Positions 1 to 43,371 of a stretch of DNA of 43,371 bases are shown piece after piece; the stretch's first letter is position 1; each line of letters begins with the position of its first letter. The translations under genes were made by a program, and so were the position numbers. Origin of the DNA: a virus; IMG/VR virus record IMGVR_UViG_3300020459_000021, positions 1 through 43,371 of that record; one strand, written 5' to 3'. Under the pieces are notes generated by a model, which did not search any database, was not told the origin of the DNA, and worked only from the letters and a program-made list of their open reading frames with translations.

Positions 1-595
1 GTTTACCATTAGATGGTGCTTCCTCTGTATAATCAATAGAAAGCTTAGCAGGAGTAATTGCTGCATCAGCTACTTTTCCTGTAGTAACAGCTAAATCTTT
101 TATTTTGTTAGTTGTTAACGCTTGATCCTGAATTGCTGCTCCAGGAATGGTATTGTCAGGAAAAAACCCAGCAAATATATCGTCAAGTTCAGCGTCAATC
201 TCTTGTGCATTGAACAACAACTGTTTAAAATTTTCATTTAAATCTTCTGCACGAATAGCTGAACCAGGGTAGATAGTAGCAACTGATGCATCAATATCTG
301 TCTCCCTAAAGATACGGATAACGACTTGATATCCATTACTGGATGTTGTCTTTACATTACCATTAGTATCCTGATAATCAGTCTCCGCCGAGATTGCTTG
401 GAATACAACTCTAGCAGGACTAGTAAGAACGTCAAATGCAGTAACTGTTACCTGTGAAATGTACTGGCTTTCAGGAGGTTGAGTAGGGTCATATTCCTTT
501 AGTTGAACCTTTACATCATCATTTTCAATAATAGGGAAGGTGAAATTATAAGTGTTAGAATCACTCCCATTAATTACATTTTCTGTTATTGCCAT
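1..595 (-). CDS. T7-type tail fibre protein, N-terminal part (runs off the window)
   Basis: The frame opens at an ATG at 593-595 and stays open for 198 codons to the window edge, so the C-terminus is missing. The product begins MAITENVINGSDSNTYNF and contains ENDDVKVQLKEY, VVIRIFRETD and GSAIRAEDLNENFKQLLF. This is the pattern of the T7 gp17 N-terminal domain, which fixes the fibre to the tail and is the most conserved part of cyanopodovirus fibres. The receptor-binding part would lie beyond the edge. It follows the large internal virion gene by seven bases, as in T7, where the fibre gene comes after gene 16. Family assignment is firm; host range cannot be read from this part. Confidence 0.9.
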   Translation of the reverse strand, partial: MAITENVINGSDSNTYNFTFPIIENDDVKVQLKEYDPTQPPESQYISQVTVTAFDVLTSPARVVFQAISAETDYQDTNGNVKTTSSNGYQVVIRIFRETDIDASVATIYPGSAIRAEDLNENFKQLLFNAQEIDAELDDIFAGFFPDNTIPGAAIQDQALTTNKIKDLAVTTGKVADAAITPAKLSIDYTEEAPSNGK

Positions 596-601
596 AGTAA
601 A

Positions 602-3600
602 TTATATAAATTGTAGAAGTGATTCCATTTGTTGTTGTAACTTAGTAGCTTCATCAGTCCTACCTTGTTCAACGTAAGCACGAGAGCGTTTACCCATATT
701 TATGTATTCTCGTACATATTCATTCTCTGCAGTAACAGAGGCTTCAGCTGCTTTTAGAGATTTTCTAACAACAGTATCTAAACGATCAAACAATTCAGTA
801 TCTTGACTTCTGATTTGTTGTGTAGTCATGCCTTCTGCACGTGCCTTTTTAATACCTCTGATTTCTATTTGGTACTTGTTCATACCAAGAATTCGTTTAG
901 CTTCTTTCCATGGTTGAGTCTTACCCATACGTGAGTAGATCATTTCACGAACTTCTGCTGGATACTCCAAAGTACCGGATGTATCTTTAGATACTAGTGA
1001 TAACCCGTCATAACCAATAGCTAATAGTTCCTGTCTCCAAGGTTCTACACCTTCACTGACTTTAAGTGGATTGACAGCATTAATAGCACGTAGTATTGGA
1101 TTATTGATATCATTCAATGGGTTACCAGTCCAATAGTCAATACGATCCGGTAGTGTCGCATTAACACCAGGAAGACGTGCTGTTACATAATCAATTAGAT
1201 TATTATGAATATCTTTTTGTGTACTGGAGATAGCATTTGCCATTACTCCAAGAGAACCAGATAGCGGAACGAATGATCGTACTTCATTAGAAGCAAATCT
1301 ATTGATAGCTGTCTCATCACCAGTAAGTAAACCTACAAGAGGTTCAAGTTGAGAGACGAAGCTTTGATTAGTATAAGCAGCAGTAACAGTCCAAGCTAAT
1401 TTATCTTGGATGTCTTGCATTACAGGTTCATCTATCTCACCTAAATAGTAAGATGCTGAACCAACAACTGTTAGTAGACTAGATATTGGTTCACCTAAAC
1501 CACGATAATCAAACCAGTTATTAGTACCAGGAATCTTAATGGTGTAAGGGATATAACCAAGGTTATCCCGTTCTTTCATCCTACGGCTAGGATCATGATG
1601 ACCAGGACCACGAACATTACCAGCAAGACCATAAGCCATTCCTACTGATACGAATGTAGCTGCAGACGCTTGACGACCTATGTACTCTCTACGAAGGTTG
1701 TTATAGATCTGCATTGCATTAGGTGTCTTATCATAGTCAATGCCATGTTCACCTAAAGCGATTTTAATTTTATCTAGGTCTTCACCTGCCCACAGAAGTT
1801 TGGTGTACTTATTCATACCAGGGATAGCCATCAATGGCGTATAAGTAGTTGCCATCTTCAGGGAGTTCATTCCGGTCTTAGGGAACGTAAATAATGACCT
1901 AAATACAGGAACTTGAGTTGTACCTGAACTGATGATACTAGCAATGCCATCATCAAGGTTCATGTTAATCTCACCAGCAGCATTCTCAGCTGCAGCGTTA
2001 GTTAACCTGCCTTCATTATCAAACATCTTAGAGTAGTTAGCTCTTTCAGCATCCCTAAAGTTTTTAACATCTACACCTTTCTTTGCTGCATTTAGATATG
2101 TCTCAGCACGGGACTGCAATGTAGCTTGAGTAGATTTGGTAAAACCATCAACACCGATCATTGCATTAGTACCCCATCTCATATAAGGAGTTTTAGAGAT
2201 CTTATGGTTATTCTTATTCCAGTTATAAAGGAACTTCTTACCCCACTGATCGTCACCCCATGAAGCAGCAACCTTATCAATGATCTCTAAGTTCTTCTCT
2301 GATTCAAAGATAAAATCTTTTCGTGTTGCATCAGTAGCAAAGTTAGGGTCAGAGTTAGCACGTTTCCATTGACTCCAACCATACTTCAAAGCACGCTTAT
2401 TGGTCTCTGCCCAAGCACCATAGATGTACATAGACTCTCGTAGTGCAGCAGGGTCTTTGGCTACAAGTGATTCCAGGCCAGCACCAGTAATTGCATTAGT
2501 AGCTTTTAGAGTGTTAAGTACAGTTGCACCTACACCAGTACGAATAGCTGATAATCCAGATAGGATATTATTGAATTTAACTGACCATAGACCACTAGCA
2601 AAAGAGGTCATTTTATCTAAACCTCTTGGTGTAACAAAAGCAGATAATGGGTTCAGTTGTTGTCCTACATACTTGTTAAGTTTGACAAGTGTATCAACAT
2701 CTCCACCGCTCACTGCGTAAGCATCAACTAATGCTTCAGCTATTTCAGGGTTTTCTTTAGAAAGTTGTTTGATTTGCTGAGTCAAGGCTTTATTCATGCC
2801 TTTCTTCTTTTTGATAGCATCATCAAATTGCTTGGTTGTCATCGTAAGCTCTTTACCAGCTTGATTACCAAACCGTCCTTCCCACCACCTTCTATTTTGT
2901 AGTTGCCAACCTGAAATGTATTTATTGATGGCATATTCATCCATAAGGAAGTTGAGCTTATCAAAGACAAGATCCATAACTGCTTCCTTATTAGCAGCTG
3001 ATCCGAAGTCAACTAATGCCTTAGTTTGTGCCATTACTTCACGTCCTAGTGTGTCCATCACACGAGCTGACGCTTCAGTTACTTCACGACCTAAGTAGGT
3101 ATTAACGAGGTCACGCATTGCGAAACCAATACCTATTGCTTGTTCTTCATTGACATATTCAATCTTGCCGTCAAGGATTTGGTAAACATTTCTACGGCTT
3201 GCAAACATTTGCCTTACATCATCCATAGAGTCAGCAAGAATCACGTCTTTATAGATATCCCATGCGGATGCATCCATTTCAGGCTTATTCATCCTGACAC
3301 CATCTACAACAGCAGAGAATCGTCCAGTACTACGTGTACCTTCTGCTAAGCCAACGACAATATTTCGAGTGGTTCCATTGACTCCAAGACCTTTACGAAT
3401 CATAGGAGATGTTAAGACAGGAGCTGGAGTACCAGTACCTGGAGAGATGCCACGTTTAATCGCAGCAACATCAGCCATGTTCCTAGCTACATTCCCAGGA
3501 GGGATAGCAGTTCTAGGTACATTCATCTCATTTGTAATTGGTGAAGTAATGGTGGGATCGAACTCAGTTGACTCTGGTGCCTCTCTGATAGCTGCAATAC

Positions 3601-4693
3601 CGTCTTCATCTATCTGCATCTGACGTGTGTCATCAGCACGTGCTACAGCTGCCTCTAATGGGCTTGTAGTGGCTTCAGAGGATCCTGTTGTTTCTGCTTG
3701 CTGGATAAGTTGGTTCTTTCTATAGTTTATGTTCTCAATCTGTTTAGGATCAATAGCACCAACAGCAATCTGTTCATCAATAGTAGCAAGAGCAGTAGCA
3801 GTCTCTCTATCCATAACAGTAGATAGTTGACTTGCTTTATAGTTCTCTGCATTCTTATTAAGTGGACTAAACCACTTCATTAGAGGCTTACCTACTTGCA
3901 ATGAGTATCCAAGGAACTCACCAACAATACTCATTCCAATTGCATCATAGATATGTTTCTCAGTCCTTACTTCAGGACTATCACCATCTAGTGTTTTAAA
4001 CCTATCTGGGATATTAAGTTGAGGGAACATATCATCGAGATCTCTCAATGTATTGTTTTCAGTCTCTGATTGATCGCTGACAGCAGCAATAGTAGCGTCA
4101 GTACCGATTGCAAGACCTAATGACGCAAGACCTTTGACTACAGCAGGAGCTGCCAAACCACCACTAAGTTTAGTAGCAGCGGCACCGCCAATTCCAGCAG
4201 GAATCAGGAGAGATAGTTTCTCTCTGATTTTCTGAAGTGTTGGGTTTTGGAATCGTGTGTTCTTATCGTATTGATCATCAACCCAACCAAGGCCAGGAAC
4301 ACTGCCAATAGCATCCATACCTAAGTCTGTAAATGCTTTACCAATTACAGCACTTGGTCCTTGTGCAATAGCTGCAGGGATTTGACTGGTAAGGTCACTA
4401 ACGAGTGCAGCATTAGGATCTTTAATTTCAGGGTTAGTGATGTTAGAGATTTTATCTTGTACGTTCTTTACAGCCTCTAGCGGGTTGAAACCTTGCTCTG
4501 GTGTGTTTGTATCCTCAACAGGTTTAGGGGGTGTTACAGGCTGTTGTGGAGTGGTTACAGGAGCCTCTGATGTTGGTTGTGAAGTAGCTGAAGATTGTTC
4601 CTCTTCTTCTTCCTCTTCTTGTACTCCATTAGCAGCTTCATATGCTGCCTGTTGCTGTTGTTCTTCATACAGCAAATATTCTTCTTCAGTCAT
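602..4693 (-). CDS. Large internal virion protein (T7 gp16-position ejection protein)
   Basis: This 1363-residue protein is the largest in the window and sits where T7 gene 16 sits, between the gp15-like gene and the fibre. The first 60 residues are Glu/Gln-rich, then Pro/Thr-rich, with a run of seven Glu. Several Ala/Gly-rich hydrophobic helices follow, for example near residues 160-200, as expected of proteins that leave the capsid and cross the envelope during DNA ejection. The C-terminal 100 residues are charged and helical. I see no clear lysozyme motif here; the cell-wall-cutting domain seems to be in the upstream protein instead. Start and upstream stop overlap by four bases (ATGA type). 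The role rests on size, position and composition. Confidence 0.8.
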   Translation of the reverse strand: MTEEEYLLYEEQQQQAAYEAANGVQEEEEEEEQSSATSQPTSEAPVTTPQQPVTPPKPVEDTNTPEQGFNPLEAVKNVQDKISNITNPEIKDPNAALVSDLTSQIPAAIAQGPSAVIGKAFTDLGMDAIGSVPGLGWVDDQYDKNTRFQNPTLQKIREKLSLLIPAGIGGAAATKLSGGLAAPAVVKGLASLGLAIGTDATIAAVSDQSETENNTLRDLDDMFPQLNIPDRFKTLDGDSPEVRTEKHIYDAIGMSIVGEFLGYSLQVGKPLMKWFSPLNKNAENYKASQLSTVMDRETATALATIDEQIAVGAIDPKQIENINYRKNQLIQQAETTGSSEATTSPLEAAVARADDTRQMQIDEDGIAAIREAPESTEFDPTITSPITNEMNVPRTAIPPGNVARNMADVAAIKRGISPGTGTPAPVLTSPMIRKGLGVNGTTRNIVVGLAEGTRSTGRFSAVVDGVRMNKPEMDASAWDIYKDVILADSMDDVRQMFASRRNVYQILDGKIEYVNEEQAIGIGFAMRDLVNTYLGREVTEASARVMDTLGREVMAQTKALVDFGSAANKEAVMDLVFDKLNFLMDEYAINKYISGWQLQNRRWWEGRFGNQAGKELTMTTKQFDDAIKKKKGMNKALTQQIKQLSKENPEIAEALVDAYAVSGGDVDTLVKLNKYVGQQLNPLSAFVTPRGLDKMTSFASGLWSVKFNNILSGLSAIRTGVGATVLNTLKATNAITGAGLESLVAKDPAALRESMYIYGAWAETNKRALKYGWSQWKRANSDPNFATDATRKDFIFESEKNLEIIDKVAASWGDDQWGKKFLYNWNKNNHKISKTPYMRWGTNAMIGVDGFTKSTQATLQSRAETYLNAAKKGVDVKNFRDAERANYSKMFDNEGRLTNAAAENAAGEINMNLDDGIASIISSGTTQVPVFRSLFTFPKTGMNSLKMATTYTPLMAIPGMNKYTKLLWAGEDLDKIKIALGEHGIDYDKTPNAMQIYNNLRREYIGRQASAATFVSVGMAYGLAGNVRGPGHHDPSRRMKERDNLGYIPYTIKIPGTNNWFDYRGLGEPISSLLTVVGSASYYLGEIDEPVMQDIQDKLAWTVTAAYTNQSFVSQLEPLVGLLTGDETAINRFASNEVRSFVPLSGSLGVMANAISSTQKDIHNNLIDYVTARLPGVNATLPDRIDYWTGNPLNDINNPILRAINAVNPLKVSEGVEPWRQELLAIGYDGLSLVSKDTSGTLEYPAEVREMIYSRMGKTQPWKEAKRILGMNKYQIEIRGIKKARAEGMTTQQIRSQDTELFDRLDTVVRKSLKAAEASVTAENEYVREYINMGKRSRAYVEQGRTDEATKLQQQMESLLQFI

Positions 4694-7600
4694 ACTCCCT
4701 TACCGTGTAGTGCAGCGAAATAACGTCCGTCAGGTAGTTTGAAGACTGATCTCCATCCATTTCCTGGAACTCTTTCTGTTGAAATCTTTCTTGCTCCGTT
4801 CTTTAAATAAAGTTTAGTTCCTGCTTTAGTTCCATAATCCCATCCAGCATGTGGACCATAAGATCTAGGATCACCGTAGTTACCACCAGGAATAGGAATA
4901 CGTTTCCTTAATTCAGATAATGTGATTACACCAAATTCAGGATCCTCAAAGTGGACATATGCATCTAATTCATCAGGATCCCAGTACTGTCCCCATTCAT
5001 CCTCAACAGTGTTTGGATTATCCATCTGTTTGAAGTCTGTATGTTCAGACCATCCACCATTAGTCTCCCCTCCTGTTGTATAGAAGTACTGGAGAGTAGG
5101 ACTCATGTTATTAGGATCACGAGTAGGTACATACTCACTCTTGATAATTCCTAAACGTTCACTAGCCTGTGCTTTGTGTTCCAAAAGACGAGCCATTGTT
5201 TCAGGTGAACGTGCAACGGTTCCGTTACCATCTGGTGTATATCCAGCGTTAGGATTACCACCATTGATAGTTGCATATAGATCCTCAAGACCCATACCAG
5301 GAGTAGCTCCGCGATCTTTTAAGTAACTTTCAATACCTCGGATCTCTTGATCCCAGTTACCAGTACCTAGACCATACTTCTCACGTTCATTAGGGCCAGC
5401 TTGAATAAGGCCCATACGACCTGATGCTGCACCATATCCAGGCTGTGCAGGATCTAATGTTCCACCTGTTTCAAAGCTAGCGATAGCTGCGATATCAGCT
5501 GGATCCCAACCATTACGGGATGCCATTGCGATAATGGACTGTCCTCTAGGTTGTGGTGAGCTATAACCACCAGCTGCTTCAGAACTAAGAATAGATGTTT
5601 GAACGTTCTGTGGTGTAGGTCGAGTTAAGATCTCCTGAAGTCTTGGGTCATTAATTTGATCAGATAAAGTATCAGCAGCAGAAGGTGCAAATTCAACCTT
5701 CTGACCTGTTAATAGTTCAATCTGTTGTGCATACAACTCGGCTGCTGTATAGGGCGATCGTTTAGCAGCATTCTGTAGAACATTAGGTATCTGTGGAATA
5801 CCGTTACGTTGTGCAATTTCAAAGCCTGCATAAGCATCAGACTTAGAGATAATCTCTTTATGTGTGAATAACTCAGGATCTTTTTTGACAGTCTCGTAAA
5901 ACTGTTTAGGATCCATAGTAGGCGCTACCTCTCCCGGCCGAAAGAAAGGGAAGTAGTTGTTCTTACCTGTTGAATCAGACGTATCTTCTGCAACAGAGTA
6001 CTTACTACCTACTGGTGGATTTAGTACTTTCTCATAGATTTCATTCCATGCCTTTTCATGTGCTTTATCAGCAGACATGACTTCACTATAAGCTTTGAAG
6101 TTCCTGTTGTATTCACTCATAGCAGAGGCTAGAGCTAAATCCAATGTCCCATCGGCTGCACTTGTAGACTGGTAACCAGCACCTAAGAGACCCTCCTTCA
6201 GGGTACTCTTTAGAGTTGACTTCATGGTTGCCTGATCTACACCAGCACTTGCTCTAGCAGACTCTAATTTATTTACTCTATCTGTCCATTGATTACGAAC
6301 ATCATTAGGAATAGCACGGTTTTCTAGATCCTCTAAAGATAGAGTACCTGCTTGCCACTTCTCCTCTAGTTCAGCTGTAATAGCTCGTTTATCAATGTTC
6401 TGTTTAGTCTCATACTTAAGTGCATCAAGACGGCTTGTATTAATACCCTGTTGTTTTAGTTCATTGATACTTTCTTCTAATGAATTTAAGTCAATGCCTT
6501 CAGGTTGTGACCTAAAGAAATCCATGACTTCATCGACTTTAGCCTTACCTGCCGCTTCCTTCTCACGATTAGCACGACCACGATAAGTGTCAGCAGCTTT
6601 AGCGCGTTCAGTTAGAAGGTCACTAACCCTTCCTGGATATCTTTGTGCAAAGCTTTGACCATTATTGGTTACAGTATTCTCAAGTAGATACTTTACTTCT
6701 TCATCAGTATAACGATTAAAGCTTTTTAATTCAGTGAATACTGCTTCTACACCAGCAGATGGTCCATTGATAGTTTTACCATCAGAACCATAACCTACTG
6801 CTTTAGAACGGAATAATTCATTAAGTGCTTCAGGTGACTTCTGTGTGACTAGATTAGTACGTGCCTCTTCAAACATCTCAGTACTGCCTTGCACTACTTG
6901 ACGTTTACGAGCAGCTTCCATGACTCCATTAGATGATGTTCTCATCTTGGAGAACATTGGACCTAAGAAGTCAGCACTAAGACCAAATAATCCGTTCTGC
7001 TTTAGGTATTGCTGTTGTAGTTGTTGAACTGCAGCTGCACGTTTCACTGGGTCAGCAGCTTCTGGTCCTAATTGATTTAGTTGATCTTCTAACCAAGAAC
7101 CATAACCATCACCAGCCATCTCTGCATAAGCCTTGAGACGTCCGTAGTCCCTCCACTTATTACCTGATCTGACTTGGGTTACAACAGAAGGGTTGACACC
7201 TCTACGTGCCATCTCATCAGCAATTGCCTCTTCTGTTTTACCCATTGCACGTAGCTCAGCTTCCATGCGTTCCTGTGCAAGGACTCTGTTGGCAGGAAGA
7301 CCTTCAGCTAATGCTTGTGAATAAGCCTCTTCCATTTCAGATTGGTTCTTATCATCTTGGAATTGGATTAATTGCTCAGAAATAGTCTCACTGAAATTAC
7401 CTAATGCTTCCCAAGTCTTTAGACCTTCACTTGCATTAATTTGTTCAACACGAGCATTCTGAGCTGTCTGTTGCTGATTCTGTGCAATCGCAGCTTCTCT
7501 AGTAGCAAAGGTCTTATCTTCTAGAGTTTTAAGTTCGTTACGATTCCGTGCTTCCTTAGCGTACTTATTTTCAAGATCATTGATCCTGTCACTATTAATC

Positions 7601-7743
7601 TTATTCTTCTGGTTCTGCGATTCTTGCAGGTCACGTATGCCCTGACTATCTCGATTTCTCATCTGATCGAGTTGTGCAGTTCCAGCTTGAATCGGGGAGA
7701 AACCAGTGTTACGGTTAGCTCCCTTAAATGCAATCTGTTTCAT
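4690..7743 (-). CDS. Internal virion protein with transglycosylase-like and M23-like domains (gp15 position)
   Basis: This 1017-residue protein has a long, charged, helical N-terminal region (about 1-690), typical of an internal core protein. A lytic transglycosylase-like domain follows: ASFETGGTLDP supplies the candidate catalytic Glu near residue 757, then SGRMGLIQAG and a Tyr/Asn/Gly-rich segment. The last 55 residues contain HAGWDYGTKAGTKLYL and FAALHGKG, which resemble the HxxxD and terminal His of M23 endopeptidases. Such domains would open the peptidoglycan during DNA ejection. In T7 the transglycosylase is on gp16, so its place here is a variation. The transglycosylase call is reasonable; the M23 call is weaker because the usual first His of an HxH pair is absent. 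Confidence 0.78.
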   Translation of the reverse strand: MKQIAFKGANRNTGFSPIQAGTAQLDQMRNRDSQGIRDLQESQNQKNKINSDRINDLENKYAKEARNRNELKTLEDKTFATREAAIAQNQQQTAQNARVEQINASEGLKTWEALGNFSETISEQLIQFQDDKNQSEMEEAYSQALAEGLPANRVLAQERMEAELRAMGKTEEAIADEMARRGVNPSVVTQVRSGNKWRDYGRLKAYAEMAGDGYGSWLEDQLNQLGPEAADPVKRAAAVQQLQQQYLKQNGLFGLSADFLGPMFSKMRTSSNGVMEAARKRQVVQGSTEMFEEARTNLVTQKSPEALNELFRSKAVGYGSDGKTINGPSAGVEAVFTELKSFNRYTDEEVKYLLENTVTNNGQSFAQRYPGRVSDLLTERAKAADTYRGRANREKEAAGKAKVDEVMDFFRSQPEGIDLNSLEESINELKQQGINTSRLDALKYETKQNIDKRAITAELEEKWQAGTLSLEDLENRAIPNDVRNQWTDRVNKLESARASAGVDQATMKSTLKSTLKEGLLGAGYQSTSAADGTLDLALASAMSEYNRNFKAYSEVMSADKAHEKAWNEIYEKVLNPPVGSKYSVAEDTSDSTGKNNYFPFFRPGEVAPTMDPKQFYETVKKDPELFTHKEIISKSDAYAGFEIAQRNGIPQIPNVLQNAAKRSPYTAAELYAQQIELLTGQKVEFAPSAADTLSDQINDPRLQEILTRPTPQNVQTSILSSEAAGGYSSPQPRGQSIIAMASRNGWDPADIAAIASFETGGTLDPAQPGYGAASGRMGLIQAGPNEREKYGLGTGNWDQEIRGIESYLKDRGATPGMGLEDLYATINGGNPNAGYTPDGNGTVARSPETMARLLEHKAQASERLGIIKSEYVPTRDPNNMSPTLQYFYTTGGETNGGWSEHTDFKQMDNPNTVEDEWGQYWDPDELDAYVHFEDPEFGVITLSELRKRIPIPGGNYGDPRSYGPHAGWDYGTKAGTKLYLKNGARKISTERVPGNGWRSVFKLPDGRYFAALHGKGV

Positions 7744-7760
7744 TTAGTTAGTAAGAATGT

Positions 7761-8834
7761 TTATAGTCCAAAGAAACTAGAGCCAAATCCAGAACTTGAT
7801 CCTGATCCTGCCAATGAAGTACCAATGCCGGAACCAAAGTTACCGGTGCTGCCACTAAACATGTTACCGCCACCACCACTATATCCAAAGTTAGAAGGAC
7901 CATTATTACTAAAGGCACTAACTAGATTAGAACTAACACTACCAAGTGCATTCAACCAAGGGGCTGATGTACTAACTTGTGCAGCAACACCTTTGCTTGG
8001 TTCAGGACCATAATCAAAGTCTTGTAGTTCTCTAGGTAATGTATATTCAGGAAGAATAGCAGCGTATGGTTCTAAGACTTCAGGTGGTGCATCTTGTGGA
8101 ATCATTAGATTAGCAAAGGCTTGAATATCAGCACCAGTTCTTTGTGTAGCAATTTGAGCTAAGGCGTTACGCATTGTACTTCTTGAACTTAATAAGTTAG
8201 CCATAACAATATTTTGATTACGACCTAACTGTGCATTAAGTGATTGCTTACCTTTACGGACACTCTTGCCAGCTTGGCCTCTTGCCATCATTGTGCCAGT
8301 CTCTTGCAATCCTTGAACAAATAGATCTTCATTCTGAAAGGCTGCTTGAGACATAGCATCATTCATTCTCAGTTGTTCAACATTACTGGCATTAGTAGCA
8401 GCAAAATCATTATATGATAACTGCTGATCATATAACGTAGATGATTTATCATACTGTCGAGTATAATTCTTCATCTGTTGTTCTCTAATCTTTAGATTGA
8501 AGCCAAAGTTATCTAAAGACTGTTGATTCTTAAGATCCGCTAGACGCTCATCATTACGGATATTAGTTTGTATTTGCTCAATGGCGAAGTTACGATCAGC
8601 TTTAAGCTTATCCTTCGACATCGAGTAACGCTCTTTGTCGTATTCGTATTGAGCTTCTACTTGTTCTTTTGCTCTTTTATTTGCCTTATCGGCAGCAGAA
8701 GATTGTTGTGATGCTCCGAAGATACTCGTTGCTGCACCAATCACTGCACCAATGATATTCATCTCTAGGCCAGACTCAGCTAACTGTTCGCCAAGTAGAT
8801 CAAAACCTTTTGGGTTAATTTCATTATTAAACAT
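7761..8834 (-). CDS. Internal virion protein (gp14 position)
   Basis: This 357-residue protein lies directly after the second tail-tube gene, where T7 places gene 14. It has a short hydrophobic segment near residues 27-45 (IIGAVIGAATSIFGASQQSS), then a Lys/Glu/Gln-rich helical region, and ends in a Gly/Ser/Phe-rich tail. A small hydrophobic anchor followed by coiled coil fits a protein that leaves the virion and helps to form the ejection channel. Its ATG overlaps the last base of the upstream stop codon. The role is inferred from gene order and composition. Confidence 0.78.
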   Translation of the reverse strand: MFNNEINPKGFDLLGEQLAESGLEMNIIGAVIGAATSIFGASQQSSAADKANKRAKEQVEAQYEYDKERYSMSKDKLKADRNFAIEQIQTNIRNDERLADLKNQQSLDNFGFNLKIREQQMKNYTRQYDKSSTLYDQQLSYNDFAATNASNVEQLRMNDAMSQAAFQNEDLFVQGLQETGTMMARGQAGKSVRKGKQSLNAQLGRNQNIVMANLLSSRSTMRNALAQIATQRTGADIQAFANLMIPQDAPPEVLEPYAAILPEYTLPRELQDFDYGPEPSKGVAAQVSTSAPWLNALGSVSSNLVSAFSNNGPSNFGYSGGGGNMFSGSTGNFGSGIGTSLAGSGSSSGFGSSFFGL

Positions 8835-11245
8835 TAAGTCCTCTTATAAAATCTTGGTGAATACATTCCTTCCCATGTCATCATATTGATAGAGACTGGA
8901 AAAGGTACATCACTATGTGCTTGTACCATAAAATTACTAGATCGTTGATGGATTGGTACAGTAAAGAAGTATCTACTTTTAAGAGGTCCAGTATTTGCAC
9001 TATAATAATCAGCCTCGATGACTGGTATTACCTCATTCCAATCTTCCCTGCCTTTAGTTTTTAATTTAAACCCTAAGGCACCTGTTAATCCAACAGCAAA
9101 TTTAACCCTAGATACGTTTAAGTATGATGTGTAATCACTAATACCGTCCCTGTTCTTAAAGAACTGCTCAGGAAATGTTACATTGAATTCATACTTATAA
9201 CCAACAATAAGTTCTTCTGTTAATTGGGTAAGATCCTTATCAAAGATAAAGTAGTTTTGACCATCATTACCATGTATTGGATCACCATTAGAATCCTTCT
9301 TAACTTCTAATATCCAACCATATGTATTAGGAGGAGAAGCTAGGAAATTATCGATGTGTTGAGGGGCATCCTGACACGTCACTAGAATCGGCTGTAAGCC
9401 GTCTATATGCTCAAACGGTACATATACCTTCTGTTCTTTTGTAAGCGGATCCCAGGTCCCTACAGTACCCTTATACCAAAAGTCTAAGAAAGGGTTAGAG
9501 TACTCTTTATCTGTAGAATGTATAACAGGTAATGCTAATGACTTATCTAGCGGTACTTCACAGAATGACGTTTTACCAGCTTGTGTACTGATAAATTTAA
9601 CTGTATCTTCAGGTACGACATAACCTAAGGTTTTGCCAACCATCTTCCACTTAAACCAGGACTGCATCTTTTCTTCAGTACCTGTATTATACTTTCGGTA
9701 GAAATAAACTTCATTATTCTCTCTACTTGATAGAATGATCAGCTCATTTACTGGTGATGTATATAGTGTATCGATGTTAGGTGGTATCCATTCAGACACT
9801 ACCTTGCTTATATCAATAACACTTGGTGGTTGGTTAATGTCAGGGATCTGCATTACCATTACTTTGCAGTAACCTAAAGTCTTCTGAAGAAAGATTTGAT
9901 AGGTTCCTAAGTCTACAGGTGGTATATCCTCATCTACTTCGTAGTTAGAGATCTGCCTTATGTATGTAGAGCTAGGAGTATAAATTGATTCTTCAGCAAT
10001 CATTAGAAACTGCTGACGATTACTAAATAAAATTACTCCCTGAGGTACTGGTAAGGAATGTACTAAGTTAGAAGGTATTGTGCTGTTAGTATTCAGGTCA
10101 ATTGGATCACTATCAATCTGTGTAAGTGCAGATTTAACATAGAAGTTTTCATATGCACTAGTCCTTGACATGATAACATTAGGACCACTTAAAATACCTA
10201 ATCTGTTATTTGTAAAAAATAAACTATTGATCTTGCTGTCTACAAAACTAGGTGATGGATTAGTATTCATATCACCAACTAGTCTGTCATTCCAAGCTAC
10301 TTCTTGAAAAGTAAATTGATTCTGAGCAGTACAAATCAACTCATGTGGCATAGTCGATTTAACTAGACCAGGACTTGAATCAGGTGATCTAGCTTCAATC
10401 CATTTCTTTCCACTAGCTGAATATTTTAAATAGTAGTCATCATCTTCTGATGCACTATTCTCTATAAGGATAAGTCTATTGTCAATACTCTTGTTTGGTA
10501 CTTTAGATGCATCTCGTACAGAATCTTGAAACGATTCTAATGCTTCATTGTTTCTACCACCAAGTACATCTAACGTGAATTGTGCAGCACCAGTACTTGC
10601 AAGCTCTAATGTGATATCTAATTTAGTTACAGTAACGGGTTCTGACCCAGCATCTATAGCAGTTTTTAATCCCGCTAAGATATAGTCAGCATTAACGTCA
10701 CTTGCGTTTGAAGCATCAGCATCAGGTGTAGAGAAGCTGAATTCAGTACCATTAATAGTTACTTTATATTCTGCTCCATATTGCACACTTAGCAATACTA
10801 CTGTTCCAACTTCATTAGGTGTAGGTGTTGAATTTGTTTGCTCTTGTACTTCAACTGTCCTGTTACATATAAACGTTTTATCTTGAATAGATAAGGTTCT
10901 ATAATCAAAATAGTTGTTGCTAGTTAAGTAGTTTAATGCATTTCCCTGGACATTTACTGTAGCCTCTTGTCCATCGGAAGTGAATACACGAATTGAATTC
11001 TGTTTAATAGCACAGAAATATTCCTCCTGATTATCTCTCTTATAGAAGAAGAAATGACAATCCTTAAATTCATTGTCAGTCCCAATGTCTGCAATAAACT
11101 CAGACCCAGGACGCTTACATAGACCGAATGCTGGATCAATCCAAACATTATCGGCTTCTCTTACTTGGGACGATAGTTTCTTGAAATCAGGTTGGGTTGA
11201 TACCCCACCAAGGTAGTTATCTACTGTTTGTTGTACTGCAGGCAT
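8834..11245 (-). CDS. Tail tubular protein B (gp12-like, tail nozzle)
   Basis: The 803-residue product has the size and position of T7 gp12, which forms the nozzle below the connector. The N-terminus is characteristic: VDNYLGGVSTQPDFKKL then READNVWIDPAFGLCKRPGS, a pattern shared by gp12 proteins of T7-like cyanophages. The rest is rich in beta-type sequence and aromatic residues, without membrane segments. Stop and start codons overlap with both neighbours, so the three tail genes form one translated unit. Confidence 0.9.
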   Translation of the reverse strand: MPAVQQTVDNYLGGVSTQPDFKKLSSQVREADNVWIDPAFGLCKRPGSEFIADIGTDNEFKDCHFFFYKRDNQEEYFCAIKQNSIRVFTSDGQEATVNVQGNALNYLTSNNYFDYRTLSIQDKTFICNRTVEVQEQTNSTPTPNEVGTVVLLSVQYGAEYKVTINGTEFSFSTPDADASNASDVNADYILAGLKTAIDAGSEPVTVTKLDITLELASTGAAQFTLDVLGGRNNEALESFQDSVRDASKVPNKSIDNRLILIENSASEDDDYYLKYSASGKKWIEARSPDSSPGLVKSTMPHELICTAQNQFTFQEVAWNDRLVGDMNTNPSPSFVDSKINSLFFTNNRLGILSGPNVIMSRTSAYENFYVKSALTQIDSDPIDLNTNSTIPSNLVHSLPVPQGVILFSNRQQFLMIAEESIYTPSSTYIRQISNYEVDEDIPPVDLGTYQIFLQKTLGYCKVMVMQIPDINQPPSVIDISKVVSEWIPPNIDTLYTSPVNELIILSSRENNEVYFYRKYNTGTEEKMQSWFKWKMVGKTLGYVVPEDTVKFISTQAGKTSFCEVPLDKSLALPVIHSTDKEYSNPFLDFWYKGTVGTWDPLTKEQKVYVPFEHIDGLQPILVTCQDAPQHIDNFLASPPNTYGWILEVKKDSNGDPIHGNDGQNYFIFDKDLTQLTEELIVGYKYEFNVTFPEQFFKNRDGISDYTSYLNVSRVKFAVGLTGALGFKLKTKGREDWNEVIPVIEADYYSANTGPLKSRYFFTVPIHQRSSNFMVQAHSDVPFPVSINMMTWEGMYSPRFYKRT

Positions 11246-11874
11246 TATCGGTATAAAGCATGGAACGGTTGATATGGTGTGTAGTAATCCTGTCCAGGAG
11301 GATGACCAAAGAATGTTGGCTTACCTTGGTTACATTCATACTCCATAGCTTCAGCACGTAGATACGATTCTTGTTGAGATAACATCTGATATAGAGTAGG
11401 ATCAGATATTAACCTTTGAGACACAATAGTACTTGCTCTAGCAGTTACATATGCTTGGAACGGTAGTGGTAGGTCAGCCCATTCAATGTTAGATACAATA
11501 TCAACATAGACACTTGTACCTGACCAATGAAATGTATGTGCTACTCGGTCATAAAGATATGGCACACTTTGTTGTGATCTCCTTACTCCATCCTTGTCAC
11601 CATATTCAGGATGACCTTTTGCTAAACTAATTTGTAATGTATTGTCTGGGATGGCTACTCTTTTATCAGTATTGATATTCAAAGGAAAGTTATATTCCGT
11701 ATTGAATGTCCATCCTTCTGCCTGTACCTGACGACTCACATCTAGGAGTGTCTGATAGCAGATCGCAACGTCCGGGTTGGTCTGGTCTAAGGTGGTAACA
11801 GGCGCTTGACCAACTGACGCCAGTATTCCATTAACAGCTTTTAATTCAATAGCTTCGCCAGTTGTAGTACTCAT
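11245..11874 (-). CDS. Tail tubular protein A (gp11-like, gatekeeper)
   Basis: The 209-residue protein matches T7 gp11 in length and position, directly after the capsid genes and before gp12. Typical gp11 features are the N-terminal VNGILASVGQAPVTTLD, the central EGWTFNTEYNFPLNI and the WADLPLPFQAYVTARAS segment. Gp11 forms the ring between portal and nozzle. A strong hairpin terminator lies just upstream, so the gene depends on read-through or on a start site within the terminator region. Confidence 0.92.
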   Translation of the reverse strand: MSTTTGEAIELKAVNGILASVGQAPVTTLDQTNPDVAICYQTLLDVSRQVQAEGWTFNTEYNFPLNINTDKRVAIPDNTLQISLAKGHPEYGDKDGVRRSQQSVPYLYDRVAHTFHWSGTSVYVDIVSNIEWADLPLPFQAYVTARASTIVSQRLISDPTLYQMLSQQESYLRAEAMEYECNQGKPTFFGHPPGQDYYTPYQPFHALYR

Positions 11875-11891
11875 TAGAAATATGTATAGAT

Positions 11892-11922
11892 AAAAAAAAA
11901 GAGGGCCTCCCTAAGGAGACCC
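11892..11922 (-). terminator. Rho-independent terminator after the capsid gene cluster
   Basis: On the coding strand GGGTCTCC, loop TTAG and GGAGGCCC form an eight-pair stem with one G-T pair, followed by nine T. It lies between the small gene at 11930-12085 and tail tubular protein A. This is the same place as T7's terminator T-phi after gene 10, which lowers tail transcripts relative to capsid transcripts. Confidence 0.9.
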
Positions 11923-11929
11923 AGTTGAC

Positions 11930-12085
11930 TCAGCTAGTTGGTGCTAGTTGATCTGTATTAGCAGAAGGAGGATAAGCCAATCCACCGCTCCACTGCTCAG
12001 TCTCAGACTTAACAGTAGAACCAAGTACGGCAGTACCATATCCCTTTGCAGTTTTAGCGACACTGTGTCGTGTAGTAGTAGCCAT
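11930..12085 (-). CDS. Small virion-associated or hypothetical protein, 51 aa
   Basis: An ATG at 12083-12085 opens 51 codons ending TGA just before the terminator. The product starts MATTTRHSVAKTAKGYG, is Thr/Ser/Ala-rich and ends NTDQLAPTS. It lies in the capsid operon with a 13-base gap to its upstream neighbour, and both small products have Thr/Ser/Gly-rich content. Position suggests a minor capsid-associated or decoration protein, but I recognise no family. Confidence 0.65.
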   Translation of the reverse strand: MATTTRHSVAKTAKGYGTAVLGSTVKSETEQWSGGLAYPPSANTDQLAPTS

Positions 12086-12098
12086 AATTATTTATTGA

Positions 12099-12281
12099 TT
12101 AAGGAGCAGTTTGATCTGGAATTGACGCTCCACTTGAATTAGTAGTTGTGTAAGCAGAGGTCCCTGCAGTCCGACCAATCTCAACTGGTGTGAGAACATC
12201 TTGTGTGATGCTCCCAGCTAATCCAGTTTTGTTGGTGACTTCGCAATACTGCTGTGTTCCAGGAGTAATATTAGAAGCCAT
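12099..12281 (-). CDS. Small capsid-associated or hypothetical protein, 60 aa
   Basis: This reading frame starts six bases after the major capsid stop. The product begins MASNITPGTQQYCEVTN and is rich in Thr, Ser, Gly and Ala, with almost no Lys. Its composition and its place between the capsid gene and the terminator suggest a small virion protein expressed at capsid level. I recognise no domain. The single Cys is near residue 13. Confidence 0.7.
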   Translation of the reverse strand: MASNITPGTQQYCEVTNKTGLAGSITQDVLTPVEIGRTAGTSAYTTTNSSGASIPDQTAP

Positions 12282-12287
12282 AACTTA

Positions 12288-13337
12288 TTAAGCAGCCTGC
12301 AGTTCAATTGCACAAGCAGGGTTCAGAGTACCTACACCCATTGCTTGACGACCAACGATGATGTCACCTTGGTACATTGTCTTCACATCGGCACCAGTGG
12401 TTTGCACTTGAGGGCCAACGCCTTCAACAACACCAGCTGCATCCTTCATATAAATAAGACCACAGTGAGCAGAGAAGTCACCAGAGTAATCGTTGTTCTC
12501 ACCGTTAACGCGGTTAACAGTACCAGCCATAAATGGAAGGTTGTTAGAGCGTTTGATGGAGATACCAGCGATCTCATAGAGACCTTCACCACTGTTCATG
12601 TTGCCCTGTGAGGAGCCATAGTCACGGTTTAGGATGTTGCTATCGACTTGAGAAATCAATGCGTAGTACTGACGTGGGGACAGCACAGCGTGGCGTCCAC
12701 TACGAGGTACATTCTTTTCATCTAAAATCGCCGCAGCTTCAAAAAACGAATCTACAATTGCTTGAGCGTTATACTCATTACCGGCACCTAGTTTGATGAC
12801 GGAACCACCTGGTTCAGGACCAGGAGATGATGTAACAGGATGTGCTTCACGTGCTGCAAGAGCAATCGTGCGGAACACTTTCTTGTCGTAAGCTTCAGCA
12901 AGTGCGTGACCGATCTTAGACGAGATCTCAGATCTCAAAGAATAGTGTGCAAGAGTTTCATCCAAGTCATAAACGAATGCTGAAGAAATCAGCAGGTCAT
13001 CCATGATGATGGTCTTTTCGGCCACTGGAGGATTGGAAGTTCCAAGAATTGGAGTTCCAGGCTGATGATAAGCAGCATCCATACGTCCTGTAAAGATGAA
13101 CTGCATTGAGCGGCCACTTGTAAGTGTACGGTTCTGTACAGTTCCTTTAGCGATACAGGCTGACTCATAAGCCTTGAACATTTCTCCACTAAACAGTTTG
13201 AGATAAGTTGCGTACTTAGAGTCGTAATCACTCCCGCCTTGGGTAAGGCCAAGACCAGGAGTTTTATTTAGGTTACCTACTGCAGTAATAGTTGCATTAG
13301 GTGCAGTTCCGGGGTTAGCGGACCATGAAGCAGTCAT
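12288..13337 (-). CDS. Major capsid protein (gp10-like)
   Basis: The 349-residue protein has the length and sequence pattern of T7 gp10A-type HK97-fold capsid proteins. It includes KYATYLKLFSGEMFKAYE, the segment MDDLLISSAFVYDLDETLAH and the C-terminal region with YQGDIIVGRQAMGVG. It forms the icosahedral shell over the scaffold protein. The leader is unusual: a hairpin with a T tract ends only a few bases before the ATG, and no Shine-Dalgarno sequence is visible. Two short genes and a terminator follow. Confidence 0.95.
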   Translation of the reverse strand: MTASWSANPGTAPNATITAVGNLNKTPGLGLTQGGSDYDSKYATYLKLFSGEMFKAYESACIAKGTVQNRTLTSGRSMQFIFTGRMDAAYHQPGTPILGTSNPPVAEKTIIMDDLLISSAFVYDLDETLAHYSLRSEISSKIGHALAEAYDKKVFRTIALAAREAHPVTSSPGPEPGGSVIKLGAGNEYNAQAIVDSFFEAAAILDEKNVPRSGRHAVLSPRQYYALISQVDSNILNRDYGSSQGNMNSGEGLYEIAGISIKRSNNLPFMAGTVNRVNGENNDYSGDFSAHCGLIYMKDAAGVVEGVGPQVQTTGADVKTMYQGDIIVGRQAMGVGTLNPACAIELQAA

Positions 13338-13342
13338 TGTAT

Positions 13343-13371
13343 AAAAAAGAGAGTTGTTTACATGAACTCTC
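13343..13371 (-). terminator. Terminator-like hairpin directly before the capsid start codon
   Basis: On the coding strand GAGAGTT, a nine-base loop and AACTCTC form a seven-pair stem followed by six T, then ATACA and the capsid ATG. The T tract ends six bases from the start codon. It could terminate upstream psbA and lysis transcripts, or act as an RNA-processing hairpin that sets the 5' end of capsid mRNA. The sequence does not decide between them. Confidence 0.6.
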
Positions 13372-13442
13372 AGACGTCTGAGTTATTTAATTTTCATTTG
13401 TTGCATGATAAATTTCATAGGCTTTATCTAACCGGCCGGTTA
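13369..13442 (-). promoter_or_regulatory. Capsid-gene leader with two perfect 14-base palindromes
   Basis: Between the small gene at 13505 and the capsid gene lie two perfect palindromes: CTCAGACGTCTGAG at 13369-13382 and TAACCGGCCGGTTA at 13429-13442. The second is strikingly GC-rich in its AT-rich surroundings. They may be protein-binding sites or RNA hairpins. With the T-arm-like hairpin at 13478-13496 and the hairpin at 13343-13371, this leader of about 165 bases is the most structured gap in the late region. Confidence 0.5.
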
Positions 13443-13477
13443 AGAGTATCCTCGTAAGGGTCCTAACCAATACCCAA

Positions 13478-13496
13478 GGTAGGAATCGAACCTACC
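13478..13496 (-). other. T-arm-like hairpin in the capsid leader (not a complete tRNA)
   Basis: On the coding strand GGTAGG, loop TTCGATT and CCTACC form a perfect six-pair stem with a tRNA-like T loop. The next bases, CTTGGGTA, would be an acceptor 3' strand, but no ACCCAAG partner is present upstream, and the bases before it are the end of a protein gene. It may be a tRNA fragment, an attachment-site relic or a processing signal. Confidence 0.45.
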
Positions 13497-13504
13497 TAAA
13501 ACCA

Positions 13505-13660
13505 TTAGGGCAGCAATGCTTGTCTTACTTGAGAGACGATTTGGTCGTCAAGAGGGTTATCTGTTCTCTTGACTAATGCTTCTAAAAGATCGATAATTAA
13601 AGTCTTTACTGCACGTGATGCAATGAACTGAAGCAGGATTGGTTTAATTAGTGCTGTCAT
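13505..13660 (-). CDS. Small hydrophobic protein, 51 aa, in the putative lysis group
   Basis: An ATG at 13658-13660 opens 51 codons. The product starts MTALIKPILLQFIASRAVK, continues TLIIDLLEALVKRTDN and ends VRQALLP. The first 30 residues could form an amphipathic or short membrane helix; the tail is charged. It overlaps the end of the coiled-coil membrane protein gene by 17 bases and follows the peptidase gene, so a holin-like or accessory lysis role is possible. This is inference from context; no family is recognised. Confidence 0.65.
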   Translation of the reverse strand: MTALIKPILLQFIASRAVKTLIIDLLEALVKRTDNPLDDQIVSQVRQALLP

Positions 13661-13931
13661 TTCTTTTGATAATAAGGTTGTCTAGTTTTGTTTCTATCCG
13701 TACCATATGTGTTTCAACACGTTCGATAATTGTATTAAAACAATCTTTCGATACATAATCCTTGGCTACGGATAATTCAATCGCATCTACTTTGGCATCT
13801 AGATCATCAATCCTCTTGTTGTATTTAGATGAAACAACCCCGATACCAGTAAATGCCGCAATCATTCCTGTTACTATAACTTCTATAAAGGGCATAATTG
13901 ATTCTATTATGGTTTTACTATCATGCACCAT
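13644..13931 (-). CDS. Membrane-anchored coiled-coil protein, possible holin or lysis accessory
   Basis: The 95-residue product has one hydrophobic segment (about residues 12-34, containing FIEVIVTGMIAAFTGIGVV), then a charged helical region with heptad-like spacing to the C-terminus (about 38-88). A single N-terminal membrane helix with a cytoplasmic coiled coil is common in small phage holins and in unrelated membrane proteins. The gene overlaps the C39-like peptidase gene upstream by 25 bases and the 51-aa gene downstream by 17, making a compact group of three. A lysis role fits but is not shown by any specific motif. Confidence 0.6.
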   Translation of the reverse strand: MVHDSKTIIESIMPFIEVIVTGMIAAFTGIGVVSSKYNKRIDDLDAKVDAIELSVAKDYVSKDCFNTIIERVETHMVRIETKLDNLIIKRNDSTN

Positions 13932-14572
13932 CCGTCATTCTTTGATGGTAGTGCCCAACGTGGTTCCCAGTTCTTATAAGAATACTTAAGACCTGAGCCG
14001 TTTAAATTATTTGTATAACCACCACTAGAAAGTAATGCCTCGCCATTTGGATCATTCATGATGACGCCATCAGAATAATAACCAATAACAACAGTCCAAT
14101 GACCGCCACCGGATGGGGCACTACTAGGCCCATTATGCAACCAGCCAACACCAACAGGCCTACCGTTATCAATTTCATTTCGGAGGGTCTGTGTTGATGC
14201 ATTAGTTACAAAAGATGGGTTAAGACCAAGTGAACGGAGAGCTGCTAGTTGTGCTTCAGCACTTGTTGTGTCTCCGTACTTAGCTCGGATATGGTTATAT
14301 TCATCATCGTTCTGTACCTTTCCCCAATACATAGCAATCATTGCCATTGATGAAGAAAAGCATTCACGATAACCAGTGCCAGAAGCATTATCATTCTGAC
14401 TTTGGTAAGGAACCTGTAGAGGATTAGCTACTACAGCTTCTGGTTTGGCCCTATATTTTTGTCCAAAAATTTCAAGGGTAGTAGGGTCCACTTGTGTTTG
14501 AAGCCAATCAAATGCTTCTACTTGCTGACTCTCTTCTTTATAATAGAGAGCAGCATCTGTTAGTTTTATCAT
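13907..14572 (-). CDS. C39-like cysteine peptidase, candidate endolysin
   Basis: With the ATG at 14570-14572 the product has 221 residues. The C-terminal two thirds fit the Peptidase_C39_2 fold: YRECFSSSMAMIAMYWG gives a candidate catalytic Cys near residue 71, GGGHWTVVIGY gives His near 158, and MNDPNG gives Asp near 174. Proteins of this family cut peptides, and in phages may cut cell-wall cross-links. Its place next to a membrane coiled-coil protein suggests the lysis enzyme, which would replace the T7 gp3.5 amidase, not seen in this window. An upstream in-frame TTG at 14593 is an alternative start, but it overlaps the preceding gene. Confidence 0.7.
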   Translation of the reverse strand: MIKLTDAALYYKEESQQVEAFDWLQTQVDPTTLEIFGQKYRAKPEAVVANPLQVPYQSQNDNASGTGYRECFSSSMAMIAMYWGKVQNDDEYNHIRAKYGDTTSAEAQLAALRSLGLNPSFVTNASTQTLRNEIDNGRPVGVGWLHNGPSSAPSGGGHWTVVIGYYSDGVIMNDPNGEALLSSGGYTNNLNGSGLKYSYKNWEPRWALPSKNDGWCMIVKP

Positions 14573-14589
14573 TGAACATAGACTATTTA

Positions 14590-14772
14590 TCAACTAGCAA
14601 CTGATTCAATACCATTAGGTGAAGTCAAAACATTGCTTGCTGCTCGCTCAGTTTTTGTTCCATTGTCTGGATTATCGTGTGAGTTTGTAGGTGCCTGACA
14701 ATTGCCAGGAATAAAAAGTGGATCACCTGTAGTTTTTACTGTATATTCAGTTGTAAGTCCTGTGTAAGACAT
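14590..14772 (-). CDS. Hypothetical protein, 60 aa, after psbA
   Basis: The frame starts nine bases after the psbA stop codon and encodes a Thr/Ser/Asn-rich product beginning MSYTGLTTEYTVKTTGD, with one Cys in PGNCQAP. There is no membrane segment and no recognisable domain. Its composition is like that of the small virion proteins near the capsid gene. It is probably real, because it fills the gap between psbA and the peptidase gene without spare bases. Confidence 0.6.
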   Translation of the reverse strand: MSYTGLTTEYTVKTTGDPLFIPGNCQAPTNSHDNPDNGTKTERAASNVLTSPNGIESVAS

Positions 14773-14781
14773 AGTAATTTA

Positions 14782-15864
14782 TTATCCAATAGAGGGAGAT
14801 TTTAAGGCCACAGGTGTGGCGCTAGTTGACGCAAGATCGAGCGGGAAGTTGTGTGCATTTCTTTCGTGCATGACTTCCATTCCGAGTCCTGCTCTGTTGA
14901 GAATGTCTGCCCAGGTGTTGATGACGTGTCCGTCACGGGAGACGATTGATTGATTGAAGTTGAATCCATTCAGGTTGAACGCCATAGTTGAGACACCAAG
15001 AGCGGTAAACCAAATACCAACAACAGGCCAAGCGGCCAGGAAGAAGTGAAGGGACCGACTGTTATTAAAGCTAGCGTACTGGAAAATAAGCCGACCAAAA
15101 TAACCGTGCGCTGCAACGATGTTGTAGGTCTCTTCTTCTTGTCCAAATTTATAACCATTGTTATGACTCTCCGTTTCAGTAGTTTCACGAATAAGTGAGG
15201 ACGTAACAAGCGAACCGTGCATAGCACTGAATAGTGCGCCACCGAACACTCCAGCAACACCGAGCATGTGGAACGGGTGCATGAGAATGTTATGTTCGGC
15301 TTGGAACACCAGCATGTAGTTGAAGGTTCCTGAAATACCCAAAGGCATAGCATCGCTAAACGAGCCTTGACCGAAGGGGTAGACAAGAAATACTGCGGAC
15401 GCCGCAGCAACAGGAGCAGAGTATGCGACAAAGATCCAGGGCCTCATTCCAAGTCGGTAAGAGAGTTCCCACTCCCTACCCATGTACGAATAGATACCGA
15501 TAAGGAAGTGGAAGACGACGAGTTGAAATGGTCCTCCGTTATAGAGCCACTCGTCCAAGGATGCGGCTTCCCAGATGGGATAGAAGTGGAGTCCAATTGC
15601 GTTAGAGGAAGGCACAACTGCACCGCTGATGATGTTGTTTCCATAAAGTAAAGAACCTGCAACAGGTTCACGAATTCCATCGATGTCTACAGGTGGTGCT
15701 GCAATGAATGCAACAATGAAGCAGATGGTTGCTGCAAGCAGGGTGGGGATCATTAGTACTCCGAACCAACCAACATACAGACGGTTGTTAGTACTGGTTA
15801 CCCAGTCACAGAAGTTGTTCCAAATATTCTTTTGTTCTTGTAGCGGTATTGTAGACGTAGCCAT
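14782..15864 (-). CDS. psbA: Photosystem II D1 protein
   Basis: The 360-residue protein is a full-length D1, the reaction-centre subunit that is rapidly damaged by light; phage copies are thought to keep photosynthesis running during infection. All key residues are present, one position later than usual numbering: Tyr162 (redox Tyr), Asp171 and His191 near the Mn cluster, His199 (P680 chlorophyll), His216 and His273 (iron and quinone), and His333, Glu334, His338, Asp343 and Ala345 at the processed C-terminus. GREWELSY puts Glu at standard position 130, the form linked to high-light D1. The C-terminal extension [12 protein letters not shown] should be cleaved. By eye the gene is more GC-rich than its neighbours, as expected for a host-derived gene. 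A hairpin-bearing leader precedes it. Confidence 0.98.
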
Positions 15865-15936
15865 TTAAGTAATAGTGCATAGTGTTTGTTATCTATTAAG
15901 TAAGACCATTTTAAAGACTTGGCTGTCTAAAGCTAT

Positions 15937-15971
15937 GCAGGGAATTGCACCCTGCTTATTCTATTTAGCTT
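15937..15971 (-). promoter_or_regulatory. T-arm-like hairpin in the psbA leader
   Basis: On the coding strand GCAGGG, loop TGCAATT and CCCTGC form a perfect six-pair stem about 70 bases before the psbA ATG. Outside it AAGCTA (at the stop codon of the upstream gene) can pair with TAGCTT. The result resembles a tRNA acceptor and T-arm minihelix. There is no T tract, so it is not a plain terminator. An RNA-processing or mRNA-stabilising role is possible. Confidence 0.45.
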
Positions 15972-16675
15972 GGCCTAAAATAAGTAACCGAGGAATGCCA
16001 CTCATCACTACCGTTTGTATTGAAACTGTTTCCAGCTCCGGCAGGCGTGGTGGTGCCTGAATTTGGTATGACCGCGTAAGCAATCATCAATGAACTGCGA
16101 TATGTTAAGAAAAAGCCACCGCTTCTTGATCCACCAGCAAATCCAACAAGCGTAAGACCAGTTGGAGCGGTGCAACTCGTGATCGTATCGTCATCTAAAT
16201 AACCGCCTGTAATCTGCAGAGAATAATTCGCAGCAGTTCCTGTACTATTCTCATTGCTCGATGGTACAACCGGATCACCTGAGTTACCACTAGTAAATGC
16301 ATAAGGATCATTATTAAAATCAACACTGACTGTGCCTGTTGAGCATCTAAAGATCACCAACGCCCCTGCTTCTGTATCGCTGTCAGAAGTGACAGAAACA
16401 GTTCCTTCGTTGCTTGTGGCAATCCTGACTTGCTCTTTATAACTCGGATCGTTATCTGTTCTGAAAAAATTATTGTCCCAACCAGTCAAGGTGGTAATTG
16501 ATCCAGCATTATCTCCACTTTGAGTGAATAGCAGCAAATCACCTGTCTGTACCCCGTCAACGCTAAAGCTTGCGCCAGCTGCTTGCTTAAACTCTGAATC
16601 GGGCACTGACCATGTTGCAGAGCTAGGAGCACTTGGTGTAGGATAACCACCAATAATTGCTTGATGTATTCCCAT
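15965..16675 (-). CDS. Beta-rich hypothetical protein, probable fibre or virion surface protein
   Basis: The 236-residue product is rich in Ser, Thr, Gly and aromatic residues, with few charged residues. It contains TGDLLLFTQSGD and TTLTGWDNNFF and ends SSVTYFRPS. This pattern of alternating beta-type segments is common in phage tail and fibre appendage proteins. It overlaps the end of the large collagen-like gene by one base, so it is probably made with it and may be part of the same appendage. No catalytic motif is visible. Confidence 0.65.
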   Translation of the reverse strand: MGIHQAIIGGYPTPSAPSSATWSVPDSEFKQAAGASFSVDGVQTGDLLLFTQSGDNAGSITTLTGWDNNFFRTDNDPSYKEQVRIATSNEGTVSVTSDSDTEAGALVIFRCSTGTVSVDFNNDPYAFTSGNSGDPVVPSSNENSTGTAANYSLQITGGYLDDDTITSCTAPTGLTLVGFAGGSRSGGFFLTYRSSLMIAYAVIPNSGTTTPAGAGNSFNTNGSDEWHSSVTYFRPS

Positions 16676-18210
16676 TAGCTTAACCCTGCTCCACTAATTA
16701 CAAATTCATTATTTGCTATGCAGAGCGCAGAGCACAAACCATATTGAGCTAGCACTCTATTCCCCGTAGTAGCAGTACCTGCAAGCCTTAATGTTACGCT
16801 TCCACCTTGAGTAATTGTTTGATCGCTGCCGCTATCGTTGAAGATAGAGACCACATTGCCCGCACTAAATACACCACTTGGAATGGTGACTCCACCAGTG
16901 GTTATATTAATATGTTTACCGTTATCTCCTGCGACAAGAGTATATGCAGATGTTTGTGAATTCTGTGGAATGTCACTCGGCCCATCTGCTCCATCTGTTC
17001 CATCTGCTCCATCTGAACCAGCCGGACCTTGAGTTCCGGGTATTCCGTCAAGCCTGATTACTTGAATTGTTGAATTATCAACTACGAAAGTTCCATTTCC
17101 TTCAGTGTTGCTAGTTCTTTTGATCTGAAATTGAATCCTGTCATCTGTGTCCGCAGTCGTAACAATTCGAGAAATTGTAATGTAGGTGTTATTTGAATTA
17201 TTGTTGACCCTTATGTATCCACCTCGGACACTTCCTATTTCAGCAAACCCGCTTCCAGTGTCTTGCTCAATGTTCAGTTCACCTGTCCATCTGTAATTGG
17301 TTGTGCTGCCTGTCAAAACAACAGTACACATTACCAGATAAGTTCCAGCAGCTCCAAGCGTAACCGCTCCAGAACTATTGCTAAAGATGGCGTTTGGGGT
17401 TCCTACAGCGGTTGCAATGTTGGCCACTGAATAGGTGGATGACGCTATTGATTGTGCGGTAGATGGTCCCTTATAAACAGCAGTAGCAAGCGAGCTAGAT
17501 CCACCACCACCACCAGATTGAGCTACCCAGTCGTAATCAGAACCAGTCCAGCTTAATACCTCATTACTAGAAGCTGATGATGTATTCAGGTGAGTGTCAA
17601 CGTCTGAATCTGAATAACTTCCACCACCTGATTGAGCAACCCACTGAGTGTTGTAATCAGTACCATCAATTTTCGATAGAACTTGGTTAGTAGATCCTCC
17701 AGCAGGGACACCTTGTCCAGCTGGTCCCTGTGGTCCGGTAGCACCATCCGATCCATCAGCACCATCAGCACCATCAGCACCGGCTGGCCCTGTAGGACCT
17801 GTAGGACCTGTAGAACCTGCTGGACCTTGTGGGCCAGTAGCTCCATCTGAACCATCAGCTCCTGCAGCACCGTCTGAACCAGCAGCACCTGTTGCACCTT
17901 GAGGTCCCTGAGGTCCTTGTGGACCAGTCGGACCAGTCGGACCCTCTGGACCTTGAGCGCCATCTGATCCGTCCGCACCGGCTGCTCCAGTAGGACCCGT
18001 AGCACCTGTAAGCCCTTGAGGACCAGTAGCTCCGTCTGAACCGTCAGCTCCTGCTGGACCAGTTGGACCTGCTGGACCTTGTGCTCCGTCAGCGCCATCA
18101 GCTCCGTCAGCGCCTGCTGGTCCTGTTGGTCCAGGCGGCCCTTGAGGTCCTGTACCTCCTCCTCCTACTGTTTGTGTAAATCCTGGTATAACTGTAAATT
18201 GATACGGCAT
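16675..18210 (-). CDS. Collagen-like fibre protein, 511 aa
   Basis: Residues about 20-172 are an almost unbroken series of Gly-X-Y triplets rich in GADGADG and GPTGPTG units, and a shorter series lies near 385-410. A triple helix is expected. Between them is a beta-rich region of roughly 180 residues, with [13 protein letters not shown] and [14 protein letters not shown], resembling C1q/TNF-type trimeric heads. The C-terminal 100 residues form another compact beta-type head. The whole looks like a trimeric virion fibre. DNA encoding the triplets is repetitive, so its length may vary between isolates. The gene sits in an accessory block between scaffold and psbA. Confidence 0.85.
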
Positions 18211-18216
18211 AACAAA

Positions 18217-18777
18217 TTAACTTGAATAAACATTGATTCCTTTGTAGTTACTATCTTGATGGCCAGTTGTTTGATCTGAAGTACGGTAACTTTGTGAGCC
18301 ACGAGGTCCCTGTTTACCCTCTGGACCTTGTGGGCCTTGTGGGCCAGGCGGGCCTTGTTCCCCATCTATTCCATCTCTACCATTTGTCCCGTCTATTCCA
18401 TCTACTCCGTCCAATCCAGGACTACCGGCTCTACCAATAGGTCCAATAATAGAAAACCCTTGCGGCCAAAACAGTTCTCCCTTTGGTCCGTAAATTACCC
18501 ATGCAGAGTAATCGATATAAAATTCTCCTGGTCTACCTAGCTCATTATCAGGTGGCTCTGTCCCGCTAAGTATTCCTAGACCGTCACGACCTGCTTCACC
18601 AGTAGCACCTTTTGGTCCCTGATCACCATCTTTCCCGTCGATACCAGGCAAACCTTCAGCACCTTGATACCCTTGCTCACCTTGTTCACCTGGTTCACCT
18701 GGTTCACCCGGCGGACCCATCGGGCCAAAGTCAGGGGAATATACTATTTGTCCTGTAATTGGGTGAATTTTAATCAT
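18217..18777 (-). CDS. Collagen-like fibre protein, 186 aa
   Basis: Two Gly-X-Y series, about residues 18-68 (GPMGPPGEPGEPG start) and 109-160 (GRAGSPGLDG start), flank a linker containing YIDYSAWVIYGPKGE. The linker resembles the segments that separate collagen-like stretches in phage fibres. The N-terminus, MIKIHPITGQIVYSPDFG, may attach to another virion protein. It precedes the larger collagen-like gene by six bases and its ATG overlaps the upstream stop by one base, so the three genes from 19007 to 16675 are one translated unit. Confidence 0.82.
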   Translation of the reverse strand: MIKIHPITGQIVYSPDFGPMGPPGEPGEPGEQGEQGYQGAEGLPGIDGKDGDQGPKGATGEAGRDGLGILSGTEPPDNELGRPGEFYIDYSAWVIYGPKGELFWPQGFSIIGPIGRAGSPGLDGVDGIDGTNGRDGIDGEQGPPGPQGPQGPEGKQGPRGSQSYRTSDQTTGHQDSNYKGINVYSS

Positions 18778-19007
18778 TATTGAGTTTTCGAGACTGTTTC
18801 TAAAAATCCACTTGTAGAGTTGTAAGTCATAACAACTGTTCCTACAATTGTTCCTGAAGAGCCACCTGTTCGATATACAACTTGAGTGGGGTTTCCGTCA
18901 CTGTTATTAGACAGTGAAATATAGTCATGTTCAGGTACGCTAATACCTGTTTCCATCTGCCGTGCGGAATAACGTCCATGTGGCGATGGTCCTTGTTGAT
19001 TTGGCAT
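18777..19007 (-). CDS. Hypothetical small virion-type protein, 76 aa
   Basis: The product begins MPNQQGPSPHGRYSARQ and continues with polar beta-type sequence (PTQVVYRTGGSSGTIVG). It has no membrane segment. Overlap with the first collagen-like gene suggests it belongs to the same appendage, perhaps as an adaptor or cap. I recognise no family. Confidence 0.6.
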   Translation of the reverse strand: MPNQQGPSPHGRYSARQMETGISVPEHDYISLSNNSDGNPTQVVYRTGGSSGTIVGTVVMTYNSTSGFLETVSKTQ

Positions 19008-19037
19008 AAAATAATAAAGCTGATTTCTTTCTAGTTT

Positions 19038-19310
19038 TTATCTATCCCATTTGCCTGAGATAGAAATAGTATCTAAACCTTCTACCTCAGATGCTTCTGT
19101 GTGATATGTAGGAGGTTCTACAACAGGGTCAGTTGGTATGTGAGGTGCGATTGCTTCATCCACCTCTTTCTTAATCCTGTAGACGATGTAGTAGTCCTCT
19201 AGTTTCCATAACCAACCTTTAAGAATGAAGGCAATAGGTAGTGGAAATGTTTTATCTATCCACTTCGCTAGTTGCTTGAATTCATTTAACTTAAAGTTGA
19301 TTGGTTCCAT
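19038..19310 (-). CDS. Hypothetical protein, 90 aa, possibly membrane-associated
   Basis: The N-terminal half is helical and aromatic, with WIDKTFPLPIAFILKGWLW near residues 17-35, which may lie on a membrane. The C-terminal half is Glu/Pro/Thr-rich and acidic. It lies six bases before the end of the RlpA-like gene and before the collagen-like genes. No family is recognised. A role with the RlpA-like protein at the cell envelope is possible but only suggested by adjacency. Confidence 0.6.
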   Translation of the reverse strand: MEPINFKLNEFKQLAKWIDKTFPLPIAFILKGWLWKLEDYYIVYRIKKEVDEAIAPHIPTDPVVEPPTYHTEASEVEGLDTISISGKWDR

Positions 19311-19316
19311 AGTTTA

Positions 19317-19616
19317 TTAGTTCAACCTTGTAGTCTTTACCTTTCCTATACCAGAGTGGATAAGTCCAATACGTCTAGCTGTTCCTTCACTAAGGTCAAG
19401 GTGACGACCATGGATGAAAGGACCACGATCAGTAATAGTTACCACCTCACAGCTGTCATAACAGACTCGAAGTTTAGTTCCAAATGGAAGTGATTTATGC
19501 GCAGCTGTGCTTGCGTTACTATCAAATCGTGTCCCATTAGCTGTAAGGTTCCCATGAAATCCTGGTCCATACCAGCTAGCGACTAATAATAGTGTAGCTC
19601 CGATTCCTAATGTCAT
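19317..19616 (-). CDS. RlpA-like double-psi beta-barrel protein (lytic transglycosylase type)
   Basis: The 99-residue protein has a short hydrophobic N-terminus (MTLGIGATLLLVASW) followed directly by the RlpA signature: WYGPGFHGNLTANGTRFD, AAHKSLPFGTKLRV, ITDRGPF and RHLDLSEGTARRIG. Bacterial RlpA is a septal lytic transglycosylase with a DPBB fold; the Asp of TDRGPF and the His of AAHKSLP are typical conserved residues. It may cut peptidoglycan at lysis or entry, or be a virion protein. The hydrophobic N-terminus is too close to the domain for a cleaved signal, so membrane anchoring is more likely. The gene follows scaffold directly. Confidence 0.8.
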   Translation of the reverse strand: MTLGIGATLLLVASWYGPGFHGNLTANGTRFDSNASTAAHKSLPFGTKLRVCYDSCEVVTITDRGPFIHGRHLDLSEGTARRIGLIHSGIGKVKTTRLN

Positions 19617-20381
19617 TTAAAATTTTAGAGTTTGTGATCGCATAAGTTTTTCCATTACATCATTACGATATGCTGGATCATTTTCATAGCGTGGATCACT
19701 TTGTGCAGCAACTAGTTCTGCTTGGCTACGAAATACATCAGCTTTATTAGCAGCTGGTTTACCTGTAATCATTTGTCCGTCATATCCTGTTCCTTCTTGG
19801 AACCTATATTGCAATGCTTGAATAGCAAAGAAGCAGGCAGCAGGGTCTCCTTTATCCATTACATGATCAAACATATTGATGTCACCTTCAGCTAGGTTAT
19901 TGCTAGCCCACGTGATCATTTGATCATACTGTTCAGAACCACCAACTACATTCTTCAAACCATCTACTTGTTCTTCAGTAAGTACAGCAGGTGTATTCTC
20001 TTGTTGAGATTGTTCGACACCAGATCTGTAATCCATGTACATCTTTGCAAGGTCTTCAGGAGATGAAGCGTTAAGTGCATCAATGGTTTCTTGTGTTAGC
20101 TTTTCTGCACTAGCTTCTTCCCATAGGCGATCAAGTAGAGCAGTAGGTTCTTCTTCAGTCTTCTCTTCTTCTACTTCTTCTGTAGGTTCATTAGAAGAAC
20201 TACCTAGCTTACCTTGTAGTTCAATATATGCTTTCTCTAATGCTTCTGCATCTTCAAACTTACCAGCTAGCAATCCTTTCTGTTGTTCTTCTAATGCCTC
20301 ACCTACTTGAATCGCAGCCTGTTCTTCTTCAGAGAACTCAGGGTTATCAGCAGGAGTTGGATCATAAGTAAGTGTACTCAT
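19617..20381 (-). CDS. Capsid scaffolding protein (gp9-like)
   Basis: The 254-residue protein is strongly acidic in its first half (EEQAAIQVGEALEEQQKG, then a Glu-rich stretch near residues 60-80) and basic at the C-terminus (NDVMEKLMRSQTLKF). This acid-to-base pattern and the position between portal and capsid genes are those of T7 gp9. The basic end would bind capsid protein during procapsid assembly. Its ATG overlaps the upstream stop (ATGA). Confidence 0.88.
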   Translation of the reverse strand: MSTLTYDPTPADNPEFSEEEQAAIQVGEALEEQQKGLLAGKFEDAEALEKAYIELQGKLGSSSNEPTEEVEEEKTEEEPTALLDRLWEEASAEKLTQETIDALNASSPEDLAKMYMDYRSGVEQSQQENTPAVLTEEQVDGLKNVVGGSEQYDQMITWASNNLAEGDINMFDHVMDKGDPAACFFAIQALQYRFQEGTGYDGQMITGKPAANKADVFRSQAELVAAQSDPRYENDPAYRNDVMEKLMRSQTLKF

Positions 20382-20584
20382 TCTGAAATGCCTTCTGCTG
20401 TAATTACTTCGAGACCACCAAGACCTACTTTCGATACACGATTAGGTCTTCGTAGTTGTGGAGTACCTACCTTCTGTTTAGGTGCATACTTGTTACTTGC
20501 TAGTGGTCTAGCTTCCGGCTCAACCGACGTCGGTAGTGGCTTCTGCTTGACCTTGCTGGCTCGGGTTGGTTTCGTTTTGTCCAT
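20378..20584 (-). CDS. Hypothetical basic protein, 68 aa, between portal and scaffold
   Basis: The likely start is the ATG giving MDKTKPTRASKVKQKPLP; it lies inside the portal gene's last 65 bases in another frame. The product is Lys/Arg/Pro-rich with a more ordered end (VGLGGLEVITAEGISE). Its stop codon overlaps the scaffold start. The tight overlaps on both sides and the biased composition support a real gene. The role is unknown; a nucleic-acid-binding or assembly partner would fit the charge. Confidence 0.6.
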   Translation of the reverse strand: MDKTKPTRASKVKQKPLPTSVEPEARPLASNKYAPKQKVGTPQLRRPNRVSKVGLGGLEVITAEGISE

Positions 20585-22103
20585 CTTGAATTTGTTGTTG
20601 TTGCATACCAAGTTCAGAAATCTTAGATGCTTGTTTCACAAGCTCCATTTCTTCAGCTTGTTGTTGTTGCTGTTGCATCTCACCTTGTATCTGTTCCTGA
20701 CTTTTTATAAGTCCGAGATAATCGATACCTTGAGAAGCAGCTAGACGTTTGATATACTCATCTTGACTAATGAATTGGGCGATAGCTTCCGGTCCCATTG
20801 TCTGTGCAAGAGTAGTAATAAACATCGTAAGTTGTTCTGCATCTTGACCACGGCCAAGTGCATTAAGTCCAGCAACAATTGTTGGTTTGACAATTCCTTT
20901 AGGAATCTTTGGTATCTCACCAGTCTTCTGAAAGACTGACATTTTTCTATTGAGATATGGAACCAGAAATTCAACAGTAAGCATGGAGAACAATCCTCCA
21001 AGTTGTGCTTCCAATTCCATTTGAGTCATCCTTACCTCTTCCGCAGTTGTGCGTTCTGAGTTACGGACTTGCATAATAAGGAATCCATCAGAGATTCGTT
21101 TCTCTAATTGCAGCATCATTTCATATGCTGTCTTAAAATCTGCAGTCTTACCTACTTGAACTACACCAATATCATCTGGCCTACCTGGAACAATTGCTCC
21201 ATTAGCTGCACGTTCTAACGTGGCAGGCTTTGTAGTACTTGAAGGGTTGACAGTAAAGATTACTTTAGCGGCAGCTGCAGATCCTTCTACGAGTGCTTTA
21301 GAGAGTGCCTCAAGAGACTTAAGATCTCCTAGGAATTCCTCTACTCTTCCACGACCGTAGACTTCACCATCCACGTAGTTCATACGAAGAACAAGCCAAG
21401 GAGTAGAATCAATTGGTGCTTTACCTGTTGACTTAGGAAGGATTACATCATCTACTTCCTGATGCCAGATCATTGTGGCACCTACTCTTTTGACGTGAGT
21501 GTAGATGTTTACTTCATTATCTCCTACACCAGTTTGTGCAGATACTGAATTAGGCTGACGTTCTGGTATGAGGCCTGCCAGTAAATCACGATTGATACGT
21601 TCTTTAGTAACGATCTCAATAACATTTCCATTACCATCACGTTCTACTGCATAACGATTGATTGGATATAGTTTTAAACCTTCCTTACCCATAAAGACTA
21701 AGGCATTACCAGCAACAACTAAATGTTTTAGTGCTTGGTGTACTACTACACGATCACTACTAGCAGCAATGGATTCATTAACCATCCGTTCAATCTTACT
21801 GAAGCTGAGATCTAATTCACTCATTACTTCAGGAGGGAAGTTTTCTTTTACTGATACTTCATCTAACTGTAGCTTAAACCAACTTCCTTGTGTAGGTAGA
21901 AGTGCAAGCATAAGCTTACTAGCCAACGTCACAACCGCTTTGGCTCCGACTGATTGCCATGGTGTTCTTAATACACGAGCACCTGTGTTCTCATCCTCAC
22001 CTTTAATAAGGTAAGGAAGAGTCAACCTAGATGCTTCTTTAGCTACGTCAAGGAATTGACTACGGTCTGAAGTCAGTTTGTCATAACGTTGTTTAGCAGA
22101 CAT
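20520..22103 (-). CDS. Portal (head-tail connector) protein, gp8-like
   Basis: The 527-residue protein has the length and sequence of T7 gp8-type portals: MSAKQRYDKLTSDRSQFLD, then SVGAKAVVTLASKLMLALLP, then NSERTTAEEVRMTQMELEAQ. The last pattern (ERTTAEEV) is typical of T7-type connectors. The C-terminal 60 residues are Gln-rich, with long runs in EMQQQQQQAEEME. Twelve copies would form the ring through which DNA enters and leaves the capsid. It begins the structural block and overlaps a small gene at its end. Confidence 0.95.
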   Translation of the reverse strand: MSAKQRYDKLTSDRSQFLDVAKEASRLTLPYLIKGEDENTGARVLRTPWQSVGAKAVVTLASKLMLALLPTQGSWFKLQLDEVSVKENFPPEVMSELDLSFSKIERMVNESIAASSDRVVVHQALKHLVVAGNALVFMGKEGLKLYPINRYAVERDGNGNVIEIVTKERINRDLLAGLIPERQPNSVSAQTGVGDNEVNIYTHVKRVGATMIWHQEVDDVILPKSTGKAPIDSTPWLVLRMNYVDGEVYGRGRVEEFLGDLKSLEALSKALVEGSAAAAKVIFTVNPSSTTKPATLERAANGAIVPGRPDDIGVVQVGKTADFKTAYEMMLQLEKRISDGFLIMQVRNSERTTAEEVRMTQMELEAQLGGLFSMLTVEFLVPYLNRKMSVFQKTGEIPKIPKGIVKPTIVAGLNALGRGQDAEQLTMFITTLAQTMGPEAIAQFISQDEYIKRLAASQGIDYLGLIKSQEQIQGEMQQQQQQAEEMELVKQASKISELGMQQQQIQDGQNETNPSQQGQAEATTDVG

Positions 22104-22107
22104 TTGT

Positions 22108-22791
22108 TTATAGATTTAGGTTATTAATGCTTAGCTTGTTACGGTTATATCTCTGAGTACCGGAACTTAATTTCTTACCTTGTTCTTGAATAGTTAAAGC
22201 TGGATTAATATTATTACTAGCTCCCATTCCTTTGGTAGGATCATACATACTTTGAGCGTTAGCTACAGTAGATGAAAGGCTACTGATCCTTTTGTTTGCC
22301 TGTTCTTCTCTAAGAGCATAGTCAGTTCGCTGATCAGATAGTTGTTTTGTCAAAGCCTTGATTTCAGCCTGGTTCTGTTTTTTAATATCTGCTAACTGTG
22401 CTGAGAAATTAACAGAGGAACTACCTTGACTTGTAGGTGCATTGCCATAACTTGGTGGAGCAGGAGGAGGGGATGAACGATAGTTATTAGTGTAGTCATA
22501 CATCTGACTGATGTCATTTTGACTATTGATCTTTTTGATACCTATTTCATCTGCAATTGCAGACCAACCTGGATGGTTTTGGTAGTAACTGTAGTTAGTT
22601 TTTCCTGTTTTTTGTGGTGCTCTTCTGTAACCAATCGATGGTCTTGTAAATCCAGGTTTTACTGACTCTCTATAGCCACTATTTACATCAACTCGCAGCT
22701 TTTTGAGCTGCTTAGACGACATTTTTTTGGGATTAAAATCTTTGAACTCATTTTGATTCTGTAGACCTAAAATAAGATTTTGCCAAGACAT
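22108..22791 (-). CDS. Hypothetical protein, 227 aa, upstream of portal
   Basis: The N-terminal 70 residues are basic and polar, a Ser/Pro/Ala-rich linker lies near residues 105-130 (SSPPPAPPSYGNAP), and a coiled coil spans about 132-180 (SAQLADIKKQNQAEIKALTK). The Asn/Ser-rich end repeats NINPAL and NNLNL-like segments. No known domain is seen. Its place at the border of the RNR and portal genes and its linker-coiled-coil layout suggest a structural or assembly protein. Confidence 0.7.
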   Translation of the reverse strand: MSWQNLILGLQNQNEFKDFNPKKMSSKQLKKLRVDVNSGYRESVKPGFTRPSIGYRRAPQKTGKTNYSYYQNHPGWSAIADEIGIKKINSQNDISQMYDYTNNYRSSPPPAPPSYGNAPTSQGSSSVNFSAQLADIKKQNQAEIKALTKQLSDQRTDYALREEQANKRISSLSSTVANAQSMYDPTKGMGASNNINPALTIQEQGKKLSSGTQRYNRNKLSINNLNL

Positions 22792-22982
22792 TAGTTCTCC
22801 TCCATATAGTTAATGATCCACTCAACAACACTGCGTTGACCGGACCTGTACATAATCTTTTCCATTGTGTCTTCAGGGTTAGGGTTAGTTGGTGGAAATG
22901 TTTCTTCTAATGTTTGAAGCAAGGCATTAGCTTGCATACCTTTAACCTCTAAGAGGTCAAGCGTAAGAGGGGAGGTTGACAT
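22791..22982 (-). CDS. Hypothetical protein, 63 aa
   Basis: The likely start is the ATG at 22980-22982, giving MSTSPLTLDLLEVKGMQANA; upstream in-frame codons overlap the RNR small-subunit gene more deeply. The product is helical and acidic, ends VEWIINYMEEN and has no membrane segment. Start and stop overlap both neighbours by a few bases, which supports a real coupled gene. I recognise no family. Confidence 0.62.
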   Translation of the reverse strand: MSTSPLTLDLLEVKGMQANALLQTLEETFPPTNPNPEDTMEKIMYRSGQRSVVEWIINYMEEN

Positions 22983-23682
22983 TGCTATGTTCAAAGAAGG
23001 CAGGCATACGTGCTGACTTGGTGAAAGAAAGCTCTGGAGCCTTACCCTCATACATCAAGCGATCACTGGAATCGAGCCAAAATTTTTTATCTAATTTTTT
23101 ATCAGTAGTATTTCTACCTAAGGGTTGCATAACCCAATTGATAGTAGCCTTCCTTAATTTATCAAGAGAAGGAGAGGGACTAAGGCCCAGCTCACTGCAT
23201 ACAAGACTATTAGTGGCCACGTGGATTTGTTCATCTCTACTTATGTCGGCTGATACTGTTCGCATTCCACTGTCACCATGAGCGCGTAGGAAGGGAAGTA
23301 GAACGAAGAAAATTGAACGCTCGGCAACCATCGCTTTGAGGATCGTGTGATCTGGATGCGAAGTCCAAGCTTCTCGGAGAGCGATTCCCTCTCTCTCAGA
23401 CTTCTTGTCAACACCGTAAGCATTGGCGATGTAAGACAAAGCCAAGTCGTGGTTTTCTTCATCCTTAACATTGGAAATGAGCAACTCCCGTGCCATTTCT
23501 GGAACGTCATTATCGAGGGCATCAGTGATAAAATCTCCCACAGGTAGTTCCATATGTCTCAAGGCAAGTACACGGTATACTGTCTCTTCCGTTCCTTCTG
23601 TGCATATACCAGCACTTGTCTGTACTGGAGTCCATTTTCTTTTTCTCTTTTGTAGTTTCTTGTAAGGGTTCATTCTTGGCAA
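22957..23682 (-). CDS. nrdB: Ribonucleotide reductase small (beta) subunit, class I type lacking the usual Tyr
   Basis: The 241-residue protein has a ferritin-like metal site: Glu32 or Glu33 in GTEETVYR, Glu75 and His78 in DEENH, Glu121 in VAERS, and Glu151 and His154 in RDEQIH. These give six ligands for a dimetal centre as in class I beta subunits. In the standard enzyme a radical Tyr stands four residues after the first His; here that residue is Leu82. The cofactor must therefore differ from the classic diiron-tyrosyl radical. The protein is much shorter than the E. coli subunit (about 375). It follows the large subunit with a 13-base overlap. Class I reassignment of P-SSP7-type enzymes has been published, as I recall. 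Confidence 0.85.
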   Translation of the reverse strand: MPRMNPYKKLQKRKRKWTPVQTSAGICTEGTEETVYRVLALRHMELPVGDFITDALDNDVPEMARELLISNVKDEENHDLALSYIANAYGVDKKSEREGIALREAWTSHPDHTILKAMVAERSIFFVLLPFLRAHGDSGMRTVSADISRDEQIHVATNSLVCSELGLSPSPSLDKLRKATINWVMQPLGRNTTDKKLDKKFWLDSSDRLMYEGKAPELSFTKSARMPAFFEHSNVNLPSYA

Positions 23683-25040
23683 TCACATGTAAGATTTGAT
23701 TCATTTAATAAGTCACTCAAGTAATCTTCAATGTCAGTATCTTTCAGAGCGGCGTAAGCATCAGATTTATCTTGAGTATCTCCCATTACCTGCAAGCTGT
23801 AATAGAGAGATGTTTGAGGGGACCGTAGCCACTCTTCAATGAATTCAGAATCATAGGTTACAGTATCACTCCAAGAGTTAAAACTATATCCGTGAAGAAG
23901 CCCTGTGCGAGATAACATCGTCATGATGCCATCAGCAACTCTTTTATAATTTTCCCAACCTACTTCACTAGCAATTTCTACTTCACCATAATTGTACGTT
24001 TGTACTCCGAAAGTACCGCTGTCGCGATCGACTGTCTGCGAGATAGGTGGAGCGATTTCTGGTGTACTAGTATAGCCATCCAAATCCATGCTTCTATAAC
24101 TGCAGCTGGCGGTTGGTGCGATAGCAAAGGCTCGAACCATATTATGTTCGCGAGCAATTGAGGCTGATTGGTTAATTCCTGAAGCAAGTTGAGAGGCAAG
24201 TTCATACGCGGCAGATCGAATAGTTTCATTGTTGTTATATTGATCTAACGCTCTTCCAAATTGTTCGTAAGTCACTCCGTAACGTCGGAGGAGATTGGCC
24301 AGACCCAGCATTCCAAGTCCAACTTGTCTATCGATTTCTGGGGATAGGTACTCACCAGTTGTTCCCACACCTGTTTTACTATGAAGGCTGCACAATTCGG
24401 ACATGCCTTCAACAAAAGCACGGGGGATGTCGTCGAATTCACAGGCACTGAGATTGACATGTTGTAAGAGGCACGTTCCGCGTGAGGGCAAGTAAACCTC
24501 AAGGCAGACATTCCCGAAAATTCTGTTTCCTTCATCGTCATATCGGACTTTATTTAGCCAGATGTCTCCTGACTTGATTCCATGTAGTAGCTCTTCCTTA
24601 AACGTACAATCCTGCCACCACTCTTCAGTGATGTTGATGCATCGCTTGACCCAAGGAAGTTCGGATCTAGGAGTAGTAATGAACTCAAGAGCATCGGCAT
24701 GATTAAGGGAAATATGAAGAACAATCGCACCATTTTTGTAATGACCGCCTCTACGTAGGATTTCATTTAAAGAGCTATAAATTTTACCAAAACTTACAGG
24801 GCCAGATGCAACTACACCTGACTCTCGTACATAACCTTTCGGATCAAGATTATCTAGATGGATAGCACAACCTGCCCCGAACCTAAGGGCATGTGATGCA
24901 AACCTCCAGCTGGCTTCGATGCCATTCGGACCTTCCATTTCGTTTTCAACTACAAATACTGTGCAGCTGACAGGAAGGCGACCTGTAGGGTCATCCATCC
25001 AAGATTGTACCCGTCCAGTGCGGGAGATTAGATTAGTCAT
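23670..25040 (-). CDS. nrdA: Ribonucleotide reductase large (alpha) subunit, short phage form
   Basis: This enzyme makes deoxyribonucleotides for phage DNA synthesis. The 456-residue protein lacks an ATP-cone and is far shorter than E. coli NrdA (about 760). Catalytic parts are visible: Cys26 in SCTVF and Cys190 in GTCLL form the redox pair, NVCLEV at 177-182 gives Asn177, Cys179 and Glu181 of the active site, and the tail ends TCDCQE with a CxC pair that can re-reduce the site. The gene lies next to a class I-type small subunit and not to an activase or a B12 domain, which argues for class I. Such phage enzymes have often been labelled class II. It is preceded by a short coiled-coil gene with an eight-base overlap. 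Confidence 0.9.
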   Translation of the reverse strand: MTNLISRTGRVQSWMDDPTGRLPVSCTVFVVENEMEGPNGIEASWRFASHALRFGAGCAIHLDNLDPKGYVRESGVVASGPVSFGKIYSSLNEILRRGGHYKNGAIVLHISLNHADALEFITTPRSELPWVKRCINITEEWWQDCTFKEELLHGIKSGDIWLNKVRYDDEGNRIFGNVCLEVYLPSRGTCLLQHVNLSACEFDDIPRAFVEGMSELCSLHSKTGVGTTGEYLSPEIDRQVGLGMLGLANLLRRYGVTYEQFGRALDQYNNNETIRSAAYELASQLASGINQSASIAREHNMVRAFAIAPTASCSYRSMDLDGYTSTPEIAPPISQTVDRDSGTFGVQTYNYGEVEIASEVGWENYKRVADGIMTMLSRTGLLHGYSFNSWSDTVTYDSEFIEEWLRSPQTSLYYSLQVMGDTQDKSDAYAALKDTDIEDYLSDLLNESNLTCDCQE

Positions 25041-25209
25041 TTGTTGGTTTGATGTAATAATATTTGTTGGCGTTCAACTGTTCCTGTAGGTCTCTTACTT
25101 CGTTGTTTAGCCTTTCTATTTGTTCAACGCCCAACCTTTCGAGGAAGAAGATCTCATTTAGTTGGAACTCAAGAGTTTCGATTCTGTTTAGAAGTTCTTT
25201 CTTTTTCAT
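25033..25209 (-). CDS. Coiled-coil hypothetical protein, 58 aa
   Basis: An ATG at 25207-25209 opens 58 codons and the TAA overlaps the RNR start. The product begins MKKKELLNRIETLEFQLNEI and continues with heptad-like Leu/Ile spacing to QEQLNANKYYYIKP. A single parallel coiled coil is likely. Its start overlaps the upstream stop codon (TGATG). It is short, but overlaps on both sides support it. The role is unknown. Confidence 0.65.
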   Translation of the reverse strand: MKKKELLNRIETLEFQLNEIFFLERLGVEQIERLNNEVRDLQEQLNANKYYYIKPTND

Positions 25210-25424
25210 CAGTTGTCCTCCTGTGTTGTTGTTGGGCGCATTGCTTCCATAAATGGAATCATTGCTTCATCACCATAAGTAGTGCGAATGTAATCAAGAC
25301 ATTGAGCTAACTGCCAATCAGCAGCAGCTCGCATAGATTTTTTCCAATCGAAACACATGTAGGCGATGGACGGATTGTCGTCAATGGCAAGACAAATATC
25401 GTCAGTCAGTGGGTGTTCAGTCAT
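25209..25424 (-). CDS. Hypothetical protein, 71 aa, paralogue of the upstream gene
   Basis: The product begins MTEHPLTDDICLAIDDN, then DWKKSMRAAADWQLAQCLDY, and ends in an acidic tail. The next gene upstream starts with nearly the same words (MTHPLTDKICLAIDDN and MRAGADWQMEQVIEW), so the two arose by tandem duplication. Conserved Asp pairs and Trp residues suggest a small folded helical domain. I recognise no named family and assign no function. Confidence 0.75.
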   Translation of the reverse strand: MTEHPLTDDICLAIDDNPSIAYMCFDWKKSMRAAADWQLAQCLDYIRTTYGDEAMIPFMEAMRPTTTQEDN

Positions 25425-25432
25425 GAGATCTC

Positions 25433-25753
25433 CTATGGGCGCATTGATAATTCTTCTAATGTTATTCGCGTTCTTGGACCGTTTCTGCGCTCCATTGCCA
25501 ACTTTAGATCTTCTTGATCTTCACCCGTGGGGCGCATTGCGTGCCTCACAGCACATTCAATACTTTCACAGTCCAAAGTTGGAAGCTCATAGTAAAGAGT
25601 GCCTGGATAATTCTCTTGTGACTTAAGCCATTCAATCACTTGCTCCATCTGCCAATCGGCACCAGCTCGCATATAACCCATCCAATCGTCTTCATCGATC
25701 ATTGAATTATCGTCAATGGCAAGGCAGATTTTGTCAGTCAGTGGGTGTGTCAT
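25433..25753 (-). CDS. Hypothetical protein, 106 aa, with duplicated N-terminal domain
   Basis: Residues 1-47 share the pattern of the following gene: MTHPLTDKICLAIDDN, an insertion with DEDDWMGY, and MRAGADWQMEQVIEW. Residues 48-106 are an extra segment with two Cys (LDCESIECAVRHAMRP) and a charged end. It overlaps the MazG-like stop by four bases. The core is short, acidic and helical. No family is recognised. Confidence 0.72.
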   Translation of the reverse strand: MTHPLTDKICLAIDDNSMIDEDDWMGYMRAGADWQMEQVIEWLKSQENYPGTLYYELPTLDCESIECAVRHAMRPTGEDQEDLKLAMERRNGPRTRITLEELSMRP

Positions 25754-26133
25754 ACCAAATCCTCAAAGGTTGCCTTCTTAAAATTTGGTCCCTTAAGAAC
25801 CTTTCCGTCGCCTCTGTAGATAGGCTGACCGTCTTCTCCTAGCTTTGACATGTTCGCTTTATGAACACGCCTCATAGCTTCGTCTAGATCCCATTCTTGG
25901 GATGCAGCATATTGGAAGCAGACATAGACAAGGTCAGCTAATTCATTGAGCTGTTCAGCCTCATCTTTGTGGTGATAAGCCTCATGGAATTCACTCCATT
26001 CCTCATCGATCAAAGACTTCTGGATCGCTTGCGCTGTCTTCCCAGTCGCTTGCAAATTGTATGCACTTCGGAATTGCTCCGCTTGGTCCAGTAAGCTCGG
26101 ATTCGTAAATGGTGTGTTCAAGTTCATTTTCAA
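25750..26133 (-). CDS. MazG-like nucleotide pyrophosphohydrolase
   Basis: The 127-residue protein has the all-alpha NTP pyrophosphohydrolase pattern: DEEWSEFHEAYHHKDEAEQ supplies the EExxE-type Mg ligands and NELADLVYVCFQYAA supplies the second ExxD helix. Members hydrolyse NTPs to NMPs, and in phages may alter nucleotide pools or (p)ppGpp. The C-terminus, DGKVLKGPNFKKATFEDL, is typical of the phage HisE/MazG-like group. The first 44 codons overlap the DUF3310-like gene in another frame, an unusually long overlap of 131 bases. It lies in the nucleotide-metabolism part of the operon beside RNR. Confidence 0.85.
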   Translation of the reverse strand: MKMNLNTPFTNPSLLDQAEQFRSAYNLQATGKTAQAIQKSLIDEEWSEFHEAYHHKDEAEQLNELADLVYVCFQYAASQEWDLDEAMRRVHKANMSKLGEDGQPIYRGDGKVLKGPNFKKATFEDLV

Positions 26134-26299
26134 GGTATGCTATTGCTTGTTCTAGATCTCTCTGTTTGGTGTTATTTGCTTTCTTACCAGCTCTGCAAAC
26201 GTATTTAACTACGTTTCCAAGATGAAAACTTAACTCTTGTTCTCGGATGAAGTCTCCGATCCTCCAGTTGCTTCCGTAGTGTTCAGGTGAGTGGGCCAT
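26003..26299 (-). CDS. DUF3310-like protein
   Basis: The 98-residue protein opens with PEHYGSNWRIGDFIREQ and continues LSFHLGNVVKYVCRAGKK and RDLEQAIAYLENEL, the pattern of DUF3310, a small helical domain often found beside phage nucleotide and replication genes. The conserved His-Tyr and Cys-Arg-Ala-Gly motifs are present. Function is unknown in the family. The last 43 codons overlap the MazG-like gene, so the tail after residue 60 may be free to vary. Confidence 0.82.
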   Translation of the reverse strand: MAHSPEHYGSNWRIGDFIREQELSFHLGNVVKYVCRAGKKANNTKQRDLEQAIAYLENELEHTIYESELTGPSGAIPKCIQFASDWEDSASDPEVFDR

Positions 26300-26436
26300 T
26301 GTTTTACTAGGTTGGATACGGTATTTGCTAGTGCAAAGTTCTGACGTTGTAACGACATGAATATTGTTATGATGTCATCTTTATTAGCTGAAGGTAATAA
26401 GTCCTCAAGCCTCCTTAACTTGAATGACTGTTCCAT
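26230..26436 (-). CDS. Hypothetical protein, 68 aa
   Basis: The chosen ATG gives MEQSFKLRRLEDLLPSANKD and has GGAG six bases upstream. Longer in-frame starts overlap the exonuclease gene more. The middle, IFMSLQRQNFALANTVSNLV, is a regular amphipathic helix. The tail is Thr/Glu/Ser-rich and overlaps the DUF3310-like gene by 70 bases. The helical, replication-cluster-associated protein has no family name that I recognise. Confidence 0.6.
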   Translation of the reverse strand: MEQSFKLRRLEDLLPSANKDDIITIFMSLQRQNFALANTVSNLVKQWPTHLNTTEATGGSETSSENKS

Positions 26437-27181
26437 CGTCATCTCCATCACTGGTAGTGGTGGTATAGGGATTCCAGTAGATGGGTTTTTGTTTGGTGAA
26501 GTCATAATCTTGATAAGTAAGGATACGAGCAAGTCGAGCGTTTTGTAAGGCGATGTCTTCACCTAAGTCTTTGGATTTGAATGCTTTCACTACGGTCTCC
26601 CATGTGTAACCTTCTTCTTCAAATAAGGTGACTGCACGTTTTATTCCATAGCCTGGAGCGCCACTGTAACCGTCCGTTTGGTCACCGGCTAGTGTTTGTA
26701 TTAGATGCCACTTTCTACCCTCTTCAGGGTCAATCTCGACGGTCTCAGACATGTTATAAAGCTTGCCTGGAATCTGTCTCATGTCTTTGTCAGGTGAGCA
26801 GATTATATTTCCTGGATATTGTGTCGCATAAATACCCATAGCATCATCTGCTTCTAAGGTATCCATTTTGATGACTGTGAATTCTTCTTTTAGTTTGCTA
26901 ATTACCCTGCGATAACCACACGGCTTTTTTCTGTTTCTGTTACCTTTATATTCAGGAAAAATTTCTTTTCTAAAATTTATAGAGTCACTGAAAAATAGCA
27001 CCATTTCTGGTGTATCCCAAATAAACTCATTTCTAATCTTGTTCAAGTCTCGCTTGACATGGTTGTAAGCATCTTTGAACTTAGAGACAACCATGATGAC
27101 ATCATCACCCCAATCAATCTCGTCTTCTTGTGCTGCACAACATTTGTAAACTATGTAGTCTGCGTCAATTAATAATTTCAT
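26405..27181 (-). CDS. 5'-3' exonuclease (flap/T7 gp6-type)
   Basis: The ATG giving MKLLIDADYIVYKCCAAQ overlaps the DNA polymerase stop by one base and is preferred over an in-frame start inside the polymerase. The 258-residue protein has the acidic residues of the FEN/PIN fold: IDADY, FFSDSINF, LEADDAMGIYA and CSPDKDM. It then has the helix-hairpin-helix type LAGDQTDGYSGAPGYGIKR. T7 gp6 plays this part, removing RNA primers and degrading host DNA. The Asp-rich tail (TSDGDDDGT) overlaps the next gene. Confidence 0.92.
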   Translation of the reverse strand: MKLLIDADYIVYKCCAAQEDEIDWGDDVIMVVSKFKDAYNHVKRDLNKIRNEFIWDTPEMVLFFSDSINFRKEIFPEYKGNRNRKKPCGYRRVISKLKEEFTVIKMDTLEADDAMGIYATQYPGNIICSPDKDMRQIPGKLYNMSETVEIDPEEGRKWHLIQTLAGDQTDGYSGAPGYGIKRAVTLFEEEGYTWETVVKAFKSKDLGEDIALQNARLARILTYQDYDFTKQKPIYWNPYTTTTSDGDDDGTVIQVKEA

Positions 27182-28452
27182 TAGTGGGTTTCTGCCCAAT
27201 TCTTTCCTTTGGTAGCTTCTGCTTCAATTGGGCACCGGAACTTGTAGTATTCTCCAGCTGATTGAGCGCTAAATACCAAGGATGTACATAGGTCATCTGC
27301 TTGTTCAGGGGTACACTCGAATTGTATTTCGTCATGAATAAATGCTAGTTGAGAAGCACGGATTTGAGCTTCTTCCATTGTGTTTTGATTGATCAGCATC
27401 CACCGCTTAGCCAAAACGGCGGCTGTACCTTGGAGTAAATAGTTTAAACTTTTATGTGAACTATCTACAGGGATACGTCTACCGTCAATAGCTTTAATAA
27501 AACCTCTTTCTGATGCTGATTTAATATTGGTAAGAAGGCTATCAAGTCCTTCAATTGCATTAATGAACGCTTCTTTGATTTCTTTTCCTTTTCTTTTTGC
27601 TTTCTCGGATGAAAGAAGTTTGTCATAGCTTGTACCAATCTTTTCATTACCTGCTCCATAAAGGAACGCATAGGTAATTGTCTTCACTTGAGACCTTGTG
27701 ACACCTATTTTGTCAGCATTTACCTGATGAATGTCACCATTAAGGAGGATGTCTCGATATCGTCCTCCGTCATATCTCGCGAGGTAGTGAGCCAAGCAGC
27801 GCAACTCAACCCCAGACAAATCAGCACCGACCATAGTGAGACCTGGAGATGGTATAAATAATTCTCTGAATCTGTGATCACTTGGTACTTGTGCTAAATT
27901 TGGGTTTCGATGTGAACATCTAAAAGTTGAAGTTGTAGTTGAACAGTGGTGGTGAATTCGTTTAGACGTCGTAACAAGCTTGAGCCACGCGTTCACGCCT
28001 TCTGATATCATTCCAAGCATCTTCGTTATCGTCAAAATCCGGAGGAATGCAAGGGCAGTCGATGTCCCTATCTCCTTCAGTATCGTTTCGTCGATGATGG
28101 GCTTCCCAGTATTCGTCATCTGGGTCGGATTCCAACCATGAAATGTTTGCAGGATCCATGCGATATGATCTCGTGATGATGTGTTTAGTTCTTTTAGCTT
28201 GGTAAACGGAGCGTCTTTGACATAGCCTTTGGTCCTATTAGATCGCTTAGGAGTAAATACTGATCCCTCAACGAAAGGGTGCCTGTCTCGTAGTAACTGA
28301 TTAGTTTCTTCAAGTTCTTTTCTGAGAGTAGAGCTAAGTTCCCATGCAGAGCGTTCATCAAATGTCCATCCATGTATTTCTTGTAGTGTTAATAGTTTTG
28401 CTACCTCATGTTCTAGTCGTACCCATTCAGGCGGTTGATAAATCTGTGGCAT
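27181..28452 (-). CDS. DNA polymerase, polymerase domain (T7 gp5 C-terminal part)
   Basis: The 423-residue frame carries the family A polymerase motifs: motif A GADLSGVELRCLAHYLA near residue 207, motif B SQVKTITYAFLYGAGNEKIG near 253-270, and motif C FIHDEIQFE near 369. The catalytic Asp residues are present, and motif B has Tyr at the Pol I 762 position, as in T7. The 3'-5' exonuclease domain is absent here and lies in the overlapping frame at 28413-28928. Together they add up to the size of one short T7-type polymerase. The start ATG lies 40 bases inside the exonuclease frame. Whether two proteins are made, or one by frameshift, is open. Confidence 0.92.
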   Translation of the reverse strand: MPQIYQPPEWVRLEHEVAKLLTLQEIHGWTFDERSAWELSSTLRKELEETNQLLRDRHPFVEGSVFTPKRSNRTKGYVKDAPFTKLKELNTSSRDHIAWILQTFHGWNPTQMTNTGKPIIDETILKEIGTSTALAFLRILTITKMLGMISEGVNAWLKLVTTSKRIHHHCSTTTSTFRCSHRNPNLAQVPSDHRFRELFIPSPGLTMVGADLSGVELRCLAHYLARYDGGRYRDILLNGDIHQVNADKIGVTRSQVKTITYAFLYGAGNEKIGTSYDKLLSSEKAKRKGKEIKEAFINAIEGLDSLLTNIKSASERGFIKAIDGRRIPVDSSHKSLNYLLQGTAAVLAKRWMLINQNTMEEAQIRASQLAFIHDEIQFECTPEQADDLCTSLVFSAQSAGEYYKFRCPIEAEATKGKNWAETH

Positions 28453-28928
28453 AATTTGGTGGTGACATTAACGTCTTGTATGCAGTAATCCTCCATATCT
28501 TGTGACCATTCCTTCCAGTCAGTTTCCTTAGAGAACCCACCTTTGTATTCACCTAATCGGTGACCATAAGCCTCAAGACTATGCCGACCATATAATTGAA
28601 GTGGCATGTATCTCCACTGTCTCTTCTTATCTATTTCGAGTAGATTAGGATTGAGAAGTCTTGAAAGGAGTAAAGTGTCGCAAGTAATACCAGGCCAGCT
28701 AAACCAAGGAAAGAATTTTTGAATGATAGGTATATCAAACCCAATGACATTATGACCAGCAATACAGTCTGCATCTTCTAGTCTTTGAATTCCTCTTACA
28801 ATTGGATCTTGTGTCCCTTTGTCGTTGTAAGCAACTGTTTGCTCTGTATCGGTATCATGTATAGCAAGACAATGAATACTAGTCGCTTGACTTAGAAAGC
28901 CGTCCGTTTCCAGATCGAAGATTAGCAT
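28413..28928 (-). CDS. DNA polymerase, 3'-5' exonuclease domain (T7 gp5 N-terminal part)
   Basis: The 171-residue protein has all three proofreading motifs: Exo I LIFDLETDGFL with the DxE pair near residues 5-7, Exo II CIAGHNVIGFDIPII, and Exo III MEDYCIQDVNVT with Tyr and Asp. In T7 this domain is fused to the polymerase. Here the frame stops after RLNGYD while the polymerase frame has already begun, shifted by one base. The product could pair with the polymerase chain or be joined to it by a -1 type frameshift. A sequencing indel is the simplest alternative. Confidence 0.88.
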   Translation of the reverse strand: MLIFDLETDGFLSQATSIHCLAIHDTDTEQTVAYNDKGTQDPIVRGIQRLEDADCIAGHNVIGFDIPIIQKFFPWFSWPGITCDTLLLSRLLNPNLLEIDKKRQWRYMPLQLYGRHSLEAYGHRLGEYKGGFSKETDWKEWSQDMEDYCIQDVNVTTKLCHRFINRLNGYD

Positions 28929-29005
28929 GATTCCAGTGGTAAGTTTTATCGATAAACTGTGCCTTCTCTACCATCTGTACAGTAGGTGGTTTAGGTCGGT
29001 TAAGG

Positions 29006-30646
29006 TTAGAAGTCTGTTGCTGGGTCAAATTCTTTTGTAGCTTCATGTTCAGTAAATGAGCAAGTTTTCAGGTCATATTTCAGATGACAGGCAACGCCAG
29101 TCTCGCCGCTATATCTCTGCTTAAGGACTCGCAAAGTTGTTGAATTGTCACCATTGTCGGCCTGTTGATCTCTTTCGAGTGCAAGGCAAGTGTCAGATAG
29201 TTGGCTAATTGATGCGCTTCCTCTGAGTTGTCCAAGCGTGACACGTCCTCCCTCTTCATGGGAATGTTCTCCAGATGGTCGTTTCAAATGACATACAAGA
29301 AAGAGCGTTATTCCTGTACGTTCTACTAATGACCTCAAGCGGGTCATGGTGATATCGATTGTGCGTCTTTCATCTCCATCCAATCCACTTAGTAAGATGG
29401 ATAGGTGATCAAGAAAGATGATCTTACAATCAAGTCCCGAGGCTAAGTATTCAATCCGATTATAAATGATATCAGGATCAAAACTACCGAACCCGTCAAA
29501 AAGATAAAGCTTCCAGTTATTAATACTGGAATCAAACGCCTTTGTAAGTTCGTCATGTGTTGGTTCTCCTAAGTGTAGTGATTTACCAACTGCAGCGGAC
29601 ATTAGACCTAGTGCTGTACGTCGGTTTGACTCCTCAAGTGCCACGTAACCGACTGCTTCCCCTTCCTTAAGAAGGTCAACTGCAAGGTCTCTACAGAAGG
29701 ATGACTTTCCTGCACCAGTACCTGCAGTAATCGTGATAAGCTCGCCATATCTGATCCCGTGCAGTTTATTTTGTAAGCCTTTGAATTTGTACTCATGAAT
29801 ACATGGCGGGTTAGGTGTCGTAACAAGTTCAAGTAAGGATTTGGCATCTACAATGCCGTCTGGTCTAAATTCATTGTGGTCATAATTACAAACAGCTCTG
29901 ATTGCATCTGTATCTCCTGCTTGTAAAGCGTCTGAGGCGTCCTTGTAGTCCTCTAGAAAGCCTATGTAAACCTTTCCAGGTGGTAACACCCCTGCAGCTG
30001 CTTCGGCACCTTCACGGCCCGCTGCATCGTTATCAAAGAACAGTACTATTTTATCGTAAGCACTAATCCATTCATAATTATGCTGGATTGCTTTCTTTGA
30101 ACTAGGTGCTCCGTTCGGAATGGAGACCACATCCCAATTTGGTTGTGACTCCCAGACTGCCATGCAGTCCATTTCCCCCTCTGTAATAACTAATTTTGTT
30201 TCCCTCTTAGTTGTCTTCTTACGATAGTTCTGCATACCAAAGAGAGTTTTTACTTCTCCTTCGCACCTAAAGTCTTTGTTCTTAGTTCTGACCTTAGCTC
30301 CAACTATCTTACCTTCATCAAAATAGTAGTGTCTTAGTGTATTGCCTTCCTTGTAAGTCTTAAATAACTCACATGTGGCTTGACTGATGTTGCGTTTCTG
30401 CAGCCGTTCAGCTGAGCCTTTTAATTGGATCGCATTTGTCAATTTAATTTGTGGTGAATGTTGTGATTGTGAATGTGTATGACATACAAAACAAAAAGTG
30501 TGGTCCGTATAAACAGCTAAGCCGTCTGATGAACCACAATTACTACATGCTTCGTGCCTTAAAAACTCTGACTCAGATGAGCCAATCGATGGGGATATTA
30601 TGGAAGGAAGTCCACGGTATATCATGTTTATCACACCACTTTGCAT
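29006..30646 (-). CDS. DNA primase-helicase (T7 gp4-like)
   Basis: The 546-residue protein has a four-Cys zinc ribbon (Cys34, Cys37, Cys52, Cys55 in ACSNCGSS and FCFVCH), a TOPRIM primase core (ITEGEMDCMAV near 153, then VLFFDNDAAGREGA) and a DnaB-type helicase with Walker A TITAGTGAGKSS near 305-315. This is the full domain order of T7 gp4A. It unwinds the fork and makes RNA primers for the polymerase. A second in-frame ATG at 30625 (MIYRGLPS) is an equally plausible start. The 5' end overlaps the endonuclease gene by 74 bases. Confidence 0.95.
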   Translation of the reverse strand: MQSGVINMIYRGLPSIISPSIGSSESEFLRHEACSNCGSSDGLAVYTDHTFCFVCHTHSQSQHSPQIKLTNAIQLKGSAERLQKRNISQATCELFKTYKEGNTLRHYYFDEGKIVGAKVRTKNKDFRCEGEVKTLFGMQNYRKKTTKRETKLVITEGEMDCMAVWESQPNWDVVSIPNGAPSSKKAIQHNYEWISAYDKIVLFFDNDAAGREGAEAAAGVLPPGKVYIGFLEDYKDASDALQAGDTDAIRAVCNYDHNEFRPDGIVDAKSLLELVTTPNPPCIHEYKFKGLQNKLHGIRYGELITITAGTGAGKSSFCRDLAVDLLKEGEAVGYVALEESNRRTALGLMSAAVGKSLHLGEPTHDELTKAFDSSINNWKLYLFDGFGSFDPDIIYNRIEYLASGLDCKIIFLDHLSILLSGLDGDERRTIDITMTRLRSLVERTGITLFLVCHLKRPSGEHSHEEGGRVTLGQLRGSASISQLSDTCLALERDQQADNGDNSTTLRVLKQRYSGETGVACHLKYDLKTCSFTEHEATKEFDPATDF

Positions 30647-30926
30647 AAGTGGTTTTTGATTTTTTCGAAATTTTATTGTATGGAGACTGAAAGACCATTC
30701 GTAGATCTATTTCAGGATGTTGCTCCTTTACATTACGGATCTTACGGCGATCTTCATCATCCCAATACCCTTTGCATTCTAAATAAATGCCATTAGGTAA
30801 TAGGAAATCTGGAGTATAAATATGTTGAATCATATAAGGGACTTTTGTAGATTCATATTCATATTTCACTCCCAGCTCACACATAAGATCAGCGACTCGT
30901 TCTTCGAGACCTGATCGGAATGCCAT
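30573..30926 (-). CDS. Endonuclease I, Holliday junction resolvase (T7 gp3-like)
   Basis: The 117-residue protein closely follows T7 gp3: FRSGLEERVADLM, YTPDFLLPNGIYLECKGYW and REQHPE-like EQHPEIDLRMVF. The active-site set is present as Glu8, Asp40, Glu50 and Lys52. T7 endonuclease I resolves branched DNA and breaks down host DNA. It follows the ssDNA-binding protein with a one-base overlap of stop and start, in the same order as T7 2.5-3. Confidence 0.95.
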   Translation of the reverse strand: MAFRSGLEERVADLMCELGVKYEYESTKVPYMIQHIYTPDFLLPNGIYLECKGYWDDEDRRKIRNVKEQHPEIDLRMVFQSPYNKISKKSKTTYAKWCDKHDIPWTSFHNIPIDWLI

Positions 30927-31498
30927 TAGAAATCTGTGTCTTCGTTATCTTCTTCTACAACTGGTGTGATGTTAGGTTCACCAGCAGTGAAGCCTTCAGT
31001 AGACCCAAATATGGCTGCTACATCTTCAGTTGACATATCACCAGTATCAACACCAGCCTGTCCATTAAGAGAGACAAGTTGTACACCGAGTAGCTTTAGA
31101 CTAGTACCATAGGTTACTCCATCCTTCAAGATGTAAGGCTTTTGATAGAACGCCAGCTTGACTCGTGATCCACTATAAACTGGGATGGTTTCATCAGTTA
31201 CTGGTGTACCTTTTGTATCAACAATAGGTGGCTTGTTATCTTCATTCCAAGAGAACTTGATAGTATAGACACCATCACTAACTTCTTCCCATGGTTCAGG
31301 ACGTAGAGTTGAACGCTTAGGGTTCTTTAGTTTTGACTCTGCCCACTTAAGGCCTTCGACACGATCAGAGTCAAGTTTGTCTGCCATCTGTTCATCGACA
31401 ATAGCCTTAAGACTAAAGCCAAACTTAGATGCTTTCATTACAGCCTGATAGCCTTCAAGGACTACAGGTTGTTCGGTTTTAAATACGTTGCGGGTCAT
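30926..31498 (-). CDS. Single-stranded DNA-binding protein (T7 gp2.5-like)
   Basis: The 190-residue protein sits between RNA polymerase and endonuclease I, like T7 gp2.5. Its core is OB-fold-like beta sequence (VYTIKFSWNEDNKPPIVD, RVKLAFYQKPYIL). The tail is acidic and ends EEDNEDTDF, with the C-terminal Phe that in T7 is needed to bind polymerase and helicase. Length is close to T7 gp2.5 (232). The start overlaps the polymerase stop by one base. Confidence 0.9.
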   Translation of the reverse strand: MTRNVFKTEQPVVLEGYQAVMKASKFGFSLKAIVDEQMADKLDSDRVEGLKWAESKLKNPKRSTLRPEPWEEVSDGVYTIKFSWNEDNKPPIVDTKGTPVTDETIPVYSGSRVKLAFYQKPYILKDGVTYGTSLKLLGVQLVSLNGQAGVDTGDMSTEDVAAIFGSTEGFTAGEPNITPVVEEDNEDTDF

Positions 31499-33837
31499 TA
31501 ACAGAAAAAATATGTGGAATCAACTACTGAAGATGGTTCAAGATCTCCAATAATCGGTGGTTCAGTCTCTGCTCCTATTTGTTTAGCAAAGTCTGTTAGG
31601 TAATCATTCTCAGCAAAGAGATGCATATAAGTCTCACGTACCACAGTGGATAAAAGAGACATATCAGTAGCTCTACATAACACGGAGTCGTGTATTAAAG
31701 CTATGGGAGCGTCAAAACGTAAGACGCTAAGATGCAAGAGAGAAGCATCGAGACTATGGATAAGATTAGGCGAGGTGGCATTCTTATGATGGTTTAGATC
31801 TACCTTGTCGCTATCACCTGTGGCTACGTTGACTCTCACTCTACCCATCAGTTGTAGATCAAGTCTTAAGAACTCTTTCTTCATAAACTTCTGAGTAGCA
31901 GTGAATCCAGATGGTGTTGTCCATTGGATTTCTCTTTCACCACGTTTGATAGCATTAGTCACTTCCTTATTGACCCAATCCATTACGGCTTTAGGTCCAG
32001 GGAATAACTCAAAGCAAGCATTACGTAAAGCATGAGTGATGACTGTGATGTCTTCTTTAGGAACATCGAGACCCTTCTCAATAAGGGCTTCTTTCACATA
32101 ACCCCAGTTGCTTTTGAACTTGGCGTTATAAGGAATTGTCATCACTAAGCGTTTACTTACCGACCTATCAATATGTTCTCTCCACTGTTCAGGTATGTTA
32201 GGCAGTGCTTTTTCAACTACTGCTTTGTATGCATCCTGAGGTGAATTCGATGGTAGAACATTAGTTAGACTTGCGGTACTTGCATCCCTCGCGAGACCTG
32301 CAAGTATCTGCATTCCGGAACACGTGGCATCGGTGGCAATAGGAAGGCAAGTATAGTTACGCTTCCCACTAATAACGCAATAATAATATTCCTCACAACT
32401 AGCGAGGAACTGCCATGGTTCATCGGCGACTTCCCATTCATGAATTGTACCTATTGGATCGAGTGTAATACGGGTAATTAGTTCTTCATTATCTAGCGTC
32501 CAATCAATACGTTCTTTCATAGTCTTTTTATCAAGACCATATGTCGTTGCTATTTGAAATCGTAGCCAGTCTTCTGCTTCAAACGTAACCATAGCTTCAC
32601 GACTAAACTTCAATAATGATTTACCAAAGTCTGTATCTTGAGGGGTTAAGTAAGCAGGTATTGGGTATGCTCTTCCACGGTAGTCGAGAGACCAGGGTAA
32701 AAAGAACTGTTCTTTATATCTATATCTTCTGACAGCTTCCATTGTCTTTCTAGTTCTGACATTACGTTTAGCATTGTCATTTAATCTATCGTGGTATAAC
32801 TTCTTTGCTCTTTTATATGATAAGAGTGATTCCTCATTCTCATCAATATCAGGAGGTCTTGTAGGTGGTTGCTCTTCCCATATAGGAATGAACTTACCAA
32901 CTGTTATCCTCTTTTCATACAGGGCTTCAGCAACGTCAGCTATGAAGGGGTTTACCTTATAGCCTACCTGTTGTATCCGGTTCAGATAATCATAGATTGT
33001 TCTGGCCTGTATAGGGGGGTGATCGGTTCTCCTCACCATCTGGTGACCTAGCATCACTTCATTCAGTAGGTAGCCACCAGCTCTGCACTCCTCCCAGTCA
33101 TTAGGTTCTATAAGCATTGGCCAAGCTTCAGGTGAGAATAACTCAGCGTTTGCTAATACCTCGTCTTTAATAGCTAAGAACTCAGGGGTTGGAAGGATAA
33201 CATTAGGTGTTTTCTTTCCTTCAGTGATAGTTACTTTATGAAACCAACCTGTACCTCTAATGATGCAGTCAAGTAACCACGTACCTAATCTGACACGATT
33301 TGCACTGCCCCAGTTACTCCATGGCTTTACATCATATCTATTCATCAATGTCTTGATTGATACCAGCTTTTGTGCTGTACCACTTGATTGATGCCAATAG
33401 TTTTTCTTAAGGACATTTAGTAGTCCAGGTGCTTCGTGTTCGTAGTGTCGCATCTGACACTCATTCTCTACAGCCTGACCAATAGCTTCTAATACCTTGG
33501 TCAGTGCGTTCGCCTTGTCGTCCCTACTGAATACACGGTCGAATGTAACTTTACATGCAATTGCAGCTGCAGCTAATGGCTCTACCTCAGATAAGTACTG
33601 AGCAATCTCCTTAAAGTTAACACCATTCTTACCTTCTTTGATACGTCTGCTTGTACGTTCGATTTCTTCGATAACACTCGGCAGCATCGTGTCGATACTT
33701 GCTACACCATATATAGAGGCACTTGCGTAACTCCTTTCCTCAAGTTGCCTGGTTTGTTTCTGTAGTTTGTACAGACCCTGAGAAATTGCTTGCCGTTCAA
33801 GCTTGATCTGCTCTTCAATTTGGGCAGGTGTTGGCAT
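31498..33837 (-). CDS. Single-subunit DNA-dependent RNA polymerase (T7 gp1-like)
   Basis: The 779-residue protein, slightly shorter than T7's 883, has the family's catalytic parts: LDYRGRAYPIP near 384, ATDATCSGMQILAGLARD with Asp near 500 (T7 Asp537), KRLVMTIPYNAKF with Lys and Tyr near 559-567 (T7 Lys631, Tyr639), and ALIHDSVLC with Asp near 714 (T7 Asp812). It transcribes middle and late phage genes from its own promoters. A strong terminator lies between it and the integrase, and a TTCACAATCAT element lies a few bases before its ATG, with no Shine-Dalgarno. One copy of a 22-base perfect repeat lies inside the gene at codons 271-277. Confidence 0.97.
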   Translation of the reverse strand: MPTPAQIEEQIKLERQAISQGLYKLQKQTRQLEERSYASASIYGVASIDTMLPSVIEEIERTSRRIKEGKNGVNFKEIAQYLSEVEPLAAAAIACKVTFDRVFSRDDKANALTKVLEAIGQAVENECQMRHYEHEAPGLLNVLKKNYWHQSSGTAQKLVSIKTLMNRYDVKPWSNWGSANRVRLGTWLLDCIIRGTGWFHKVTITEGKKTPNVILPTPEFLAIKDEVLANAELFSPEAWPMLIEPNDWEECRAGGYLLNEVMLGHQMVRRTDHPPIQARTIYDYLNRIQQVGYKVNPFIADVAEALYEKRITVGKFIPIWEEQPPTRPPDIDENEESLLSYKRAKKLYHDRLNDNAKRNVRTRKTMEAVRRYRYKEQFFLPWSLDYRGRAYPIPAYLTPQDTDFGKSLLKFSREAMVTFEAEDWLRFQIATTYGLDKKTMKERIDWTLDNEELITRITLDPIGTIHEWEVADEPWQFLASCEEYYYCVISGKRNYTCLPIATDATCSGMQILAGLARDASTASLTNVLPSNSPQDAYKAVVEKALPNIPEQWREHIDRSVSKRLVMTIPYNAKFKSNWGYVKEALIEKGLDVPKEDITVITHALRNACFELFPGPKAVMDWVNKEVTNAIKRGEREIQWTTPSGFTATQKFMKKEFLRLDLQLMGRVRVNVATGDSDKVDLNHHKNATSPNLIHSLDASLLHLSVLRFDAPIALIHDSVLCRATDMSLLSTVVRETYMHLFAENDYLTDFAKQIGAETEPPIIGDLEPSSVVDSTYFFC
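33006..33027 (-). repeat. Copy 1 of a perfect 22-base repeat (candidate phage promoter)
   Basis: Plus-strand bases begin CCTGTATAGGGGGGTG and end ATCGGT; an identical copy is at 40472-40493 in the same orientation. On the coding strand the core reads CACCCCCCTATACAGG, with the CTATA typical of T7-type promoters near the start site. Here it lies within the RNA polymerase gene and encodes TDHPPIQ, so this copy is also under coding constraint. Confidence 0.5.
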
Positions 33838-33858
33838 AGGCGATTTATGATTGTGAAT

Positions 33859-33900
33859 AAAAAGTACACCGGGGATAAGTTGTCTTATACCCCAGTGTAA
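33859..33900 (-). terminator. Rho-independent terminator between integrase and RNA polymerase
   Basis: On the coding strand ACACTGGGG, ATAAG, a short loop, CTTAT and CCCCGGTGT form a stem of about 14 pairs with one bulge and one G-T pair, followed by ACTTTTTATT. It would limit transcription from the integrase region into the phage RNA polymerase gene and so may set the timing of the switch. Confidence 0.88.
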
Positions 33901-33931
33901 TGGATTAGATAATAGTTAATGGATGGACCAT

Positions 33932-34786
33932 CTAGTTAAATACACTAGACAATGCCTCTTCTCGTGCCTTATCTGTCGCTTTAGCGTACCGTAATACGGT
34001 CTCATACTTCTTCCAGCCACCTAAGTCCATTAACACTCTTAGTGGGGTTCCAGCTTCAACATTCCAAGTAGCAAAGCTATGCCTAAGGGAGTGAAAAACA
34101 TAATGTGGTTCCTTCCCTATCTGTTTAGCTGCTTTCTTGAAATACCATAGTACTGATCTACCATCAATCCATTCATCACCAAAGATACAGCAGTCAGGAT
34201 GTGTACCAACAACACGTTCCTCTAAGATCTGTCTGATAGGTTCAGCAATAGGTAACACTCTCCAATCACCATTCTTGGTGTTGAATCCTGGCCTACCGCC
34301 AAAGTACAAACAGTTCTTATCTAGATCTACATCTTTAGCTTTGACACTAAGTAATTCAGACATCCGTCCACCAGTACAACTGGCAAACCTAATGATCTCT
34401 GATAAACGATGATTAGTGATCTTACATAACTCATCTACCTCATCCTTAGTAAAGAACCAAGGACGTCCCTGAGATTCTTTATATTGTTTGATCTTTGGTG
34501 GTGCAAATTCAATCTCCTCCTCATCGTAACAATGGTTCAGTGCTGTTGTAACTGGTGTGATCCTCCTGTTGATTGATGATCCAGGTACTTCTAAGTCTTC
34601 AAGGTATTGTTGATAAGACTTAAGAAACTTCCTGGTGATATCCCGTAGTGGATAATCAGCACCTGCAAAGTTGGTGAAATGATTGCAGTTAATCCTTGTT
34701 GATACTCTACCTCCTCCATGTTTCCATGAATAACGTGTTTTGAATGTGTAGTCCATTGCCTGTTGCCAGGTGACCATTTCAGTCAT
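33932..34786 (-). CDS. int: Tyrosine site-specific recombinase (integrase)
   Basis: Starting at the ATG giving MTEMVTWQQAMDY, the product has 284 residues. It has a core-binding helix domain (about 1-105) and a catalytic domain with Arg141 in CTGGRMSELLSV, Lys171, the HxxR pair His232 and Arg235 in HSLRHSF, Trp258 in LGGWKKYE, and the nucleophile Tyr267 in VLRYAKAT. All catalytic residues are present, so it may be active. Several P-SSP7-type phages carry an integrase beside RNA polymerase, but lysogeny has rarely been shown. I saw no clear tRNA-derived attachment site directly beside it. Its start overlaps the MarR-like gene by eight bases. Confidence 0.95.
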   Translation of the reverse strand: MTEMVTWQQAMDYTFKTRYSWKHGGGRVSTRINCNHFTNFAGADYPLRDITRKFLKSYQQYLEDLEVPGSSINRRITPVTTALNHCYDEEEIEFAPPKIKQYKESQGRPWFFTKDEVDELCKITNHRLSEIIRFASCTGGRMSELLSVKAKDVDLDKNCLYFGGRPGFNTKNGDWRVLPIAEPIRQILEERVVGTHPDCCIFGDEWIDGRSVLWYFKKAAKQIGKEPHYVFHSLRHSFATWNVEAGTPLRVLMDLGGWKKYETVLRYAKATDKAREEALSSVFN

Positions 34787-35123
34787 AAAGATCAGTGTAA
34801 AGATCATGTACTAATGCCTGACCTTTCTCAGTAAGAGAAAGCATCAACCTACGTCCTTCACGTGTCTTTTTAACTAACCCTAAGCCAGGTTTTTTAAGCC
34901 GATGCATATCAGTTAGCCAGTCAATGTTACGTGAACAACTAGCAGTAGTGAACTCTAGATCTTCTTCAATAGCCTCTTTATGACAAGGGTTATGTGAAGC
35001 AACGTAGAGAAAGACACTACATACTTGAGTAGGTATCTCACGCTCTAATCGTCTTAGACGTTCGATGGCGTTGAGTACCCTTGCCATATCGTCGTTGGTT
35101 TGATCCCTTTTTATAGGGTCCAT
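34779..35123 (-). CDS. MarR-like winged-helix DNA-binding protein
   Basis: The 114-residue protein has the MarR winged-helix pattern: IPTQVCSVFLYVASHN, a recognition-helix segment in TTASCSRNIDWLTD, then the wing (KKTREGRRLMLSLTEKG) and a closing helix (ALVHDLYTDLYD). Such proteins are dimeric regulators. It is co-transcribed with the integrase, overlapping it by eight bases, and lies behind a perfect extended -10 promoter. It may control the integrase operon or early host promoters. No ligand site can be inferred. Confidence 0.75.
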   Translation of the reverse strand: MDPIKRDQTNDDMARVLNAIERLRRLEREIPTQVCSVFLYVASHNPCHKEAIEEDLEFTTASCSRNIDWLTDMHRLKKPGLGLVKKTREGRRLMLSLTEKGQALVHDLYTDLYD

Positions 35124-35149
35124 TGAAAGGCAAGGAGAACTCCAACACT

Positions 35150-35178
35150 ATTATACCACAGTGGATATGCAGTGTTCG
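35150..35178 (-). promoter_or_regulatory. Host-type promoter for the MarR-like/integrase operon
   Basis: On the coding strand TGGTATAAT (TATAAT at 35150-35155) is an extended -10 element with a perfect -10 hexamer. The -35 region 17 bases upstream reads CGAACA, matching consensus only in its last three bases, which is acceptable for extended -10 promoters. Transcription would start near 35143, 20 bases before the MarR-like ATG. The short leader and strong -10 suggest early expression by host polymerase. Confidence 0.7.
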
Positions 35179-35181
35179 TCT

Positions 35182-35197
35182 AGATGTCCAGATGTCG
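35182..35197. promoter_or_regulatory. Tandem 8-base repeat upstream of the integrase-operon promoter
   Basis: AGATGTCC at 35182-35189 is followed at once by AGATGTCG at 35190-35197. Eight-base tandem units are typical operators for MetJ/Arc-type ribbon-helix-helix dimers, and such a protein gene lies 73 bases away. The repeats lie just upstream of the -35 region. Assignment to that protein is inference. Confidence 0.4.
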
Positions 35198-35269
35198 TAC
35201 CGTCCTGGACTTTGTGTACCGAAATAGAACATTAACGAATGATTGTGATTTGTTTAATATAATCTACAT

Positions 35270-35431
35270 TTATACATCATGTAGTTCAGTAGAGCTACTT
35301 TTATCACTTTCGTTTAGGTATGCAATAACCGCATTGTTTATAATCTGTATAAGTGTCATATTGTTATCCATTGCGTGTAGTTTCAACCTTCTATGAGTTG
35401 CTAGGTTGAACAACGCGGTTACCCGTTTCAT
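35270..35431 (-). CDS. Ribbon-helix-helix DNA-binding protein, 53 aa
   Basis: An ATG at 35429-35431 opens 53 codons. The product reads MKRVTALFNLATHRRLKLHA, then MDNNMTLIQIINNAVIAYLN, then a short polar tail. This fits the ribbon-helix-helix fold: a beta strand (VTALFNL), helix A starting at a His-Arg, a turn with Asn-Met-Thr, and helix B with a hydrophobic face. The family includes Arc, CopG and MetJ repressors. It lies alone in a 345-base gap before the MarR-like gene, with candidate operators on both sides. The short length would hide it from standard gene calling. Confidence 0.72.
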   Translation of the reverse strand: MKRVTALFNLATHRRLKLHAMDNNMTLIQIINNAVIAYLNESDKSSSTELHDV

Positions 35432-35468
35432 GCAGTTGTTAGAAGCATTCTCATTGTGACCTACATTT

Positions 35469-35579
35469 CTACATATTTAAGGAAAGCGAATACTCGCGTA
35501 ACATTTCCTGCACATGTAGTTCCTTATCATTAGCTACACCATAGGCAAGGAAAAATGCGTATTCTTCGTTATTCATCAT
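35469..35579 (-). CDS. Very small hypothetical protein, 36 aa
   Basis: Double ATG codons overlap the stop of the upstream gene (ATGATGAATAA), a common coupling arrangement. The product begins MMNNEEYAFFLAYGVANDK and ends EMLREYSLSLNM. It is acidic and helical. Evidence rests on the overlap and composition only; longer readings of the frame run backwards inside the upstream gene. Confidence 0.45.
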   Translation of the reverse strand: MMNNEEYAFFLAYGVANDKELHVQEMLREYSLSLNM

Positions 35580-35886
35580 TTCTGTCCGCTGGAAAGAAGA
35601 TAAGTTCTTCGTGAGTGGCTGTTGCGATTTCAATGTGCTGTTCATTAAGTTTAGTTGCAAGAAATTCTTGTGCTGCTGTTATTTGTTTGTATGCTTTTTC
35701 AGTTACTTTCCCACTTCTAGTGTTATAAACACGATTAATAGCGCAGTAACTTGGTCTTAGCTCCCAACTTTCTACTCTTTGTGTCATAAACTCTTCAAAT
35801 GTTGGAGTTGGAAATAACTCAAGAGGTGCTCCCTTGATTAATCTCCAGTTATTCTCACTGTATGGTTTGGGTTTTTTACCATTCAT
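35569..35886 (-). CDS. Hypothetical protein, 105 aa
   Basis: The product begins MNGKKPKPYSENNWRLIKG, is charged, with Trp and Tyr in the first half, and has a helical segment around TEKAYKQITAAQEFLATKLN. No domain is recognised. Its start overlaps the stop of the upstream 48-aa gene by 11 bases and its stop overlaps the next ATG, so it belongs to a string of coupled small early genes. Confidence 0.7.
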   Translation of the reverse strand: MNGKKPKPYSENNWRLIKGAPLELFPTPTFEEFMTQRVESWELRPSYCAINRVYNTRSGKVTEKAYKQITAAQEFLATKLNEQHIEIATATHEELIFFPADRNDE

Positions 35887-36022
35887 CTGCTAGCCTCACG
35901 TCAATTAGTTGTTCTTCACGGTTAAGGCTTAGCTCTAACGCGTTGTATGCTGCTGTCTCCTTGTCTTTTGCAAGGATGTTTACTACACCACTGTCTGATA
36001 AGACAACATCGTACAAATCCAT
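35876..36022 (-). CDS. Small hypothetical protein, 48 aa
   Basis: An ATG at 36020-36022 opens 48 codons. The product is MDLYDVVLSDSGVVNILAKD, then a helix with KETAAYNALELSLN and an acidic end. The beta-then-helix layout is regular for a small folded protein. A TCACAATCATCC element lies ten bases before the ATG. Its end overlaps the next start. No family is recognised. Confidence 0.62.
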   Translation of the reverse strand: MDLYDVVLSDSGVVNILAKDKETAAYNALELSLNREEQLIDVRLADEW

Positions 36023-36075
36023 AAAGTCCCGGATGATTGTGAAAGTTATTGTTATTTAAAGTGAGATGTTAATAC

Positions 36076-36207
36076 TTAACCCCCAACTTCCTCTTTAAGC
36101 TTTTTAGTCTTTTCTGAGCGTTGCGTAGTTTCACGGGTTTTTTCTTGCCTTTCTCTTTCCTCTTTCCGTCGCTTGTCTTGAAAATATTTGATGATTGCAT
36201 TGTTCAT
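36076..36207 (-). CDS. Small charged hypothetical protein, 43 aa
   Basis: The ATG follows the upstream TAA directly (TAAATG). The product begins MNNAIIKYFQDKRRKEERER and consists largely of Lys, Arg, Glu and Gln, ending KLKEEVGG. It should form one highly charged helix, perhaps binding nucleic acid or a host protein. Small basic or charged helices are common among early phage genes that alter host functions. Confidence 0.6.
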   Translation of the reverse strand: MNNAIIKYFQDKRRKEERERQEKTRETTQRSEKTKKLKEEVGG

Positions 36208-36372
36208 TTAATTCTCCGATGTGGTTTCAGTTGATTTATCGTTTGGAGCCCACTTGCTTGGAACCCGTACGGGATACCATCCGTAATGAACTTTTCCGCT
36301 TGAATCACCTTCGATTGTGTACCTGAGGAGTTGCTTGGTGTTGAAGTCGTAGTAGTGTTTTTTGTTAGTCAT
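36208..36372 (-). CDS. Small hypothetical protein, 54 aa
   Basis: The ATG at 36370-36372 overlaps the upstream stop by eight bases. The product begins MTNKKHYYDFNTKQLLRYTI and has a beta-type core with KVHYGWYPVRVPSKW, rich in Tyr and Trp, then a polar tail. It could be a small beta-barrel or SH3-like protein, but no family is recognised. Confidence 0.62.
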   Translation of the reverse strand: MTNKKHYYDFNTKQLLRYTIEGDSSGKVHYGWYPVRVPSKWAPNDKSTETTSEN

Positions 36373-36655
36373 CCTTCGTGCTGGTGTCATTCTTGACAAC
36401 ATACTTTTCTAGTGCTTTAATCATTTCTTTTGCAGACTCAATTGTATGCTCTTTAGTCTTTAGCTCATTAAATACATTGCGCTTACTGCATAATGCACTG
36501 CGACAAGCCATAAACATGGCGTCAGCGTTAATACCATTGATGCAGATAGTGTTGTCTTCATAATCATGTAGATTAATAGAGTCGTCACACTCTGCCCAAA
36601 AGACTGAAGCATCTTTCATGTAGTATGTGTACATGACTGAAGGTTGTGATAACAT
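36365..36655 (-). CDS. Hypothetical protein, 96 aa
   Basis: The product begins MLSQPSVMYTYYMKDASVFW, has an acidic middle (AECDDSINLHDYEDNTICIN) and ends in a helical segment with EMIKALEKYVVKN. Four Cys are present but not in a metal-binding arrangement. The leader holds GCGTCCAGGATGATTGTG, repeated before the next gene upstream. The function is unknown. Confidence 0.65.
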   Translation of the reverse strand: MLSQPSVMYTYYMKDASVFWAECDDSINLHDYEDNTICINGINADAMFMACRSALCSKRNVFNELKTKEHTIESAKEMIKALEKYVVKNDTSTKDD

Positions 36656-36701
36656 TAGGTGGCGTCCAGGATGATTGTGGTTTTAGTAGGCATCATTTGT
36701 G

Positions 36702-36863
36702 TTAGTTTGCCTTAAACATCTCTTGATGTAGGTTTAGGTTTTGTTCTTTGTATTCACGAGTGAGACGTAATATTTCCTCACGACACCAATCAGCTTGTTG
36801 GCTGTGATGATACATTTGCTCACGCAATTTGTTTTGTTTGTAGTTACGCTCTGTGATTGTCAT
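36702..36863 (-). CDS. Small hypothetical helical protein, 53 aa
   Basis: The chosen ATG gives MTITERNYKQNKLREQMYHH; further upstream codons in frame lie in a repeat-bearing leader and terminator. The product is a charged helix rich in Gln, Glu and Arg (REEILRLTREYKEQNLN). Three tandem copies of the TCACAATCAT-type element precede it. No family is recognised. Confidence 0.6.
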   Translation of the reverse strand: MTITERNYKQNKLREQMYHHSQQADWCREEILRLTREYKEQNLNLHQEMFKAN

Positions 36864-36884
36864 TAGAACTAGCCAGCGTCCAGG

Positions 36885-36913
36885 ATGATTGTGAATGATT
36901 GTGATGACTGTGA
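36885..36913 (-). promoter_or_regulatory. Three tandem copies of the early leader element
   Basis: Plus-strand copies ATGATTGTGA at 36885-36894, ATGATTGTGA at 36895-36904 and ATGACTGTGA at 36904-36913 follow one another at nine to ten base spacing. They lie between a terminator and the ATG of the 53-aa gene. Single copies or variants occur before at least seven other early genes. Operator or translation element are both possible. Confidence 0.6.
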
Positions 36914-36920
36914 AACCACC

Positions 36921-36951
36921 AAAAAACCCCACTATTTATTAGATAGCGGGG
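36921..36951 (-). terminator. Rho-independent terminator in the early block
   Basis: On the coding strand CCCCGCTAT, a short loop and ATAGTGGGG form a nine-pair stem with one G-T pair, followed by six T. It ends the transcript of the KTSC-like gene at 36978-37205 and separates it from the next small genes. Confidence 0.88.
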
Positions 36952-36977
36952 ATATTAATGGCTTATGTATTAGTAAC

Positions 36978-37205
36978 TCAGCCGATAGTTGTTACCATAT
37001 TACCCTTGCAATATGCATTTACGAACTTACCAACTGATTCGTATTCACCAGCTAGGTAGTCAAGAATAGCATCGAAGCTAACATTTTCATAGAGGTATGA
37101 TTTCGTGCTGTTGATGTATTTAACTAAAACTTGGTTAGTTGTTGGGTTTAATTGGATAGAAGCAACAGCGGATGAATCAGTGTTAGTAGTTGGTGAAAAG
37201 AACAT
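36978..37205 (-). CDS. KTSC-like small protein, 75 aa
   Basis: The ATG at 37203-37205 is chosen because earlier in-frame codons run into the tRNA gene. The product begins MFFSPTTNTDSSAVASIQLN and contains QVLVKYINSTKSYLYENV followed by SFDAILDYLAGEYESVGKFV. The V-x-F/Y-x-x-G/S-x-x-Y-x-Y-x-x-V pattern is that of the KTSC domain, a small fold of unknown function. A second such protein lies at 38358-38651. A terminator follows. Confidence 0.72.
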   Translation of the reverse strand: MFFSPTTNTDSSAVASIQLNPTTNQVLVKYINSTKSYLYENVSFDAILDYLAGEYESVGKFVNAYCKGNMVTTIG

Positions 37206-37245
37206 GTTTTTGTTAGTTGAATAAAATGGCACGGAATTGTACCAA

Positions 37246-37317
37246 CGAGGTATACCAGATTCGAACTGGTAATGATGGATAGACAATCCATAGTGATAAC
37301 CGTTTCACCAATACCCC
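37246..37317 (-). tRNA. tRNA-Asp (anticodon GUC), with an unusual base 37
   Basis: The 72 bases fold into a complete cloverleaf: acceptor GGGGTAT/ATACCTC with one G-T pair, D stem GTGA/TCAC with GG in the loop, anticodon stem ATGGA/TCCAT with loop TTGTCTA, a four-base variable loop, and T stem ACCAG/CTGGT with loop TTCGAAT. The anticodon reads GTC and the discriminator is G, as in tRNA-Asp. CCA is not encoded (TTG follows). Base 37 is T, where a purine is expected, which may weaken decoding. A fragment acting as an attachment site is the main alternative. Confidence 0.8.
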
Positions 37318-37323
37318 ATAGAA

Positions 37324-37340
37324 AGGAGTAACAAACTCCT
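37324..37340 (-). terminator. Hairpin just before the tRNA gene, weak terminator or processing site
   Basis: On the coding strand AGGAGT, loop TTGTT and ACTCCT form a perfect six-pair stem followed by TTTCTATGG. It lies six bases before the tRNA 5' end and after the 77-aa gene. The T tract is short, so termination would be weak; it may instead mark tRNA 5' processing. Confidence 0.45.
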
Positions 37341-37351
37341 GTGAATGTGAA

Positions 37352-37585
37352 TTAATTCCGTATGAATGTAAAGTTGGAACAATCGCAAGGTAGAGCGTAT
37401 TCTTTAGCATCGTGATATTTGACAAAGACTTTATCTTCGTCAACATCAACACAATGTAAGCCTACCATTTCATTATTCATGAATAGATTAAACTCATCGC
37501 ATTCCGCATCACTCATTCCAGAATCATCAGCATTGATAAGTGGAGATGCCCAATGTGAGGGCAGAAAGAGTTCAATAGTTTCCAT
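37352..37585 (-). CDS. Acidic hypothetical protein, 77 aa
   Basis: The product begins METIELFLPSHWASPLINAD and contains DDSGMSDAECDEFNLFM followed by a beta-type half (KVFVKYHDAKEYALPCDCS). It is strongly acidic in the first half. The layout resembles small phage and plasmid proteins of unknown function found near antirestriction genes, but I do not assign a family. A TTCACATTCATC element precedes it. Confidence 0.68.
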   Translation of the reverse strand: METIELFLPSHWASPLINADDSGMSDAECDEFNLFMNNEMVGLHCVDVDEDKVFVKYHDAKEYALPCDCSNFTFIRN

Positions 37586-37619
37586 AGAATTGTTGAAAGA
37601 ATCGTGATGAATGTGAATG

Positions 37620-38120
37620 TTAGATATTACGGAAGAAGTAAGTATTATTCTTGAACTCTACAGTTTGATAATCATAGCGAAGTGCAGAATACCAAACAAG
37701 TTCCCAATCTATACAATTGCTGATGAATTCTGGTTCAATAGTGTAACCAATTGATTCGAATAACTCTTCACTAAACTCAGCGAATACTCTTTCACCATAA
37801 CCTTCCATTTCTCTTTCAAATGCATCCTCAAACTGTTCGACATCATTAATACCGTAGTTTGCAAGTTCTTCAATGAATGAATCAAACTCTTCTTCATCAA
37901 TGATATTATAAGTACGATTGCTAATCTCATCGATTAGGAGTTGATACTCTTCACTCTTGGAATCATACCAAGTAGCAAAATCTGCTTGTGCTTGCATAGT
38001 TAACTCTGCATCATGTGATTCAATTTCAAGAGAATCAGGAACAATAGTTTCAGGCTTGAAGTGTTCTGCAATGTATGCATCACGTTCAGCACCAGTGAGA
38101 AGAATAGTGTTGTCAGACAT
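37620..38120 (-). CDS. ArdA-like antirestriction protein
   Basis: The 166-residue protein is very acidic throughout. Its C-terminal half has the ArdA pattern: EQFEDAFEREMEGYGERVFA, then FSEELFESIGYTIEP, then CIDWELVWYSALRYDYQTVE and NNTYFFRN. ArdA proteins mimic bent B-DNA and block type I restriction enzymes. T7 carries an unrelated DNA mimic, Ocr, as its first gene, so this early location fits. The N-terminal 60 residues are less typical. The leader carries a TCACAATCAT element and no Shine-Dalgarno. Confidence 0.75.
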   Translation of the reverse strand: MSDNTILLTGAERDAYIAEHFKPETIVPDSLEIESHDAELTMQAQADFATWYDSKSEEYQLLIDEISNRTYNIIDEEEFDSFIEELANYGINDVEQFEDAFEREMEGYGERVFAEFSEELFESIGYTIEPEFISNCIDWELVWYSALRYDYQTVEFKNNTYFFRNI

Positions 38121-38166
38121 AGTTTGAAATACGATAGTGGATAAGTTGATTAAATGATTGTGAGTT

Positions 38167-38355
38167 TTAGATACTAGTGAATTGAAGTTCGTTCATCTCA
38201 TCATTAGAATCTAAGAAACCATACTCAATTGATTCGAAACCAAGCGTATTGATTGAATCATTGAGTTCATCGTAATAGTTACACATTGCATCGAATAGAG
38301 TTTCAAACTCCTCCAATACACTATGCTCATTTTGATTTAATAGTGTGTAAAACAT
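38167..38355 (-). CDS. Acidic hypothetical protein, 62 aa
   Basis: The ATG at 38353-38355 gives MFYTLLNQNEHSVLEEFETL; an in-frame TTG two codons upstream overlaps the preceding stop. The product is acidic and helical (FDAMCNYYDELNDSINTLG) and ends LQFTSI. Such strongly acidic small proteins next to an antirestriction gene might also mimic DNA, but there is no motif for this. Confidence 0.62.
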   Translation of the reverse strand: MFYTLLNQNEHSVLEEFETLFDAMCNYYDELNDSINTLGFESIEYGFLDSNDEMNELQFTSI

Positions 38356-38357
38356 AC

Positions 38358-38651
38358 TCAAACAGTAGCGAGATAGCTTTGAGTTGAACCGTAGTAATCA
38401 ACCAAACCTTTTACGTTAGCGTAACGAACACGATTAGGGCGGATACAGTTGTTATTAACCCAAAAACCTAGTGAGATGTTCTCATTTGTGAAAGCGTAAT
38501 CAAGCCAAAGTTGCACGATAGCTCGCTTGCTTACATTCTTATAAGAATATGTTTCACCACTCTTGAATGTTACAAGTACACAACCTTTAGCAAGTTGGCA
38601 ATTGATTTCATTGATTGAATTTGAGAAACGTTTTACAGTGAAGTTGAACAT
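38358..38651 (-). CDS. KTSC-like protein, 97 aa
   Basis: The ATG at 38649-38651 gives MFNFTVKRFSNSINEINCQL. The core VLVTFKSGETYSYKNVSKRA is a good KTSC match, followed by a second half (WLDYAFTNENISLGFWVNNN) and the end YYGSTQSYLATV. Compared with the gene at 36978-37205 it carries an extra C-terminal third. Both may be an early paralogue pair. Longer readings of this frame overlap the small gene at 38705-38878. A TTCACATTCATC element precedes the ATG. Confidence 0.72.
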   Translation of the reverse strand: MFNFTVKRFSNSINEINCQLAKGCVLVTFKSGETYSYKNVSKRAIVQLWLDYAFTNENISLGFWVNNNCIRPNRVRYANVKGLVDYYGSTQSYLATV

Positions 38652-38704
38652 GTTTGAATTAATAGAGTGAATTGATGAATGTGAAAAAGATTGTAGTATT
38701 CTTA

Positions 38705-38878
38705 CTAAATCTTTGGTGGTTTGATTCGTACCGTGCTTAATGCTCGATACTCCCAACTCTTCTTTTTACCTAGAGTTGTTTTGTGCTTCTTTGCAATGTG
38801 ATTCAATGAATGAAAGCAACGGATATACTCAAAGGGTTTTACATCAGTTTGATTGATGATGTCTCCCGAGTTCTTCAT
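38705..38878 (-). CDS. First early gene: small basic hypothetical protein, 57 aa
   Basis: An ATG at 38876-38878 opens 57 codons ending TAG, preceded by AAAGGA at good spacing, one of the few clear Shine-Dalgarno sites here. The product begins MKNSGDIINQTDVKPFEYIR and continues with a Lys/His-rich part (HIAKKHKTTLGKKKSWEYR) to RIKPPKI. It would be the first gene after the early promoter near 39022-39050. No family is recognised. Small basic products in this position often act on the host. Confidence 0.65.
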   Translation of the reverse strand: MKNSGDIINQTDVKPFEYIRCFHSLNHIAKKHKTTLGKKKSWEYRALSTVRIKPPKI

Positions 38879-39021
38879 ACTATCCTTTATAACTCGAATG
38901 TTATATAAGATAGAATGAAATCATCCCGTTGTTCTGCAGCTTCAGCAGTATGGCTACCACTTACCGTGGTGAGTTGTTCAATTGTTAGGTTGAAATTCTT
39001 TCAAATTTCCTCCATGTATCC

Positions 39022-39050
39022 AATATACAGGAGTGGATAGGGTTTCGCAA
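39022..39050 (-). promoter_or_regulatory. Early host-type promoter
   Basis: On the coding strand TTGCGA (39045-39050), a spacer of exactly 17 bases and TATATT (39022-39027) make a sigma-70-type promoter with four and five consensus matches. Transcription would start near 39015 and reach the first early gene after about 137 bases. The -10 part lies in a 14-base word repeated at 39171-39184. Confidence 0.65.
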
Positions 39051-39170
39051 GAGGGTTTGTGCCACTTGTTCAACTGATTCACTGTTCAGCTTCGCTTGGC
39101 GATTTACTAGGTGAGATGTGGTGGATGGGTTGGCTAACCTTCGCGGCAGCTCCCTGTCCTTCACTCTTTT

Positions 39171-39184
39171 AATATACAGGAGTG
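39171..39184 (-). repeat. Second copy of the 14-base early-promoter word
   Basis: AATATACAGGAGTG here is identical to 39022-39035. On the coding strand it contains TATATT, but no good -35 lies 16-18 bases upstream, only TATCTT. It may be a second weaker promoter or a protein site shared by both. Confidence 0.45.
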
Positions 39185-39496
39185 CACGCCAAAAAGATAG
39201 AGTATAAATACCTATCTTTGTATGAGCTGTGCTTATGGGTACTGATAAGGCGGGATGATGAATGTGAATAACACTTAGTGGTGTAATTATCCTCTTATTC
39301 TTTACTCCTTCTGTATGGCTCTGTATAACACTTAGTACTGTTTCTGATACATTCTACCTGATTGATATTACAAGGGCATTGTAGAGGCTTATAGCGTAGG
39401 CTCAGCATCAATTAGTGTCGTTGCTTATTTAATAATGTAATCGCAACAGATAATGTAACAATATGATACGAATACGTATCGTTTGTATAACTAATC

Positions 39497-39579
39497 CGCT
39501 CGCACTTCGTGCTCGCTTGGTGCATCATCATAATAATACTGGATAATACATAGCAAATAAAGCGAGCGTAGCGAGCGGG
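39497..39579. repeat. GC-rich inverted repeats in the gene-poor region
   Basis: CCGCTCGC and GCTCGCTT on the left pair with AAGCGAGC and GCGAGCGG on the right, across about 40 bases. Each arm is also itself a small imperfect inverted repeat around ACTTCGTG and GTA. The GC content is far above that of the flanks. A similar GC-rich palindromic word is found in the gene at 39877-40236. Confidence 0.6.
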
Positions 39580-39745
39580 CAAGATTAGATAGCTTATCCA
39601 ATCGGCATGGCACGCTTCACATTCATATACTTAGCTGCATCAATCCTCCCACTATGTAGCAACACCCCCCACTGGGGGTATTACAAACTCCCGGATTATG
39701 CGATACGGGTTCAGAAAATTATGTCAAAAATTTAAGGGACCATCC

Positions 39746-39877
39746 TTACTTTTCATCTTTAAGAGATATAAGTGCTTTCTTGCAAGACTCAATTAAATCA
39801 GGACTACCGTTCATCATTTCAAGAGTTTTAATAGCTTCAATTAATTTTTGACGTCTCAGAGAAATAGGATCAGACAT
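39746..39877 (-). CDS. Small hypothetical protein, 43 aa
   Basis: The ATG overlaps the upstream TAA by one base (TAATG). The product begins MSDPISLRRQKLIEAIKTLE, continues MMNGSPDLIESCKKALISL and ends KDEK. It is a regular helical hairpin by eye. It is the last gene before the gene-poor region, so it closes the late transcript. No family is recognised. Confidence 0.6.
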   Translation of the reverse strand: MSDPISLRRQKLIEAIKTLEMMNGSPDLIESCKKALISLKDEK

Positions 39878-40236
39878 TAGGTAATCATTTTAGTATTATC
39901 AGTTGGTGATTCTTCATCCAGTAGTGCTTCAGATGCAAAGGATGTATCAGGTCTACCGCTCCGGGCTACGCCCTCCGCTTCGTCCCCGCCATCTTGATAC
40001 CACTTCTTGATTTGTGGGACACTGTATTGATCGTACATTTTAAGGCACCATTCTTTAAGTGCTTTACCGGATTCAGTGAACTTAGCAGTACCGAGAGTAC
40101 GCCATGCATCTTTTGGATCATAGATTAAGCGGGATGAATTTTTATAGTAAGTAACAAAATAGTTAGGCCCTTCTCTTACACGGTGATATTCGTACCTCAT
40201 GTAAGTATCGTTACCTTCAAACTGTTCTGGTTTCAT
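39877..40236 (-). CDS. Hypothetical protein, 119 aa, downstream of terminase
   Basis: The ATG chosen gives MKPEQFEGNDTYMRYEYHRV; an in-frame ATG ten codons upstream is possible. Residues 1-75 are aromatic and charged (YFVTYYKNSSRLIYDPKDAW, then ESGKALKEWCLKMYD). Residues about 80-100 are encoded by a GC-rich palindromic stretch (DEAEGVARSGRPD) unlike the rest. The end is polar. No family is recognised. Confidence 0.62.
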   Translation of the reverse strand: MKPEQFEGNDTYMRYEYHRVREGPNYFVTYYKNSSRLIYDPKDAWRTLGTAKFTESGKALKEWCLKMYDQYSVPQIKKWYQDGGDEAEGVARSGRPDTSFASEALLDEESPTDNTKMIT

Positions 40237-40401
40237 GTATGTATTAAATAGTTTATAACATAACATCTAAGGATGTAATCACATAATGATATATGACATC
40301 ATTCATGGATGTCCAAAATCATCAGTAGTTAGTACAAGATGAAGTATTTGATGTCTTTGTTGTTTGGCAGTTCTTACATAATGTCCATCCCCAGGGACAT
40401 T

Positions 40402-40443
40402 AATAAAGGGGGAAGGAGTGTCTAATAAGACACGAATTCCCCC
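40402..40443 (-). terminator. Nested-hairpin terminator after the terminase gene
   Basis: On the coding strand GGGGGA and TCCCCC form an outer stem around the inner hairpin GTGTCT, TATT, AGACAC. TTTATT follows. It lies about 30-70 bases after a candidate phage promoter at 40472-40493, so a short RNA could be made between them. Confidence 0.8.
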
Positions 40444-40471
40444 AGTTAGGTTCGGGTCCACCCTTCCCTCC

Positions 40472-40493
40472 CCTGTATAGGGGGGTGATCGGT
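40472..40493 (-). repeat. Copy 2 of the perfect 22-base repeat (candidate phage promoter)
   Basis: This copy is identical to 33006-33027 and directly follows the terminase stop. On the coding strand it reads into TATACAGGGGAGGG, which resembles the T7 promoter end TATAGGGAGA. It is not needed for coding here. CCCC and GGGG around TATACA could also pair. In T7 a promoter, phi-OR, lies at the equivalent right end of the genome. Confidence 0.55.
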
Positions 40494-42227
40494 CTAGATC
40501 CATTGCGCCGTAACGGATTTACCTTTAAGTTGTCTTGCTTGTTTACGTTGTTCTAGATTAAAGCCAAACACCATATGATTACAAGCTTGTTGAGGGTCAT
40601 CTAGGAAGGCTTCATTCATATCATTCCAGTCTTCCATGCGTTGAGTCTTCATGGTTTCATAAGCAGAGATCGACATAGCATCTGTGTAATATTTAACACC
40701 TTGAGCTAAGCAATCTAATCTGTCGTCATGTTTAACGGCACCTTTTTCACGACACATTCTAGACATTTGATAGAAGAGCATATAAAGGAGACGTTCTTCA
40801 GGTGGAGCATCAGGATTTGATTTAAAGTCCCATTCAATAACTCTTCTATCTACGATCAGTCTATGTTGATTAAGTACTGGTTCAAGAGAATCAATGATAC
40901 GGTCTTCTTTACGAACATTAGCCCTTACTTCTTCGATATCTATGAGTTGTTTAGTTTGTTGGAGATGTTTTTTAAAGAGTTCACCAACCATACCATCACC
41001 GAAGTTAGTTTCAATAAGGAGTTTAGTAACACCATATTTTTTACAACCTCTTAGAACATCCAGTAATGTCTTGTCGGAGTACCCGTCTTTATAAGCTCGC
41101 ATTTCGTGCAAGTACAGGAAACCGTTACGTTGTGAGAGATAAGCTGCTGCTGTTTCATCTGATCCACGACCCGACGGATCAATAGAGCAGATTGTTTCGG
41201 TGTAAGGGTTCCAATCTCCTTGGAGTAACATTGGAGAGTAGAAATAGTCTCCAGGTAATCCCACAGTGGGTAGGTCTTTAATGATATTTGTTGGATCTGA
41301 ACACCATACGACGGCATCTGGAGCAGAGGTAGGGTTAACGCTAGTGATAACAAGGTCAGCACATTTAAGGGGGAATTTTTCAGCATCACTAAGGGAGGTA
41401 TCGAGCATGAACTGGAGCATGAAGTTAGATCTGCCCATAGCAGCTTCACGATCTAGTAGGTCGTCATCATCAAAACGATCAGGGTCAGTTACTGTCCATT
41501 CAGTAGCACCATTATCGATATCAGAGACAAGTTGTGGGGCCAAGAGCCCCTCATAGTTTTCTATCTTCTTAGGGTATCTAGCAGGCCAAACAAAGGGCTT
41601 ATAGTTCCTTTCAGCGAGCTTACGATAGACAGTAAAGACAGTTTGAGGTGTACCTAAGAAAAGGATACGTGAGTCATCTTTAGGAGTAAGGATAGATTCA
41701 GCTTCTGTACAGAGTTGAAGAAGTTTCTCACGCATAAGTTCCGTCATTGAGTTACCAGGAACTTCGATGTCATCAAGGATCATTAGATCTGCACGACTAC
41801 CTGTAAGTTGACCTGTAATACCTACTGATTTGACGGAGGGGGCTTGATGAGGGCTGCAAGCAACATCAAAGCTGATACGAGACCAACGAGCGTTATCATC
41901 TTTAGGTTTAATATGAGATAGCCAAGGTGTTTCAATGATCAGCTTCTGTAAGAAGATCGACATGTTATCGGCACGTTCTTTAGAAGCAGAGATGATCATA
42001 ATTTTCTTTTCTGGATCTTTAAATAAAGTCCAGAGCACAAAAGCTCCAGTAATCCATGATTTACCTACTCCACGGAAAGCTTGTATTTGTAATCGTTTAG
42101 GACCATTTTGAAGATAATCTGCGATTGCATATTGAGCACGAGTAGGGGATGGAAGGTCTAGTTGTCCCCACATAGCTTGTAGGAACAACTTAAAATCATC
42201 CCTTAGAAGTTCTAAGGTGTTATTCAT
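40494..42227 (-). CDS. Terminase large subunit (gp19-like)
   Basis: The 577-residue protein drives DNA packaging. The ATPase domain has Walker A FRGVGKSW at 51-58 and Walker B ADLMILDDIE near 146-155. The nuclease domain has Asp in CSIDPSGRGSDETAAA near 348 and a later Asp pair in DDRLDCLAQG near 499. Length is close to T7 gp19 (586). Its start overlaps the upstream gene by eight bases. Downstream lie a candidate promoter and a terminator. Confidence 0.96.
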   Translation of the reverse strand: MNNTLELLRDDFKLFLQAMWGQLDLPSPTRAQYAIADYLQNGPKRLQIQAFRGVGKSWITGAFVLWTLFKDPEKKIMIISASKERADNMSIFLQKLIIETPWLSHIKPKDDNARWSRISFDVACSPHQAPSVKSVGITGQLTGSRADLMILDDIEVPGNSMTELMREKLLQLCTEAESILTPKDDSRILFLGTPQTVFTVYRKLAERNYKPFVWPARYPKKIENYEGLLAPQLVSDIDNGATEWTVTDPDRFDDDDLLDREAAMGRSNFMLQFMLDTSLSDAEKFPLKCADLVITSVNPTSAPDAVVWCSDPTNIIKDLPTVGLPGDYFYSPMLLQGDWNPYTETICSIDPSGRGSDETAAAYLSQRNGFLYLHEMRAYKDGYSDKTLLDVLRGCKKYGVTKLLIETNFGDGMVGELFKKHLQQTKQLIDIEEVRANVRKEDRIIDSLEPVLNQHRLIVDRRVIEWDFKSNPDAPPEERLLYMLFYQMSRMCREKGAVKHDDRLDCLAQGVKYYTDAMSISAYETMKTQRMEDWNDMNEAFLDDPQQACNHMVFGFNLEQRKQARQLKGKSVTAQWI

Positions 42228-43371
42228 TTAATACGGTAGTGGATAGATTGGCGAACTTATCAGGTTGTTCAAGGATCATCTGTCTACGTTCCTTTGAAGT
42301 TAGATTAGGGAAAGCCTCTTTAAACTTCTTATAACGAGCAGATTGCACCAAATCGATGATACGTTCATCTTCTAAAGCAAGTCGGATTTGAAGACCTTGT
42401 TTAACATCTTTAGGTAAGTCTTTAATCAGCCTACCATTAATAGTATCTAAGGTTCTATCCTTTGTATTTTTTACTATCCCCAAGTTTTTACGAAGTTGAT
42501 CGGATAAAGCATGGACATCGCCATGATCAGTACTATACATACCAGATTTACGACCTGCCTGCGTATAGACACCATCGTATAGGGCTTCATAGTTTTCTGC
42601 CCGATTACCCATAAATAAACCACCAGATTCAAGGACTTCACGTAACTCATCCATCTCTTCTGGTGATAAACCTGCTATAAAAGCTTGTTGATCTTGAATA
42701 CCCATTCGGTGATGAGTTGTTGATGTTTGCGGTGGAGCACCTTTACCCCATTCACCTGTTGAGGTACTACGTTGCTTATATTCAGGTCTAGTTTCCATTC
42801 TTATGGATAGACCTGTGTTACGAGCTTGTACATCACCTGTAATACCACGGAAATCTGCATTATTAGTAAGGTCAGTACGTTTAGGTGGTTTATTAGCTAT
42901 TACTGCAGCATCACGTTGAGCTTTAGTCCATGTTTTCCTAGGTCCATCTGCAAATACAGTTTGAGCCGGTAAATTTCTAATTAATAAGTTTGACCCTTTC
43001 CTAAGAGCAGGCTTTACTTCACCAGCACCAGGAATAAGTAACCCTGCCGCGACTTGAGTAGCAACAGAGGGAATACCTGTTTTACTTTCTATATAGTCTC
43101 CAAGTTGGCCGAGTAGTTGGTCTTCAACATCTTCAGCCTGGTGAACAGACTTGATTAATGGAGCAAATGCTGGATTGGCACCTAGTTGTATTGCACGGCT
43201 TACAGGTTGTGCATTACCGTTTGTTAATTCATTCCAACCATATCTAACTTCATTAGTACCATTCTTGACGCCATTCTTTACTCCATTCTTTACTCCATTC
43301 TTTACGCCATTAACGCCATTCTTTATGCCGTTTTTAATACCATTAACGCCGTTTTTAATACCATTTGAGAC
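42220..43371 (-). CDS. Hypothetical protein upstream of terminase, N-terminus beyond the window
   Basis: The frame is open from the last base of the window for 383 codons, so the N-terminus is missing; an internal ATG at 42798 is not needed as a start. It opens with a run of Asn-Gly-Ile/Val-Lys units (about 36 residues). It continues with a hydrophobic region near LIPGAGEVKPALRKGS and a charged helical C-terminal half (AGLSPEEMDELREVLE, then LTSKERRQMILEQ). In T7 the small terminase subunit lies here, but I see no clear match, so the function is left open. Overlap with terminase suggests coupled translation. Confidence 0.7.
   Translation of the reverse strand, partial: VSNGIKNGVNGIKNGIKNGVNGVKNGVKNGVKNGVKNGTNEVRYGWNELTNGNAQPVSRAIQLGANPAFAPLIKSVHQAEDVEDQLLGQLGDYIESKTGIPSVATQVAAGLLIPGAGEVKPALRKGSNLLIRNLPAQTVFADGPRKTWTKAQRDAAVIANKPPKRTDLTNNADFRGITGDVQARNTGLSIRMETRPEYKQRSTSTGEWGKGAPPQTSTTHHRMGIQDQQAFIAGLSPEEMDELREVLESGGLFMGNRAENYEALYDGVYTQAGRKSGMYSTDHGDVHALSDQLRKNLGIVKNTKDRTLDTINGRLIKDLPKDVKQGLQIRLALEDERIIDLVQSARYKKFKEAFPNLTSKERRQMILEQPDKFANLSTTVLNE
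43256..43366 (-). repeat. Degenerate 12-base codon repeat encoding Asn-Gly-Ile/Val-Lys units
   Basis: About ten units alternate NGIK, NGVK and NGV(N), using different synonymous codons (AAT/AAC, GGT/GGC/GGA, GTA/GTT/GTC). Both four- and three-residue spacings occur. The mixed codon use suggests an old, selected repeat and not a recent expansion. It lies at the very edge of the window, where an assembly could have stopped. Confidence 0.75.

Follow-up and report, generated by a model that had tools for sequence, protein, structure and literature searches.

Sequence word in the early region of the window

The window, the whole stretch of 43,371 nucleotides analysed here, belongs to a T7-like cyanophage whose genes lie on the minus strand. 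Its early leaders carry 12 copies of a short word, TCACAATCAT or TCACATTCATC, and further sense copies lie within the RNA polymerase (RNAP), primase, and exonuclease genes (Table 1). The first-pass annotation had described the word as an element of early leaders. All copies that it listed were recovered at their places on the minus (coding) strand, and the distance to the ATG agreed with its claim (9-33 nt in the window leaders). The word is not restricted to leaders, however; the copies in RNAP, the primase linker, and the exonuclease had been missed. A "weaker" copy proposed before the ribbon-helix-helix gene was merely TCACAATGAG and was left out of the count.

Table 1. Features of the window discussed in the text.
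Feature	Sequence	Position	Strand	Context
Predicted phage-RNAP promoter, copy 2	ACCGATCACCCCCCTATACAGG	40472..40493	-	terL end
Element	TCACATTCAT(C)	39258..39267	-	Non-coding leader, early region
Element	TCACATTCAT(C)	38675..38684	-	About 23 nt 5' of the likely ATG of the KTSC-like gene
Element	TCACAATCAT	38154..38163	-	33 nt 5' of ATG of the 166-aa gene (ArdA-like in the first-pass annotation, a label without Pfam support)
Element	TCACATTCAT(C)	37607..37616	-	21 nt 5' of the 77-aa gene
Element	TCACATTCAC	37341..37350	-	22 nt 5' of the tRNA-Asp gene (37245-37318)
Three tandem elements	TCACAGTCAT, TCACAATCAT, TCACAATCAT	36885..36913	-	5' of the 53-aa gene; copies at 36885-36894, 36895-36904, and 36904-36913; terminator-like hairpin immediately before
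Element	CCACAATCAT	36671..36680	-	5' of the 96-aa gene
Element	TCACAATCAT(C)	36033..36042	-	5' of the 48-aa/105-aa operon; leader site kept most widely among relatives
105-aa early protein (phrog_9569)		35569..35886	-	Candidate regulator by position only
Element	TCACAATCAT	35239..35248	-	Non-coding stretch 5' of the MarR-like gene
Element	TCACAATCAT	33847..33856	-	9 nt 5' of RNAP ATG; strong terminator-like hairpin immediately before; T-tract near 33863
Predicted phage-RNAP promoter, copy 1	ACCGATCACCCCCCTATACAGG	33006..33027	-	RNAP +810
In-gene element	TCACAGTCAT	32039..32048	-	RNAP +1789
Two overlapping in-gene elements	ACACATTCAC, TCACAATCAC	30463..30478	-	Linker after the primase zinc-binding domain
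In-gene element	TCACAGTCAT(C)	26871..26880	-	Exonuclease gene

Across the whole window, 18 sense matches to the word were found versus 3 on the opposite strand. None of the sense matches lies in the late region, as the first-pass annotation had noticed for the structural half. Comparison with shuffled sequence, which it had proposed as a check, gave 19 occurrences of TCACAATCAT with at most one mismatch versus 5.6 expected, a number reached in 0 of 100 shuffles. Exact TCACAATCAT occurs six times on the coding strand and not on the opposite strand, and TCACANTCA occurs 14 times versus once.

Distribution among cyanopodoviruses

The element, [T/C/A]CACANTCA[Y/A] or, written with its flanking base, (T)[T/C/A]CACANTCA[C/T], is present in nearly all cyanopodovirus genomes tested. 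Absence from related phages had been named beforehand as a result that would speak against the element; the opposite was found. The carriers are T7-like and infect cyanobacteria, both marine and freshwater; pelagiphages, T7, and T4-like cyanophages are without the word. In the early and replication regions of 19 genomes, 149 sense copies were counted versus 32 antisense copies (44 expected); the late regions of the same genomes showed no excess of sense copies. In many genomes, an unbiased search for directional words ranked the element near the top. An antisense RNA bearing the complementary word was rejected, as no consistent antisense copies were found. A full-text literature search, with genome papers in subscription journals outside its scope, found the word described nowhere under the terms used.

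The spelling differs per phage: ACACACTCAT in P-SSP7, TCACAATCGA in NATL1A-7, and CACCATCA in Syn5, P60, and P-SSP10. Syn5 has 21 CACCATCA words and no antisense copy. Within a genome the spelling is uniform; base N is common to 0.53 of pairs versus 0.32 after permutation (maximum 0.43), and the entire 10-mer to 0.28 versus 0.09 (maximum 0.17).

Selection on the nucleic acid

Orthologous word positions are kept among phages with 50-60% RNAP identity. Of 56 genomes, 46 have the primase linker copy; three reading frames are represented, with the peptides HTHK, HNHQ, SQSS, and PPSS. At the 48-aa gene, the position of the word is fixed while the start codon shifts to either side, again in three frames. 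Selection thus acts on the nucleic acid, as the word persists although neither its frame nor the side of the start codon on which it lies is constant. In synonymous-shuffle tests, the observed value was 20 versus 6.9 after shuffling (maximum 12) for RNAP and 24 versus 8.5 (maximum 14) for primase. The in-gene RNAP copies of other phages lie at +1351, +1388, or +1783-1813, and in three phages the word lies 22-46 nt 5' of the tRNA-Asp gene.

Two observations would fit an origin by chance, through codon usage, or by recent leader duplication: the leaders of the 96-aa and 53-aa genes have CACAATCATCCTGGACGC in common, and part of the Syn5 CACCATCAC count comes from within genes, where codon usage may account for it. 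The strand and region asymmetry, the synonymous-shuffle tests, and the orthologous positions refute this explanation for the set as a whole, and its probability is negligible.

A separate phage-RNAP promoter pair, mapped in Syn5 and predicted in relatives

Syn5 RNAP has only two promoters, one of which serves >37 kb (PMC3950665). We located the Syn5 promoter, ATTGGGCACCCGTAA, at 4929 (RNAP +812) and 44797 (right end). Analogous repeat pairs, each spelled in its own way by the phage concerned, occur in the window and 16 more of the 19 genomes (17 in all). One copy lies at RNAP +807-821, the other close to the terL end or right at it, except that S-B28 has its second copy about 1.3 kb beyond terL; in DSL-LC07 and 7B11-B no pair was found. 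Most of these pairs (e.g., GTATACAGGG) have a T7-like core that ends in TATA..GGG, and the word has none.

That the word is itself the promoter of the phage single-subunit RNAP is therefore highly improbable, and we rejected it. Like the Syn5 promoter, the word is sense only and has a copy within the RNAP gene, and its spelling is phage-specific, as is that of the promoter's counterparts in relatives; it is also directional and multi-copy, and its TCAC core recalls T7 TCACTATAG. The Syn5 promoter, however, occurs as two copies per genome at fixed places and is unrelated in sequence, the 21 CACCATCA copies lie elsewhere than the mapped promoters, and the TATACAGGG part is missing from the word. 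The variable base of the word was also compared with RNAP residues. The two best columns, 682 and 686 (window numbering), lie close to where the T7 specificity-loop region ends and split A- and C-type phages. This correlation looks like phylogeny, since L022 has the same residues there as its C-type relatives, yet its sites are A-type.

The word is a lineage-wide cis element. It exceeds its expected number, is confined to the sense strand, varies in spelling from phage to phage, is conserved as nucleic acid at orthologous positions, and differs from the phage-RNAP promoter.

Sequence context and level of action

The first-pass annotation had offered a shared operator, a translation enhancer, or a site for a phage RNA-binding protein. 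A translation initiation enhancer or start-codon operator replacing the Shine-Dalgarno (SD) sequence would suit the short distance of the window copies from start codons and leaders that are mostly SD-less, and T4 RegA operators overlap start codons. The claim that SD sites are lacking was mostly right, but the 48-, 96-, and 53-aa leaders keep GGA, and many relatives combine the word with an SD-like CAAGGACGC between element and ATG. The word overlaps or directly precedes the start at some genes, as a RegA operator would, but not at the RNAP-internal, exonuclease, and tRNA copies. Copies lie before tRNA-Asp and deep in coding sequence, and the word may stand 5' or 3' of a start codon, sometimes just after it. 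We consider this explanation improbable.

As a DNA repressor site, the shared operator is weakened by the strict sense orientation, the lack of symmetry, and the in-gene copies. The main rival is a DNA-level element that serves as a start or regulator site for early and middle genes, at which host RNAP would act together with a phage-encoded factor. Such an element would resemble T7 class II promoters, which, as the word, are directional, many in copy number, spread over early and replication genes, and in some cases in-gene. The strict sense orientation fits, as do tandem copies 9-11 nt apart and copies that immediately follow terminator-like hairpins (RNAP, 53-aa gene) or precede tRNA-Asp. 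TAnnnT is also mildly enriched just upstream of the word (-6; 11% vs 1.7%), which fits too, and base composition explains part of this excess. Unlike the word, T7 class II promoters have TATAGGG; the phage RNAP here has its own two-copy promoter, and Syn5 RNAP does not use the word. The logo confines the information to about 11 nt with a G-poor flank, and logo and spacing analysis revealed no strong fixed-spacing partner box; of the -10 box that a host sigma-70 promoter would have at constant distance, the mild TAnnnT excess was the only sign. In several phages the word of the 48-aa gene lies within the coding region, 3' of the start codon, so that it could serve the next gene only. We regard a DNA-level element as possible but rather doubtful. 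The AT-rich sequence 5' of the word, the TAnnnT excess, and the positions after hairpins would also suit transcription starts.

A hairpin upstream of the copies was not significant overall and occurred in individual cases only. Predicted RNA accessibility is only slightly raised at the word (0.629 vs 0.595, p=0.03); its surplus on the sense over the antisense strand was not significant (p=0.15).

Comparison with known regulators and candidate factors

The endoribonuclease RegB of T4 cleaves a long motif that occurs in the leaders of early genes and within certain coding sequences, among them that of RegB itself (PMC3014915). RegB sites (GGAG/U; strong GG*AGRAYARAA) are short single-stranded words in early leaders, mostly in translation initiation regions; some lie in coding sequence, late messages are unaffected, and RegB is autoregulated (PMC3014915). 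The word has the same location (early leaders, some coding sequence, none late). It differs in marking replication genes too and in preceding a tRNA, and its core is CACANTCA, the GGAG core of RegB being absent from the logo. In the search for an RNase or RNA-binding factor that reads the word, none was found and no regB homologue was seen.

The partner of the word is probably phage-encoded, because phages of near-identical hosts use different variants. NATL1A-7 on NATL1A and P-SSP10 on NATL2A differ in variant, as do Syn5 and S-TIP37, both on WH8109; a host factor is disfavoured by these two pairs. No early protein is more universal than the 105-aa one, which was detected in 60 of the 70 sequences searched. 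Its AlphaFold2 model (mean pLDDT 81.9) had no PDB fold match with E<0.2, and its matches to viral models were mainly orthologues. It was rejected as the factor, having no informative fold match and being undetected in Syn5 and P60, both of which carry the word.

A MarR-type operator would pair a palindrome with a cognate MarR gene, and MarR sites are typically palindromic; the word, unlike them, is asymmetric and sense-only. A MarR-like gene is present in the window, a likeness to P-SSP7 pMarR, a phage-encoded regulator that acts downstream of a start site (PMC9692554). No consensus for pMarR was found in the text of PMC9692554. The MarR-like protein was rejected as the factor, as it is not universal and its gene is missing by tblastn from many word-carrying phages.

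A putative post-transcriptional tag

Of the three options in the first-pass annotation, a site for a phage RNA-binding protein appears to fit best, and we infer that the word acts in RNA. Quite possibly, the word marks early and middle RNA for a post-transcriptional factor of the phage, similar to RegB sites. A phage-encoded RNA-binding protein or sequence-specific endoribonuclease would recognize the unstructured word in these messages, whether it lies close to a start, behind a hairpin, ahead of a tRNA, or within a long gene. The factor would process or silence the tagged messages, and middle and late genes would go on being transcribed jointly from the one RNAP promoter upstream. The mode of action would be that of RegB sites, though the word is not itself one. 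With >37 kb served by one promoter in Syn5, middle and late genes would share transcripts, and switching between them would be partly post-transcriptional. The word set may tentatively be viewed as an unrecognized post-transcriptional regulon. In it, early and replication messages would carry a 10-nt tag, by which a fast-evolving, sequence-specific RNase or RNA-binding protein encoded by the phage would set them apart from late messages that arise from the same one-promoter transcripts; each phage would have its own co-evolving pair of tag set and factor.

Among the viruses of marine picocyanobacteria, T7-like cyanophages are abundant. Genetics has already been established for S-TIP37 and Syn5 (PMC8776855). 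The finding bears on how gene expression is timed in these phages, whose RNAP has only two promoters, and a lineage-wide tag together with predicted promoter pairs in most genomes makes this timing question directly testable.

Genomic context of the window

The window holds the genome of a T7-like cyanophage, a cyanopodovirus, whose main genes are all on the minus strand. Its RNA polymerase (RNAP) shares 60-64% identity with Synechococcus phage RNAPs (e.g., S-RIP1, S-CBP1, and S-RIP2). DNA similarity to the named phages is nearly gone, which makes a short word conserved among them informative. The 360-aa gene clustered with the P-SSP7 copy of psbA (photosystem D1), which places it in the same family. 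In the non-coding left arm lie GC-rich inverted repeats (GCTCGCACTTCGTGCTCGC, GCGAGCGTAGCGAGCGGGC). The tRNA-Asp (GUC) gene is also present in the early region of the related loci L008 (827-900), L011 (1080-1153), and L044 (2042-2115).

Features of the window
Feature	Position	Strand
360-aa gene	14782-15864	-
Word in exonuclease gene	26871	
Word in primase linker	30463-30478	
RNAP	31498-33837	-
Word in RNAP gene	32039	
Repeat pair	33006-33027 and 40472-40493	-
Terminator-like hairpins	about 33858-33900 and 36915-36955	-
Integrase	33932-34807	-
MarR-like	34779-35123	-
105-aa early protein (phrog_9569)	35569-35886	-
tRNA-Asp (GUC)	37245-37318	-
Inverted repeats	about 39500-39580	
Early genes	up to about 40,300	-
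terL	40494-42227	-

A sense-strand word marks early and replication genes

In the window, TCACAATCAT with at most one mismatch had 19 matches against 5.6 expected, a count reached in 0 of 100 shuffles, and TCACANTCA occurred 14 times on the coding strand and once on the opposite strand. All the copies reported in the first-pass annotation were recovered at their positions except a weak one before the ribbon-helix-helix gene, and extra copies were found inside three genes (RNAP, primase, and exonuclease). The proposed absence from the structural half was borne out, with zero sense-strand matches in the late region.

Across 53 IMG/VR loci, many of them fragments, and four GenBank regions encoding related RNAP, TCACANTCA was almost solely on the coding strand. 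An unbiased 9-mer search of whole genomes, which recovered the T7 promoter from T7 as a positive control, returned such words among the most over-represented on the sense strand. The word is lineage-wide and its spelling is phage-specific.

Words over-represented on the sense strand
Phage	Word	Sense:antisense	Search
S-RIP1	CACATTCAC	6:0	9-mer
S-CBP1	TCACACTCA	5:0	9-mer
DSL-LC07	TCACACTCA	6:0	9-mer
S-B28	CCACACTCA	4:0	9-mer
NATL1A-7	CACAATCGA	8:0	9-mer
P-SSP7	CACACTCAT	5:0	9-mer
P-SSP10	CCACCATCA	4:0	9-mer
Window	CACAATCAT	7:0	9-mer
Syn5	CACCATCA	21:0	
P60	CACCATCAT	7:0	

The same search gave no such word in two pelagiphages, and the word was not enriched in two T4-like cyanophages. Few copies were present in S-RIP2, S-SBP1, and MedS28C3, and clear enrichment was not seen in S-SRP01 and the related genome G002. 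In 19 genomes, the family pattern, whose counts contain some chance matches, occurred 149 times in sense and 32 times in antisense across the region spanning early and replication genes (44 expected; 30 simulations reached 65 at most), and 36 and 59 times, respectively, in the late region. The word is strictly sense and limited to early and replication genes. No description of it was found in the full-text literature searched; it may have been described elsewhere.

The word is distinct from the phage RNAP promoter

Syn5 RNAP initiates from just two promoters, one of which drives transcription of >37 kb (PMC3950665). We located the Syn5 promoter sequence once inside RNAP, at +812, and once at the terL end. 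Of 19 genomes, 17, including the window, carry a pair of 13-18 bp repeats with phage-specific sequence, mostly ending in TATACAGGG or similar, at RNAP +807-821 and the terL end; the second copy lies about 1.3 kb past terL in S-B28, and the pair was not found in DSL-LC07 and 7B11-B. In Syn5 the pair is the known RNAP promoter, and its counterparts are predicted RNAP promoters in the window phage, P-SSP7, S-TIP37, S-CBP1, and others. The word has neither the sequence nor the two-copy layout of these repeats; it is not the phage RNAP promoter.

The word is selected at the nucleic-acid level

In 46 of 56 genomes, the word lies 3' of the primase zinc-binding domain, where it occupies three different reading frames (in 40, 5, and 1 genomes) and the encoded peptides differ (e.g., VHTHKM, VHNHKM, RSQSSM, and PPSSED). 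Where an in-frame start codon closely follows, its position is roughly that at which T7 begins the shorter gp4B. A copy in the RNAP gene, at +1348-1391 or +1783-1813, was present in 21 of 39 non-redundant genomes. Under synonymous-codon shuffles, 20 RNAP sites were observed against 6.9 (maximum 12) and 24 primase sites against 8.5 (maximum 14), with no excess in DNA polymerase, RNR, portal, terL, and ssb; hence, the protein sequence may account for the copies in DNA polymerase. Most phages with sufficient sequence carry the word about 155-245 nt 5' of the 105-aa early gene, and the preceding small gene has its start codon on one side of the word or the other, in three different frames. Selection on the word is at the nucleic-acid level.

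Candidate partners of the word

Spelling is more uniform within a genome than expected by chance. L022 carries A at the variable base and the related loci L027 and L035 (RNAP 91% identical) carry C, switched in concert at the RNAP-internal and primase sites. This concerted difference between L022 and its close relatives L027, L035, and L018 is a natural experiment toward the partner protein. Different variants occur in phages that infect the same host or nearly identical ones, so we infer that the partner is a phage-encoded factor.

The 105-aa protein is a lead rather than a finding. Nearly universal in the clade (phrog_9569 in 60 of 70 sequences searched, the remainder mostly truncated contigs) and absent from Syn5 and P60, it has invariant Y9, R52, K60, E63, Y66, and A72. 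The word usually precedes its operon, as expected if the protein were self-controlled. Its fold, predicted as two strands, a helix, and two strands, gave no useful PDB match, and no Pfam relatives were found.

Probable function

The logo has about 11 informative positions and a G-poor flank, and no strong fixed-spacing partner was found. Copies lie near starts on either side of the start codon, within long genes, in some cases immediately 3' of a terminator-like hairpin, and 5' of tRNA-Asp (GUC) in three of the four phages listed with that gene. A tag read in RNA would account for these features together with the orientation and region, and is the preferred reading of the word; an RNA accessibility test only weakly favours it. 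A site acting at the transcription level is a serious rival, possible if somewhat improbable, and would suit the copies directly after hairpins, those before tRNA, and a mild TAnnnT excess.

In the window, strong terminator-like hairpins with T-tracts stand directly 5' of the RNAP and 53-aa genes, with the element immediately 3' of both; a terminator 5' of the RNAP gene is unexpected in a T7-like early operon. Early/replication regions of P-SSP7, NATL1A-7, S-CBP3, S-SBP1, S-CBP4, and the related genome G001 are enriched in another leader word confined to the sense strand, CAAGGACGC (SD-like AAGGA then CGC), often located between the TCACA element and ATG; the window holds solely CTGGACGC remnants.

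For the RNA tag, the nearest working analogue is T4 RegB (PMC3014915), and the word may act on RNA through processing or silencing. Since one promoter serves middle and late genes, their expression would need to be separated post-transcriptionally, and the word may be the means.
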